Below, in pieces: positions 1 to 64,000 of a stretch of DNA of 64,000 bases (positions are counted from its first letter, which is position 1; every line of letters starts with the position of its first letter). Under the pieces are notes generated by a model. That model saw only the letters and a list, made by a program, of their open reading frames with translations. It did not search any database and was not told where the DNA came from. Position numbers and translations under genes: made by a program. The stretch lies in NCBI RefSeq assembly GCF_040183065.1, contig NC_091123.1, forward strand, positions 111,884,821 to 111,948,820, read 5' to 3'. Source of the stretch: Periplaneta americana. Its lineage: Eukaryota; Arthropoda; Insecta; Blattodea; Blattidae.

Positions 1-1082
1 TTCTAACAAGGAAATAAAAGTGTTTCTGTTCAAGACACTAAGTGACATGGTCCTAATTTTTTTTTCCGTTGTGGACAGGATTCCATATTAGTCAGATGTT
101 AAGTTAAAATGAAATATTTTATCATTTGTATAATTTAAAACAAATGGCATGCTGCAAACTGCCAAATGTACAAAATACTTTTCCATTTAACATTAGTGAC
201 ATTAAATCAGCTTTCTGTCGCTTAGCCTATTCTGTTGGTGAATCAACTTTATGTAAATCTCATTCTCTGTATGAATGTCATCGTAACTCAATAAACACTA
301 TTAAAGTTTACTAATTATGCTAAATTTAATATCTAACATTACACTGTAATACTGTACTGTACCTATATCACTGCACATTATTTAATTGGACTAGGAGCCA
401 ACCATTAGAAGCCTTGAATTCTGACTTATGTAATTTCTTTATCAGTTCAAGGGTTTGCTTTGCAGAACAGATCCTGAAATTGGCATGGTCTTTGAAAGGA
501 CATGAAGAACCCATTCCCACAGCAGTTCATTTATTTCCACATCTGCAGCTCTTTTCTGTTTCCTTTTTGTCACCTTTACTGACCACAAGCCACTCATTCA
601 TGATATGATCTTTATTTTTCAAAGTATTAAACCAGAGTTTTCCTCAACGAACTTCAACTTTATTTCCCATACATTTCATTTCTCATTTACCTACCTTTAA
701 CTCGACAACTTTTACTTCAACACTTAATGATAGTGCCACATTTTTTTTTTCTATCACGAAAATATTACATTTGCTTTTTGCCCAGTTACGACAGTATACG
801 GGTGTGAAGCACTGAAAATCTTTGAAGGGACTCATTTGCCTAATCAACAGGGTAATAAAATTTATGACCGCCAGACCAACACACCCTCGCACCGTCTAAA
901 ATTTTGCAAAGAAAACTTGTTTTTATCTTAGTGACCTACATAATTCGTACATTCCGTGAAATTGCATACTGTTTCAAAATAGTTTACATTAAAATAGTGT
1001 TCAAAATATTATTTCCATTTTTAACAGTCGCAGACAGTTTGCAATCTACCTATTCAGGAAAAATTACACATGTTGTTGTTTT
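1..1082. other. No recognisable gene or repeat
   Basis: AT-rich sequence with short homopolymer runs. The open frames here are short and resemble nothing I know. I see no inverted repeats or RNA gene. Confidence 0.6.
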
Positions 1083-2029
1083 CTAATGCCAAGCATTTGA
1101 CAATAAAGTCATTTGACCTCTTGCACTCCAATATTTTTCAAAGATATTGTCATGGTTAGCCACTGACGCACAGATTTTGAGATGTTCTGAATCCATTTCT
1201 TGATTTGAGTTGCACAATGGACAGTCAGGAGACTGATATATTCCAATTCTATGCAGATGCTTGGCCAAACAGTCATGGCCTGTTGCCAATCTAAATGCAG
1301 CTACAGACGATTTTCGTGGTAAATCGGGAATCAACTGTGGATTATGATGCAGAGAGTTCCATTTTTTCCCTCGAGACTGTGTTGTCAAATTTTGTTTGTT
1401 GAAGTCTAAGTATGTAGATTTAATAAATCTTTTCACAGAGGAATACGTAGATTTAGTAACAGGTCTGTAAGTAGCAGTGCTGCCCTTCTTTGCTAAAGCA
1501 TTCGCATTCTCGTTACCCAGGATTCCACAATGGGATGGTATCCATTGGAATACAATTCTTTTATTGAGTGTTATTAGTTGAGAGAGCATTTTATTTATTT
1601 CTGCTATTTGAGATGAAGGTGTGTGTCTAGAGACTATTGACAGAATAGCTGCTTTGGAGTCTGACAATAGAACTGCATTCCTAAATTTATTGATGTGGCA
1701 GAGAAGATTCCTGAGACTTTCACTTATTGCAGTGATTTCTCCATCAAAACTTGTTGTTCCATATCCAAGAGATCTATAAAGTGAGAAGAGACAGTATGTA
1801 ACACCTGCACCTGCACCTGCACCTTGTTCTCTGGAGATCAAGGGAACCTAATATTAATTGTCTCTAAAGACAATTGTTTCATTATTTCAGTGTTTACTTC
1901 CGATTTCAGTATTTCTTCTGTTAAATTTAGATTATACTCTATATTTAATAGTGTTAAAGGGTTTGGTTTAATTTGTAAGTTTTCTTTTAAATTTGGGACG
2001 TTGATTTTCTGTTTTAATTCTTGAACCAT
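1083..2029 (-). pseudogene. LINE RNase H and C-terminal zinc region (broken)
   Basis: RNase H domain of the same LINE. The open part (1841-1083) keeps the catalytic glutamate in FDGEITAI, the aspartate in LLSDSKAA and the FQWIPSHCGILGNE block. The first catalytic aspartate (the TDGS motif) is missing because of a small deletion at the junction with the upstream frame near 1840. The last acidic site reads GNENANALA, with Asn where Asp is usual. The tail contains ATGHDCLAKHLHRIG and a CPLC..C motif, as in the copy at 21883-22104. A run coding for GAGAGAG near 1800 looks like local slippage. Not functional. Confidence 0.85.
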
Positions 2030-2270
2030 GGATATGAAACTTTTTTGAGTTTTTAATCTACGGAGAGGACTGTATGAATGCCAATTGTTTCCTGGTAATC
2101 TGATAAGTTTTTCATATCGAATCAGTGCTTTTTCTTCTATGCTGTTAATATTAGTGAGGAATCTATTGGAGTTGTTTTGATTCCACCAGTAATGAGCCTG
2201 AGAGCTTGGTTTTGAACATGTTCTATTTCGTTTATGAAAGGTGAAGTAATTAAAATTTCTCCGCAGTATG

Positions 2271-3750
2271 TCAGCACTGGCTGTATAAACATATTGTATG
2301 TATGTTCAAAGTATTTCTAGAGCAACCCCATTTCTTTCCTGCTAGTCTTTTCAGAAGGGAGAATCTTTTACGAGCTTTTTCAGAAATATATTTCAAATGG
2401 TTGTTCCATGTTAACTTACTGTCGAAAATAACTCCAAGATATTTGGATTCATAAGTCCTAGGAAGGTATTGGCCATTGTATTGGATATTGAATTCTCTTT
2501 CTTTTTTACCAAGTGAAAATATTTGGTAGTTATTTTTGCCTAAATTGAGTGTCATCAAATTTGATGTATTCCATTCATGTAGTTGATTTAGAGCTTTAAG
2601 ACTAGAATTTTGTCGCTATGTCTGTGAGATCCGGAAGTCCACAAAACTATAGCATCTGCAAATAGTGCTGTTTTCATGTTTGATTCCTCTAATAGAGAGG
2701 GTAAGTCATTTATATAAATATTGAATAAAGTTGTGCTGAGGACAGCGCCCTGGGGTAGACCTCGATACGTTTGTCTGTAACTAGAAAGTGAGTTATTGAA
2801 TTTAGTAGCAATGAATCTTTGCCTAAGGAATTCTGATATCCATCTGAACATAGTGCTGGAGATACCTAATTTCTGGAGTTTTAATAATAATTTATTTCTC
2901 CAAACAGAGTTATATGCTAATTGAAAGTCAATAAATATTGCCAAGGTATCTTCTTTTTTGTTAAAACTGTCTTTTATTTCTTGGCCAAGGCGTATGACTT
3001 GTTCATTAGTAGAGTGTAGTTGTCGAAAGCCAGCTTGTCTTGGTGATAAAAGATTTTGAGATTCTAAATACCAAGTTAATCTGTTGGAGATCATTGACTC
3101 CATAGTTTTTGCTATCATGCTTAATAGTGCTATTGGTCGATAACTATTAATATCATGAGTAGGTTTCCCTTTTTTCTAAATTGGTACAATGATTGCTTTC
3201 TTCCAAGCTGCAGGAATTGAGGTGTTCCATGATAAATTGAAAATGGATAAAAGTACAGACTTGGCTTTTTCCCCCAAATGTTTCGAAAATTCTGAATGAA
3301 TGTTGTTGGGACAAGGAGATTTCTTGGTTTTTAAATTTTGTATAGCTATACTTAATTCTTTGGAAGTAAAATTTTGATGGAATATTTCAGGTTTTGTGAT
3401 ATTGGTTTTATTATATTTATGTAATTCTCTTTTGATAAATTTGTCAGTTTTTTTTTTTTTTGGGGGGGGGGGGATGTAATCTGTGAGAGTTTGAGTAGTG
3501 TTTATTAAATGCATTTGCTATATCTCTACTCTCTGTTAGTGTTTTGTTATTGTCAATAATAGGTTGGCTAATATTTTCCTGTGTATTGGAAATATTCTTC
3601 AGAAATGTATATGTTTTAGCGGTATCGGTTCTGTAATTAATATTTTCAATAAATTTATTAAAACTGTTCTTTTTTGCTGTTATGATTGCTTTTTTAAGAA
3701 TAGCAATCTTCCTCCTCCAATCTTGAGTATCTTCTGGTGTTACACATAAA
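2271..3750 (-). pseudogene. LINE reverse transcriptase part (broken)
   Basis: Reverse transcriptase region of the I-type LINE. Readable blocks include a KKSPCPNNI-type motif and AAWKKAIIVPI (3514-3176), the conserved QAGFR and LPQGAVLSTTLFNIYIND blocks, and the palm motif (3118-2588). The palm motif reads FADAIVLW where active enzymes have FADD, so the second metal-binding aspartate is an alanine and the copy cannot polymerise. A further block from 2558-2271 carries the SKYLGVIFDSKLTW motif of LINE RTs. Frames change around 3176-3118, 2588-2558 and 2271. Upstream of 3514 the minus strand still reads as LINE linker to about 3745, after which similarity stops. Confidence 0.85.
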
Positions 3751-3754
3751 ACAT

Positions 3755-4913
3755 ACGAATTTCGTCGGAACCAATAAATTGTTTCGAAACAGACAGGATT
3801 TCGGATTATTCAGGTTCCCATTTTAACAGGTTTCATTGTATGTCTACAGAATTGGTACCTATTTCTTTACTATTGCGTTATCACATTAAGGTACAAATGT
3901 ATATTTACATTCTTGGGTTCTAGTCTAGTCATAGGCATACATATTGTGTATGAAAAAAAAAAGATGAGTGTCGACGCCAATTTCACACCTAAAATAAGGG
4001 TCGAAAACTGCTGTGAAAGTGGTGATGGCAGGCGGAACTTGACTTTTTTTTCGAATTTTTCGGCCAGAAATAGACAAGGTACTTAGCCTAAAGTAAATAA
4101 TTATCACTTTAGTTATACTCTGTATATAGGCCTAATATGCTTTAATCTGACTTTGCAAGAAAGAGAAGGGGAACAAGCACGCATTTTACGAGATTACTGT
4201 TAACCTACCGGTACTTGAAAGGTTAGCATGTCTGAATCTATAATGAAGATCTACAAGCATATGTTTTGCTTACATTTTAAAATTACTGCTGTTTGGAATA
4301 GATACTTTGTCAGAACTATGAAACATGAGGTTTATCTGGTACATTTCAACATGTTAGTTTTCCTGCCCTTATTAATTTTCTTTTAACGTCTTGTATTTAC
4401 ACATACACGTGCAATCTGCCAAAATTAACAGCTCTCAGATTCAAGTGTTCCTGAACTCTACCTTTCTCTTATGGGAATTCTCCTATTATGGAATAAATTT
4501 CATTTTCTAAAATATCATCTCAAGATCTATGTTGCTATACCCATTGTAATTTAATGTTTATTTCATTATTATGTCATGTAGTATCTATGTACGTGTATTT
4601 TTGGAAAAATCTGAAAGCCTGGTGCAGCTAAGTTCTTCATGTGGTGTCGAATGAACATACTGTAGGGGAGGGAGGTTCCTATAACATGTGACATTGTAGG
4701 TTTTTTAGACGAAAAAGCGGGAAAATGTTCAAATTTTCACTTCATTTAATATATGCAAGGCATAACAAAAGCCTAAACCAACCTGTCAGAGATTCGTATA
4801 TGTGAGACATACGGAAAGACTAACCTAACTAACCTGTCACAGATTCCCGCACCGTGGAACTTAGAAAAAAAAAAATGATAGTTGGAAGTTTCAGTGTCGC
4901 GTGCTAGGCCTAT
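3755..4913. other. No recognisable gene
   Basis: Unique AT-rich sequence. A short direct repeat around the words taacctaacc / cctgtcac occurs at 4776-4850. Nothing here can be assigned to a gene or element. Confidence 0.5.
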
Positions 4914-4927
4914 AGAAAAGCTCTATA

Positions 4928-5172
4928 GTCCACACCTGTGGAGTAACGGTCAGCGCGTCTGGCTGCGAAACCAGGTGGCCCGGGTTCGAATCCCGGTCGG
5001 GGCAAGTTACCTGGTTGAGGTTTTTTCCGGGGTTTTCCCTCAACCCAATACGAGCAAATGCTGGGTAACTTTCGGTGTTGGACCCCGGACTCATTTCACC
5101 GCCATTATCACCTTCATATCATTCAGACGCTAAATAACCTAGATGTCGTAAAATAACCCAATAAAATGAAAA
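4928..5172 (+). mobile_element. tRNA-headed SINE, family A, full copy
   Basis: A short element with a tRNA-like head carrying an A-box-like block (gtggagtaacggtcagcg) and a clean B box (gggttcgaatccc), then a family-specific body containing ttacctggttgaggtttttt, ctgggtaactttcgg and the 3' block aataacc. It is flanked by a perfect 14-bp target duplication, agaaaagctctata, at 4914-4927 and 5173-5186. The pol III boxes imply an internal promoter. Other copies of the family lie at 19105-19368 (minus), 47131-47395, 50650-50800 (fragment, minus) and split at 54368-55620. The perfect duplication suggests a fairly recent insertion. Confidence 0.92.
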
Positions 5173-5186
5173 AGAAAAGCTCTATA

Positions 5187-6374
5187 AGGGATGGACGACG
5201 GAAACCGGCCGCTACCTTTCAGATTGTGGGATATTGGCTTTACTGCTAAGGATTCAGCATTAGGTGACACCTTTTACCTATACACAGAAACAAACATAAC
5301 TTAATTTAACCTCCTCATGACCGTAGTAACCTGGAGACTAGCTATTTATGGATTATTGCAAAAGTTATATAAAGTTTCAACATATTTAATGAGCTACATC
5401 TAGGTCAAGAACTTAGTAATACGACATTTAGAATTAAATCTATATATGCTAATCAAGATTCCTAGGAGTGAAGATTTACAGAGTAGTAGCCAAGATAGCC
5501 TACATTAAATAGAACACCGGAAATGCACACGAGGTTAAATTAAACAAGGAATTTCGACATAATCAGCCGAACGATTTTATTAATTCTAATGTCAACAATT
5601 ATAAACTGAAGAGTTGAACGCAACAATTACTTAAATTGTAAAATTTAATTAACGAATAAAGAAAATATTGTTGCATCAAATAAACTATCTCAACCAGTAG
5701 CCTTCACCCTAATCCTTTCATCAAAAGTCCGCCAATTCAGAACCAGTTAATTCAGACTCTTATTATTTCCCACGAGACTAAATGTCGAAAATTAACGCCT
5801 TTAATCATTTAACAATAAAGCAATTAGTACACTGCATATCGTTCTAATCCTACAATTTCCATTAAAACTGCTAACGTGCACACTTTGCAGTGGGTAGTGA
5901 TGCAGGAACAGATGGATAGCGAAATTCATGCTAAAAAATACAAATAGAAATAAACCAAACAGTAATATAATGTGGAATATTAAAATGAGGTGCTCACAAG
6001 TTTCGCTAAATCTTGTTTATATAAATTTGGTTGACCAGTCGTCACACCACTTCCTTCTCCACCAGCCATCTTGTTTCTTGAAAGGTATCCCGCCGATATG
6101 CTACCGCCTCTACCGAAAGGTCCTTCACGTAGTTGTTTTCGTTTGGGAAAAGACGCTATGCTCCGAGAGCACGAGAGTCATCTTCTTTAACGGCTTTCTT
6201 ATCCCTTGATTGGGCATTTTTACCTTTAAAACAAAGCAGAAGAAAGCCAGAGCCACCTTTCACTGTCATATATTTTGTAATAATTATATTTTATAAAAGA
6301 TATTTGTCAAAGAATTTCGATAGTGTAATACCAGCTTTGAAGAAATTTAAAATAAAATAGATAAATAGTGACCT
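5187..6374. other. No recognisable gene
   Basis: AT-rich sequence with no coding similarity I can name. The short open frames around 5928-6360 show no known domain. Confidence 0.5.
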
Positions 6375-6665
6375 CGGACAGGTTCTGGCTGATATGCACA
6401 GTACCTACATCTTTTTTCAGACAGTAGGCCTACATCTTGGTACATCTCACTTGACGATATGTATCAGAGGAAGAACAATTGTTTGTATGCATCTGAAGTC
6501 GGACTATATAATGTAGCTAGTCGGCGATGTATGCAATGGAAGGGGAAAGGAACTGGCCATCCTACCCCATTACCTCCTGGCCTAGTTGCCTCATAAGTGG
6601 TGGCTTCTTGGTATCACTTGTGAGATTCAGACCTGTCTTCGGACAGTTGAGTAAACAATAACTAC
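6375..6665 (+). repeat. Dispersed repeat family F, copy 1
   Basis: Shares long blocks with 18705-18915 (opposite strand) and with both arms of the foldback at 58905-59400. Shared words include catctcacttgacgatatgt, gatgtatgcaatgg, cctggcctagttgcctcat and cagacctgtcttcggacagt. It has no coding capacity. It may be an arm of a foldback or MITE-type transposon. Confidence 0.75.
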
Positions 6666-7019
6666 ATAAATTTTGAGTCAACAGTACTATTTTTTAAAAC
6701 TGTACAAACCCAGAATCAAAATTTGAGCCACCTGAATTTTTAAAGTTTCAATTATAATATATGGTACCGTACTGTGCATGCTCAGGACCAGTACTTTGTA
6801 AACATGCACAGGGATGTTATAATTGGAACTTGGAAGATTAAGGTGGCCCATATTTTGTTTCTGAGTCTGTATGTAGGCCTATGTACAGCTGGGAGATCTT
6901 TTTTTTTAACAGAAATTTCCCATAAATAATGGTTTTCCTTCATCCAATCTTAATTTTAGGTCTCCATAAATCTGTCTGCCATATCTTCTCCTGTAAGTTC
7001 ATGATTGTTCATAATATAA

Positions 7020-7800
7020 TTATACATACATAAGTGTTCTGCCCATAGGCAAGTCTTTCACTGCAAACCCAGCATTATCCAATCTTTCCTATTTTCTGCC
7101 TTTCTTTTAGTCTCTGCATATAATCCACATGTCTATCATCTGATATTTTCTTCTGTACCGAACTCTTATTCCTTTCACCATTCCTTCCAGTGCTTCCTTC
7201 AGCATGCAGTTTCTTCTCTGCCGGTGACCCAACCAATTCCTTTTTCTCTTTCTGACCATTTTCAGCATCATTCTTTCTTCACCCACTCTTTCCAACGCAA
7301 CTTCATTTCTTATTCTGTCTGTCCATTTCACATCCTTCATTTTTCTCTATATTGCTTTCAAGTGCTTCTATTCGTTTCTCTTCATTTCATCGTAATGTCC
7401 ATGTTTCTGCCCCCATACAATGCCACACTCCGCACAAAGCACTTCACTAATCCCTTCCTTAGTTCTTTTTCCAGAGGTCCGCAAAGATGCTCCTTTCTCT
7501 ATTAAAAGCTTCCTTTGCCATTGGTATCCTCCTTTTGACTTCCTGGCAGCAGCTCATGTTACTACTTATAGTACATCCCAAGTATTTGAAGCTGTTCACT
7601 TGCTCTTCTACCTCATTTAGAATTCGCAAGTTTACCTTCTTTATTTTTCTTGCGACAACCATGGTCTTCGTCTTGTTTGCATTTTTCTTCATCCCATACT
7701 GCTCACAGCTGTTATTTAGCTCCAGTAGCATATTCCTTAGTATCATCTCCTCTTCTGCTAATAACACCATATCATAGCAAATCTTATGCACTTTATTCTT
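7020..7800 (-). mobile_element. RTE-type LINE 3' half (minus copy)
   Basis: Minus-strand fragment of an RTE-type LINE. It covers the RT region just after the palm (NANKTKTMVVARK, SFKYLGCTISSN, AMAKEAFNRERS-type blocks at 7791-7459) and the C-terminal WTDRIRNE / RKRNWLGH region (7340-7107), ending near 7020 in the conserved 3' end also seen at 23182 and 31330. The palm motif region is altered (CYDMVLLAEEE). Frames are broken. The same stretch of the LINE is present in the opposite orientation immediately to the right. Confidence 0.85.
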
Positions 7801-7829
7801 CTTCCTCCTATCCTAGATCGTGATCTGTG

Positions 7830-8258
7830 CTCCTACTTTTACAATAAAGTGCATAAGATTTGCTGATGATATGACACTGTTAACAGAAGAGGAGACGATA
7901 CTAAGGGATATGCTACTAGGTCTAAATGACAGCTGTGAGCAGTATGGGATGAAGATAAATGCAAACAAGACTAAGACCATGGTTGTCGCAAGAAAAATAA
8001 AGAAGGTTAACTTGCGAATTCTAAATGAGGCAGTAGAGCAAGTGAACAGGTTCAAATGCTTGGATGTACTATAAGCAGTAACATGAGCTGCAGTCAGGAA
8101 GTCAAAAGGAAGATAGCAATGGCAAAGGAAGCTTTTAATAGAGAAAGGAGCATCTTCTGCGGACCTCTGGAAAAAGAACTATGGAAGAGACTAGTGAAGT
8201 GCTTTGTGTGGAGTATGGCATTGTATGGGGCAGAAATATGGGCATTACTACGAAATAT
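7830..8258 (+). mobile_element. RTE-type LINE fragment (plus copy)
   Basis: Starts at the same point of the LINE as the minus copy: IKCIRFADDMTLLTEEE, with an intact FADD palm motif. It continues through NANKTKTMVVARK, the frameshifted CLGCTISSN block (8056 on), and ALYGAEIWALL, ending at 8258. Its end abuts an unrelated minus-strand LINE tail (8262-8470). Together with 7395-7800 it forms arms of about 400 bp separated by only about 30 bp. Confidence 0.85.
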
Positions 8259-8261
8259 TTT

Positions 8262-8470
8262 TTTCTTTAATTACTCTGTCAGTCCATTTTGCTTTTGATC
8301 TTTATTTTCGTCTGTTGCCTTCTGAATGACAATTTCAAATTTTCTTTAGCATTCTTCCTTCCGACATTCTCATAACATGTCCATACCGTACCACCTCATT
8401 CTTGTCTCTTCTATCACCTCCAAAACATTAATTTTAACTTCTAATACTCTTCATATAATGGTGCTCTGAA
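8262..8470 (-). mobile_element. LINE C-terminal fragment (minus)
   Basis: Read on the minus strand, this gives the blocks VRYGHVMRMSEGRMLKKI and KAKWTDRVIKE. These are typical of the C-terminal end of RTE-type LINE polyproteins, where GHVxRM is followed by a basic stretch and WTDxIxKE. It ends in an A-rich tail at 8262. It is frameshifted and contains stops. It differs in sequence from the neighbouring RTE copies, so it is a second subfamily. Confidence 0.6.
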
Positions 8471-8479
8471 TCATCCCAA

Positions 8480-10208
8480 CTTGACATTTTTCATTTTAAT
8501 TTCATTTATTTAATTGTATTCCATAGATCTTACATTAGCATTTACGTTTTAAGATGTGGAACAAATCAAGAGATAACATTTTTTGGCGAAATGGTCACTT
8601 TGTGCTGATTTGAAATATATTTTATATCCCTTAATAAAGATATTCCTTAAGGACCGAGAGACAAAAGGGATCCACAAATACTGTACTATTGTGGGACCAA
8701 AGGAATCATAAACAACTGTTTGGGGCTACATGCACTCAAAGCTACATATGAGTACGTTAAATTAATTCCGTTCGTTAATATCATAGACATTTGTATAGAT
8801 CTTACCTGCACTGTACTCTTGTGGAGCTAGAGTGACCATATGCCCCAGTTAATCGAAATTGTTCTAGTTTCAAGGCACGAAAGTTTTCCCGTTTTTTTTT
8901 AGTTCAACAGTAAATCAATTTACGATGCTGCAGTTGAATATTTAATTTTCTTGGTATAATAGCCTATAGCTACCAGTACTGAAACTTTCCCACATTTTCA
9001 TAGACATTGCTGCAAGAACCACCAAATTGATCAGTAGTTGAAAACTCTGTTAAATATCAGTAGTTGAAAGATAAAGATAATGTTGTAGACGACAATTCAT
9101 TCTTTAAGGAAATAATTCATATAAAGTAATTTCTGCAAAATAAATAAATAAATAAAGCCAGAGTTGAAGCTATGACTGAATCACAAATTTTACATAGGAG
9201 TAAAACGTCACGTCAACAAGTTGAATGTTGACGATTGTTTTTTATTTGCGGGTGTTAAAATGTTTTAGGTGCTAGAAATTAGAAATATAAAAAGGCGAAA
9301 GTAGTCGAGTTTTTTTCTGTCTTTGTGAATCCTCTTCTGCCTTCTTCCATGTTCGGTTTTCTTGCTTTTGTGAGGCAGTTAGTCTTCATATCAAGAAGCT
9401 GTAAGATAAAATTTTATGTAATATTGGTTGATGATTAGATTTTTTATTTCTGCTTGTTGTTAGACACTGTTAGAAGCTTTGTAAAATAGTGTTTGTTAGT
9501 GGTTCACGAGATAATATTAAATGTTTGAGATAGTGAATGTGTGGCCACCATTCTGGCAGTTTTCAAGATCTTTCATGACTTTTTTTTAGTGTATAGGCTA
9601 AGCATATTCCTTACTTTTCAAATAATGTATCATTCATAGTTCTAGTCAAAGTAGGTGCAGAGAATCCTTGGGTGCAGAGCACTGTAAATAAACAGAGGTA
9701 CTGGTAGCACGATAGTCTGACACTGCGTGTGTTGAAGTGACCCCATCCCATGGGTACAGAAATAGAGATTTTATTTAAAAAAATGAAATTGACATAGAAT
9801 ACTGGGATGAGCTACTGGCTCATAAAAAATGGTGTTTTCGTAACTCTTGCCATTGGCGTATTGGTAAATGATTCAGTGAATTCCTAAACATAGCACAATA
9901 CCGGTACCGGTAGTTCTTCTCACTCTCAGCACTCAATGTATACAGAGAATTTTTAGTCTTATGTCTTCACTGAGAGAAACAGGTTCAGTACCAGGAGCAT
10001 TAAATTATGTTTTGCTCACTTGTTTCAGCTTCAGAAACTTTAGTTGCAGTAACATTTATAGTTATTTACTTGATAAAACTGATTTATTGAATGTGATAGA
10101 GATTTAAAACATGACTGGAGTAATGTCCTTGCTCCATACAAGAGAGAGAGAGAGAGAAAAAAAAGAACTAGCACATATGTTTCGACACAACTTTTGTTCA
10201 TCACCTAA
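8480..10208. other. No recognisable gene
   Basis: AT-rich unique sequence. It holds an (AG)n run at 10141-10156 and several copies of the word accggta. No coding or repeat identity assigned. Confidence 0.5.
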
Positions 10209-11461
10209 TACAGCGTGATTCACGAAGTTTTACCACCACTTAGGGAGGGCCTTCCTAATGTCAAATGGAGCAAAAAACATAAATAAAAAATAGGGTCTGG
10301 TTTATAGTTAAGTCGCTAGAGGTAATTGAAAATTTGACATTAGAGGCAATATTTAATAATAGCACTACAGAAAACACAAAAAAATGGATATAGTTCCCAC
10401 TCTTGTAACTGTAGGTACTTTGTTGTAAACTTCATTCTGCTCATCAACTCTTAATTTTACAAGAGATTTTCAAACGTGTCTCCTACATCCACACACTTGG
10501 TCGCATGCTTGTGAGTCACACGCGTCACATTCCTTAACTTATCAGTAGATCTCAGATTTTTACGCAAATGCCTATTTAGTTCCTTTAGGAAAATGTGCAA
10601 AATAATTACAGATGTTTGCAATTTATGGAAAATTATACTCATTGGGAGCAGTTTTATAGTGCCTAAAATTACCTAAAATGGGGGTCAGTGTCTATTTCTT
10701 CTTTTTTATGCCTAAACCTGCCTAAACAAGTAATTTTAATTTTTTTTTTTAAGAATTTCAAGAACTTTTAAGAATTAATATTATAGTTTACTTAAAAATT
10801 ATTTATTTTAAAATTTGTCTCATGCATGGAATGACACCACATGTCGTGTGAAGATTACAGGCGAATTCGTATCAACAGTGAAAAGCTAATTATTTACAGC
10901 TGGCCGCCAACAATTGATATGTTTCTGATTAACGTTTTAACTACCAACCGTTTTGAATGCTTCAATGACAATGCGCATTTCATTTCTAGTTTTCTTTTCT
11001 ATGTGTATGGTTTAGTACTCATATCCTGTATTGTATTAGTTGCATTGCATAGCAGTGTGAAGAGAAACAATGCCGAAAGACAAGTGTTAGAAAGCTTCTT
11101 TAATTCGTTCCTGGTTAGTGGATTATAATCATCTTATTTACGACGGGAAAATAATTTTTTGTTGTTTATGTAACAAACAGGTAAGAATTAGACATTTTCT
11201 TGTTATGGTTGGCAAACTGGTAACAAATTTATTATAGACCCGTCGCTCTAATTTCTGGCAGCCAATCACGTTGCAGGTCGGCTACATTTAAACGTGTGCG
11301 TCTTGTGATTCGCTGATGATGACGTCATGCATTTCCTAAAGCTCGATAAATACTTAATATAATCTCCCGCCATTTTGACTCTTTTGTTGGTGTTCGCAGA
11401 AAGCACACGAGGACATTATTTGCCGCTCAATTATTTTCTCAATTACAGTGCATTTGATTTA

Positions 11462-11652
11462 TTGTCATAGGAGCTACGACATGATAATGTTTAACGGTGT
11501 AGCAAATAGATTCCTCATCTGATAGCTCGGCAACGAAAGAACAAAAATGGCGAACGATACTACCTACCTAGACTTTATAGAGCCTTCACATCCTAAGATG
11601 TAAGCAAAGAGGAGGAGTCATGCCGGGAATAACAGTGTTGCGACTATAGTTT
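11462..11652 (+). repeat. Dispersed ~190-bp module, copy 1
   Basis: Closely matched at 24344-24533. Shared landmarks in order: cataggagctacgacatgat, aatgtttaa.ggtg, caaaaatggcgaacgat, actttatagagcc, gtaagcaaagagg.gga and gactatagt. Here it lies inside the intron of the hAT transposase pseudogene. Its nature is unknown. It could be an internal part of a MITE or an old exapted sequence. Confidence 0.7.
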
Positions 11653-11751
11653 CCAGCTTATTTAAGGATAACACCCGGCCACAAATTAGCCTAAGTCTAT
11701 TTTTAAGGAATATAAAATCGTAGACCTTTTCTTCTCTGGAGTTATAAAAAT

Positions 11752-11752
<1 letters not shown>

Positions 11753-11816
<64 letters not shown>

Positions 11817-11818
11817 TT
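11753..11818. repeat. (TTA)n microsatellite
   Basis: About 20 uninterrupted TTA units inside the hAT intron. Confidence 0.95.
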
Positions 11819-12090
11819 ATTTAAGGAAGTTAGGCTATACAGTTATTCCAACCTCAATTTGAAGAAAAATTAAATCAATTCAAACTATACATTCTGAATA
11901 ATACTTACTAAACCCATCTATTCTTTCAGATTTCACATGAGAGAAAATCTCACATTAAACAACATATAGATGGCGCAAGACACGCAGGAAAAGCTAAAGA
12001 AAAGAATTCCCCGAAACAAACTCTGCTGACTCAAACTTCACGAGTTCAGCAACAACTGGTGATTTCAATTCAAATCTTTGCAGGGCATTG

Positions 12091-12446
12091 GTAAGTAAAG
12101 TAAATCCGTGGCTCTACAGCTCATGAAGGGCCAAGACCGACCAGCTGGCTGCTGGCCTCATGTCCACATGTCGAAGCAGAGATGGACGATCATCCAACCA
12201 GAATGGATGTATCATGTGGTTAGCACGATGATTCCCCCAGCTGTTATAGGTGGTTTTCGAAACCAGATTTTTGCTACCTATTGTAGCTCCCCAAGTGCAT
12301 CACGATGCTGGGTGGGCACCGGTCCCATATACTGGCCGAAATTTCATGAGAAAATTTCTTCCTCCATGGGGACTCGAACCAGCACACATTCCATAATGTG
12401 AATCCTAGGCAGGATGCCTTAGACCACGACGCCACAGTGCGGGGCT
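12091..12446 (-). mobile_element. tRNA-headed SINE, family B
   Basis: Minus-strand SINE. The tRNA-like head lies at 12350-12446 (B-box-like gactcgaaccagc as read on plus), and the body contains gaaatttc(atg), ggtgggcaccggtcccat and the 3' block ggctctacagctcatgaagg. The target duplication is gcagggcattg (12080-12090) and gcaaggcattg (12447-12457), one mismatch. Removing the SINE joins LCRAL to IAAN in the hAT frame. Further copies are at 22322-22630 and 57550-57870 (both plus). Confidence 0.88.
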
Positions 12447-13737
12447 GCAAGGCATTGATAGCAGCCAATATTCCATGGAACACGCTGCAAAATCAGGTCT
12501 TCTGTAAATTTTTGGAAAAGTACTGTCAAAAACACATTCCATCTGAGTCCACACTCAGGAAGACAAATTTGGATATTGACTATCAGAAAACACTTGCTGC
12601 AATTAGGGAGGACATAGGAGATACCTGCATTTGGATAGGTGCCTAGATCATATATACCCAGATTGCTCGGCGTTATAGGCTTTGACGATACCAACTTTTG
12701 TCAGGTTTACTATGCTGCCATCTAGTTGTTACATAAGGAGTCACGTCATAACTCCCATTTGAATTGCATTAGCGACTGTACTGCTATCTCGTGTTCGTTT
12801 ATGGCAGACGGGTGGCGATCCTGGTCATTGTTCTCTTCAAAGTGCAACCGATTTTAACATAGGAATGAGTAATGTATATGTGATCTGGGGTAGGTGTCAA
12901 CGAAACAACATTATAGTCATACACATAAAAATGTAAAAATACTTACTTTCATGCATAACTGATTGTTTTGTGGCCCATTTTAGATATAAAAAATAAAAAT
13001 TTTTTCTTGCCTAAAATTATGGAATAGTGTCTAATTACATCATTTTGTAACCTATTTTAGGTGCCTAAAACGTTAATTTTTCATGCCTAAAATTCCGAGG
13101 TCTACTTATCAGGGCTGTTCCTAATGATTGATGCTGTGCAGCGTTCATAATGTGCAAAATTCAGTCATTATATATGTTTGCCTTAATCTGGTACACAAGA
13201 TCCTTCATCCACTCTATAAACAATATCAAGGGGTATCAAATCTGGGGACCTGACTGACCAGGGATGAGGACTTCTGCGACTAATCCAATGGTGTAAGAAA
13301 TATTCATTTAGATTATCTTTCATGGTGAGGGTGAAATGAGAGGCAGCCCATCAAGTTGGATGTGCATACAAAGTCTTGTTGCAAGAGGAACATCGTCTAG
13401 TAATTGTGGCAATTCATTTTGTAGAAAGATAGGTACACTTAGCGGCAAAAAGAATGGGCCGGCCGACAATTTCTAAGTTCCAGAGACATAACATTGTGCA
13501 TGCTCGTCTCGTCAAAGCCGCAGTTCACCAGATAACACATAATTAAACCATTTAAATTTGCTGTATTTTGTTTAAGAGTCTAAAGTATGTAATAAAATGG
13601 AATGGCGGGTTGATTCTAGATACATCAGGGCCCTTGAAGAGTGAAATAATAATAAAATTGATAAAGACAAAATCAACCGGAGGAAATATGAACAGGAAAA
13701 CCATGTATTATGCAGAACTGATATTAACAGTCACAGT

Positions 13738-13812
13738 AGCAAAAGTTGTTACGGCATTGGTCTATTGAACAAGTTGATAGCAGTAGCTCAAGGTTCGAAT
13801 CTCCCCCAACCT
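13738..13812 (+). repeat. tRNA-like fragment (possible SINE head)
   Basis: Contains ggcattggtctattgaac and a B-box-like ggttcgaatctcc followed by a T run. It could be the head of a tRNA-derived SINE or a decayed tRNA. It does not fold convincingly as an intact tRNA by eye. Confidence 0.3.
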
Positions 13813-13854
13813 TCTTTTTTTAATTACAAATTTGCCATCATATGGAGGCCAAGG

Positions 13855-16004
13855 TTACTCAGTCTTTCTTGACACATTGTTGATCTGAATACATTTTTTT
13901 ATTTCCTTCATTTTGCTGAAGGATCTTTCAGCATCAGCAACTGTCACAGGAATTGTACAGATTATCCTAATGGCTATAGAAATATTTGGAAATAAACTGG
14001 CCAGTTTTAATTCCCTCAGACTATTTAGGAGATTCATAGGTTTCAGTGGGGTTGGCCCTAAATTAGAGGCATGAATTGATTTTAAATATTTCAACTCATC
14101 ACTAATCTCTTTGTTAATGTCTTCATAATATTTTTCATGCAGTCTAGCACTCATATTTTCAATTTCATGTTCTTCAATGTCCGGATACTGCCAAAACCAT
14201 TTAAATGTATCATTCACCTTCTCCGTTACAGTGAAACAATTAGTAAGTCCACAAACAACAGGGTCAATCGCTCTATAAAACATATTCACTTTGAACTCCC
14301 ATTCTTCACAGGTTTCCACCTCATTCACTAAATTTTCTGGACCATCATCATTGTTTTCGTCTACGAAAGTTTTCCTTCTTTTCACTCTCGTCTTCGAAAG
14401 TTCTGTCTCTGCAGGAAGATCACTTGCTAATGAGGTGGCCACTACTTTTGCTTCGTTTAATATGTTCTTTCATTTATCGCGAAGTTGTTTCAGTTCCTTG
14501 ATAAGATCACTGATATTAGCGATTTCTACATCCAGGGTTGCATCACGAGCTTGTAGAACCTTATTAGGAAAGTCAATTGCTGAGAAGATTTTCAACCTGA
14601 TTGTTGCCATCAAAATTAGACTGTGTGCACCACAGTCAGCAAATAAAGCAAATGGATTGAGCTCCTTTATAATGGCCTGTGCGTCATTGTATGCACCAGC
14701 CATATTAGCTCTGTTATATCCCTGCTCCCTGCAATCTTTCAAAGGAATTTTATGCTTATGTAATTCTTTAGTTATTAGATACCCAATGTCTAGTCCAGTT
14801 TTCTTACTACACTTTACAAAACTTAGAAATCTCTCCATTACTTTAAAAGAAGAATCACAGTGTAAGATATATCTTAAAATTAATGCCATTTGTTAGTGAT
14901 ATGATGTATCTGGAGAGCATCAGCAAGTACTGCAAAATATTTAGATTTTTCTCTTTCTGAGAGTACTGCTTGAAGAACCTTATTGCGCAAGTTCTGATGA
15001 ATTCGTTCTGTGAATCTGCTGAAAGGTAATGCACTTGAAGTCTCTTCCCTTATTGTTGAGATTCTTGAACCTTGGTTACATGTTCCCTTAATAGCGGATC
15101 ATACTGAGTGAATAACTCAATAATTCCGAGGAAGTTGCAATTATTTGGTGACCTTATTTTGTTGGAAGAACCCCTAAATGCAAGGCTCCTCTCACTAAGA
15201 AATAGTGTGACAGATAGAATTCTGTGAAATAAATCCCTCCAATACTTAACTTTAGAGGCAAGTTCGGAGTTAAATTGAGAATGAATCAGTTCCATCATGA
15301 AGTCTTCTCTCTAATCGTCTCCATTCAATGTAGCATTTTTTATGGTTAGCACTCATTTCATGAACTGGTAGTTTCTTATATAATTTACGCCATGAACTCT
15401 TTTTTCCACCCTTCGTCACTAACTAAAACAGATTTGTGAGATTCACCAAATAACCTACAGGGAAAACAGTATAGTGACTGATTTCACTCCACGCTAGCCA
15501 GTCTCTGGGAACACATTCTCCATTATTGAGTTTTGAAAATAATACTGTTTTTGGAAAGGCTCTTGTTCCGTCACTTGGAAGATTATTAGGCAGGTTGGGA
15601 GGACCCTTTCGAACAATACATTCAATGACATTTACACTTGGTCTGCCACTTTTTAGTTTTCCAAGGTCGCATGTCACTTGCGACTCAGAGTTAGGAACTG
15701 GTGTAGATAAATTTGTTTCACTTGCACAGATTAACACATCATTTTTAATATTGTTTGTTTGTTCTGATTCAATACTTTTTTTCTAAATAGCCACAACCAT
15801 GAGTATTCACTTTTAAGCATAAACTGCCTTCATTTTTGATAACCTGAACAGACGAGCTTGAGATTGGTTTATTTTCTGCACCATCACTAGCAACACTCAA
15901 TTTCACACTAACTTCAAACAAACTCCCTTTCTTAATATCTTCCAATTTTTTCTCTGTCTCTCCTTGCGCTTCTCAGCTCCTGACTTATGCTTCTACTTGT
16001 CCAT
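13855..16004 (-). pseudogene. hAT-type (TTF finger / DUF4371) transposase pseudogene
   Basis: A decayed hAT-related gene of the kind often named zinc finger MYM-type 1-like. The minus strand starts near the ATG at 16004 (MDK..KSGAEKRKERQRK), followed by the TTF-type finger region (RDWLAWSEISHY with FPVGYL, 15737-15423). Then come a LAFRGSSNKIRSPNNCNFLG block (15298-15050), the DUF4371 block ILHCDSSFKVMERFLSFV and the GYNRANMAGAY motif (14889-14470). The last part carries the hAT dimerisation region with CTIPVTVADAERSFSKMK (14442-13855). There are at least four frame breaks or stops. I could not find terminal inverted repeats or target duplication, so element borders are unknown. Confidence 0.85.
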
Positions 16005-16405
16005 TGTCCAGTTAAACTATAACAGGTAGCACTAATGAACAGAATTTACTAGACGAACAACAACGAAAAGACGAAAGTGTCGTCACGAAACACACCACGT
16101 ACTAGAAAGGAAACGTGATCTTGCGGCTTGGGTTTGGGAGAGTTCACTAGCATATTGCGGGGTTTGGTGGTTAAGAGGACAAGCCAATAATTAAACGTGT
16201 TCGGTACAAGTGACGGGAAAATAGTTCAGGCAAGTGCAAGAGTCCTCAAGGGTCATGTCAGTGAACGTTAATGCGGAAGTCGATATTCTATTATATAAAA
16301 GTTAAACATTTATATATGAAGCAGTAATTTGTATTAATTCTACTATTGTTGAGTTAATATATCAAATTCATGTAACAAATTTTCTTACAAAATTTTATAG
16401 TATCA

Positions 16406-16589
16406 CCACAGTCTAGTACATACAGTCACGAAGCTCAATACGTAGTAAATATGCATCCATAGATAGTTGCTAACCACTAGGATCGCTACTATCGCCTCAT
16501 TACAGACAATGCGAAATAGTACCAGGACAGTCTATTGTTCCTAGCACCCTCACAACTCAAGCTTCGTGACTCTATATACTAGACTGTAG
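16406..16589. mobile_element. MITE family M1, copy 1
   Basis: A 184-bp element whose ends are inverted repeats: ccacagtctagtacatacag on the left and ctctatatactagactgtag on the right. It has no coding capacity. A second copy of 185 bp at 43060-43244 matches throughout (for example gctaaccactaggatcgcta and ctactatcgcctcattacag). Which superfamily mobilises it is not evident. Confidence 0.85.
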
Positions 16590-16824
16590 TACCGGTATGT
16601 ATCTACGAATAATAAAATTATTCTTGATAATAAAAAGTAATCAGACTTGCTTAATCTGACGGGCCCTTATTGCGCATGGGTTCATATACACTCACACCCT
16701 TTGCCCCCTCTTCTCAGTGGCCCTGAAGGCGGTGTCCAGCACCTTAAATCTGGGCCCAATCAACTAAGAGAGTAAACCCCTACAGAAAATCCTTGATTAC
16801 GAATATTTCACAAAATAAGCTCAT

Positions 16825-16950
16825 GAAAATGGGAATTACCAACTGGGAGGAACTAGCAAAAGATAGAACAGAGTGGAAGCGTTTTTTGAAATCGACTTGG
16901 AATCGACATGCTCCATAATGTCCTTTGATTGATTGATTGATTGATTGATA
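16825..16950 (+). mobile_element. LINE 3' end with (TTGA)n tail
   Basis: Plus-strand reading gives NWEELAKDRTEWKRFLKSTW...RHAP and a stop. This is the common C-terminal signature of several insect LINEs (W-E-E-L-A-x-D-R-x-x-W). It is followed directly by a tetranucleotide tail, (TTGA)n at 16924-16948. Only the extreme 3' end is present. Confidence 0.6.
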
Positions 16951-18144
16951 ACTGCTTGTAACCCACTTGGTCTTATCACTTGTTTGGGTCATAATCCCGT
17001 AGCTCATCATCGATTAATTTTGCCTTAATATGACCTCCATTCCACCAATTCAGCTGACGCTGAGTGACCTCGTTAAATAACAGACTTACAAGTTGCCAGA
17101 AAGAAAAAAGTGCATACAGTTTATCTTTCCATGTTCAAATGTGAAAAGCTGCACTGTGAGTACTGCATTTTCGGCACTGCCTCCAAAAGCATGGAAAGAA
17201 AAAATATATGTACATATAATCTATCAGCCGGAGTGTAATCAAACTCACATCCCCAGCACACGAGTCCCTTTCCCTACTCCATCTATGCCAGTTATCACTA
17301 ATTGTGTTAAGTTAAATTTCAAATGTTCCGAAAATTTTAGCGGGTTTTACAAGTCTATCAGAACTTTCGAAACAGTTCCAGGAATGTACATGTAATTCAC
17401 TGATTTGATTATCCAAGTAATTTTGATTTATTATTGGTAAAATTTGTGCCAGCATCTGCGGTATCAGTATTGTAGGTTTACAGAGAAATCTACCTGCGAC
17501 AGAGAAAATTGTCAGAGAAAGTGAACTCTAAGGTAGAAACACAACTAACATGGTACGGCAGGATATGTGATTTCTTGAGCTATCATTTTCTGCATTCAAT
17601 CTGTAGTGCTCATTTTCTTCATCTAATTACATTGCTTACAATCACACTGTTCCCACGCCACGTCCTCTCCAGTGTAGCTCTCGTGCCATCACGTTTAGAT
17701 TTTCTGCTGCACTGGACAACAGTGGATGTGGAGAGCACATGCAGGTTCATTATGGAGTAATACATAATTGATAAAGTAAGGCAACATACAATCTTGTTTA
17801 ATTTTAAGTCTAATTGCAGAGACTTGAACATTAGAAACGAAACATTGGGGGGGAGGATAGCAAGAGATTTGAATATGAGCGGTGAATACTATATGTCAGT
17901 TTATGCTTTATTAGTAACTAAGTCATCTACTGAACTAACCTCATTATTATTATTATTATTATTGTTGTTGTAGTAAGTACATCAGTATAGATGTGACCAC
18001 ACACATAAAAAAATTCATACTAACCATAAATATTATTAATGACTATAACAATAGCTGTATTGTTGAACATTTAACATAATTTTGCGATCTACCTCGACGA
18101 ACAACATTTAATGACAGTGCAGGAAAAATTGGTTTGAGGAGGTG
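16951..18144. other. No recognisable gene
   Basis: Contains open frames at 17093-17395 and 17509-17760 with no recognisable domain, and a short (TTA)n/(TTG)n run at 17940-17970. Nothing assignable. Confidence 0.45.
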
Positions 18145-18255
18145 GGATATGATGGTAGAGACTGGATTAATCTTGCTCAGGATAGGGACCAATGGCAGAC
18201 TTATGTGAGGGCGGCAATGAACCTCCGGGTTCCTTAAAAGCCAGTAAATAAGCAG
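18145..18255 (+). mobile_element. LINE 3' end (second type)
   Basis: Reads RDWINLAQDRDQWQTYVRAA and then MNLRVP and a stop, followed by an A/G-rich tail. The block atgtgagggcggcaatgaac is repeated at 63811-63850. This is a LINE C-terminus of the same general pattern as 16825-16950 but a different family. Confidence 0.6.
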
Positions 18256-18704
18256 GAAAAAGGCAATTAAAACATACAGCAGCAGTTGCAATTATCGCGT
18301 TCTTTATTTGTGTCATCAAATTGCTATATACTGTATTTCCACCACAGGATAACAGTCTACGAACTGCAGGATCATCTACAATTCAGTGGTCGTCAGCACT
18401 CGCTGAAATGGGTAAAGAGTAGGCAGTGCTTCTTAATATCCCCCATCGTGCAGCAGGAAGAGGGAGAGAGCATACCCGCCAGCAGCCACAGATGCACGCC
18501 AGTGCAAAGTTTTATCTGCGGGTAAGAGATGCTAGCCCGAGAGTGCTCTGTGCTGATGACCGCTGATCTAGATCAACAGCACAAGACATAAGTACAGGTA
18601 CGCTAACAAATTGTGTGAGTCAATAATGGACAATGATCATTATCGTTAAACATAAACTGCCTATTAATTATCAGGGTTTGCTCAGTTGTACAACAATGGA
18701 CATT

Positions 18705-18915
18705 ATTCAAGAAGCGACTTCACGTAGGTATGGTAGTATAAAACTTCATTAAAATTTAAAATAAAGAGTTGTTGTTTAGTCACCTGTACCAAGACAGGTC
18801 TGAACCTCACAAATGATACCAACAAGGCATCACTTACGAGGCAACTAGGCCAGGAGATGAGATAGGGTGCCAGTTCCTTTCCCCCCTCTATTGCATACAT
18901 CACTGACTAGCTACA
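18705..18915 (-). repeat. Dispersed repeat family F, copy 2
   Basis: Reverse-complement match to 6500-6665 and 58905-59050. It contains the complements of gatgtatgcaatagaggg, ctggcctagttgcctcgtaa and cagacctgtctt. Only one arm is present. Confidence 0.75.
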
Positions 18916-19104
18916 TACTGTATTACACTAATCAGACTTCAGATTTTATACAATTGCTTATTGTTCTAATTTTTCTCCAGTGCTAACTGCCATTCGAAAT
19001 TGAGTGCTCTGTTTCTGTATTTTCTCTATTATTTATTGTGAATAAATTCAAATTCTTCTTTATTCATTTTATAGTGCATATGAAAACACTGTTCCAGTTG
19101 TTTA

Positions 19105-19368
19105 TTTTTTTATTTTATTTTAGTAGGTTATTTTACGATGCTTTATCAACAGCTTAGGTTATTTAGCGCCTGAATGAGATGAAGGTGATAATGCCGGTGA
19201 AATGAGTCCGGGGTCCAACACCGAAAGTTACCCAGCATTTGCTCATATTGGGTTGAGGGAAAACCCCGGAAAAAACCTCAACCAGGTAACTTGCCCCGAC
19301 TGGGAATCGAACCCGGGCCACCTGGTTTCGTGGCTAGACGCGCTAACCGTTACTCCACAGGTCTGGAC
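19105..19368 (-). mobile_element. SINE family A, copy 2
   Basis: Full-length minus-strand copy of the SINE at 4928. The tRNA-like head is at the right end (complement of ggagtaacggttagcgcg and gggttcgattccc). The target duplication is tccagttgttta, 12 bp perfect, at 19093-19104 and 19369-19380. Confidence 0.92.
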
Positions 19369-19875
19369 TCCAGTTGTTTAAACAAGGTATGAAATAAATC
19401 AGCATACCGGTATTCCTTCCGTTTCAATTTTTGTCATGCACCCAGTTACGGCACTTTCTTTCCTGAATGATAATAGCCGAAGTCACATTTTCGCATGTCT
19501 TCTTCAAATTCTGAAGAACTGCTGGAATTACTAATTTATTCACCTTTCATTTCTGCTACAAAAAAAACTACTGAATAAAATAGCGACTGAACTGATAGTA
19601 AGTGTGAAGTAAAATGGCATGACGATGTGCACACAACACAGCATGCGCCTTCCAAATTATATGATATCACAGAGAACACATGCCGTGGCAAAAGTGTGAT
19701 TCCACCTTTGTTTCATAGACTCCACTCATTCAGGAATAAGACTATGTAATTGCGTCAATCTACATCATGGGACACCTTACTTTATTTTTGTTCTAAAGTG
19801 AACCAAATTAAAACTTCACCATCGTCGATAAAAATTTTATAATTTATTATTCCACATTTTTTTTTAATTTTCTAG

Positions 19876-19980
19876 GAACAAGAGGAGCCCATGCAGTGGG
19901 AAGGCATTGATGCAGAGAATGACATGCAGCCCATGGAGTGGGTTCCTGGAGCTAACTCAGTCGACATCTGGCTACATTAG
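19876..19980 (+). CDS. Candidate 3'-terminal coding exon of a host gene
   Basis: A strong acceptor (a run of T then ttttctag at 19868-19875) is followed by a clean reading frame ending in TAG. It gives EQEEPMQWEGIDAENDMQPM followed by EWVPGANSVDIWLH. The two PM-W repeats (EEPMQWEGID and MQPMEWVPG) and acidic character look like an unstructured protein C-terminus rather than a transposon. The codon use looks coding. A long 3' UTR and poly(A) signals at 20387-20400 would complete a terminal exon. I do not recognise the protein and cannot place earlier exons in this window. They may lie upstream beyond large, transposon-filled introns. It could still be chance, since the frame is only 34 codons. 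Confidence 0.45.
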   Translation, partial: EQEEPMQWEGIDAENDMQPMEWVPGANSVDIWLH

Positions 19981-20386
19981 GATACCAGACAATGGAATGA
20001 GATAGGGGAGACTCACCTTGGTTGTCACAATTTTCATATTTCAATTTTTTTGAACTTATGAACGATGTATACAAAATGTTTTGTGTACATATATGTACTC
20101 TTGCACCTCAAGTATAAAATTCAAATATTGCATTTGGAATATATCATGTTTAAGGAATGCTACTGAGCCATAATTATATTAAGTAGGGAAAATGTGACAA
20201 CCTACCCCATGTCCAGGCTTGGTTGTCACAGATTATGGGTTAGATTGTCCATTGTTTTTATATGAAGAGAAATAGGAAAACACATATGTTTTCTATATTT
20301 TTATTGGACACACATACATTTATTTTTAAGAACAAAACATTATACCTACTTAAAGAAAATTATTTGCACATTTGTCAGCATTAAAA

Positions 20387-20400
20387 AATAAACCAATAAA
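20387..20400 (+). promoter_or_regulatory. Two AATAAA poly(A) signals
   Basis: AATAAA occurs at 20387-20392 and 20395-20400, about 400 bases downstream of the stop codon of the candidate exon. In AT-rich DNA this can be chance. Confidence 0.3.
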
Positions 20401-20726
20401 CTTTGAGCATGAATAATAGAGGATGCAGCCTATGCTATAACTAATTTAGAAAACAGTTCTTGTAATGTGGCTTTATAAAAATATTAATTAATAATAGCAA
20501 TATCCACTAATACTGAAAAGTTTTATGTTCATTACGAAAAAATAAACAAAAAAATATTTAAATTCATTAATATGTCACATCAACGGACGTGTATACGTCA
20601 CCAAACATCGTAAGATGAAGATTACATTTGTAAAAAAATATTATTAAATTACTGTAGTTACTAAACTGCATTCAGTCACATGCTTTATTCACTGATGTCT
20701 CTTTCTGCTGAATCACAATTGAATGG

Positions 20727-20923
20727 GAATATTGAGAAACCCCACATATCCACTTTTTACGAAATTGAGTTACATGCCATTTTGTATTCTACACGCCAAG
20801 ATGCATCATTCTGAAGAGAGACACTACATCTTCCATCTTACCCTATGTCAGAATTCAGTTCAACTTATTTTCAGTATGAAGAATAATCACACATGTTCAG
20901 GACTTGCGGGGTTTCTCAATATT
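20727..20923. mobile_element. Short MITE-like element with perfect 16-bp inverted repeats
   Basis: aatattgagaaacccc at 20727-20742 is exactly complementary to the sequence at 20908-20923. The interior has no gene. Target duplication not resolved. Confidence 0.55.
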
Positions 20924-20929
20924 TTAGAT

Positions 20930-21384
20930 TCTTAGATTGGCAGCACATGCATAAGATTTACCATAAATTAATTAAAAATAATTATTATTTATAGTTTGGT
21001 AACATTGTATATTAAATACAATTTTCCCTAGCACAGGGGAGGTTTGAAACAATCACACATTACTTCCCCATAAGGGACCATTCCTTCCTCCCCTGCGACC
21101 ATGATTTTGGCGTTATAAAAAGGTACGGTAACTGAAAAGGACAATCTCGTTCAAAAATAACTTTTAAAGTTACAGTTCCAGAAAGAACTGGAATATTGAT
21201 TTTAAAGAATGGTGGCCTCACCATTATCGCAAGAATAGGCATACATAGCCTAGTCTCTGGAAACTCAAGTGAGAGGAACCCCACGTTCTCAGTAAGAACC
21301 ATTTTCAATATCTGAATTCCATCAGTTTCATTACTCCACTGAAAATCTCGAAGTTGTAAAAGCAAAAGTAAACATAGACGGCAA
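20930..21384. other. No recognisable gene
   Basis: A minus-strand open frame of 101 codons (21365-21060) has no domain I recognise. It may be chance. Confidence 0.4.
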
Positions 21385-22104
21385 AATAATGGAACATACT
21401 TTTGTATTATCTTTCTCTTTATAAAAATGTTGGCAAGTACACAACAAATTTTGATGGCGAAGTTGAAGCCATTTATACATCACTTCAAAATGTATTTGTT
21501 TGGCTAAACCAGTGCAAAAACATAGTCATCCTGTCTGACTCCAAAGCTGCAATCCAGTCCATCAGCTCAACTACATCCCCTAAAATGGAAAAAGTAAAAA
21601 AAATTCATTGCATGGTAAAACAAATTCAAATGCTAAATAAAAAAGTGGTCTTCCAATGGATCCCGGCCCACTGCGGACTGAACGGTAACGAGAAAGCAGA
21701 TATGTTAGCAAAGAAAGGAACCTATATCAACTTAAAAACAAATTTCAAGTTCCCATATGAATCAATAAAGCGAATCATAAAAAGAATAAGTTACAGCGAA
21801 CAGGCAAAACATCAAAATTCAAAAATGGAAAGAATCATTCAAAGATCCAAAACTCATTCCTGATCTACCTCGAAAATCTGCCGTGGCCATGTTTAGATTG
21901 ATTACTGGTCATGATTGCCTCAGTAAACACCTCCATCGTATTGGAGTACTGAATTCACCTAAATGCTTACTGTGCACCAGAGAAGAGGACATGGAGATTG
22001 ATCACCTGGCTAATTGTGAAACTCTTAGGACATTTGTGGACCTTCCATTAAAATACTGGGAAGCAAGAAGGATGATGACTTCATTGTTAAATCCAGAGCA
22101 TTAG
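21385..22104 (+). pseudogene. I-type LINE RNase H remnant, copy 2
   Basis: 5'-truncated LINE fragment containing only the RNase H domain and C-terminal region. Catalytic positions are visible in FDGEVEAI, ILSDSKAA and GNEKADMLAKK, and the FQWIPAHCGLNGNE block is intact. The frame breaks near 21860, then resumes as MAMFRLITGHDCLSKHLHRI and CLLCTREEDMEIDHLANC, a C-x2-C...H...C zinc-binding pattern. It ends in TAG at 22104. It is more conserved at the active site than the copy at 1083-2029 but lacks the first (TDGS) motif. Confidence 0.85.
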
Positions 22105-22138
22105 ATACACATACACACTTTTGTATTATCAGAACGTT

Positions 22139-22290
22139 CATTGAGTCCTCAACCATACCATATAGAGGAAGTTTGCCAATCAACAAGAAAAAGACGGATG
22201 ATCTGAAAAAGTCCCACAGATTCCTTCCAGAAAACGAAGAGGTGCAAGAAGTTTACAATATGATTAGGCCTACATATGAAAATGATTGAA
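22139..22290 (+). pseudogene. Coding-like fragment, possibly transposase C-terminus
   Basis: Reads PYRGSLPINKKKTDDLKKSH and RFLPENEEVQEVYNMIRPTY to a stop. The pattern of a Lys-rich stretch, a Leu-Pro and a tyrosine resembles C-terminal tails of some transposon proteins, but I cannot name a family. It could also be chance. Confidence 0.25.
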
Positions 22291-22321
22291 TATTATAATA
22301 TGATATCGATGATCTGTGAAG

Positions 22322-22630
22322 GATTTATTCTGAGGGATGTGTGCTGGTTCGAGTCCTCATAGGGGAAGAAATTTTCTCATGAAATTTCGGCTAGTGTATG
22401 AGACCGGTGCCCACCCAGCATTGTGATGCACTTGGGGAGCTGAAATAGGTAGCGAAAATCCAGTTTCGCAAATCAGCTATAATGGCTGGAGTATCATCGT
22501 GCTAATCACACGATACCTCCATTCTGGTTGGATGATTATCTACCTCTGCTTCAGCATGTGAGAGAGACCAGCAGCCGGCTGGTCAGTCTTGGCCCTTCAT
22601 GGGCTGTAGCACCACGGATTTACTTTTTAC
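22322..22630 (+). mobile_element. SINE family B, copy 2
   Basis: Matches 12091-12446 in reverse orientation: B-box-like ctggttcgagtcc, then ttctcatgaaatttcggc, gaccggtgcccacccagc and the 3' block cccttcatgggctgtagc. The 5' part of the tRNA-like head is incomplete. Target duplication not resolved. Confidence 0.85.
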
Positions 22631-22913
22631 TTTTACCCTTTGTTCTGAATAAAAATGTAAAAAGTCTTAACTCATTTTTGCCAAAACTGTGACTTATTCC
22701 CTTTTCATATTTAGTGATTCAATTGATTTCGTTAAGTATACAAAAGCTATCTCAACATTCACTTAGCTATTTACTTTTAAGTTTCTCACATTAAATATTA
22801 TAACAAGAACGTAATCGACAGATTGAATTTTTTTCCGGCAGCGAGTCCCACAAAGCGGGGTCTGGGGTGACCGCTCCGTCGAAGGGCCGGCCTTTCTATG
22901 AGAATCCACAGTA

Positions 22914-24070
22914 GTGATGGGCGAAGTTGTTCTTTTCCCCTAATAGTTCCGACTGTTCCGGTTCCGGAAAAATACTATGTTCCAAATAACAGTTACAAGT
23001 AGAGATGAGTCGGAATCGTTCAATGATGCGACTCTTGCTCCTTTAGAGGAGTTCTTCAAAAGAATGGTACAGTACCCTCCCTTTTCCCCAAGCAGCACGC
23101 ACATAGCATTGGAGCTTCGAGCACTCATCTCTCGGACTTCTCTTAAAATACCGGACGTTATCGGCATGACATAGCACACATGCTTTTCATTCATTCATTT
23201 AGTGTCCTGCCCCGTCTTTCACTGCAAACCCAGCATTCTCCAATCTTTTCTATTTTCTGCCTTCTCAATAGATGACATTCCAGTGCACATTCGAATCGGT
23301 TTTGGAAACTTGCTGTGTATACGGACAGAACCTTCATGTTTAGTAGATAAACAGCTATTGAATATAAGGTCAGAATGCAGCACATAGTTTTGGTACATAA
23401 AGTCATAAAGACACGGTAACCAACTCAAAAATTTAACATGACGTTTAAAACGTGTGGCATGTAATTTTTTATACTTCCTTTTAGGTATGTAGTAAAAAAA
23501 CTAAAATAATTAATTTTTATTTTTACTTTTCTGAATGCTTAGTTATAATAATTAGGCCTACATTATAATTTCATAAATAATAAAAACATATAACTACAAA
23601 TGTATATATTAGCACTAGTATGTGAGGGAAACCATTACCTGATGATAATGAATATGAATATTAACAGTAGTGAAACCTGAAACCCCCATACTGGCTTAGT
23701 AAAATGTTAGAAACGCATCTGTACCAGTGTAATAATTTAAATTTCGCATCGCACCTCGCTCTGTGTCATTAGTGTCATTGCTCATGACGACACTGAAAGG
23801 ATTTCAATCTCCATGATTTCGTTCCATCCACGTGAGAGTTCCAGGTACAACATAAAGAACGAGAACAGTGCAGCCGGAGCTGTCATTGGTTCAACGGAAC
23901 GGGTTCCGACTGTTCTTGGAATCGGAACATGCCTTGCGCAATGCTGTACTGCAGGCCCGCAACAGCTGGACAAGTGAGCAGCTCGGAGTCGGAACAGTGT
24001 TATTTCGGAACTGGAGGTTCCGACCTACTGTTCATTTTTGCAACAGTTCCGAGACCGGAACATAGGTCCG
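22914..24070. mobile_element. Possible hAT remnant with GTTCCG subterminal repeats
   Basis: The left side starts tagtgatgggcgaag, a common hAT terminus type. Both ends carry many copies of GTTCCG/CGGAAC (22945-22985 and 23880-24062), as subterminal repeats do. No transposase is visible and the right terminus is not found. An RTE LINE tail (23182-23265) sits inside. Confidence 0.35.
23182..23265 (-). mobile_element. RTE LINE 3' end with (AATG)n tail
   Basis: Minus strand gives the RRQKIEKIGECWVCSER-type end seen at 31270-31330, then a tail of ATG/AATG units (cattcattcattt on plus at 23188-23201). A severely 5'-truncated copy. Confidence 0.7.
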
Positions 24071-24343
24071 CGCATATGTTACTCCCAGTAACTGGGAAAC
24101 TAGTACGGTACAGATTTCGAATAGGAATCACTTTTAAAAGTAATTCTTTCTAAACATTTGTCTCGCTTTGACTCCCATCAAAAGTTAAAAATAGAAAAAC
24201 TTTTGAAGGTGTCAATGTCCATTTTGAACATGACACTTCGAAGTTAGTAATTTTTTCTCCCTTCCCAAAAAACATTTTGATTTCGAATTTTTTCTATGCT
24301 TTCCTTAGATATTTATCTATGAAACCTAAAATTTACAATGCGA

Positions 24344-24533
24344 TTATCATAGGTGCTACGACGTGATAATGTTTAATGGTGCGGAAAATAGCGTCGTCTG
24401 CTAACCGCAACTGGCAATGAAAGAACTAAAATGGCGAACGATTATATGTACCTACTCTTTATAGAACCTATTCTTACTAGGACGTAAGCAAAGAGGCGGA
24501 GCCACGCCGGAAATAACAGCGACGTGACTATAG
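24344..24533 (+). repeat. Dispersed ~190-bp module, copy 2
   Basis: Matches 11462-11652 over its whole length, including cataggtgctacgacgtgat, aaaatggcgaacgatt, gtaagcaaagaggcggagcc and gactatagt. Confidence 0.7.
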
Positions 24534-24670
24534 TATAAGAAAAGCTGCAGCATGTTACTTACGAACAACTCCCAATATTGCGAGTTTATGTGATATATTA
24601 GACGAATGATTCATAATAATCGCAAAGTTTCTTGCAAGATGAGGATACTGTTATAAACTAAGTAAGAATA

Positions 24671-26150
24671 CAGAGTGTTTCAAAAATACGGGGCATAATT
24701 TCAGGTATGTATTTCCCACATGTAGACAATCAAAATAGTTCATTACAACATGTGTCCGGAAATGCTTCATTTCCAGTTATGGCCTTCACAACATTGAAAT
24801 TCACTGGAACGTTTTTCTTTCTGCAGGTCGTTGTCATTACAGAAGATGTTCAAAATGTCCACCTCTTGCTTGAATACAGACCTCACATCGATGTCTCATT
24901 GACCTGCGAACACGATCCCAAACTCCAGGAGTATTGCGTATGTCCTCAGAACATGCCACAATTCGATTCCGAAGGGATTCCAAATCAGGCACCAGAGACG
25001 AATAAACCAATGATTTTAAATGGCCCCACAAGTAGAAATCGAGAGGGTTCAGATCAGGTAAGCGTGGAGGCCAAGCAATTGGGCCACCTCTACCTATCCA
25101 TCGATCAGGAAACCTTCGATCCAAGTACCGGTGACCCGTACAACTGAAGTGTGCAAGAGCGCCATCATGCAAGAAGTGAATGTGTTGACGATTGATCAGT
25201 GGAGTGTCTTCTAAAACATGAGGTATGGTGTTTTCCAGGAAGTTTGTGTACGCCTGGCCCGTAAGTCTGTTTACAAGTACATGGGGTCCAACTAATCGAT
25301 CACCAATGATACCGGCCCACATGTTGAGGGAGAACCGCACCTGGTGATGAGATGGAACAGTTGCACGTGGGTTTTCATATGCCCATACATGCTGATTGTG
25401 GAAATTTGTTATGCCATCTCATGTGAACTGTGCTTCATCTGTAAATAATACTAAGGCAGGATTTACACCACACTGCTGCAAGAACCACTGACAGAACCTA
25501 ACTCGTGCAGGGTAATCTGCTGGTGACAGGGCCTGTACACGTTGCAAATGATAAGGATACAATTGATACTCTTTCAACAGTCTCCAGACAGTCGTATGAG
25601 GAACATTGACTTGCAACACTACTCTTCGTGTGCTGATAGAAGGAGTCATGTTCACAGCCTCCAGAATCTCCTCCTGTACTTCTTGAGTTTTGATCTTGGT
25701 CGTCCCCTTCCCAAACCAGGAGAGTTAAATTTTCCATACTCGCACAGACGGTAATGGAGACGTACAAATGTCTTCCGATCTGGACATTGTCGCTGTGGGT
25801 ACCTCTCCTGGTACAAACGACGAGCCAGCGCAGCATTGCCGTCCGCCTTACCGTACATGAAGTGTATCTCTGCCAGCTCTTGATTTTTTAATACATGTCG
25901 CACAGTTTAATGCCTACACAACACTGAATGTAACCTTCGCCTCGGAATGAACTGTCAGAGTGCCCTCTTAATGTCTCCTTTGACGGCAACGACCTGCAGA
26001 AAGAAAAACGTTCCGGTGAATTTCAATGTTGTGAAGGCCATACCTCGGAAATAAAGCATTTCCGGACACATGTTGTAATGAACTATTTTGATTGTTTACA
26101 TGTGGGAAATACATACCTGAAATTATGCCCCGTATTTTTGAAACACCCTG
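24671..26150 (-). mobile_element. Complete mariner-type element with long inverted repeats
   Basis: 1480 bp, flanked by TA dinucleotides at 24669-24670 and 26151-26152. The terminal inverted repeats start cagagtgtttcaaaaatacg (left) and cagggtgtttcaaaaatacg (right, reverse complement). They match with only about six differences over roughly 163 bp (24671-24833 and 25988-26150). This is much longer than the ~30-bp repeats of classic mariners. The left repeat runs right up to the transposase stop codon. The transposase is broken (see separate entry), so this copy would need help to move. A degenerate relative lies at 10211-13520. Confidence 0.92.
24837..25903 (-). pseudogene. Mariner-type transposase, DD41D spacing (one frameshift, one stop)
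   Basis: Starts MRHVLKNQELAEIHFMYGKA, a DUF4817-type helix-turn-helix region (GNAALARRLYQERYP). A frameshift follows near 25690, then a second DNA-binding segment (NVPHTTVWRLLKEYQLYPYH) and the catalytic domain. The first aspartate is in LFTDEAQFT. The next codon is TGA in place of a likely arginine codon, and reading resumes through FHNQHVWAYENPR. The second aspartate (HDGALAHFS, codon 25166-25164) and third acidic residue (NPLDFYLWG, codon 25040-25038) are 41 residues apart. All three catalytic residues remain. About 355 residues overall. DD41D spacing is known from rosa-type mariner relatives. Assignment to that family is an inference from spacing alone. Confidence 0.88.
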
Positions 26151-26164
26151 TATAATAGGCTACC

Positions 26165-26245
26165 TATTATTGGAGAAAAATTCGTTCTGGCATCGGGAAT
26201 CGAGCCCAGAACCTCTCAGCTTTGCACGCTGAGCGCTAGCATTTT
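26165..26245 (-). repeat. tRNA-like SINE head
   Basis: Minus strand reads gcgctcagcgtgcaaagctg and then ctgggctcgattcccgatg, a B-box-like block, followed by ccagaacgaatttttctcc. It looks like the head of a tRNA-derived SINE, different from families A to D. Confidence 0.4.
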
Positions 26246-26246
26246 A

Positions 26247-26341
26247 AATAATTGATTAAATGAACTTACTCATGTTATTTATGTAAGCTCGTGTGGCTTA
26301 CATAATTAACACGAGTAAGTTCACCATTTAATCAATTTATT
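26247..26341. repeat. Inverted repeat (hairpin)
   Basis: Left arm aattgattaaatgaacttac is mirrored by gtaagttcaccatttaatca, and the middle also pairs around tgtaagc/gcttaca with a loop of about 7 bases. Arms are about 43 bp, imperfect. Confidence 0.7.
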
Positions 26342-26721
26342 TATATTCAAGTGTTAAAAGTAGTGTACGAAAGATTCAAAATGGATTAGCATTTTGTTTA
26401 AAACTTTAAAGTTCTTTAAAATATGACGATCAAGTTATTGAATAGTGTACAGTAATCTAGTAAATAAATGGGTCTAGTGCAAGGTTTTTGTAATTGTCCT
26501 TTATTGCGTATTTTAGCAATTTATAATGCCTTTTTGCCTGCCTATTTTAGTTTAGTTTATTTTAAGAGATTCACAGTTAATTATTTTGTAATCACACACT
26601 AGCAGGCAATTGATTTTCTTTCTTCTGAGTCTTGATGCTGCCTCTCTTCCAGTAGGGTCTCCAGGCACATGAAACAAGAGAGAACAGAAGGGCAGTACAC
26701 ACAAGAGTAGATGATTACAAT

Positions 26722-27045
26722 TTAAAACTTTATATTTGAATATTCCTTTGTGCACATTGGCATGTGTGTCAGTAATATATCTTTAACAGATTTCTTAAAC
26801 ATACTATTGTTATTTTCCTTGACATGTGGGGGAAGTTTATTATATAAATTACTGCCAGTATGTGTAAGGGTATTGAGAGTTTTAGCAAGTCTGTGATAAT
26901 TCAAATGTATATTATTGGATGTCCTAGTATTGCGTTCGTGACATTCTGAGTTTGTTTTAAAGGAATTTAAATTTGTATGAATTAAGCATACGTTTCTAGG
27001 ATATAAACACAGGGTGGTACTGATAAAATTTTAAGTTTCTAACTC
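26722..27045 (-). pseudogene. LINE C-terminal fragment
   Basis: Minus strand reads LKILSVPPCVYILETYA, then ERNTRTSNNIHLNYHRLAKT, TGSNLYNKLPPHVKEN and MFKKSVKDIL to a stop. The pattern of an N-T-R block, an H block and Y-N-K-L-P is the usual C-terminal end of RT proteins in several LINE clades. A similar end occurs at 63290-63552. The fragment stops close to the target site of hAT-A (27056) and the MITE now at 43060. Confidence 0.65.
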
Positions 27046-28262
27046 CACAATGTATGACCACAGCAGTGGCGGCCGGTGAGACATTCTGGTGGTGGTGCCA
27101 AAAATGAAAAAAGTTGTACCCAAATTACCCTAGTGAAATTAATAATCGCAGTTCACGTTTGCATTATATTAAATAAAAACACATTAATTTAATCAGCTAT
27201 TTTACCAGGTGTACAGTTAATAATGTATCTAGTAACAGTTACAATAACATTTCCGAAACTAATAACGAAATTTACAGATACAGATAATAAAAACTTTCAC
27301 AGTATTGTTAGTCAAATACAAATAACTTTTATAACCAGTAAAATTACTGGCAAAAACACACGAGATAAACAATGACATAGATAATAAACAAACACGTTTG
27401 CACTTTATTTAACAGGCCGATGAATCCAAGGCAGCGGCCTGAATAACACATGTTCATGTCCTGCACAGATCTCATGTATCGTTAACAGAAGCATCAATAC
27501 TATAGCAACATTATAGCGATATTTAGTTGCCGCAAAATAAAACAAATATTACACAACATTAACACACAGTTTTACATAATATGAAAAAATATTTATCTTT
27601 CTACAAAGAACCATGACTATCTCTGCGTTCAATATAGCTAAATGGATAATAATTTACACATTCAAATCCAAGTTATGTGTAGAGATGGGAACGATATATC
27701 GGTTTTTACGAAATACCGATATTTTCGTTTTGATATATCGATATCGAAATTTTGATTCAATATATCGGTTTTCTCATAAATTTATCAGTTTTTTTTATAT
27801 TTGTTTTTGTGGAATTATTATGAACAAAAAAATCCACACTAGTTAACTCCGATAATTCCCTGAGAGATGGCGTTAATGAAAGTGAGTAGTTACATAATTG
27901 TGCAATCTTGAAATATCCAATCCAATCAATGCCTCTCTCTGATTGGCTGGTCTAGAATTCGAATTCAAACTATTTAATATGCAGTACCAAATTCAAAATC
28001 CAACGTGTGTGAACGTAAGACTGAGACGGGAGCTTTATCTACTAGTGTGTTAGAATTAATTTCTCCAAGGCAGGAGCAACTGCCACTCTGAAAAGGAATC
28101 GTCTGACTTCAGAACTTTTATTTCTGTGTTTTTAAATGGAAAGAGAAACAAGGATGTAATACTGGTTTGAGATTTGTTTACAGCTAGGATTTCTATGCAC
28201 AACCTAGTACTGACATTGTTTTATTATTATAGCCTATATTTTAGTACATAAAAATTGTATCA

Positions 28263-28301
28263 CCATCATCATCATCATCATCACCACCACCACCATCACC
28301 A
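28263..28301. repeat. (ATC)n/(ACC)n microsatellite
   Basis: Six or so ATC units followed by ACC units inside hAT-B. Confidence 0.9.
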
Positions 28302-29368
28302 TTGAGATTTTGAATGTTGGAGTATAACAATAACTTGCAATGGGAACTTACTATAGAAGGTTTGTATCAAATCACAATTATTGTGAAGTTTGATAAAACT
28401 TGTAACATTCTAAGTACTATTTAGTTACATTTAAAAATGAATACAAGTACTGTTTACTTAGATTTAAAATGATTACGTTGTTATCTAGAAAAGAGCATTA
28501 TATTTGTATCCTCGATTGAATCCTATATAAAATTAGAATAATTGAATCGTGGATTGGAAAAAAACTGATGGGGATCCTAAAGAAAATTGGAGTGGATTGG
28601 AAAGAGAGAAGGTTTTTCAGTAACCTACAAATGAAAAGAGTCAAAGGAGAAGAAATGTCAGAAGCAAGTGAAACAGGGAGAAGAGTACGACAAGGATGCC
28701 CTTTATCACGTACCCTGTTCAACATCTACTAGGAGGATTTAGTGAAAAACTGTTTTCAGAACATCGGAGGAGTGATAGTAGGAGGAAGAAGAATAAAGTG
28801 TGTAAGATTTGCTGATATGGCATTGTTAGATAATACTAAAAGATAAGTTACTGGAGCTAAATGACAGCTGTGAGCAATATGGAATGAAGATAATTGCCAA
28901 CAAGACGCAAACCATGGTCGTAGGAAGAAAAGTAAAGAAGGTGGATTTGTGAATTTTAAATGAGGGAGTAGAGCAAGTGGACAGCTTCAAATACTTGGGG
29001 TGTACTATAAGCAGTAACATGAACTACTGCCAAGAAGTCAAAAGGAGAATAGCAATGGCAAAGGAAGCTTTTAATAGAAAAAGGAGCATCTTCTGTAGAC
29101 CTCTGGAGAAAGAAATAAGGAAGAAACTAGTGAAGTGCTTTGTGTGGAGTGCAGAATTGTATGGGGCAGAAACATGGACATTACTAAGAAGCAAATAGAA
29201 GCATTGGGAATGTGGATATGGAGAAGCAGTGGCGGCTCGTGGGTATTGAATTCAGGGGGGATGCATACAAAAATAAACCATGCAACTTATCTTATTTAAA
29301 GATTAGTTCCATGCGCCTTGTCTTGTAGGTTGCAAACTTTTGAATAATCTTCTTATTAAAATCCGATG

Positions 29369-30501
29369 TCATTTAACATAATCTTTACAATGGAAAACAT
29401 AGATTAATGCGGTCAGTCTCTCTTCTCTCATCGTATTTCTAAAATAGGATTCCACTCTTTTCAAACACGAAAAGCAACGTTCTGGTTCGGAAGTTGTCAT
29501 TGGTATGGTGATAGCTATGCATAGTAGTTTCACAACTTCTGAAAATGAGGCCTGCAAGTTCTCAGATAGAAGAAACTGCAAGAGCTTGACTGAGTCACTG
29601 ATATTTCTGAATTATTGTCTCTGATATAACACAGTGAGGTCCGTTTTTAGTTTCTCTTTATCGAACATTAGAAAAAGCTTCACACATACATTTAGATCAT
29701 TTTCAGGAAATGAGCTTTTGTAGCATTCAAATTTTTCTTGACACAGAAGAGAAGAATCAGGTGTTAGCTTGTGTGAAAATGAGGTCACACATTTCCTTAG
29801 CTGCCGCAACCGTTGTCTGAATCCCTTCGACCTTACGACACTTTTTAGAGTTTTCATTTTCACAGATCTCGCTGCTCAACTATACACTGTTCCATATTGT
29901 CTGTATGGCATTAACAAAGCTTGATATGCAGAGTCGGCCTCGGTAGCATAGTCGTTCTGAGTTCATCCCGGCCCAGGTCGATGGCATTTAAGTGTGTTTA
30001 AATGAGAAAGGCTCATGTCAGTAGATTTACTGGCATTTAAAAGAATCTTGCGAGACAAAATTCCGGGACACCGGCGACGCTGATATAACCCCTGCAGTTG
30101 CGAGTGTCGTTAAATAAACCATAATTTAATTATTTTATATGCAGATTTGGACCTTAGAAATATCTAACTGGCGATGTTGTAGTTGGTTGTATAATATATC
30201 TACATGATACATCAATAAATGAAAAAAACAGCCAGAAATTGAATTCAGGATCTTCAAGAGCACGCACCAGGGTGCTTGCCTCATTTATTGTGATGTTAGA
30301 TGTTTCAGATTCCATTATGGTTTGAAAACATTCTAGCAATGACTCCTTCTCATGAACAACATTTACTGTTCTTATTTTAAAACTCCATCTTGTTGCCCCA
30401 GTGTCTTTAAAACACATTAATCTAATACAGACTGTGTGGAGATCGAGAGAAGAAAGCAGGGATACTGGATAAATCAGCAACAAATATGCGAGCCTTTGCA
30501 T
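29369..30501 (-). pseudogene. hAT-C transposase remnant
   Basis: Minus-strand pieces of a hAT transposase. 30501-30154 carries the GATRWSFKIRTVN and ASTLVRALEDPEFNFWL blocks of the central domain. 29863-29612 carries a cysteine-containing linker. 29581-29369 carries the dimerisation region (LCIAITIPMTTSEPERCFSC, LKRVESYFRNTMREERL). The N-terminal zinc finger and the DUF4371 half are missing and a SINE interrupts at 29932-30136. Internally deleted and frameshifted, so inactive. Confidence 0.85.
29932..30136 (+). mobile_element. SINE family C, inside hAT-C
   Basis: Starts gagtcggcctcggtagcata (degenerate A box), then a B-box remnant (gagttcatcccggccca), the body caggtcgatggcatttaagt and the 3' block tgcgagtgtcgttaaataaa. 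The target duplication atatgcaga lies at 29924-29932 and 30137-30145. It is the innermost element of its stack. The B box is partly deleted compared with a functional head. Confidence 0.88.
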
Positions 30502-32157
30502 TTTGTTTAGCGGCTCTTTTCATTATGAGATTCAACAGATGGGCACTTAATTTCACATTTCTCCTGAATTGTTAAGGTTCTGAACTGAATAGACTGTAAA
30601 TATTGTACAGAATTAAACATTGTGACACTTGTCATACTCACAACATTAAAGAAAGTGTATTTAAAACTGCGTGCTACTGACAAGCTGCTGCAAATTTTGC
30701 AGCGCCTGGAAACGCTGGATTCATGGCCAGGGGCAGCAGGGGGAGGGGTAAAACTAACGCGCGAAGCATCCGAGAAGAGACTGGCAGCTCCAGGGGAGGA
30801 AGTGATTTCATCCATAGTCTTTGTCTCTGGCTTCGCTCTGGCAGCACCAGGGGAGGAAGTGACTTCACTAACGATTGCGTGCATGTCAATGAGAGCGAAA
30901 TGTTTTTAAAAAATTCGAGCCGCTAAATAGAGACTGTATAATAAATGTATTTCACAACATAAAACGAGACAAGAGTCACAAATGTCTGGGGGTGCTGCAG
31001 CTCCGCAGCCCCTCTTCGAAAGCCGCCCCTGTGGAGAAGGCTAGAGCGTGTGAAATGGACAGAGTGAAAACGAAGCTGTGTTGGAAAGAGTGGATGAAGA
31101 AAAAATGATGCTGAAACTGATCAGGAGGCGGAAAAGGAATTGGCTGAGAAGAAACTACCTACTGAAGGATGTACTAGAAGGAATGGTGAACGGAAGAAGA
31201 GTTCGGGGCAGAAGAAGATATCAGACGATAGACGACATTAAGATATTATGGGTCATATGAGGAGACAAAGAGGAAGGCAGAAAATAGGAAAGAGTGGAGA
31301 ATGCTCTGTCTGCAGTGAAAGACCTGCCTTTGGGTAGAACACCATGAATGAATGAATGTTTCATTGTCAAATTCTGATCCATATAGAGTTCACTTAACAC
31401 TTTCCCATTGTATCATTTAAGCTCATCTTACCTCCACCATAATTTTGATTTAGGTTAGGAACTACTTAATAATAAAATTTTGAAAATGTATTGTTTATCG
31501 TTGCAATTTTACATTTAATCTTTTGATTGTTATTATGTTAATTTCAATTCTATTAAGGAATAGGCTATTAAAATTTAAGCTTATTGTAATAAATGTACGC
31601 CCACAAATGTAATTGCATTAGTAGGCCTATCTATTAATTTGCTTACGAGATAGCGATATATCGAATCGTTTCAATATACCGATATATTTTCTGCAATATA
31701 TATCGTTTATCGAAATTAGGTTTGCAATATATTGCAATATCAATATATCGGTATTTAAATTATTTCCCCCATCTCTAGTTATGTGCATTAGTTTTGAATT
31801 GGCAACATTACATGAACATTTGGCGCGAAACTCCAACTCATAGACAAATAATGTCTCCAACAACCCTGCCATCTAGCGAATTTCTGCATTACTGTGCTCT
31901 AGCGGGCGGAATATTAACTACTGAGTCAAATTGAATTCGGCCAAGGCGGTCTTGATTCGGCTCAAAGTCTGCCATAAGAAACGCATATAAACTTCAGTCG
32001 CGCTCAAACCTCCTGACGTTTCGCGAAAGCCAGTAACATGCGAGCGCGATGTTGTCAAAACTACTCTCTCCGTCTCTGTCACTGAGCGGCAGTAGTTTTA
32101 AAACTGTGGAGCGCGACCCTTTACCTGAGGTTGGTTTGATAGGGAGATGCAGAAGAC

Positions 32158-32158
<1 letters not shown>

Positions 32159-32218
<60 letters not shown>
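32159..32218. repeat. (TAA)n microsatellite
   Basis: About 20 TAA units in the 3' region of the Sailor-type element. Confidence 0.95.
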
Positions 32219-32221
<3 letters not shown>

Positions 32222-32594
32222 TAAATATTATTATCTTCAGATTGCATCGAATGAAATTAAAAGTCACAAAATATAGAAAAATTAGTTGAGTCAGACGTAA
32301 CTCGCTGAATTTATATCAGTTTTGTAAGTTTTACTTTTATTAGGGTTAATAAAGTTGTCGAATAACACAAAGGCGCAGCTTGATCAAATAAATTGAACGA
32401 TAAGATTAATTTGAAATAGTAGGCCCTAATTTTCTGTAGCCTACAAATGAATTGATTGAATTGACATGGACCTAAATAGCATTATGTCCCTGCTGTCAGA
32501 CCACATTCTTACAAAAATAGTGGTTTTTATATGCCTGTGTTGCGTTTAAGGAAAATGATGAATTAATAAAACGTACCTTTTGTGCTGCAAATTT

Positions 32595-32642
32595 CTACTC
32601 CAGTGGCAGAGCTAATGGTGAGCCAACATCGTCGTATTCAGC
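32595..32642 (-). pseudogene. Sailor transposase C-terminal tail, severed by hAT-D
   Basis: On the minus strand, after removal of hAT-D and one copy of the tattcagc duplication, the frame from 40484 upwards continues GEGAEYDDVGSPLALPLE and ends in TAG at 32595. It shows that hAT-D landed inside coding sequence, 15 or so codons before the stop. Confidence 0.8.
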
Positions 32643-32943
32643 CAGGCGCGGATCTAGAATTTAATAATAGGGGGGGCTAATAGTAATTGAGGGGCTGGGT
32701 GCAAGAAGGGCATTTTAGAGGATGTGCCCTTTTTGAGTAAAACGCTTTATTGTGTTCTCTGATCTGTTTTTTTTTTTTTTTTTTTTTTTAAATTCGTCAA
32801 CTTTTGGATACAGTATCGAAATCTTGGGTGATCTCCCGACTGTTCCTAATTACTTTTACTTATTGCTGAGAGGTAGTTCATTTATGATGCTGCACTCCCG
32901 TCATAACCAGGATGAACAGCATGAAAACAAATTTGACAGATAA

Positions 32944-35631
32944 CTATGAGAAGAGGAACAAAGGTGTACGATGTCTTGTGTAGTACTGAGGGTTATAAGT
33001 TCCTAGTTTTGATACATACACATTTTGGTGGGAATGTGCCTGTTTATAAAATGTTTCAGCGAATCTCCTAATGATAACTGGGATACTTTCCACTTTTAGA
33101 TCTTGATGTATCTCTTCGTTTCTTGTGTACCACCCGCTGTTATGAATTACACGTAATACTTTATTTTGTACAACTCGAATGGGATCTAATGTTGTCTTAG
33201 GTGCGTATCCCCATACTGTAGAACCATACAAAAGCACTGATCTAATCAGCAATTTATAAATTGTTACTTTTTTAGATGTTGACAATGCACGTGTTTTTAA
33301 AAGGGGATACAGTTGTACCATTCTTGCTATTGTTTTTGCTCGTATATTTGCAATGTTGGTATGCCATAACAGACGACTGTCCAAATGGATTCCAAGATAC
33401 TTAACAGAATCCTGAAATTCAAGGGCAGTACCATACAGTGTGAGTTTAGTTTGTGGTACACTTCGAGTTCTACTGAAGGCTATGACTTGACTCTTCATTG
33501 TATTTACAGTTAAGCGCCAATGTTGGAACCATTCTTCTAAAAGGTGGACATGCCGTTGAAGTCGACCAATGGCTAGATCGGCATTACGATGTGTAGTGTA
33601 TGCTAGTGTATCATCTGCATATAAGGCTAACCTGGTGACGTCAGTTTCTGGAAGATCTGAAGTATATGCACAATATAAGTAAGGGCCCAGTACAGAGCCT
33701 TGCGGAACTCCTCCTTGAATTTTCTTTTGTCTTGATAAACAGCCGTCTTCCTTAACACAGAAACGTCTGTTCCGAAGAAAATCAGCAATAATATGAATCA
33801 GTGCATCAGGAACCTCTGATTGGATTAATTTATAAATTATACCAGTATGCCACACAGAGTCAAATGCACTTTTGACATCGAGAAATATTGCTACGGTAGT
33901 AGCTCTGTTGTTGAAACCGATAGTTGTTTGTTCAACAAGACGCAGCAGTTGGTGTGTTGTAGAGAGACCTTGTTGATATGCAGCCTGATAGGGTGGAATA
34001 AGGTTTGGTGCACTTTGTAGAAGTCTGGTCATAAGAATTCGTTCGAATACTTTGCCAAGGGCATTAATCAAACTTATTGGTCTGCGATTTGCTGGAACCT
34101 TTGGATTTTTCTTTTGTTTGGGAATGGCAGTAATATATGCAAGTTTCCAAGCATCTGGAAAATATCGATGAGCTATACACTGATTGAAAAGCTTGGTAAT
34201 ATACATAAGTGCCTTTCTAGGTAAGTTTTTAAGTTCCATGTTGTTAATTTTATCAGGACCTGGTGCCTTTTTTGGTTTAAGGCGTTTAATAATGGTTTTG
34301 ACTTCTGACGGGCTCGTTAAACAAATGTACTGGGATACGGGACATAGTAGGAATGTGCTGACAGTTTCCTCGACATGGCGATAATGTTCAACTAAGCTGT
34401 CACATTCATTAGCAGGTTTAAATTGGTTCTCAAAACAATCGGCTATCAGTTCAGCTTTTTCACAAGACTTATAAACTGGGCCATCTTTGCCATGTAAAGG
34501 TTGATTTTTAGAGTAGGAATCATGTTTGGTTAACCGTTTGGTGATTGTCCAAATTTTATTTGACTGTCCTGCATCAGCAACATCTTTTTCAAATTTCGAA
34601 ACTTTGATTTCTAGTGCCATTTTGTGCACTCTATTTTTCATAATGTTATATACGTTTTTGTCAATTTGTGATCTAGTTTTTTGCCAGCGCTTACGAGCTC
34701 TCTGTTTAGCCATTCTTAGTAGACGTAAATTCGAGTTTTGATGGAGATAACTTTGTATTGGTTCTTTCTCTAGTGAAGCATATTTTGCTGCTTTCAAAGT
34801 ATTTTCAAAGATTTTAATTCCTTCATCAATGTCTTCTTTTGTTGTAATCAATGGATTAGCAGAAATTGATTGTGAAATATATCCCCGATAGGACGACCAA
34901 TCCATGCTGCTTAAGAAAGCTTGAGGAAATAGCCTCTCAGTAGTTGCTCTTTCAATGATTAAAACAACAGGGTTATGATCAGAGGACAGTTCTTGTAAAG
35001 TGTCTATAAACAGGGGTACAGTATTACATCTGAAAAGAAATCCATCAAGTACATCTGGTTTATGATTTGCATTTTGAGGGTAGAAAGTAGGTTTGTTAGG
35101 AGTTAAGATTTGATAGCCGTGCTTGTCAGCATGTTTTGAGAGTATGCGACCTCTGGTTGTTGTTACGCGTGAATTCCACTCAATGTTCTTAGCGTTGAAG
35201 TCACCGCCAATTATAAAATTATTTGATATACAGGATATTGCATCAAGTTCTGAAACTAAGAAAGGCTTATTTGGAGAGCAATACATCGATCCAATTAAAA
35301 TGGTTTCGTTATTGTACTGAATTTCAATTAAAGTTATAGATATGTGTGTAAGCTGGGGTGATTGTATTCTGTAATGTCTAATACAATTTTTAATTAAGAT
35401 AGCTGTTCCACCAAAAGGGCCATTACTTCCATCAGAGCGATACACTGTATAATTTTTAACGCTGAGTCTCTTATTAGGTGTTAATTGAGTTTCTGTGATT
35501 AAAAACACATCTATATCATGCTGATGTAAAAAGTCGTCAAGTACATTTTTATCCCTAGTCACTCCATTTGCATTCCAGGTCACTATTTTTAGTGGCTTGT
35601 GTAACGTTTGTCTGGGTTTATTTTGTTCCAT
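32944..35631 (-). CDS. Jockey ORF2, endonuclease and reverse transcriptase
   Basis: Start placed at the ATG at 35631 (MEQNKPRQTLHKPLKIVTWN), giving 895 residues and a 14-nt overlap with ORF1. An upstream in-frame ATG at 35688 is less likely. The apurinic-type endonuclease covers roughly the first 230 residues, with TWNANG, LITETQL, GGTAILIK, IIGGDFNAKN and SSDHNPVV all present. The RT follows from about residue 460: NRRPISLINALGKVFERIL, FLDVKSAFDSVWH, GGVPQGSVLGPYL, the intact palm LYADDTLAY, and VKYLGIHLDSRLLW. The C-terminal region carries VVQNKVLRVIHN and the typical terminal fold. It nicks target DNA and copies element RNA by target-primed reverse transcription. No stop, frameshift or lost catalytic residue is visible. 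DVLDGFL replaces the usual DILDLAL-like motif. Confidence 0.95.
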   Translation of the reverse strand: MEQNKPRQTLHKPLKIVTWNANGVTRDKNVLDDFLHQHDIDVFLITETQLTPNKRLSVKNYTVYRSDGSNGPFGGTAILIKNCIRHYRIQSPQLTHISITLIEIQYNNETILIGSMYCSPNKPFLVSELDAISCISNNFIIGGDFNAKNIEWNSRVTTTRGRILSKHADKHGYQILTPNKPTFYPQNANHKPDVLDGFLFRCNTVPLFIDTLQELSSDHNPVVLIIERATTERLFPQAFLSSMDWSSYRGYISQSISANPLITTKEDIDEGIKIFENTLKAAKYASLEKEPIQSYLHQNSNLRLLRMAKQRARKRWQKTRSQIDKNVYNIMKNRVHKMALEIKVSKFEKDVADAGQSNKIWTITKRLTKHDSYSKNQPLHGKDGPVYKSCEKAELIADCFENQFKPANECDSLVEHYRHVEETVSTFLLCPVSQYICLTSPSEVKTIIKRLKPKKAPGPDKINNMELKNLPRKALMYITKLFNQCIAHRYFPDAWKLAYITAIPKQKKNPKVPANRRPISLINALGKVFERILMTRLLQSAPNLIPPYQAAYQQGLSTTHQLLRLVEQTTIGFNNRATTVAIFLDVKSAFDSVWHTGIIYKLIQSEVPDALIHIIADFLRNRRFCVKEDGCLSRQKKIQGGVPQGSVLGPYLYCAYTSDLPETDVTRLALYADDTLAYTTHRNADLAIGRLQRHVHLLEEWFQHWRLTVNTMKSQVIAFSRTRSVPQTKLTLYGTALEFQDSVKYLGIHLDSRLLWHTNIANIRAKTIARMVQLYPLLKTRALSTSKKVTIYKLLIRSVLLYGSTVWGYAPKTTLDPIRVVQNKVLRVIHNSGWYTRNEEIHQDLKVESIPVIIRRFAETFYKQAHSHQNVYVSKLGTYNPQYYTRHRTPLFLFS

Positions 35632-37102
35632 TTCCAAACAGACTAGAAACACCATCAATGAACACTGATATTTTATTAAAAATATCATTTTGTTGCTTCA
35701 CTTGCAAGAAGGTTTGATGTAAACATCTTAAATAATAACTGATGTTGAATGTTTTTAAAAAGTTCCACCATTCTCTCAATTCATGAAAAAATTGACTAAA
35801 AGATGAACTGTCAGCAAATTGATCTGGTGCCTGTCGAGTATTATTATCAATATTTACCTTTCGGAATCCTTTAATAACCTGTTGAGTGACAGGAAGTGGA
35901 GGAAAAGACTGGGCAGAAAGATCTGGCTGCTTCTTATGGGTAGGATTCCTGGTTTTCACTCCATTTACGTAAGCTTGGTATTTTGGACACTGTCTAAAAT
36001 TAGCAGGATGATCCCCTTGGCAATTTGCACATTTTGCAGGAATAGAAGTAGGTTTTTGACAAGAATATGATTCATGGTTCTCACCACATTTAACACATCG
36101 TGGTTGTATGTGGCATGAATGAGCCTTGTGGCCAAACCCTTGACACTTGTAACATTGAATCGCCCCTTGCCGGGAGATGTAATCTTCAATTTCCACTCTA
36201 AGATGGCAAAGACTGCGTAACTGACGAATATCGGGTTTGTCTTGTAATTGATTTACTGTCAGGACCCAAATTGGCATAGGCAACCATGTCATTAAGCCTG
36301 TGTTTTCATCTTGGACTTTTTTTCTTAATTGTCGAACTGACTCAATAGGATAATTTAAACTCCGAAGTTCAGTTAGGATTTCTTCAGACGAGGATTCATT
36401 TGGAAGTCCTTTTAGAACAACTTTCAATACTTTTGAAATGTTATAAGGAAAGGTATAGAAATTATATTTTTGCAGAATCAAATAATCTTGTAATTTCTCA
36501 AAATCATCTTTTGTTGAAACATATAGTTTTAGACCGACAGGACTAAACTTCCCTTCTGCTAATATTTGAAGCGAGTTCTTCAAAGTTTGTTGCAACTTAA
36601 AGTAATCAACTTTACTTGTTACCACAATAGGGGGTGGTGGCTTATGTTTCCGACTTCCATTTTGGGAATTTGCAGATTTTTCTTCTGTGGTGGAAAAATC
36701 CATTTGTGATGTAGGTTGTTGACTTATAGAATTATCTATTTCAATTTCTGGATCTTCTAATAGTGGTTGGAAAACATTGTTAGTTTTCACCGGAACTGTA
36801 GTTCCCATTTTCTTATACAAACGAGTAGCTGAAGTTCGGGGAAGAACTCCCTTCATTTTACTATGTACTGACTTGAATTTAAATTCATGTATGTCGGCTT
36901 CTCTAGGTGAGGACATTTTTCCGACTTTACGCCGTGTTCCAGAAGAGTTATGAACTTCATCAATATGCGAAGAAATGGCATTCTTTTCCAGTTGTGGATT
37001 TATAGCAGTATCATAGATGTCTGAATGAACCTGAGCAGTAGTTATAATTTCACTGAAATCACTCGAATTTTCATTAGAAGTCATATTGAATAAACAACAC
37101 AA
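35618..37102 (-). CDS. Jockey ORF1, gag-like nucleic-acid-binding protein
   Basis: 494 residues, MCCLFNMTSNENSSDFSEII at the start. The N-terminal third is polar and probably disordered. The middle holds the PRE_C2HC-type region that precedes gag zinc knuckles (KVLKVVLKGLPNESSSEEIL, PIWVLTVNQL). Three zinc knuckles follow at about residues 315-360: CYKCQGFGHKAHSC (C-x2-C-x4-H-x4-C), CVKCGENHESYSC (C-x2-C-x3-H-x4-C) and CANCQGDHPANFRQC (C-x2-C-x3-H-x6-C). In the family, ORF1 binds element RNA and forms the ribonucleoprotein needed for retrotransposition. The gene overlaps the start of ORF2 in another frame. No lesion seen. Confidence 0.93.
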   Translation of the reverse strand: MCCLFNMTSNENSSDFSEIITTAQVHSDIYDTAINPQLEKNAISSHIDEVHNSSGTRRKVGKMSSPREADIHEFKFKSVHSKMKGVLPRTSATRLYKKMGTTVPVKTNNVFQPLLEDPEIEIDNSISQQPTSQMDFSTTEEKSANSQNGSRKHKPPPPIVVTSKVDYFKLQQTLKNSLQILAEGKFSPVGLKLYVSTKDDFEKLQDYLILQKYNFYTFPYNISKVLKVVLKGLPNESSSEEILTELRSLNYPIESVRQLRKKVQDENTGLMTWLPMPIWVLTVNQLQDKPDIRQLRSLCHLRVEIEDYISRQGAIQCYKCQGFGHKAHSCHIQPRCVKCGENHESYSCQKPTSIPAKCANCQGDHPANFRQCPKYQAYVNGVKTRNPTHKKQPDLSAQSFPPLPVTQQVIKGFRKVNIDNNTRQAPDQFADSSSFSQFFHELREWWNFLKTFNISYYLRCLHQTFLQVKQQNDIFNKISVFIDGVSSLFGNGTK

Positions 37103-37669
37103 TGGGTCCGTCTACAGACGGCCCAAAAACGAAGAGAATGTAACTCAAATAAATATAATAATTGTAATTAACACACAAAAATTAAGAACTTGCTTTCAGC
37201 ACAAATTTTAAATAATCTGAACACTAGTGAAAGTTAAACACAATGTGAGCACTGTACGCAAAAAGACGCAGCTACTAACTGACTAGGACTGCTCTCCACC
37301 GCGTACCACAGCCAACTCTCTGATCTGTTATGCATATGATAACAAAGTTGTAGTTTAGTACTGTGATCATAGAGGTCAGGAGTACCGGTACCCAAAATGT
37401 AAAGGCGTGCATAGATAACATTATTACGGTTTGAATTTTCAACATCAATTTTCTCAAAACTTGCATTTGAGAGAAGTGCCTTTCTTGCACCCAACCCCTC
37501 AATTAACATATGAATACAGTAGTATAATCACAACACAGAAGAATGGAATTAAAAACAAATAAATAAACCACAACAATATTGTCACTCTTAGGTTCTAAGT
37601 CTTCAGTTAGTTCTAATTCTAAAGGAAATGGTGACTGGAATGGAAAGTCGATTAAATGTTATTTACAGT

Positions 37670-40047
37670 TTAACGAAGCTGAAGTCGTCTGGGATGTTTT
37701 CTTGCGAAAAGTTCTATTACTTCGTCCGGACTTAGGTCAATGTTACGATGAATGTTGAGCAATACCAAACCATTCAGTCTGTCCTAGTTCATCGTCGATC
37801 TGAGGTAGGTTTTCACACGTCTCAGTGTTGAGAATGACCGTTCCGCGGTGCAAGTTGTCACTGGCATGACACATAATATAGTGAGCAGCTCTCTTATATT
37901 GGGGTAGAAATTATTCCTAGTATGCAGCAAAGCTTCTATAGCCGTGTCTGGTTTTTTTGTTGCTCCTTCCAAAATTGAAACCACAAATGTAGCTCTCCTC
38001 TAAGCTCTGGAATAGTTCCTGGCAGATCCTGTTCATAAATCGTTGCAGCTTGTAGGATGACATCGATATTTTTATCAGGATCGTGTAAAAAGTTAGGAAT
38101 CAAAGATTGGAGTTTAATTACATGACTGTGCCTAGCAGGCGAAAATCGTACTGACAAATCGCTTAGAAGGTGATCAAGAAAAGGAAGAAATACATTGAGG
38201 CGGTAATAATCTTTAGGAGACTTAGACGCAACATTATTGCGATGGATTTGTCTGGATGCAACTCGAGGTACATTTACTTCTACGTCTACAGATTGAGCCA
38301 ATGCAACAGCCTTCTCAAAAAGAAAATTATAAGTGTTATTATCTCGGCAGGCCTGAAGAGTATTCATGACACATTCAACCATCTGGTAGCACTGACTTAG
38401 TTCGAGATTTGGGCTCTGTAGCTTCCGCGAAACACACAGTGTTATTCCAAATATTTCTGCTGAAATATGCAATGAAATTATGAATTCGAATTTTAAAATT
38501 GAGTTAAGCATCAAATGTGCCTTTGTACCATAGGATCCAAAATCTTCCAGGAATGATATAACTGCGGAGAAAATGTCTAAAAATTGTAACACTGCGTCAT
38601 GCCGTTCAATCCATCTTGTTTCACGCAAGGTCTTTAGTTTCGTTTTCTTGTGTTCAGGGCATATTTGACTAATTTTTTCTTTCATCATGATTGACCGCTT
38701 GCTAGACTCCCTAACATATTTTGCTATTTCAGCTACTGTGTCTACAGTTTGTCTAACACTGGGAACAGAGCACGATTTTGAAAGTGACAAATTTAGACAA
38801 TGTGAGGCACAGTGCATATAGTATGCGAGAGGCTGCTCTTTTAAAATTCGTGCTTGGACACCGCAAAACTTCCCCGACATATTAGCACCGCCGTCATAAC
38901 CCTGTCCGCGAAGATTCGAAATGTCTAGACCTAAGTCCCACAGTTCACTTAAAACAACTTTTGACAATGTCTCTCCACTTAGATCTTGCACCACTACGAA
39001 TCTCAAAAATTCCTCATGCAAGTAACACTTTTCTCGGTCTACGAATCGCACACATAATAATAGTTGCTCATTGGAACTGATGTCGGTTGTTTCATCTACT
39101 AAGATAGAAAAATATTTACTTTGGTTAACCTCTTCAACAATTTTCTTTTCAATAATGGTGCCACAGCAGTTTATGAGATCGTTTTGCGTTGTTTTACTTG
39201 TTAGAGATGAGTTTTTGGGGGCATTTTTAAGATGACTATGCAGAATCTGATCACCGGCATCAACGCGATATTTTAGAAGCTCCCTGAAATTACCTTCGTT
39301 TTGATTTTCGCTTTCCAAGCCAATCGCACCATCATCCCTGTGTCCTCTTAATGGAATATTTTGTCGGCCGCACAAAATAATTGTTTCTACTATTGGGACA
39401 AGTTTCATCCTGTTTTCGCGCACTGTTTGTAACACTTCATTATTCAATTGAACCAGAACGTTCTCTACCTTACCTTCAAACATTTGTTTAAAGTTGTCAC
39501 ATTTTAAGAGAGCAGTTTTATGATAACTGTTCTCTGAATGTCTCCTGAATATTTCAGAGGCCTTTTTGAATTTTCTTAGAGGTTTCGTAACTAAATTCTG
39601 TAACGTCACTTTGCTTCGCCCTCCCTCTTTAGATCCGAATAAAACGCACACGTGACAGAACACACCTTCATCCTTCTTACTGTAAGAGAGCCATGGAAAT
39701 CTTTTAAGCCACGCACGCTGAAATTGTCTAGACTGTCCCGATTCTAGTGTCTTCGGAAATAGATATTTTTCGTCTGGAACCCACGGATTTGTTAGAGCCT
39801 TGTATTTTATCTCGTCGCTGCATATTTCTTTTTCCACTAAGCAACCAATATCTAATACATTATGAATCGTCGAACTAGCGTCATCACTTTCACCGCATAT
39901 AACCGATTCCACTGTTACGGTATTAACAGGCATACACTTTTCTTCATCAGTTGTATCATTGTCATCCGTACTGCACTTTTCTTTCACTTCACCACACAGC
40001 TTCTTGATGAATTGTAAGATATTTGTTTGAAACTTACGTTTCGACAT
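37670..40047 (-). pseudogene. hAT-D transposase (TTF finger + DUF4371 + dimerisation), two lesions
   Basis: Opens at MSKRKFQTNILQFIKKLCGE (40047) and runs 703 codons. A TTF-type zinc finger region lies at about residues 88-140 (NPWVPDEKYLFPK, FPWLSY, VFCHVCVLFG). DUF4371 and the catalytic region follow with ILVDETTDISSNEQ, GQGYDGGANMSG and MHCASHCLNLSLSK, then ETRWIERHDAV. Near 37958-37952 a run of seven T (A on the coding strand) carries a one-base loss. The frame then continues as KKPDTAIEALLHTR and the dimerisation motif CVMPVTTCTAERSFSTLRRV (37984-37784). A TAG follows RSTMN, then the family's terminal DRLNGLVLLNIHRNIDLSPD block to a TAA at 37670. The homopolymer lesion could be a sequencing error. 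The TAG is a second defect. Confidence 0.9.
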
Positions 40048-40602
40048 TTTATAATTTCTTATAACTGTTACACTAAATAATTCACCTGTACGGACTGATC
40101 ACTTCTCGTCTCAATTCAGAAGTCGAATGTAGTGGCTATTGTAAAGTACGATAACAAAGGTGTTGGTAGCGGCCTAGCTACAGTGTGGTAGGGGTGGTTA
40201 CAGTTAGATTTCCGTTCCGAAGTCCGAGCTATTGTTAAACCCCATGGTAACGACCCCTAAGGAATGCGACCACTTACCTGATCTATTCACTCGAACTGTA
40301 AAGAGAGTTTGTATGCGAAAGAAAATAGCAAAATAATATTAAGTTTAGAAAGTGAAGAAATCATATAAGTTATATGAATAAAAAAATAATGCTTTGTACA
40401 TTTTAAATAAAAAAAGTCTTTGAATTGATATGGGGGTCTATAGCCCCCTAGACCCTCCCCCTTGTATCCGCGCCTGTATTCAGCCCCCTCACCATCAGTT
40501 TTACTGTCATCTGTGTCACTGTCTTCTTGTAAATTAATGATTACTGGTTCTAAAATGCTAACTCTTTAGCGAAATCTTCCTCTTGTAATTTCACCGCTTG
40601 TT

Positions 40603-41748
40603 TCACGCATTTTCAAGTTCCTTATGTACAAGTTCTTCCACATCCGACATTTTGAAAGTTTTGTTGTTTCTAGCGACCTCCCTTTTCACCTGGGCCCAAA
40701 TTAGTTCTATTGCACTATATTGGCAATGATAACGTGGGAGTCTTATCACTTCATACCCCATTTCATTGGCCAGCTGATCAAGTTCATACATTTTTTCACT
40801 GCTTTTGAAAGGCAACACTTTTTCCAAAAGTTCTGACTTAGTGTCTGAGGGAGAAAAACTAACACCTTTACTTTCCAGCCATTCACTGATTTCATCTTTT
40901 TTAGAGGAGGTATTTGGTGGTCTATTAATGCTAACGGAATGGTATGGAGCATTGTCCATTATAATTATATTCTCTTCCTCTAAATGATTTAGAAATCTGT
41001 TTAAGAACCAATCTCGAAATGATTGTGCCGTCATTTCTTCGTCATAATCACTGGTTTTCTTTGATCTGAATACCCAATTACTACCTGGAACGAAACCTGT
41101 TTCAGCTGACCCTACATGGCAAACAATAAGTCTACCTCCCTTTCCTAAAGGCACTTTAAGACCTCTATTTCTATTTGAGTCTTGCCAAACATATTTCAGA
41201 AAATGATTTTTGTTGAACCACGTTTCATCAAGGTAAAATGTGGGTCGAGTGTCACCTGATGATCTGATCATGTGCATTTTGCGCAGAAACGTCAGTCTTG
41301 CGGCAACAATATCATTCCGTTCCATTAGATATTTTTGCCCATCATTGGTTTTCCTGTAGCGGAATCCCAACCGATTCAATAATCTTTTAGTGGAAGAAAC
41401 TGAACCTGAGTAATTATTTTTTTTTATAAGCAGTACGGTTAGTTTGCCAGCTGTCGGAAATTTCCCGTTATCGTAAAAGTAAAAAATTGTACGTCGTACA
41501 ACGTCTTTTTGGAAGTCGTCTAGATTTGTAACTCTTTTAGGAACATTCATATGCTTTCTAGGAGAATGGAACAATTTATCGGCACCCTGTGTTTGCACTC
41601 TTTTAACGCCTCTGCATACACGGGACATTGCAGACACACTTAAAGAATACGTCTCGGCAGTCAGTGCTTGACATTTTGAAAAGTTAAGATTTTTACGCAT
41701 TTCTTCAGAAGAGTATTTCCTAAAGAAATTATAAACACTAAACACCAT
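40603..41748 (-). pseudogene. Sailor-type transposase, main open part
   Basis: Start chosen at the ATG at 41748 (MVFSVYNFFRKYSSEEMRKN) rather than an in-frame ATG 28 codons earlier, because conserved-looking sequence begins there. An N-terminal helix-turn-helix (SVSAMSRVCRGVKRVQ) and a second HTH-like region (SVSSTKRLLNRLGFRYRK) precede the DDE domain. Catalytic residues are D174 (FYLDETWFN), D265 (IIMDNAPYHS) and E348 (YSAIELIWAQ), with 82 residues between the last two. The frame stops at 40603, but shifted frames continue VKQAVKLQEEDFAKELAF. Then EPVIINLQEDSDTDDSKTDG and an acidic tail run across hAT-D to a TAG at 32597-32595. At least two frameshifts plus the hAT insertion disrupt the C-terminus. 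The catalytic core is intact. Confidence 0.88.
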
Positions 41749-43059
41749 TTTCCGAATTTTACTGCCATATCCACTCGATCCACCATTCCCACTTCCCACA
41801 TAATTGTTTTGAGAATGCCAAATTGCCAACACAGGGAAAAGGTATTACATTACACTTTCATATACCGTACTTTAAACAGAGCCAACTGCACACAACACCA
41901 TCAGAAATCGAACTGACATTTCAATTTAGTAGTCTCTCTTCTCTCCTCTCACAAACAGATAACTCTGTTTATATTCTGAAGGGACCCTTTGTTTGAAGCT
42001 GTAAGTTTATGGTTCTCAAAATTCTTACATACGATAAACATTCCTTATCGCATCGCAGCTGTATAAACATCGTCCACTACTTCATTGCTGGAAGTCAGCA
42101 CAAAGCAATGAGACAGAGGCAACTGTGACGAAAAAATCTTACGAAATTACGATGATCAGAAATAACTCTCTGATTCATTATAAATCCCATCATCCACATT
42201 AAGGACAATAATAAAAAATCTCTGCAGCTGCGACGTTGGAAGGATGTAAGCGCAAGAGAGTGAAGTGTGATAAACATGAGGACTTGGAAACACGCACACG
42301 ACAAATAACTATAAATTACTTTTTTCGATAGAACTGAGTATAGTATATATTGTAAATGTCTTTGACGTACAATACAGTAATTACATAATGGAGTAATGCT
42401 GTATTACTTTTCATGAATCATGTAATTCCATAAAGAAAAATGCTAATAGATATTGTATATAAGTGAAAATTACAAAGTATATCCGTCTAATACGCGGCCC
42501 CGATTAATACGAGGTTTACACGTAGTCCCTTTAATAGCGTCTTATCGTATTAACCCATAAAATTGGAACCACTGGAGGTAGAAACGTGATTTTTGTTTCT
42601 ATGTGTTCAGAAAACATTAAGCATTCATTATATTTACATGCAGGGTCCCAACAACATACCAATTTTCCCAGCGCACTTGTTATTTGATTTTGAGATTTCT
42701 AAGCGGCGACTATGCGGCGGGTCTGTGTAGCCCGTATGTTGCAACGCAGCACTGCCGCTATTGGCTATCGCCGATAAGCAGACACACCTGTAAACGTCAG
42801 GAGGTTTGAGCGAGACTGTAGAAGCAGTAGCCTTTTGTACAGTGTTATATGGACGCAGGTAGTGCCTCACTGAAGTGGCTCCAACGTTCGGAAAAACGCT
42901 GCAAGAGTGCGTCCGGATTTGTGCGCTCGCTCGTTCAAATGAAATACGAATAAAATGTGTAGAAATAAACTATTACAACTGCTTTCTAGGATATTATTTT
43001 TGTTTCTTTCATTGGTGGTGCCATGGCACACTGGCACTACCCCAAAAGCCGCCCATGGA

Positions 43060-43244
43060 CCACAGTCTAGTATATACAGTCACAAAGCTCAATACGTAAT
43101 AAATATGCATCCTTAGATAATTGCTAACCACTAGGATCGCTACTATCGCCTCATTACAGATAATGCGAAATAGTACCTGCACAGTCTATTGTTCCTAGTA
43201 CCCCCATAAACTCAAGCTTCGTGACTGTATATACTAGACTGTGG
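43060..43244. mobile_element. MITE family M1, copy 2
   Basis: 185 bp, ends ccacagtctagtatatacag and ctgtatatactagactgtgg. Its left end overlaps the right target duplication of hAT-A (43058-43065). It therefore predates hAT-A. Confidence 0.88.
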
Positions 43245-43379
43245 TATACTATATAACGTCTTTGGGTATGATCGTGAACTGAACACGTGACAAATGACTC
43301 GATGCATGCAAAGTAAGCTCATTGAGAGCTCATTCACACCAACACCGTTTAGAAAATCAATTATTATTCCTAGGTTATT

Positions 43380-43466
43380 TGAGATAGGAAAATAAGTTCC
43401 AAATCACTTCAGGAAAATGCTTCATTAGTGATGGTAAAACTTCGTGAATTACCGGTACTCTGTATA
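43380..43466. repeat. Mariner-type terminal fragment
   Basis: ggtaaaacttcgtgaatt at 43434-43451 is complementary to the left end of the mariner at 10211 (attcacgaagttttacc), and the sequence ends near ctctgta. Probably the solo end of a related element. Confidence 0.35.
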
Positions 43467-43739
43467 CATATGGTATATTTTACTGTATATTTGTATGTTG
43501 TACAATTATTTGTTCATTACAAAATTCATACAATTTTAATGTACATTTTTCCATAATATAGGCTAATACTCCTTTATTCTAAATTATTTAGGCCTATTAA
43601 TTCCACAATAGGTTTGCTGTTCGTGAGTTCTAAAGTAAACTTCTAAAGATATATTTTTTTTTGAAGGGGGTTAATGACAATTGCCTCACTTTTGGCTGAT
43701 GCAATTAGGTCACGGTACTTGTGACAAACATGTTAGATC

Positions 43740-44548
43740 CATAGGCGGAGTTATGGAGGGGCAAGGGAAGGCACTGCCTTCCCAAACTTGTCTCAACTTT
43801 TTTTTTCTATTAACATTAGAAAATATTGAATTTAAAATATATTTTTTACTTTTGTTTTATGATTAAGTTTCTGTGCTTAAAGTGATAAATTAATGTCTTC
43901 AGATCATGTGTCTGGGCTGGACTATAACATTTATTTTAAATTTCTGAATGTATAAGAATTGCTATACCTCACTTGAGGAACGGAAGCATTGTAATATTTC
44001 TTTTGTAACAGCCTGTACTCGTGTGTTAAAAGTCTGCAGGTGTTCAGGCTGCCACTTGGAGAAATATGAATAATAGTGTACAACAATGCAGAAAAAAGAA
44101 AAGTGATCCTTTTATAATGTGTAACTTAAAGACGAGATTAAATAAAATAGAGTTTACATTTCATACATCTCAGGAAGGTAAACGTCATATAAAAAAGTTT
44201 CTGTTAGCACTGTAACGTAGTTTTATTGATTTATGCATGTGTTTCTGTACGAGAGAGAAAAATAGGGAGATTGTTGTAAGTTATACCCTATTATAGTTTA
44301 TAGTAGACCTACAGTTCAAGCCCTATACAACTCTGTCCAAAACATCACGGATATTGATGTAACACTGTAAGAAATATGCCCTCGAAAATACCTGTATTAA
44401 ATGACCATATTCCAATATATTGTACCACGGTCAAGCTATAACGGGGGAGGAGGTAAATGATGTCCCCCATAACCCCGTTATATGGGGATTCTGTGGCTTT
44501 GCTTTGCCCCCCTCCCCCCCCAAGGAAATGGTTCTCTCTCTGCCTATG
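43740..44548. mobile_element. Non-autonomous hAT
   Basis: 809 bp. Termini CATAGGCGGAGTTATGG (left) and CATAGGCAGAGAGAGAAC (right, reverse complement). The 8-bp duplication is gttagatc at 43732-43739 and gttagatg at 44549-44556, one mismatch. Subterminal runs of G/C pair (ggggcaaggg and gccccc). No transposase. Confidence 0.78.
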
Positions 44549-44639
44549 GTTAGATGTATTAATATAATCTGTGGTTCTCATAAATAGAAGATAATACTGT
44601 ACGTTAATCAGCATGGTGATGATATTACTAAAACACATA

Positions 44640-44790
44640 CCTTGTATTCTGAAGGACCGGGGTTCGATCCCAAGGGTCGGCTATCTCGAGTAGGGTTTTT
44701 CATTGTTCCTCAAGTCTGTCCATGCAAATGCTGGGGTAGTACTAATTACAAAGATCACAATACCATCCTACAATCCTTAATCACTATGCT
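44640..44790 (+). repeat. SINE-like fragment
   Basis: Has a B-box-like ggggttcgatcccaag followed by gtagggtttttcattgttcc and tgcaaatgctggggtag, which resembles the family A body. The head is incomplete. Confidence 0.35.
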
Positions 44791-45129
44791 TTGACATATC
44801 ATTAGTTATTGGTACTGGTATATTCTGTAAAGATTAGTCTTCTGCTTGCCAAGTAGCACATTACTCGTAAATGACCGAAGACAGTGACCTTTTTCAGAAG
44901 ACAAGAGAGATAGCTATGGAGCAAACTGCAGGATGTGTGGGTACTGGGTCACATCTGGGGTTAACGAGGGTGGTGTAATCACAGCCATTATAGTCTTTCC
45001 CAATATCACTAAAACAAGAAAGCAAAACCGAAGGGCTGAGGGAAAACAAAGATAAAATAGTAGGCCTACTTCTGCCTGCCAAAAGCAATGCAACAGTTAT
45101 CTTTAACACTACCTACTTCAAACTTTGAT

Positions 45130-45403
45130 AAGGTATTATAGACAATGTGGTTCTGCTCCATGACGCCAGGCCTCATGTGGCAAACAGAACTTCCGCTCAA
45201 CTGTAGTCATTTGGATGAGAGATTATGAAGCATCCATCGTATAGACCACATCTCGCTCCCAGTGATCACCACGTGTTTGGTCCACTGAAGAGGTTCATTT
45301 CCGATGATGACGCGAAGACTGCTGTCTAACAGTGATTCCATGCTCAATTGACCTAATTCTACAACAGCGGCATCTCCAAAATAGCGGTGCGATGGGACAA
45401 ATG
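45130..45403 (-). pseudogene. Unassigned coding-like fragment interrupted by a hAT
   Basis: On the minus strand it reads VELGQLSMESLLDSSLRVII and PLQWTKHVVITGSEMWSIRW. The hAT at 45412 separates it from 47025-47100. I cannot assign it. A decayed transposase is possible. Confidence 0.25.
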
Positions 45404-45599
45404 CCTGAAGATAGGGTTGCCATAAGGGTGAGGCAAGAATTCAGGACTCCAAGCGTCCAACGCAACATATTGTAATTACGACTTAATTCTTTTAGTATGG
45501 TCTTAAAAATACACAGAAACTTCACAATGTGCAACAAATAACATATTAATACCACACAATTATACAATAGAATTTATAATTCAGTTCGTTACTTCATTC

Positions 45600-46900
45600 T
45601 TAATCTTAAATGAGTTATTTTTCCCTAAAATGAAATCTTCTTCATCAACACATTGTTTCGCATTAGATATTCATGAAATTGCAATCATGACATCTTTAAA
45701 TTTATATTGAACCATCAGAATTGTTCTAATGGATTCAATTTTAGTCTATTCCTGTCATGTGTCCATTGCGCATTCATGATAGAAAAGATTCTTCCCACAT
45801 ATACATTATGGACAGGTAAACAGAAATAGAACTGGGTAATCTTTAGTAATTCTGAATATTGCTCACTATTTTTACAAGAACTGAATAATTCCACCCATTT
45901 ATCACTAGCTACCTCTGCGGTGGCTGAATGGTCGACCTTCAGACTGTCACGCGGGCTGCCTGGGTTCGATTCCCAGTCAGGTCTTGGATTTTTTCATTGA
46001 AAAAATCCATAGTGACACTTGTGGTGGACAAGGTCGCAGTTGAGGTTTTTCCTGGGGTTCTCCCGTTTTTCCCAAAATTAGGCATTTATATCATTCCATC
46101 ACCATTTCTCCATGTCATTATAATTCCGTAGCGTTCCCCAAAAGCCGACTGGTGATGCATGGAGGGGGTTGGCCTAGGGACGAGTGGGGTTACCTGCTCG
46201 AAACCTGAACCAGAGAACCTTAGTGTGGTCGGCCTGTGTGGGTTTGGGAATGTGTCACCAGAGGGCTAGTGCAATAGATCTGAACAAGGTCGCAGTGCTG
46301 GACCATAGTGCCCCCTTCCGTTAAATTAAAAAAAAATTCAATTACTAGCTATTTTTTGCATGAAATTACTGTCAGAGTCAGTTCATTCAGTTTTTCTTTC
46401 ACAAACGTGATTAAACACAGTGATTGATTGAATTCTACTGACTCATCAACTTTGTAGCCATGCTTCAATAAGTATTTAACAGTGCCTTCTCTATGCCCAC
46501 TCCAAGTTGGTACTTCCTTTAAGAGCAACCAATTGAACCACTTGAGATCAATGAAAGAATTTAACCACTTTTGTAAATACTCAAGACAAATTATGTACTA
46601 GCAATCGTTTGCTTCTTTCTCAAAATTTTTAACAATGACTGGATTATCTAACTCTTTTAAAACGTCTTTCACATTAAGAGGCAGAAAATAATGGTCAATC
46701 CTCTCTTTAAGAATATTTGCAATATAATTCAGTTCATTCACAACCTCAATTACAGATATAGACTCTCTCTCTCTCTATGTTTATTATAGATTTCTGAAAG
46801 ACATGGGGCAGTGACAAAGCGAAATAAAGAACAGATTTTAGTGTCTTTAACAGAGGAAATGTAATAAATTTCATTTGTGCACGCTTCCTAGAGTGAAAGT
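45600..46900 (-). pseudogene. hAT transposase C-terminal half (broken)
   Basis: Minus strand: ANILKERIDHYFLPLNVKDV, then ICLEYLQKWLNSFIDLKWFN and KEVPTWSGHREGTVKYLLKH (46730-46390). A SINE follows, then a continuation VGRIFSIMNAQWTHDRNRLK and IESIRTILMVQYKF (about 45800-45690). The last block is the dimerisation region of hAT transposases, where most relatives have an E-R-x-F-S motif. Stops and frame breaks occur, and the N-terminal and catalytic parts are deleted. Confidence 0.75.
45912..46343 (+). mobile_element. SINE family D
   Basis: About 430 bp with a good tRNA-like head: A-box-like ggtggctgaatggtcgacc and B box gggttcgattccc. The long body ends in gtgcccccttccgttaaa and an A run. The target duplication actagcta is at 45904-45911 and 46344-46351. 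Unlike families A to C in the body apart from a shared gttgaggtttttcc block. Confidence 0.85.
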
Positions 46901-47130
46901 TTTAAATCAATCTTAAAATTCAGGACATTTGCCGATTTGTTGAAAATTGGGCAGGATACTTCTCATGTATTAAAATTCAGGAAAATCCCGCTTCTTCAGG
47001 ACGTATGGCAACCCTACCTGAAGAGGGGTGGTGACTATGTGGAAAAAGGTACTTAGAATACTTCCTGTATGTTTGTTATTGGGGCTGAAAAAAATAGGGA
47101 CGAAGACTTTTCGATTTGTCCTCTTAAAAC

Positions 47131-47395
47131 ACGAGGCCTCCACCACTGTGGAATAACAGCATATTTGATGATGAAGCGAGCGGGCCTGGATTCAAATCCT
47201 GGCTGGGACATGTTACCTGGTTGAGGTTTTTCAGGGATTATCCCTCAACACATTAAAAGCAAATGCTGGGTAACTTTTGGCGCTGGACCTTGCACTCATT
47301 TCGCAGCCATTATCATCTTCATTTCACTCAGATGCTAGATAACCATCGCAGTTGATGAAGCATAGTAAAATAAACGAATTAAAAAAACATTTTAA
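47131..47395 (+). mobile_element. SINE family A, copy 3
   Basis: Matches 4928-5172: ccaccactgtggaataacag, B-box ggattcaaatcct, gttacctggttgaggttttt and tgctgggtaacttttgg. It has diverged (tttttcaggg). Target duplication not resolved, so an old copy. Confidence 0.85.
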
Positions 47396-50060
47396 TACAA
47401 TTTTGAAATTGTTTAAAAGTTCCAAGTTTTTGAAGTTTTATATTCTCATAACAAGTATTACAAAGTGAATTACAAGAAGAATTTAATAATTAATTATTTA
47501 ATCTTTATGTTGGAAATATTGTTCTTCAAGGAAATACTGGTACATTTGTATCACATGAAAATCTAACTATAGCTCAGTTCATTGTATTTCATGTACCAGT
47601 ACCAGTGCTGCAACTGATATTCAAGCCTAGGCAGATTGTATGATCGTAATGGACAAAGTGACTGTGAAGCAGTAGGCCTATACTTTTTTGAGAACTTCGG
47701 TTTCAACTGCCATTTTCATTATACCATTACTCCATGCTCGCCAATTATTACCGGTATTTCATTGATTGTGTAGGCCTATAGCCCCTGCAGTACTGGATGT
47801 TTTCTTCGAATTTATTTAGGTTTATTTATTTTCCTTTGGCCTTAACCAATAAAGAATAAGTCACTGAAACACACATAATATATACTGATCAGATTAATAA
47901 CTCTTACATGACTTTCAGTTGATTAAAATATTAATCGTTATGTACACACTGGTTACAGCCAACAACTCTGGAGTGCAACACTTTTAGGTAATTGAAATAT
48001 TAATAATTGTAATTTGTGTGCATGTGCATATATATGTGGGCGACAACGCAGGGAAGGAAGTTGATTTTCTTCACTTTATTCCCTATGTATTCTGTGAAAT
48101 AGATTAAACATGTACCGGTAACACATAAGCTCTCATCTTCCATCTTGCGTCCTCCAAATCAATGTTTGTAGCTACCTTATTTTTTCTGCAGTTTTTTCTT
48201 CAGTCTGGTTAATTGTAGTGTCATCATCAAGTGATACACTATTTAATAGAAACTCTTCATATTTCCTGCAGGAATTTTAATTATATCGACTGAAGAAGAG
48301 GCAGTTGGCAGAAATAAATGGTGGTTGAGTGTGGGAAAGAGTCTATTTGCCTTGTGAAGTCCAAAGATGGACGTAATGTTAATTATGTGTGTTAATAATA
48401 AGAGTAAACCGATTATGCTGTATTTTTGAGTTATGCATAGTACTTTTCATTGTATAAATATACTGTAAAATTGAAATAATAAATACGGTAGGCCTATACA
48501 TATTTTCCTTCTTGATACGGTAATTGGTATATAAAAATAATTTGAATACTGCATCAAGAAATCAAAGTTAAAATCTGTAAATTCATCATTTTATTTAGCG
48601 ATATAATAATCCTGTTTCTGTTTTAGTTCAGGGATGCATAATTCAAAATGACAGACATATTCATAACTCGTAGTGGATTGATAGGCTATATGCATCATGT
48701 TGAATATCTGTTCTAGGTATACAAGAGCTGAAATTAAATTAAGGTATTCTATTCTAGCTTGGACAGAGATGGATGTTTTAATTTTGATAGTTTATTTAAA
48801 GATACCTTTGGTGGCATTGGTAATGTCTCTATCTAAATATAATATATTTGCAGTGTAACACTTTAGATTGTCTTAAAACCACTTTAATGAAAATTACAGT
48901 TGACATAACCACAGACAATTGTATTATTTGTGATGGTTTCTACATAATTTTAGTTTTAAGCCTTGTCATTTGTAGTGATAATTTATTTGGGGGATTTTTT
49001 GTCTAGTAACATTTTTCTTCTTTTTTGTTCAGAGTTGTAAGAAGTAACTACAATGCATATTATCTTCAGCCAAGAAATTGATTGGGCCACTGCAATTTTC
49101 TATATCTACAAGTCATGATTATACTAAAAGATTAAAATCCTTCAAACAGAACAGATCATGAAAGAAGAAAATAAATTCTTAGAATAGTGATGCTATAGTG
49201 CATACTTCCAAGAAATATATTTTGTTTGTATATTTTCCTTTAAACTATGTATTTAAAATCCTGAGTTACATTATTTTATTATAATATTCTTTATTTTGCA
49301 TTTTGGCCCAATCAAGTAAGACAAATTTTGACTCATACAGTAATGCCATTATAACAGTAACTCTTTGTTGTGTTATTTTTACAATTATTAATAAATATAC
49401 ATTCCCTTTTACATATACTGTACATTTCTTTATCGATATATTATGGTCTCATTAGTATACAATAGAGCAACAGAAAGTGATAGAGCTATGTCTATATTAC
49501 CATTATGGTAATGTGACCTACGATGCTTCACAATCTGGAAGCTGAACCGCATGACCTTGATAAAATCACAACAGTGACTGACTCCTTCATTGTGCAATGT
49601 AGTAGTTCATCCATTTGAATATAACACACATTCAATTACCATGCATCCGTTTATATAAAATCATCTACCCAAAGATATAACCAGCAAAAATTATACATAG
49701 TTTTTACCATGCTAGTAACTGATAGTAGATGTAATAGAAAAGAATATTATTTATGTGAGAACCAGCAGATAGTGAGAATAACAATGCTGGTCCACGGAGC
49801 ACCAAGAAACACAACACGTTTTGTGATCGTACGAAAGAGACCTTGCTATCAAAGCGGATATGATTAACACACTTAATTCTTCTCTCATCACATGGTGGCA
49901 GGCTAGTAAAATCTGTCCTGTACATACACAAATGTTGTCATCACTGCACTCTTCTTTGTTCCCAAAGTATTACATTTATGTTACAGTTTTTACAAAGGAT
50001 TTTCTCTGAAGACTGAGAATGATTTCATCACAGTTTTTTAGAGTTTGAAATTTATTATAT
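47396..50060. other. Long AT-rich stretch without recognisable features
   Basis: Several taggcctat words and scattered short open frames, none with known domains. No inverted repeats or tRNA-like heads found by eye. Confidence 0.5.
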
Positions 50061-50065
50061 ATACA

Positions 50066-50602
50066 GAGTGGAAGTGAAATAACCCTGCAGATTTTTAGAG
50101 TGAATAACTTATGTTTTATGTAACAAAAATCTGTAACACAATATTGGTGGAAAGTTCATAGTTTTTTCAGAAAAAAAGTTGTTTTCCCGAATGTTTAACA
50201 GCCTCTTATTCGGTAACTGTTGCGAGTTGGATCGTGATTTTTGTCCATATCGATAGAAAATCTAATAAAAAATCACTTATCCCTCTGTCGTATTTCCATA
50301 ACGTGGGCAGTTTTCGTGTAAATTTAATTAAAGAACCACTCATTTCAAGCCACTGAACGATGCAACCACATCGCAATGTTGCAGCTAGAGAAGGAGGCAT
50401 GAGGCAGTTCACTACACTGAGTATGTTGACCTCTTACATCTTTATTACGATATGAAAAGAGACTGATAGCGGCGAGGTTGCCAGACTGTTGGAAATTTCA
50501 ACTTATTTTCTAATTAACCGTGCAGTTAATCACAAAATGTAATATAGGTTTTCTATTGATTTCAGTGGACCCTATCGTCCCTTTCAATCTGCAGGACTAG
50601 TT

Positions 50603-50606
<4 letters not shown>
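50066..50606. mobile_element. Possible MITE
   Basis: gtgaaataaccctgcagatt at 50073-50092 is approximately mirrored by aatctgcaggactagttcac at 50586-50605 (16 of 20 positions). It is followed by a TA microsatellite. No coding capacity. Tentative. Confidence 0.4.

Positions 50607-50651
<45 letters not shown>
50605..50651. repeat. (TA)n microsatellite
   Basis: About 22 TA units. Confidence 0.95.
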
Positions 50652-50655
<4 letters not shown>

Positions 50656-50800
50656 TAGTTGGTTGTTTTATGACGCTTTTTAAACTATTATGGTTATATA
50701 ACGTCTGAATGAGATTAAGGTAATAGTAGGTACCAGCGAAATGAGTCCAGGGTTCAATGCATTTGCTCTTATTGGGTTGAGGGAATCTTATATCTTGATG
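50652..50800 (-). mobile_element. SINE family A, 3' fragment
   Basis: Complement of the SINE body: gaatgagattaaggtaatag, gaaatgagtccagggttcaa and attgggttgaggga. The tRNA-like head is missing. Confidence 0.75.
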
Positions 50801-50984
50801 AATCTCTTTTTCTGTCTTCATATTGCTGACAGTCATTAAATTAGATTACTGATATATCAGATAATGATACCAAGTTTATTAATATTAATTACTTAGGCAA
50901 AATTGTATTAAAAAATTCGAAAAATTCTGATGCGGATATTGTTTCTTCATTCTTGGTTACAATCTTTTAGCACTTATATAATCA

Positions 50985-51268
50985 TTGGTGAACTATTAAG
51001 TTATTTAACTGAAATAAATAACATCGCTATGTTAATATTTAAATTATGGTGTTATTTAACCTGACTAGTTTCGATGTCATAATCATCACCTTCTGAATTG
51101 TAGTAAGTTCCCAGGCTATCTTCAGCAGTGCGGGAATTAACTAGAATTCAGAGGATGGTGGATATAACATCGAAACTAATCAATCAAGTAAAATAACACC
51201 ATAATTTAAATATTAACACATTGATGTTATTTATTTAATTTAAATAACTTAATATTTCATCAGTGGCT
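50985..51268. mobile_element. Foldback element with arms of ~115 bp
   Basis: Left arm (50985-51105) and right arm (51150-51268) are inverted copies. Compare gtgttatttaacctgactag with its near-complement near 51185-51205, and taatatttaaattatggtg with caccataatttaaatatta. A loop of about 45 bp contains gtaagttcccaggctatc. The outer flank cttcattcttgg...cacttat.taatcact.g also occurs at 62225-62275. Confidence 0.8.
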
Positions 51269-51269
51269 A

Positions 51270-52790
51270 TTCTTTATTATTAAGATTAAGATATGAAGGT
51301 TCCAGTTATGAAATATTTTCTACATGACATATACTTGCACTTATGACCATTAATATAAAATGAAATTACAGACGAGTGAATAATCATAGTGTCAGTGAGT
51401 ATGTAATATACTCATACAAGATTTTGGATGACCATGACTATGGCAGGACTAGGGGCATCTCTTTCACCCAGCCAAACATTAAATAACTTACGGGTAATAT
51501 GTATGATGAGATTAAATTTTCACTATTTTATGTCGTTCGCAACATTCTTCCTTTTATTATATCCAGATACCAATAATTTCTATGACATACTGTAATCTGT
51601 GAGCACTCCGATTTCTCATATCGTTAAATGTACTAATTTTTAATTTATATGTAAATTTTTGTGAAGTTTATGATTAACATGGGTCTTAAAAATATTAGGC
51701 TATAAAGTAAAACACAGAAGCATAACCGTGTTCTTTTGTAACTTAATTCTGTGTAGGAGTAATGTTCTTGTTTTAAATCACAGCATGAGACAATTTAATT
51801 AAAAAATGTTATTAAATAACTACGGAAGTGAAAAAAAATCAATTCCCTGTAAGTGTATAAAATATTACATTTAAGGAAGTCATTTTCAGTCTTCTTTGAA
51901 TACACCTTGTATTTTTAGAATATTTAGCGTCTTAATAATAGGTCCTAGTAGGTAGTTTATGTTTCTCTTCTTAGTAGCCTATGTGTTATTGAACTAATCC
52001 TATTTATACATTTTGTGAAGCAGATCAGTATTATTTTTAGATATAATATAATAAACTGATATGAATCAATTTTATAATATTTTAATTCTGATGTATATGG
52101 GTAAATACATTGTACCACATCATTCTGTATAGAAGGAAGGATTATAATATAATATTGTTTTGATTCTTCCTGGCATACATAAATAAATAATTTAGCTGGA
52201 AACATGTCATTCCAATGTAAGCAATTTACTAATATACATAGCTATCTGTTATGAAGAAATTCACCTAAATATACTGCATTAATATACAGTACAGTAAGTT
52301 AAATGAGACATATAAGTGGTAATGCTTATATCATTTGGCGTCATTTTCGTAAATTATTGCAACAATATACGAATATAAATAAATTTACTACCTATATAAG
52401 ATAGGGAGTTGCACTTTCAAAGATAGATCTGCATAGTTTTAATTACTGTCAAGAGTTTTTAAAACGAAGCTTTGTAAACCAGTACTGCACAATAGCTTCC
52501 TGCAAGATTTTAAACTCCTTTTTGGTGCCAATTATTTTATATTTTGTAAAGAGAATTTCGATAATCTCAGTTTTTTTTTTATTATTTCTTCATTTACATT
52601 CTTCAGCAGTAAAAAAGAGAATACTAATGAAACCTCAATGTGTTGAATATGTAACACATTTTTTATTTAGGGCTAATCTGACAATGACCATAGCATCTTC
52701 TTAGGTGCCTTTAAATTTAGTGGAAAGTCTACCAGTTTGTCACACTTCATTGATACCAGTAATATAAGTAAATGAATTATGGCGAAGAAT
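51270..52790. other. No recognisable gene
   Basis: AT-rich sequence. The 52205-51957 and 52522-52704 open frames are hydrophobic or low-complexity and have no recognisable domain. Confidence 0.5.
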
Positions 52791-52794
52791 GGTA

Positions 52795-52890
52795 GACTGA
52801 AGAAAACTTTTCTCTTGCACTAGGACTCGAACTCGGGTTTCCACCTTTATGTGCTAGCACTTATCCACTAAGCCACACCGGATTCAAGCC
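52795..52890 (-). repeat. tRNA-like SINE head
   Basis: Minus strand: tgtggcttagtggataagtg (A-box-like) and cccgagttcgagtcctagtg (B-box-like) separated by about 30 bp, then a T/A-rich body. Probably a tRNA-derived SINE different from A-D. Confidence 0.5.
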
Positions 52891-52930
52891 CCAATCCTGG
52901 ATTGAATCCCTTTCAGTTTAAGTTCTACCT

Positions 52931-53410
52931 GCTGTAAATTCCTGCACTGAAACTCCATATGTACTTCGGTACATCATAGTAATAAATAAATTATGCTTTA
53001 TTGAAATTTTAGTACTATGACGGTTTGATAATACACAAATAATAAACATCAAACAAAGATTCAATATTAATAATTATAAATACGATTAGAACTGTTGAGT
53101 CTTATATTGAGTAAGGGTCGAAGGCAACATACCTAAACTAAACATGTCATGGTATTTTAAGAAAGATAAATGTTCCTTTGTTTTAGCACAGTGGATAAAT
53201 AATCTTCAAATGTATTATTATTATTATTAAAGAAACTTTTGATGTAAAAGTTAATTTCCTTTATATTTACTAACTTAATGTTTCATTTTCCCTTTTTAAT
53301 GATTTTATAATATCTGTTTTTCTATACAGATATTTGTAAATACGGTACAGTATAACAAAGATATGTCCGCTATGTACATTATAAAATCTATTTACCATTA
53401 CACGTACCGG

Positions 53411-53502
<92 letters not shown>

Positions 53503-54210
53503 ATCATGCTCCTAAATAATAAGTAAATCTCCTTGGAAGTATTTTTACATGTGTTAAGCTTAGTAAAATGTTAATAAAGTGGTCAATAAAAGTTTTACTC
53601 ACTATTTTCATAACCATATTATTGAAAAGTGCAGAAACATAATTGAAGATCTCCCTCGAAAAAGGGTTAACATCAAATTAATTAAATATGTGACTTTGGT
53701 AGAAAAAGTAATTTTGACCTGTGTCTAACGAAATATTCACCTGAAATAATATTTTCTTTTCTCCTGAAACATCTATTATAGATCTGTTGGTTACCGTACA
53801 CCCTTATTTGAGGAAGTCTTCAATTAACATTAATTTGGGCTTGGGAAAATTTATGTGATATAAACCCAATAAGTCCCGGTATGTCATTATGGAATCTTAC
53901 GATTTTCCATTGGTATGATGATTAATCTATATACGGTACAATTAACTCTGCAAAAATATTGGGTAAACAGATACTTAGTATATACTTATAGGTTCCTTAT
54001 GTACCGGTATTATTTTTTGTAATAATTATATAGAGGTATGGCAGATTAAGAACTGGAACACATCTAATCCGCCATGACGTGAACACATTGATGAAATAAA
54101 TAAATAAAATAAACTCTGCAAAAATACTGATTTGAGCTTAATAGGTATGTCAAGTGGAAAACAAAAAAATAAATGTACTGAAAATAATGGAGTGGATGGT
54201 TGCAATGACA
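52931..54210. other. No recognisable gene; microsatellite inside
   Basis: AT-rich sequence with the compound (TG)n(TA)n microsatellite at 53414-53500. Nothing else assigned. Confidence 0.5.
53414..53500. repeat. (TG)n(TA)n compound microsatellite
   Basis: About 25 TG units followed by about 18 TA units. Confidence 0.95.
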
Positions 54211-54457
54211 CACCTAAGACAGTGGTTCCCAGACATTTGGGCAAGACTTTTGTTTGCGTGTCTCCCCATCCCCCACTACCATACGAGTAGATAAATCCAT
54301 TTGAAAAATACAACTTCATGTAAAATCAAAGCCAACGATAATTTTACTCAAAACTAGGTAAGAAGTTGTCCACCACTGTGAAGTAACAATTAGTGCATCT
54401 GGCCGTGAAACGAGTGGCCCCAAGTTCAAATCCCAGTCGGGACAAGTTACCTGATTG

Positions 54458-55291
54458 CAGTGGCTGTGCGTCAATAAGAGCACAAGAACACATGAACACC
54501 TTGTTTCCATTAATGCACGACTAGTTTTATTATTTAATACCGTACTGGCGTAGTGGAGATGTGTAATATCAGGATCGATTATTTTAAACTTCTCACATCT
54601 TGCATAAACTTCTTATATAAACTTGGCAACATCCGTTCACCTACAAGCCATGCTCTTTTCAAGGTTACAGAAATTTCACGCATGCGTGGGAGAAAATTGT
54701 CTTTCGCTGGCCGCTTATGACTCATCAAGAGCACAAAGCATTAAGTGAACAGTGAATCTATCTTACAGATGTCAGGTGCATCAATGCCTATCGTTTACGT
54801 GCTATATCTCGAGAAAATTTAATAAATCTGTATTTTAGCCTGCAGGTGTCAGCATCTTACTGTTGGAACATATTTACTTTATGTGGATGTGTGTACAGTG
54901 CTGCTACGAGAATGTAGTTTGCGAATTACTATACTTCAGTATCGGGATATAGCATAGTTTGGCTTTCAAAGACGTGCTGGCTGAATGTGATGGTGGTATG
55001 AATTTAAATATCTGTATGGTGGTGTATATTATTTAAGAATAATATTTATTGGCATGTATTTATAGTAATCAATCTATGCGAATGGGATTACAGTACTGGT
55101 ATGGGCTATAGTGTATCAGTGTGTTGTGAATCAAAATACAGTATATTACTGAACATACGCTTTTGTAAATTGTTTTATGTAACAGACGTAAACAATGAAC
55201 TCCGTTCAAGTAATTTTGAAGAGTAATGAACTGGGTAAACTGGCTTTCCAGGAAAAATTGGAAATAAAAAGATTAGGTTTCATCATCATCA

Positions 55292-55330
<39 letters not shown>

Positions 55331-55482
55331 GTTGTTTTGAATTTATATACGGTTTTTTCGACAGTGAAACATTGGAATCATGACATTTCATATTAGGCTA
55401 AAAATGTACGATTTCAAATTCTCTTCGTTTTTGGAACCCAAAATTGTGAACAGACATAATATTTTATCACGAGCCGCCACTG
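54458..55482. mobile_element. Non-autonomous hAT inside the SINE
   Basis: 1025 bp, termini CAGTGGCTGTGCGTC (left) and CAGTGGCGGCTCGTGA (right, reverse complement). The perfect 8-bp duplication cctgattg is at 54450-54457 and 55483-55490. It carries an (ATC)n(ATT)n microsatellite at 55281-55327. No transposase. The right terminus matches that of hAT-C. Confidence 0.9.
55281..55327. repeat. (ATC)n(ATT)n microsatellite
   Basis: Five ATC and about eleven ATT units. Confidence 0.95.
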
Positions 55483-56229
55483 CCTGATTGTTTTTTTTTT
55501 TAATTTTCCCTCAACAAATTGAAGCAGAATTGCTGGGTAACTTCTGGCGTTGGACCTCGGACTCATTTCATCATTAATTCACATATCAACATCATCCATA
55601 CAATATTCCAGGTTAAATTCATGGTGCAGCATGCTGTACTTGTATAAGAGTGTGGCTGTTTGGCTACCCAATTATTCACAGAATAGGAGTGGTAAGGACA
55701 ATAAGCCAAAGGCTGCAGTGCAAGCCTTCGGGTCCCTCTTCCTTACAAGGTTAAAAATGATGAGAAGTTATTTTCTCAAAAACAGGCACATTTATTGCAT
55801 TAATTATTTTTTGTTTTATAACTACTGAAACGTTTTAATTTTTATGTTCGACGTTGTTTATTTTTATGTTTCTAAATACAACATAAACATATCTCAAGGC
55901 ATGTTTTGTTTTGTGAACCTTCTCGCGACCCTCTCAGCTATTTAAACAACCTCCCAGAGGGTCACGGCCCACACTTTGGGGACCACTGCCCTAAGATAAT
56001 GAGGCTCTATCAAGTCTAAATCTATGGATAAATAAATGTTATTAACATCATAGCAAGGTAAAAAGTTAAACGTTAGTTTATATTTTTTTATAAAGTTTAT
56101 GAAGGGATGCTGAATTTTAATAGTAGCTGTATGGGGGATAAACAATTCACAAAAATATTCTTACAGTGTTATATGATACGAATCATTCAGAAGACTATAA
56201 TGAAAACAATTTGTACTATATCGTACTTA

Positions 56230-56820
56230 ATTTTCATGATTAAGATAAAGCGAAGGAAGTTAAGGTAAGGTAAAATAAGATACCAGTATGTTACGATAAA
56301 AGAAGTTAAGATAGGGTATGGGTAAAGTAAAGGTATTTAGCTTAATGTTGGGTAAATCATAAGGTATGGAAAGATATGACATGGAAGGGTAGGGTAAAAT
56401 TAAGATAAGGTACAGTACAAAAAATTAAGATAGTTAAGATAAAGTGAAGTAGGATAGGATGAAGTAAGGTATGACAGAATAAGGTACCGATAAGACAAAA
56501 TAAGGACAATAAGGTACAGTAAGGTAAGAGAAAGTAAGTTAGGGTAAGTTACGTAAGGTAAGTCAAGAAAGTAAGCCAATGTAAGGTGTAGTGAGGTAAG
56601 AATGTGTTATAATAGGGTAAGCGAAAATGGAAGGACATTAAATTACTAAGCAAGATTAAGTAAAGTAATCTAAGTTAATGTACCATAAGTTAAAGAAAAT
56701 TAAGTTCAGATAAGGTAAGCTAGGTTTAGATAAGACAGATAAATTAAGGTAAAATTAAGAAAATTATCGTAAGGGAAAGTAAGTAAAAATATGGTAAGGT
56801 AAAAACGACACAAATCATAT
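56230..56820. repeat. Degenerate (GGTAA)n-like pentanucleotide array
   Basis: A purine-rich strand made of variants of aaggtaaggtaa, aagtaaggta, gataaggtacag and ttaagataag over about 600 bp. Strong local periodicity near 5 but with many substitutions and indels. It is a decayed simple-sequence array. Confidence 0.75.
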
Positions 56821-57549
56821 CTATGATAGCTACCTATGTAGAGTAGATATTCAATAAAAAATATGGTTAATAAATGGATCAATATAGAAAGACAATAAAA
56901 CTAGAATAATTACAATATATTGAAACATTTTCGGTTGTGTTGTGTACCTTTAATGTTAGCGGTTTATTTATGTCAATTGAAGCCAACAGATGACGGAAAT
57001 TAGACGCCATGTTGGTAGATAATGTTACATATTTATTATCGCAACTTTTGGGATCTTACATGGAGACCTTTAACATGTCTCAATTTGGTACAAATTAAAT
57101 CTACTCATATTACAAGTAAAGAGTGTTTCTATGGCTTTCTCTCCAAATATAAATTTAAGTTATTTAATTATTTACTTTATACTTATACTACAACATTTAT
57201 TTTTTTCTTCTTCTTTGTCATTCCCTTTTACCGTCTAGCATTGGGTACAAAATTTATCCACCAGATAAAATAATGACATAAAATGAGTAGGGCCTAGTAA
57301 AAATTGTCTTGTAGACTTTTCATCTACTGTGTGACAAGAACTTTAATTCAAGAAGTATATTTTGTAATGTGTCATGAAACAAATATTGAAATGTATACTC
57401 ATCATTCCATTTAATTTTAGTATGATTTGAAACATTAAATTTGAACATCTCCATACATTTTGTGTCATGTGTATGATTATCAACAAATTTTGCAATTACA
57501 TTTACATGCTGTGTTAGTCCATTTTTGTTCCACACTGTAGCATTATGAT

Positions 57550-57870
57550 CTGTGGACTCATGTTACGGAATGAATGTTGGTTCAGATCCTCATTGGGGAG
57601 GATTTTCTCGTGAAATTTCGGCCAGTGTTGAGACTGGTACCTACACACCCAGTATAGTGATGAATTTGCGGAGCCATGTCAAGTAGCAAAATCAGGTTCG
57701 AAAACCAGCTATGAGTAAAACGGCTGGGAAATCATCGTGCTAACTACACAATACTTTCAATCTGGTTGGATGATCATTCACTTTTGCTAAGGCATGTGGA
57801 CGTGAGGCCAGCAATTGGCTTGTTGGACTTGGTCCTTCATGGGCTGCCATGCCATGGATTACTGTTAGTC
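57550..57870 (+). mobile_element. SINE family B, copy 3
   Basis: Shares tctcgtgaaatttcggccag, gagactggtacctacacacc, aatcatcgtgctaactacac and the 3' block ccttcatgggctgccatgcc with 12091-12446 and 22322-22630. More diverged than they are. Confidence 0.82.
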
Positions 57871-58904
57871 CATTTTAGTGTATTTTTTATTAAGTTAATT
57901 TTTTTATAAGATAAGGATATGTTCAGCGAGGAGTATGGTTATGGGAGATATACAGTGTCTGAAATGAGAGGAATAGTTGTTCATGAGAATCAGCAAATAG
58001 AAACCTCAAATGCGATGCCAACGCAATACAATGGAGCCAAATAACTTCGACATATTCTACCTATACACATATGTTCGTGTAATGTAGCATTTTAAGGTTT
58101 CCACACAGATTAATAAATAATCATTCTTCAATGTACTGTATTACAATTTGTCGAATATAGACACTGCTTAAAAAATAATTTACCTATATTTTTAACATTT
58201 AAAGTAAGTTTGCTTTAATTCAAATATGAATAATAATTGTGTTCAATTTTAACACATTTTCACAAATTTGACCATTATTAATACTGTAATCACATATTTT
58301 AAGAAGTTTCTAAATGATAAAAGAAAAAGGACTTTGCTGTCTACTATAGTTATGCTTGTGGTACCGTAATCATCACAGTGAAATGTACACATATGGAACT
58401 GATGGAAGTATAAGCAAGACAGTAGGAAAACTTTCACTTATCCATTTTTGCTTAAGATATTGGTTTCATTCTATACATAAAATCTCCAGGAAATAAAAAA
58501 AAAAAAAAAACAAAAACACTTTTGTGCTTTGAAATTTCAAAGAGTAACAGTTACTTAAGTCTGATAAGTACAGGTAATATTTCGGAAGAAATGGTTTGAA
58601 TTTGAATTATTCTGCTGCTGATAAAAGATCAATTAAATAAAACACGACAAAGACTGAATGCGCTTTCATATTTAGGCAAAAACTAGGAAGGAAGGGATAC
58701 TCACTTGAACTCTTGCTTTATTGCATTTCATCAGTAATGAACTAAAATAATAATAAAAAAAAACAGCTTCGTTTTCTGTACTGCATATAAAAGGCATTCC
58801 TTACAAACCCGAAAAGTAAAATACTTGACTTTATTTTACGATTTAAGAGCACTCTGTAAACGACAGTATGATCAGACAGACATTTTGTAACACTTAGTAT
58901 AATA
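57871..58904. other. No recognisable gene
   Basis: AT-rich sequence with an A run at 58497-58510. No coding or repeat identity assigned. Confidence 0.5.
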
Positions 58905-59400
58905 TGTAACTAGTCAGTGATGTATGCAACGGAGGGAGAAAAGAGCTGGCCACCCTATCTCATTACCTCCTGGCTTAGTTACTCATGAGTGATACCTTAT
59001 TGGTGTCACTTATGAGGTTCAAACCTGTCTTCGGACAGTTGACTAAACAACAAAAATTTGCTTCTGTGGAAATTCACCAAATCATAGAGAGGTTTACAAC
59101 CAGTGGCCTAAGGTATGTATGTTTAGTCAGCAATCCAAAGATTGGTTGGAACCTCATAAGTGACACCAGTAAGGCATCAATCATGAGGCAACTAAGCCAA
59201 AAGATAATAGAGTAGGATGGTCAGTTCCTTTATCTCTCCATTGCATACATCACAGACTAGTAACATAGTTCATGCATAATGATATGTATGCAACAATTCT
59301 TCCCTTGACACATATCGTCAAGTGAGATGTATTGTCTGATAATTAATAGATGTATCAGCCAGGACCTTAATCTGGGGTAATGACTTAATGTACAATGTAA
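58905..59400. repeat. Dispersed repeat family F, foldback copy
   Basis: Left arm 58905-59050 (plus) and right arm 59150-59275 (minus) are the same sequence in opposite orientation. Compare gatgtatgcaacggag with ctccattgcatacatc, and ctcatgagtgataccttatt with its near-complement at 59170-59190. The right arm continues to about 59400 with the block shared with 6375-6470. This shows that the family can be a large inverted repeat. Confidence 0.78.
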
Positions 59401-59422
59401 ATTATCGATTAAAGGATAGTTA

Positions 59423-59646
59423 GGGCCGGTTCACATGGTGCAGGAATTTCTCGAAATGGACATTTATTCAAATCGATTTCTTGTGGACAGCAGTGTACAC
59501 ACGATTTGATTTTTTCCCATATATAACTTAAATAAAATTTAATTATGCACGGAAAAAAATCGAATCGTGTATACATTGCTATCTGCAGGAAATCAATTTG
59601 AATAAATGTTCATTTCAAGAAATTCCCACACCATGTGAATGGGCCC
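59423..59646. mobile_element. PIF/Harbinger-like MITE
   Basis: 224 bp, almost fully palindromic. Ends GGGCCGGTTCACATGG and GGGCCCATTCACATGG (reverse complement of the right end). TTA on both sides (59420-59422 and 59647-59649), as expected for a 3-bp PIF/Harbinger duplication. Inner arms carry the tcaaatcgatttc / gaaatcaatttga pair. Confidence 0.85.
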
Positions 59647-59649
59647 TTA

Positions 59650-60995
59650 CTCTAAATCTTTTAAGATAGGAGTCTCTATATGTGAAGTGAACTAGCTGGA
59701 GGAAGTAAAAAGTTGGACTAAAATCGCAACAAAAGATAAAAATAATTCTGTATATATCTATTATTTTTTAATAACTTTTCCTTCCACAAAAATTATTTCA
59801 TTTCATTTGTCACTTTACCGGTATTCTATGCAGTGTAAAAAATCATGAAACAAAACGTTAGAATTGATTTGAACTGAAGATCACCATTGTGTATTTTTGC
59901 TTTTATATGAAGATCCATTATTTTTTTATAAAAGCCAGAGGGCCTGGGTTCAAAGCACACTATACCATGAATTTATAATTTGTATGGGGCAAGCCTATGG
60001 TCCAGGCAATATAAGGCTTTACATTTCTTGGCACTAGTGACATCCATGAGCCCACTTGTATAATAATCAGAGCAAATAACGACAAGTGAAGGCCCTAACA
60101 TTGGATAGAAAAAAATATATTATGTGCATTATTTCCTGATAAAATTATTCGTAAATACTGAACATACACAAAATCAGTCTGACTGTTTAAGAGAAATCTC
60201 TGTACACAGACAGACAGATAGGGAGATGGTGTGCCCAAAATAACTTTTTCGATATCAAGAAACATGTATTTCCTTAAATATATCGAAATCGATTTTTTGC
60301 AACATCACATCACTTTTACTTTATAGTTTGTATAGTGAGAAAGACAAAATAATGTAGAGATTGAAATATGAAAGAAAATATTAATTAATATACTCTTCAA
60401 TTTTTGCAATAAATTGTTTTGTAAATATACCAAGAATTTTTGCTCTGTGGAAAACTAGAGTGGAACAAAACTCAGCTTAATATTATTATACATTAACATT
60501 TCAGTGCTTGCACTTATTGTAATCTCGTTATTGCTCGTGCGGGCTATTATTGTAGCCCATTACAATTTTGGCCTTTATTTTAATATATTATAATTTGTTC
60601 ATCACATTCAGCCAACCATTGCTGAATTTGTCTGGCAGTCATAATTTATTTATTTTAATGATGCATGCAATTATTAAGAAATTAAAACATGAAATTTATG
60701 AGAAGTTGCTTCGGAAATAAAGCTACAGGTTTACTCACGTAGGCTATAACTGTAGCCCAAGGAATAACAATCACTCTCACTCTGAACATCTGGTCGTCAT
60801 AAACTACAGTGACATCAAAAACATTTTCCTTGCGTTTTTATTGTACTTTGTTTTTTGACCATACCATGCAGGCACGTGCTTATAAACCGTAACACTCTCG
60901 CTCTGCTGTGTGCAGTTTGAAGCAAGGCAAACATTCAGTTGCTGTGTGTCTGTTGCCGACGTAACATAGCAGAGTGCTGTAGTGTGTTTCGAAGA
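59650..60995. other. No recognisable gene
   Basis: AT-rich sequence. A block near 59945 with gcctgggttcaaagcaca is weakly B-box-like. Nothing firm. Confidence 0.45.
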
Positions 60996-62037
60996 CATGG
61001 TTGCTTTTTCTGTGCAGTAGAGAGCTTTTCTTATTGAAGCATGCTTCAGAACAGGCAGCAAGGATGGAGATGGAAACTGGAAGTATAATATTGAAGACGA
61101 TGAAGAACAGTTTGTTTATCGTTTTCGTAATCACTGAAAACTTCTGCAGAACTCCTAATAATTTGATTAGTAAATTTAGAGAAACCGGATGCACAGAACA
61201 GAAAAGGTATTTTGAAAAGGCTACAAAACTAACAGAAGATTTAGTTGCAAATGTAAAAGAAAAATGCAGAAGAGTCCTCATAAGTTCTTAAAGAGAAGGG
61301 CTGCGGAAACGGGCATTTCATACGCAAGTGCTCATACAGTTCTGAGGAAAAAGTTACACATGTTTTCATATAAAGTTACGGTAATACACGAGCTTCAAAC
61401 ATTAGATCCTCTAGCCAGGCTGCAATATTGCCATTAGTTTGAAGAAAATATGACTGAGGACAAGTTGAACCTTACATTTTTCTCAGGGTATGTTCATAGT
61501 CAAAATTGTAAGTCATGGAACACAAACAATCCACACCAATTCATTGAAACTTCCCTACATCCACAACAAATAGATGTTTGGGTTGCTATGTCTAGGAGAA
61601 GAATTATTGGCCCAATATTTTACGACGAATCAGTAGATGTTAAATTTTATAGGGAGAATATTACAGCACCAGTTTTAGAAGAAATTTATAATAATAAACT
61701 GCAAGAAGGCTTCTTTCAGCAAGATGGTGCTACAGCACACATGGCACATAATACAATCCAATTCTTAGAAGAGTTTTACGACAGTAGGTTGATAAGTGCA
61801 GGACTAGAGTCCCCAAGATCACCTGATTTGACACCACTAGATTATTTTCTATGGGGATATTGCAAAACGAAAGTGTACGCCAAATATCCCACAACAATTG
61901 AAGAATTGAAAACTTGTATAGAGGAAACTATACATGGCATTAGTAAAAGCACTCTTCAGAAGGTTTTTGTTAATATGTGTAAAAGAGTTGGAGCATGTAT
62001 TGAAATGGATGAAAATCACTTTCAACACCTAATTTAA
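60996..62037 (+). pseudogene. Mariner-type transposase pseudogene, first catalytic Asp deleted
   Basis: Begins near ATG 60996 (MVAFSVQ, stop, RAFLIEACFRTGS). After frame shifts it reads NLISKFRETG and then, from 61294, AAETGISYASAHTVLRKKLH and YKVTVIHELQTLDPLARLQY, the DNA-binding and linker region. A TAG lies before FEENM. The long open part (61450-62037) has HSQNCKSWNTNNP, IDVWVAMSRRRIIGPIFYDE, the second aspartate in FQQDGATAHMA and the third in SPDLTPLDYFLWG, with 38 residues between them. Where relatives have a SDEAxF motif this copy reads TFFSGYVHSQ, so the first catalytic aspartate is deleted. It ends FQHLI at 62037. Terminal repeats not found. Confidence 0.85.
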
Positions 62038-62219
62038 AATCTTTTGAATTTCCACTTAATTTTCTCCATTTGCATTTTTCTTACATATTGCTTTACTAGA
62101 AATGATTCTCCTTCTCTTTTGTACAATGTGCATGATTTTTTTGTAGGTCTTCTTAAAAGTGTGCTTAACAAACTTGTTTCAGGATTTTCCTTAAACCTTA
62201 AGATTTTTGGAGAAAATAT

Positions 62220-62300
62220 TTTTCTTCATTCTTGGATAGGCCTATCACTCTTTTAACACTTATGTAATCACTGATGAACATTATTTAACAAGTATTTACT
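62220..62300. repeat. Short repeat shared with the foldback at 50985
   Basis: cttcattcttgg, cttttaacacttatgtaatc and actgatgaacattatttaac resemble 50943-51005. Possibly a solo end of the same element. Confidence 0.4.
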
Positions 62301-63289
62301 GCGAAGTATGACTTTCAAATAGTTCAATTACATTCATCAATGAAATATGTTTTTCTTTCTGCTTGACATCACAAGTTTTACCCGTTTCTCTAGTTGACAA
62401 TATAAAATATTTTTTCTTAGCTCTTGAAGAATAATGTGAAAAAAGTAAATATCAAATTACATTTCAGTGAGTTTGAAAGGTAAATGGAGCAATTTCAAGC
62501 AAAAATTTTGAAATTTGTAGAAGGAATAGTGACTTTTCAAGTTATAATTTAAATTTATAAAAACTTTAATAAATCATACAATTTTGGACCATATGAAAAC
62601 ATTTTGTACTGTACCTAGGCTACGGTATTTATATATATACACCTAGCATGATAAGTGTACAAATTTTCAAAGCTCTAGTTTAATCGGTTTAGAAAATTCT
62701 TATTTAACCTCAGTGTATCGTTAAAAAATAATTAAACATGATTAGGTTAGAAAAATAGAGCAAGGACTATACTGAAGCACATAGAATTATTGTAGGTCTA
62801 CATTCGTAAAATAAGGTAAAAAAAAAAAAGATTAATCTTTTTAACAGTACTCGAAAAATTACTAATGATTTACTGCGTAATAAGATAAAAATGGAGATTT
62901 AAAGTCAATATCTTATAACGATAATACAGTTTACAATACAAAATACATTTATGTAACACAATATAACAAAATATGAAGTAAATCTAAGGACCAGATTACC
63001 ATTATTACCATCATGTCAAGAATATGAGCCACAATTTGAAAAATTTTTCCTAGCTGAACATTATTGTTAACGTTTATTAATGATCAATCTCTAGAAATCA
63101 TTAGTGAATTTAGGAATGAAATAAGTTATTAAAGATGCCAGAATTGGTGAGACATTATGAAAGTTTTTAAGAAAAAATTCTAATACTTATGATAATTTTA
63201 CAGACGACATAAATAAAAAACCTCGTAAACTGTTGTTGTTTCTACGGATTTCGGGAAATATTACCTTATTGATCTTGATCTTCCTTAGA
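62301..63289. other. No recognisable gene
   Basis: Very AT-rich sequence. No coding similarity seen. Confidence 0.5.
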
Positions 63290-63860
63290 TCCAATATAGA
63301 TCTTTATAAGCCTAGATCAGATATACATTCCTTTAACACTAGAAATAAAGATAAATTAGATTACACAAAGTGCAGATTGAGCATGAACTCAAATACTTGC
63401 TTTTATAATGGCATCAGTATACTGGTACCGTATTTCATAAGCTACCATTGGAGGCGAGAAAGGTACCAATAAATAGGTTTAAATCCTGTATACATAGACC
63501 TTTCTATTCAGTGAATGAATTCATGGAGTGTGATGTAAATATTGTATTTTAGAAATGTAACCCTTTCTATGTATTTTATTTTTTTCTCTTTGTATTTTAA
63601 TTATTCTTCTTGTCCTTATATACTCTGTTTATTTGCCTATGTATGTTATTTGCTTATAATTAGGTATTTGTTTATTTATCTATATTTATTTGTGCTAAGT
63701 TTGTTTGTGCATGTGTGAGTGTATGTGTGCGTGCGTATATTATCTAACCTGACGATGTCATATCCAGACCTTGTACACTGGTTTCTGACAAATAAATATT
63801 ATGAGCTTATGTGAGGGCGGCAATGAACCTCCAGGTTCCTTAAAAGCCATAAGTAAGTGA
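63290..63860 (+). mobile_element. LINE 3' end with (TAAG)n-like tail
   Basis: Reads SDIHSFNTRNKDKLDYTKCR, then after a frame change FHKLPLEARKVPINRFKS and PFYSVNEFMECDVN to a stop at about 63552. This is a LINE C-terminus with the N-T-R and K-L-P blocks. The 3' side carries the block atgtgagggcggcaatgaac shared with 18190-18215, then aagtaagtgagtaagta. The two parts may come from different elements. Confidence 0.6.
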
Positions 63861-63861
63861 G

Positions 63862-63867
<6 letters not shown>

Positions 63868-63924
<57 letters not shown>
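63868..63924. repeat. (ATT)n microsatellite
   Basis: About 19 ATT units directly after the LINE tail. Confidence 0.95.
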
Positions 63925-63929
<5 letters not shown>

Positions 63930-64000
63930 ATTCTGGCATCCCAATACAACTTGCAAATATTTCCCAATTCGTAAACTTAAGAAATATATTGAGTTTGCTA

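Follow-up and report, generated by a model that had tools for sequence, protein, structure and literature searches.

The order in which transposable elements were active can be read from elements that lie inside other elements, and in the TinT chronology (PMC3014933, in its available text) it is directional element-in-element insertion that gives a relative activity order. Members of the hAT superfamily share 8-bp target duplications, short and imperfect terminal repeats, and a dimerisation domain. Sailor (DD82E) elements, according to the accessible part of PMC8533490, have an 82-residue spacing in a DDE_3 transposase, 27-bp terminal repeats and a length of about 3 kb, with a target duplication that is usually TATA and ends that usually begin with GT or CC. 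Repeats make up about 66% of the American cockroach genome, in which hAT and Tc1-Mariner elements are numerous and their Kimura divergence peaks near 5%, figures that the available text of PMC12774602 gives as class totals.

The locus described here lies in a window of 64,000 nucleotides (Periplaneta americana contig NC_091123.1, positions 111,884,821 to 111,948,820), where a 16-kb stretch is a real stack of mobile elements nested in one another, with a maximum depth of five elements (M1, hAT-A, Sailor, hAT-D and Jockey). The first-pass annotation had counted eight elements nested here; six insertions hold, and the stack was very probably built by these six local events together with two inherited passengers, a LINE fragment within hAT-B and a SINE within hAT-C. 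A nested-transposon locus is of a well-known kind. As in the TinT approach, direction of insertion supplies the order, but this is one locus of mostly cut-and-paste DNA transposons rather than a genome-wide frequency matrix, and two of its seven apparent nestings are inherited composites that would be overcounted if each copy were taken as an event (compared with the available text of PMC3014933). The four hAT elements show the superfamily's 8-bp duplications and short, imperfect terminal repeats, with the dimerisation domain in hAT-C and hAT-D; what sets two of them apart is a retroelement part fixed within them, a piece of LINE in hAT-B and a SINE in hAT-C. Where the accessible text of PMC12774602 reports class totals, the present data describe a nested locus and composite families. 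No title or abstract among those listed in the literature searches describes this locus.

Table 1. Features of the nested locus, in window coordinates.
Feature	Position	Strand	Properties
M1 left end, separated from remainder by hAT-A	27057..27063	.	duplication GACCACAG
hAT-A	27064..43057	+	1,062 bp without inserts; duplication GACCACAG
hAT-B	27680..31777	+	2,285 bp excluding hAT-C; terminal repeat TAGAGATGGG, 10/10 match; duplication GTTATGTG
LINE fragment (limits approximate)	28548..31358	+	5′-truncated; ATGA repeats at end; split by hAT-C
hAT-C	29227..31031	-	1,805 bp including SINE; broken coding region, hAT dimerisation match; duplication TGGAGAAG
SINE	29933..30136	+	204 bp; duplication ATATGCAGA
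Sailor-type (DD82E) transposon	31995..42818	-	2,982 bp after removal of hAT-D and one copy of its duplication; TA duplication
hAT-D	32643..40476	-	3,273 bp after removal of Jockey and one copy of its duplication; duplication TATTCAGC
Jockey-type LINE	32769..37317	-	two ORFs; poly-A tail; duplication CTCTGATCTGTT
hAT-D transposase ORF	37936..40047	-	703 aa; DUF4371 at 1.8e-32
Sailor-type transposase ORF	40603..41832	-	409 aa; DDE_3; 82 residues from second D to E
hAT-A duplication, right copy	43058..43065	+	GACCACAG match
MITE M1 body	43059..43245	.	31-nt inverted arms, 97% complementary

The six target duplications named in the first-pass annotation are all exact and lie where it placed them, each occurring only at its two places on the plus strand of the window: GACCACAG at 27056 and 43058, GTTATGTG at 27672 and 31778, TGGAGAAG at 29219 and 31032, ATATGCAGA at 29924 and 30137, TATTCAGC at 32635 and 40477, and TCTCTGATCTGTT at 32756 and 37317. 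The 8-bp duplication is exact for each of the four hAT elements. Terminal repeats are good in Sailor (26/27) and hAT-B (10/10), and shorter or imperfect in hAT-A, hAT-C and hAT-D. The same annotation had assigned ends to the elements, and genome copies of the six that were compared (hAT-A, hAT-B, hAT-C, Sailor, hAT-D and Jockey) do end at those positions or within one base of them; uninterrupted copies, and hence empty sites, were found for five of the six local insertions. These copies were drawn from the best 40 scored matches of each genome search, which biases them towards close relatives, and the non-self places fetched among the matches listed numbered 27/40 for hAT-A, 26/39 for hAT-B, 10/39 for hAT-C, 12/39 for Sailor, 8/39 for hAT-D and 10/39 for Jockey. 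Very improbably, the nest might have been moved or duplicated as a single block, its order of insertion then belonging to another place; the window is the only full-query 100% match in the hAT-A, hAT-B, hAT-C, Sailor and hAT-D searches (best 40 each), and no direct sign of block duplication was seen in the genome searches (best 40 candidates each).

The outermost element, M1, has inverted arms at 43059-43089 and 43215-43245, and a second copy at 16405-16591 matches it at 92.6% over 188 aligned columns. That hAT-A lies in M1 is backed by the duplication GACCACAG and by this second copy. As to the TA duplication that a mariner-like MITE would have, TA adjoins CCACAG in L015, and M1 in the window is flanked by GA on its left and TA on its right. 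The left end of hAT-A is common to its family: with a 501-base left query, 39 of the 40 listed non-self matches start at query positions 4-9, position 9 being 27064. The ORF list contains no frame of at least 100 aa in the own sequence of either hAT-A or hAT-B, and both are regarded as probably non-autonomous elements, classed only by their ends and duplications. All 27 fetched copies of hAT-A cross both the hAT-B site and the Sailor site uninterrupted, 22 of them unbroken and at full length (16 of these 22 being bounded by perfect 8-bp duplications), and therefore hAT-B and Sailor are both local insertions into hAT-A, as had been proposed. Beyond these two insertions in one 1-kb element, nothing seen at the locus calls for the insertion hot spot that had been suggested, in a genome of which about 66% is repeats (PMC12774602).

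The Sailor-type element had been given no target duplication. Its duplication is TA, since the empty site in hAT-A copies reads AAACTAGAAG, and in the window the left TA copy has become TT. Among Sailor copies elsewhere the left flank is TA in 11/11 and TATA in 0/11, and the right flank is TA in two of three. Of the 27 bases at each end of the element 26 pair, and the ends begin CAGTC. When its transposase was aligned with the best 120 of 547 homologues, the D-D-E triad was intact in 111 of 121 rows, and in the 113 rows having both the second D and the E the spacing is 82 in 89, 81 in 18, 83 in five and 54 in one. It thus has the 82-residue spacing, the DDE_3 domain, the 27-bp terminal repeats and the length of about 3 kb described for Sailor DD82E elements in the accessible part of PMC8533490, but its duplication is TA where TATA is usual there, and its ends begin with CA where GT or CC is usual. 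From these sequence features it is called Sailor-type and not a typical Sailor, as its duplication and first bases differ from the published description.

The insertion of hAT-D into Sailor stands, as hAT-D is absent from all 12 Sailor copies fetched; 11 are continuous at the exact site and one (L084) has a small deletion there. Downstream of the 703-aa ORF of hAT-D, in another frame, lies a match to the hAT dimerisation domain (PF05699, 1.1e-9). The three complete hAT-D copies elsewhere are all uninterrupted, 98-99% identical and bounded by perfect duplications. Both duplication copies of hAT-D in the window read TATTCAGC, and most Sailor copies read TCGTCAGC, a difference of two bases; as both differences are common to the two duplication copies, these changes fell between the landing of Sailor and the landing of hAT-D.

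The proposed insertion of Jockey into hAT-D is likewise borne out by the eight fetched hAT-D stretches, six of which are clearly empty at the Jockey site, with one marginal and one without a match; of the five short ones, three cross the site unbroken, L095 barely reaches it and L098 is the one with no match. The LINE encodes RVT_1 (5.6e-34), Exo_endo_phos (1.1e-16) and PRE_C2HC (2.2e-5) domains, in keeping with an ORF for endonuclease and reverse transcriptase and a gag-like ORF, and it is putatively of the Jockey clade, the name given in the first-pass annotation. All ten other copies share a common 5′ end followed by differing flanks, and the three that were read at both sides each have a duplication of their own. 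The ends first assigned to the element agree with these copies within a base, but a T just outside the assigned 5′ end is present in 10/10 of them and is therefore probably part of the element, so that the 5′ end is probably one T further, at 37317, and the duplication is then 12 bp.

In the other branch, hAT-B starts at a position common to its family, with 37 of the 39 listed non-self places beginning at query positions 12-21 (position 21 being 27680), and a perfect duplication bounds seven of the 13 copies that have both ends. The LINE fragment within it, which we presume to be of the RTE clade after the label it first received, gave one RVT_1 match below the cut-off (E 0.054) when four peptide pieces were searched. 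Its insertion into hAT-B had been read as a local event. The left junction is continuous in 25/26 other distinct hAT-B copies, the exception (L036) having a deletion there, and the right junction is continuous in 20/26; at the right junction the remaining six copies end early, are too short as fetched, or are interrupted (by hAT-C in L047). No hAT-B copy with an intact LINE-free site was present among the 26 fetched. With the junctions common and no LINE-free copy fetched, the LINE is thus a fixed part of the hAT-B family, a family-wide passenger that was inherited rather than inserted locally. In the available text of PMC12774602, RTE-clade LINEs in the cockroach assembly are old (31-32% divergence) as opposed to the young hAT elements, and an old LINE piece inside the younger hAT-B would fit that description if the fragment is RTE.

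Into the LINE portion of hAT-B came hAT-C, and this step does remain a local insertion, its site being uninterrupted in 23 of the 26 distinct hAT-B copies. The hAT-C piece matches the hAT dimerisation domain (PF05699) at 5.5e-8, and its end at 31031 is found in 10/10 fetched copies. The element within it, presumably a SINE on the basis of its size, its duplication and its label in the first-pass annotation, gave no Rfam match for a tRNA-like head up to E 1 (29900-30160). A query beside the SINE, with the SINE excluded, listed 39 non-self hAT-C places, and all ten copies fetched for the test carry the SINE. Nine of these copies span the left edge of the SINE, and the tenth (L076) has only its 3′ part. 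Among the nine, four have an unaltered left duplication copy, and the other five show one or two changes in it. Two further hAT-C copies, met by chance in L003 and L047, are without 378 bp that comprise the SINE and hAT-C sequence on both sides of it. There are therefore hAT-C subfamilies with and without the SINE, and deletion is the simplest reading of its absence in these two copies. The SINE is accordingly an inherited part of a hAT-C subfamily, present at the same place in 10/12 other hAT-C copies overall, and it was not inserted locally as had been claimed.

Taking the locus as eight elements and seven local insertions, with LINE into hAT-B and SINE into hAT-C among them, would account for the exact SINE duplication ATATGCAGA and for the interruption of hAT-B by the LINE in the window. 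It is an extremely unlikely account, already contradicted by the same junctions in 25/26 hAT-B copies and 10/12 hAT-C copies (10/10 of those fetched for the test); it could be saved only if elements had inserted independently, at one identical base, in dozens of copies. An assembly artefact, in which repeat pieces were wrongly joined, is rejected as equally far-fetched: misjoins do often arise from repeats like these, but every junction is an element end common to other copies with matching duplications on both sides, and the assembly was built from PacBio HiFi reads, as the accessible text of PMC12774602 states.

The history that very probably follows from local insertions with inherited passengers begins with hAT-A, short and non-autonomous, entering M1 near its left end. 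At one place hAT-A then received hAT-B, and elsewhere, at a TA site, the Sailor-type DD82E element. On the hAT-B branch hAT-C entered hAT-B, and on the Sailor branch hAT-D entered Sailor, followed by the Jockey-type LINE into hAT-D. Both hAT-A and hAT-B would have been mobilised by transposase made elsewhere. Each passenger would go back to a single landing in an ancestral copy of its host, which as a DNA transposon would then have spread the two together. That the retroelement parts are stable passengers of two unrelated hAT families and may have been of use to the carrier, for example as a spacer, promoter or silencing decoy, is an unlikely extension of this reading.

The full order of insertion claimed at the outset is reduced to a partial one, as nesting leaves the hAT-B/hAT-C branch unranked against the Sailor/hAT-D/Jockey branch. 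Substitutions against the family majority, leaving out alignment columns with a gap or without such a majority, amount to 18/1035 (1.74%) for hAT-A, 64/2274 (2.81%) for hAT-B, 45/1691 (2.66%) for hAT-C, 72/2969 (2.43%) for Sailor and 30/3267 (0.9%) for hAT-D. The hAT-A figure leaves out L056, L049, L057, L065 and L068, which are not full length although all still cross both sites; the hAT-B figure uses the 13 copies with both ends kept of 26 distinct, and the p-value tests used 2280 rather than 2274 sites for that element. Divergence of Jockey was read from a 517-base search only, in which ten of the 39 listed non-self rows show 100%. Being less diverged than Sailor (p 3e-6) and than hAT-A (p 0.04), hAT-D is clearly younger than Sailor and less clearly younger than hAT-A. 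Divergence thus places hAT-D and Jockey last and leaves the early steps unranked. Nominally, hAT-B, hAT-C and Sailor stand above the older hAT-A in divergence (p 0.07, 0.15 and 0.22; pooled 0.11), and the early-step values (1.7-2.8%) are neither a proven conflict with the nesting nor support for it. Part of the divergence of hAT-B, hAT-C and Sailor may predate insertion and come from an already changed source. Early nesting order and divergence are without visible agreement, and divergence at the 2% level says little.

The locus shows clearly how transposons can be dated by nesting, and it also carries a warning. Local insertion is not proved by a perfect target duplication within a transposon, as the composite may have been copied as a whole; by sequence alone both inherited layers mimic local insertions, and it takes further copies of the host family to expose them. 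Without a comparison of such copies, exact duplications give too high a count of local events, and counts of nested pairs need inherited junctions collapsed to one event. As a relative clock of transposon activity, the use proposed for it, the locus is reliable where the steps are local and fails where they were inherited within a family, a difference that duplications by themselves do not show. If the passenger reading is true, retroelement sequence has been spread by cut-and-paste transposition in two hAT families.

Other nestings of the same families occur elsewhere in the genome. At L003 hAT-A lies inside hAT-C, the reverse of the window, where hAT-A is the host and hAT-C sits two levels below it, and at L047 hAT-C lies inside hAT-B. 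The opposite nestings of hAT-A and hAT-C at L003 and in the window mean that the activity periods of the two families overlapped, and therefore that the order of insertion at the locus differs from the order of the families.

The Jockey element, which lies within hAT-D in the nest, has 39 non-self matches listed, 10 of which are 100% identical to it over the part matched, and on sequence comparison the family looks very young. In hAT-D itself the transposase open reading frame ends ahead of the hAT dimerisation domain, which continues in a different frame.

Features in the window discussed here (window positions)
Feature	Position	Strand
Inverted pair of a LINE piece	7384-8256	
Second M1 MITE, full-length	16405-16591	
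Mariner-transposase-like ORF (by eye)	24837-25340	
Part of Jockey compared	36800-37316	
Stretch with the hAT dimerisation domain of hAT-D	37330-37935	minus
hAT-D transposase ORF	37936-40047	minus
Terminus-like hAT sequence (by eye)	43741-43770	
Mariner-transposase-like ORF (by eye)	61450-62037	

Nesting among these families is also seen elsewhere in the genome. A hAT-C copy (in stretch L003) holds a hAT-A, a hAT-B copy (L047) holds a hAT-C near 31350, and two hAT-A copies in opposite orientation occur together in L008, one of them apparently within, or adjoining, the other. The hAT-B copy nearest to that of the window, among the matches listed, is in L020; it breaks off past position 3035 of that stretch, and the break falls 6 bases short of the hAT-C target site.

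Relatives of the nest components are also present in the window. The second MITE shares 92.6% identity with M1 over 188 aligned columns, and a LINE piece akin to that carried by hAT-B forms a self-folding inverted pair, at 88% across 878 columns. A Pfam search with the two ORFs that resemble mariner transposases returned no match up to an E-value of 0.001, and a further short segment resembles the terminus of another hAT element.
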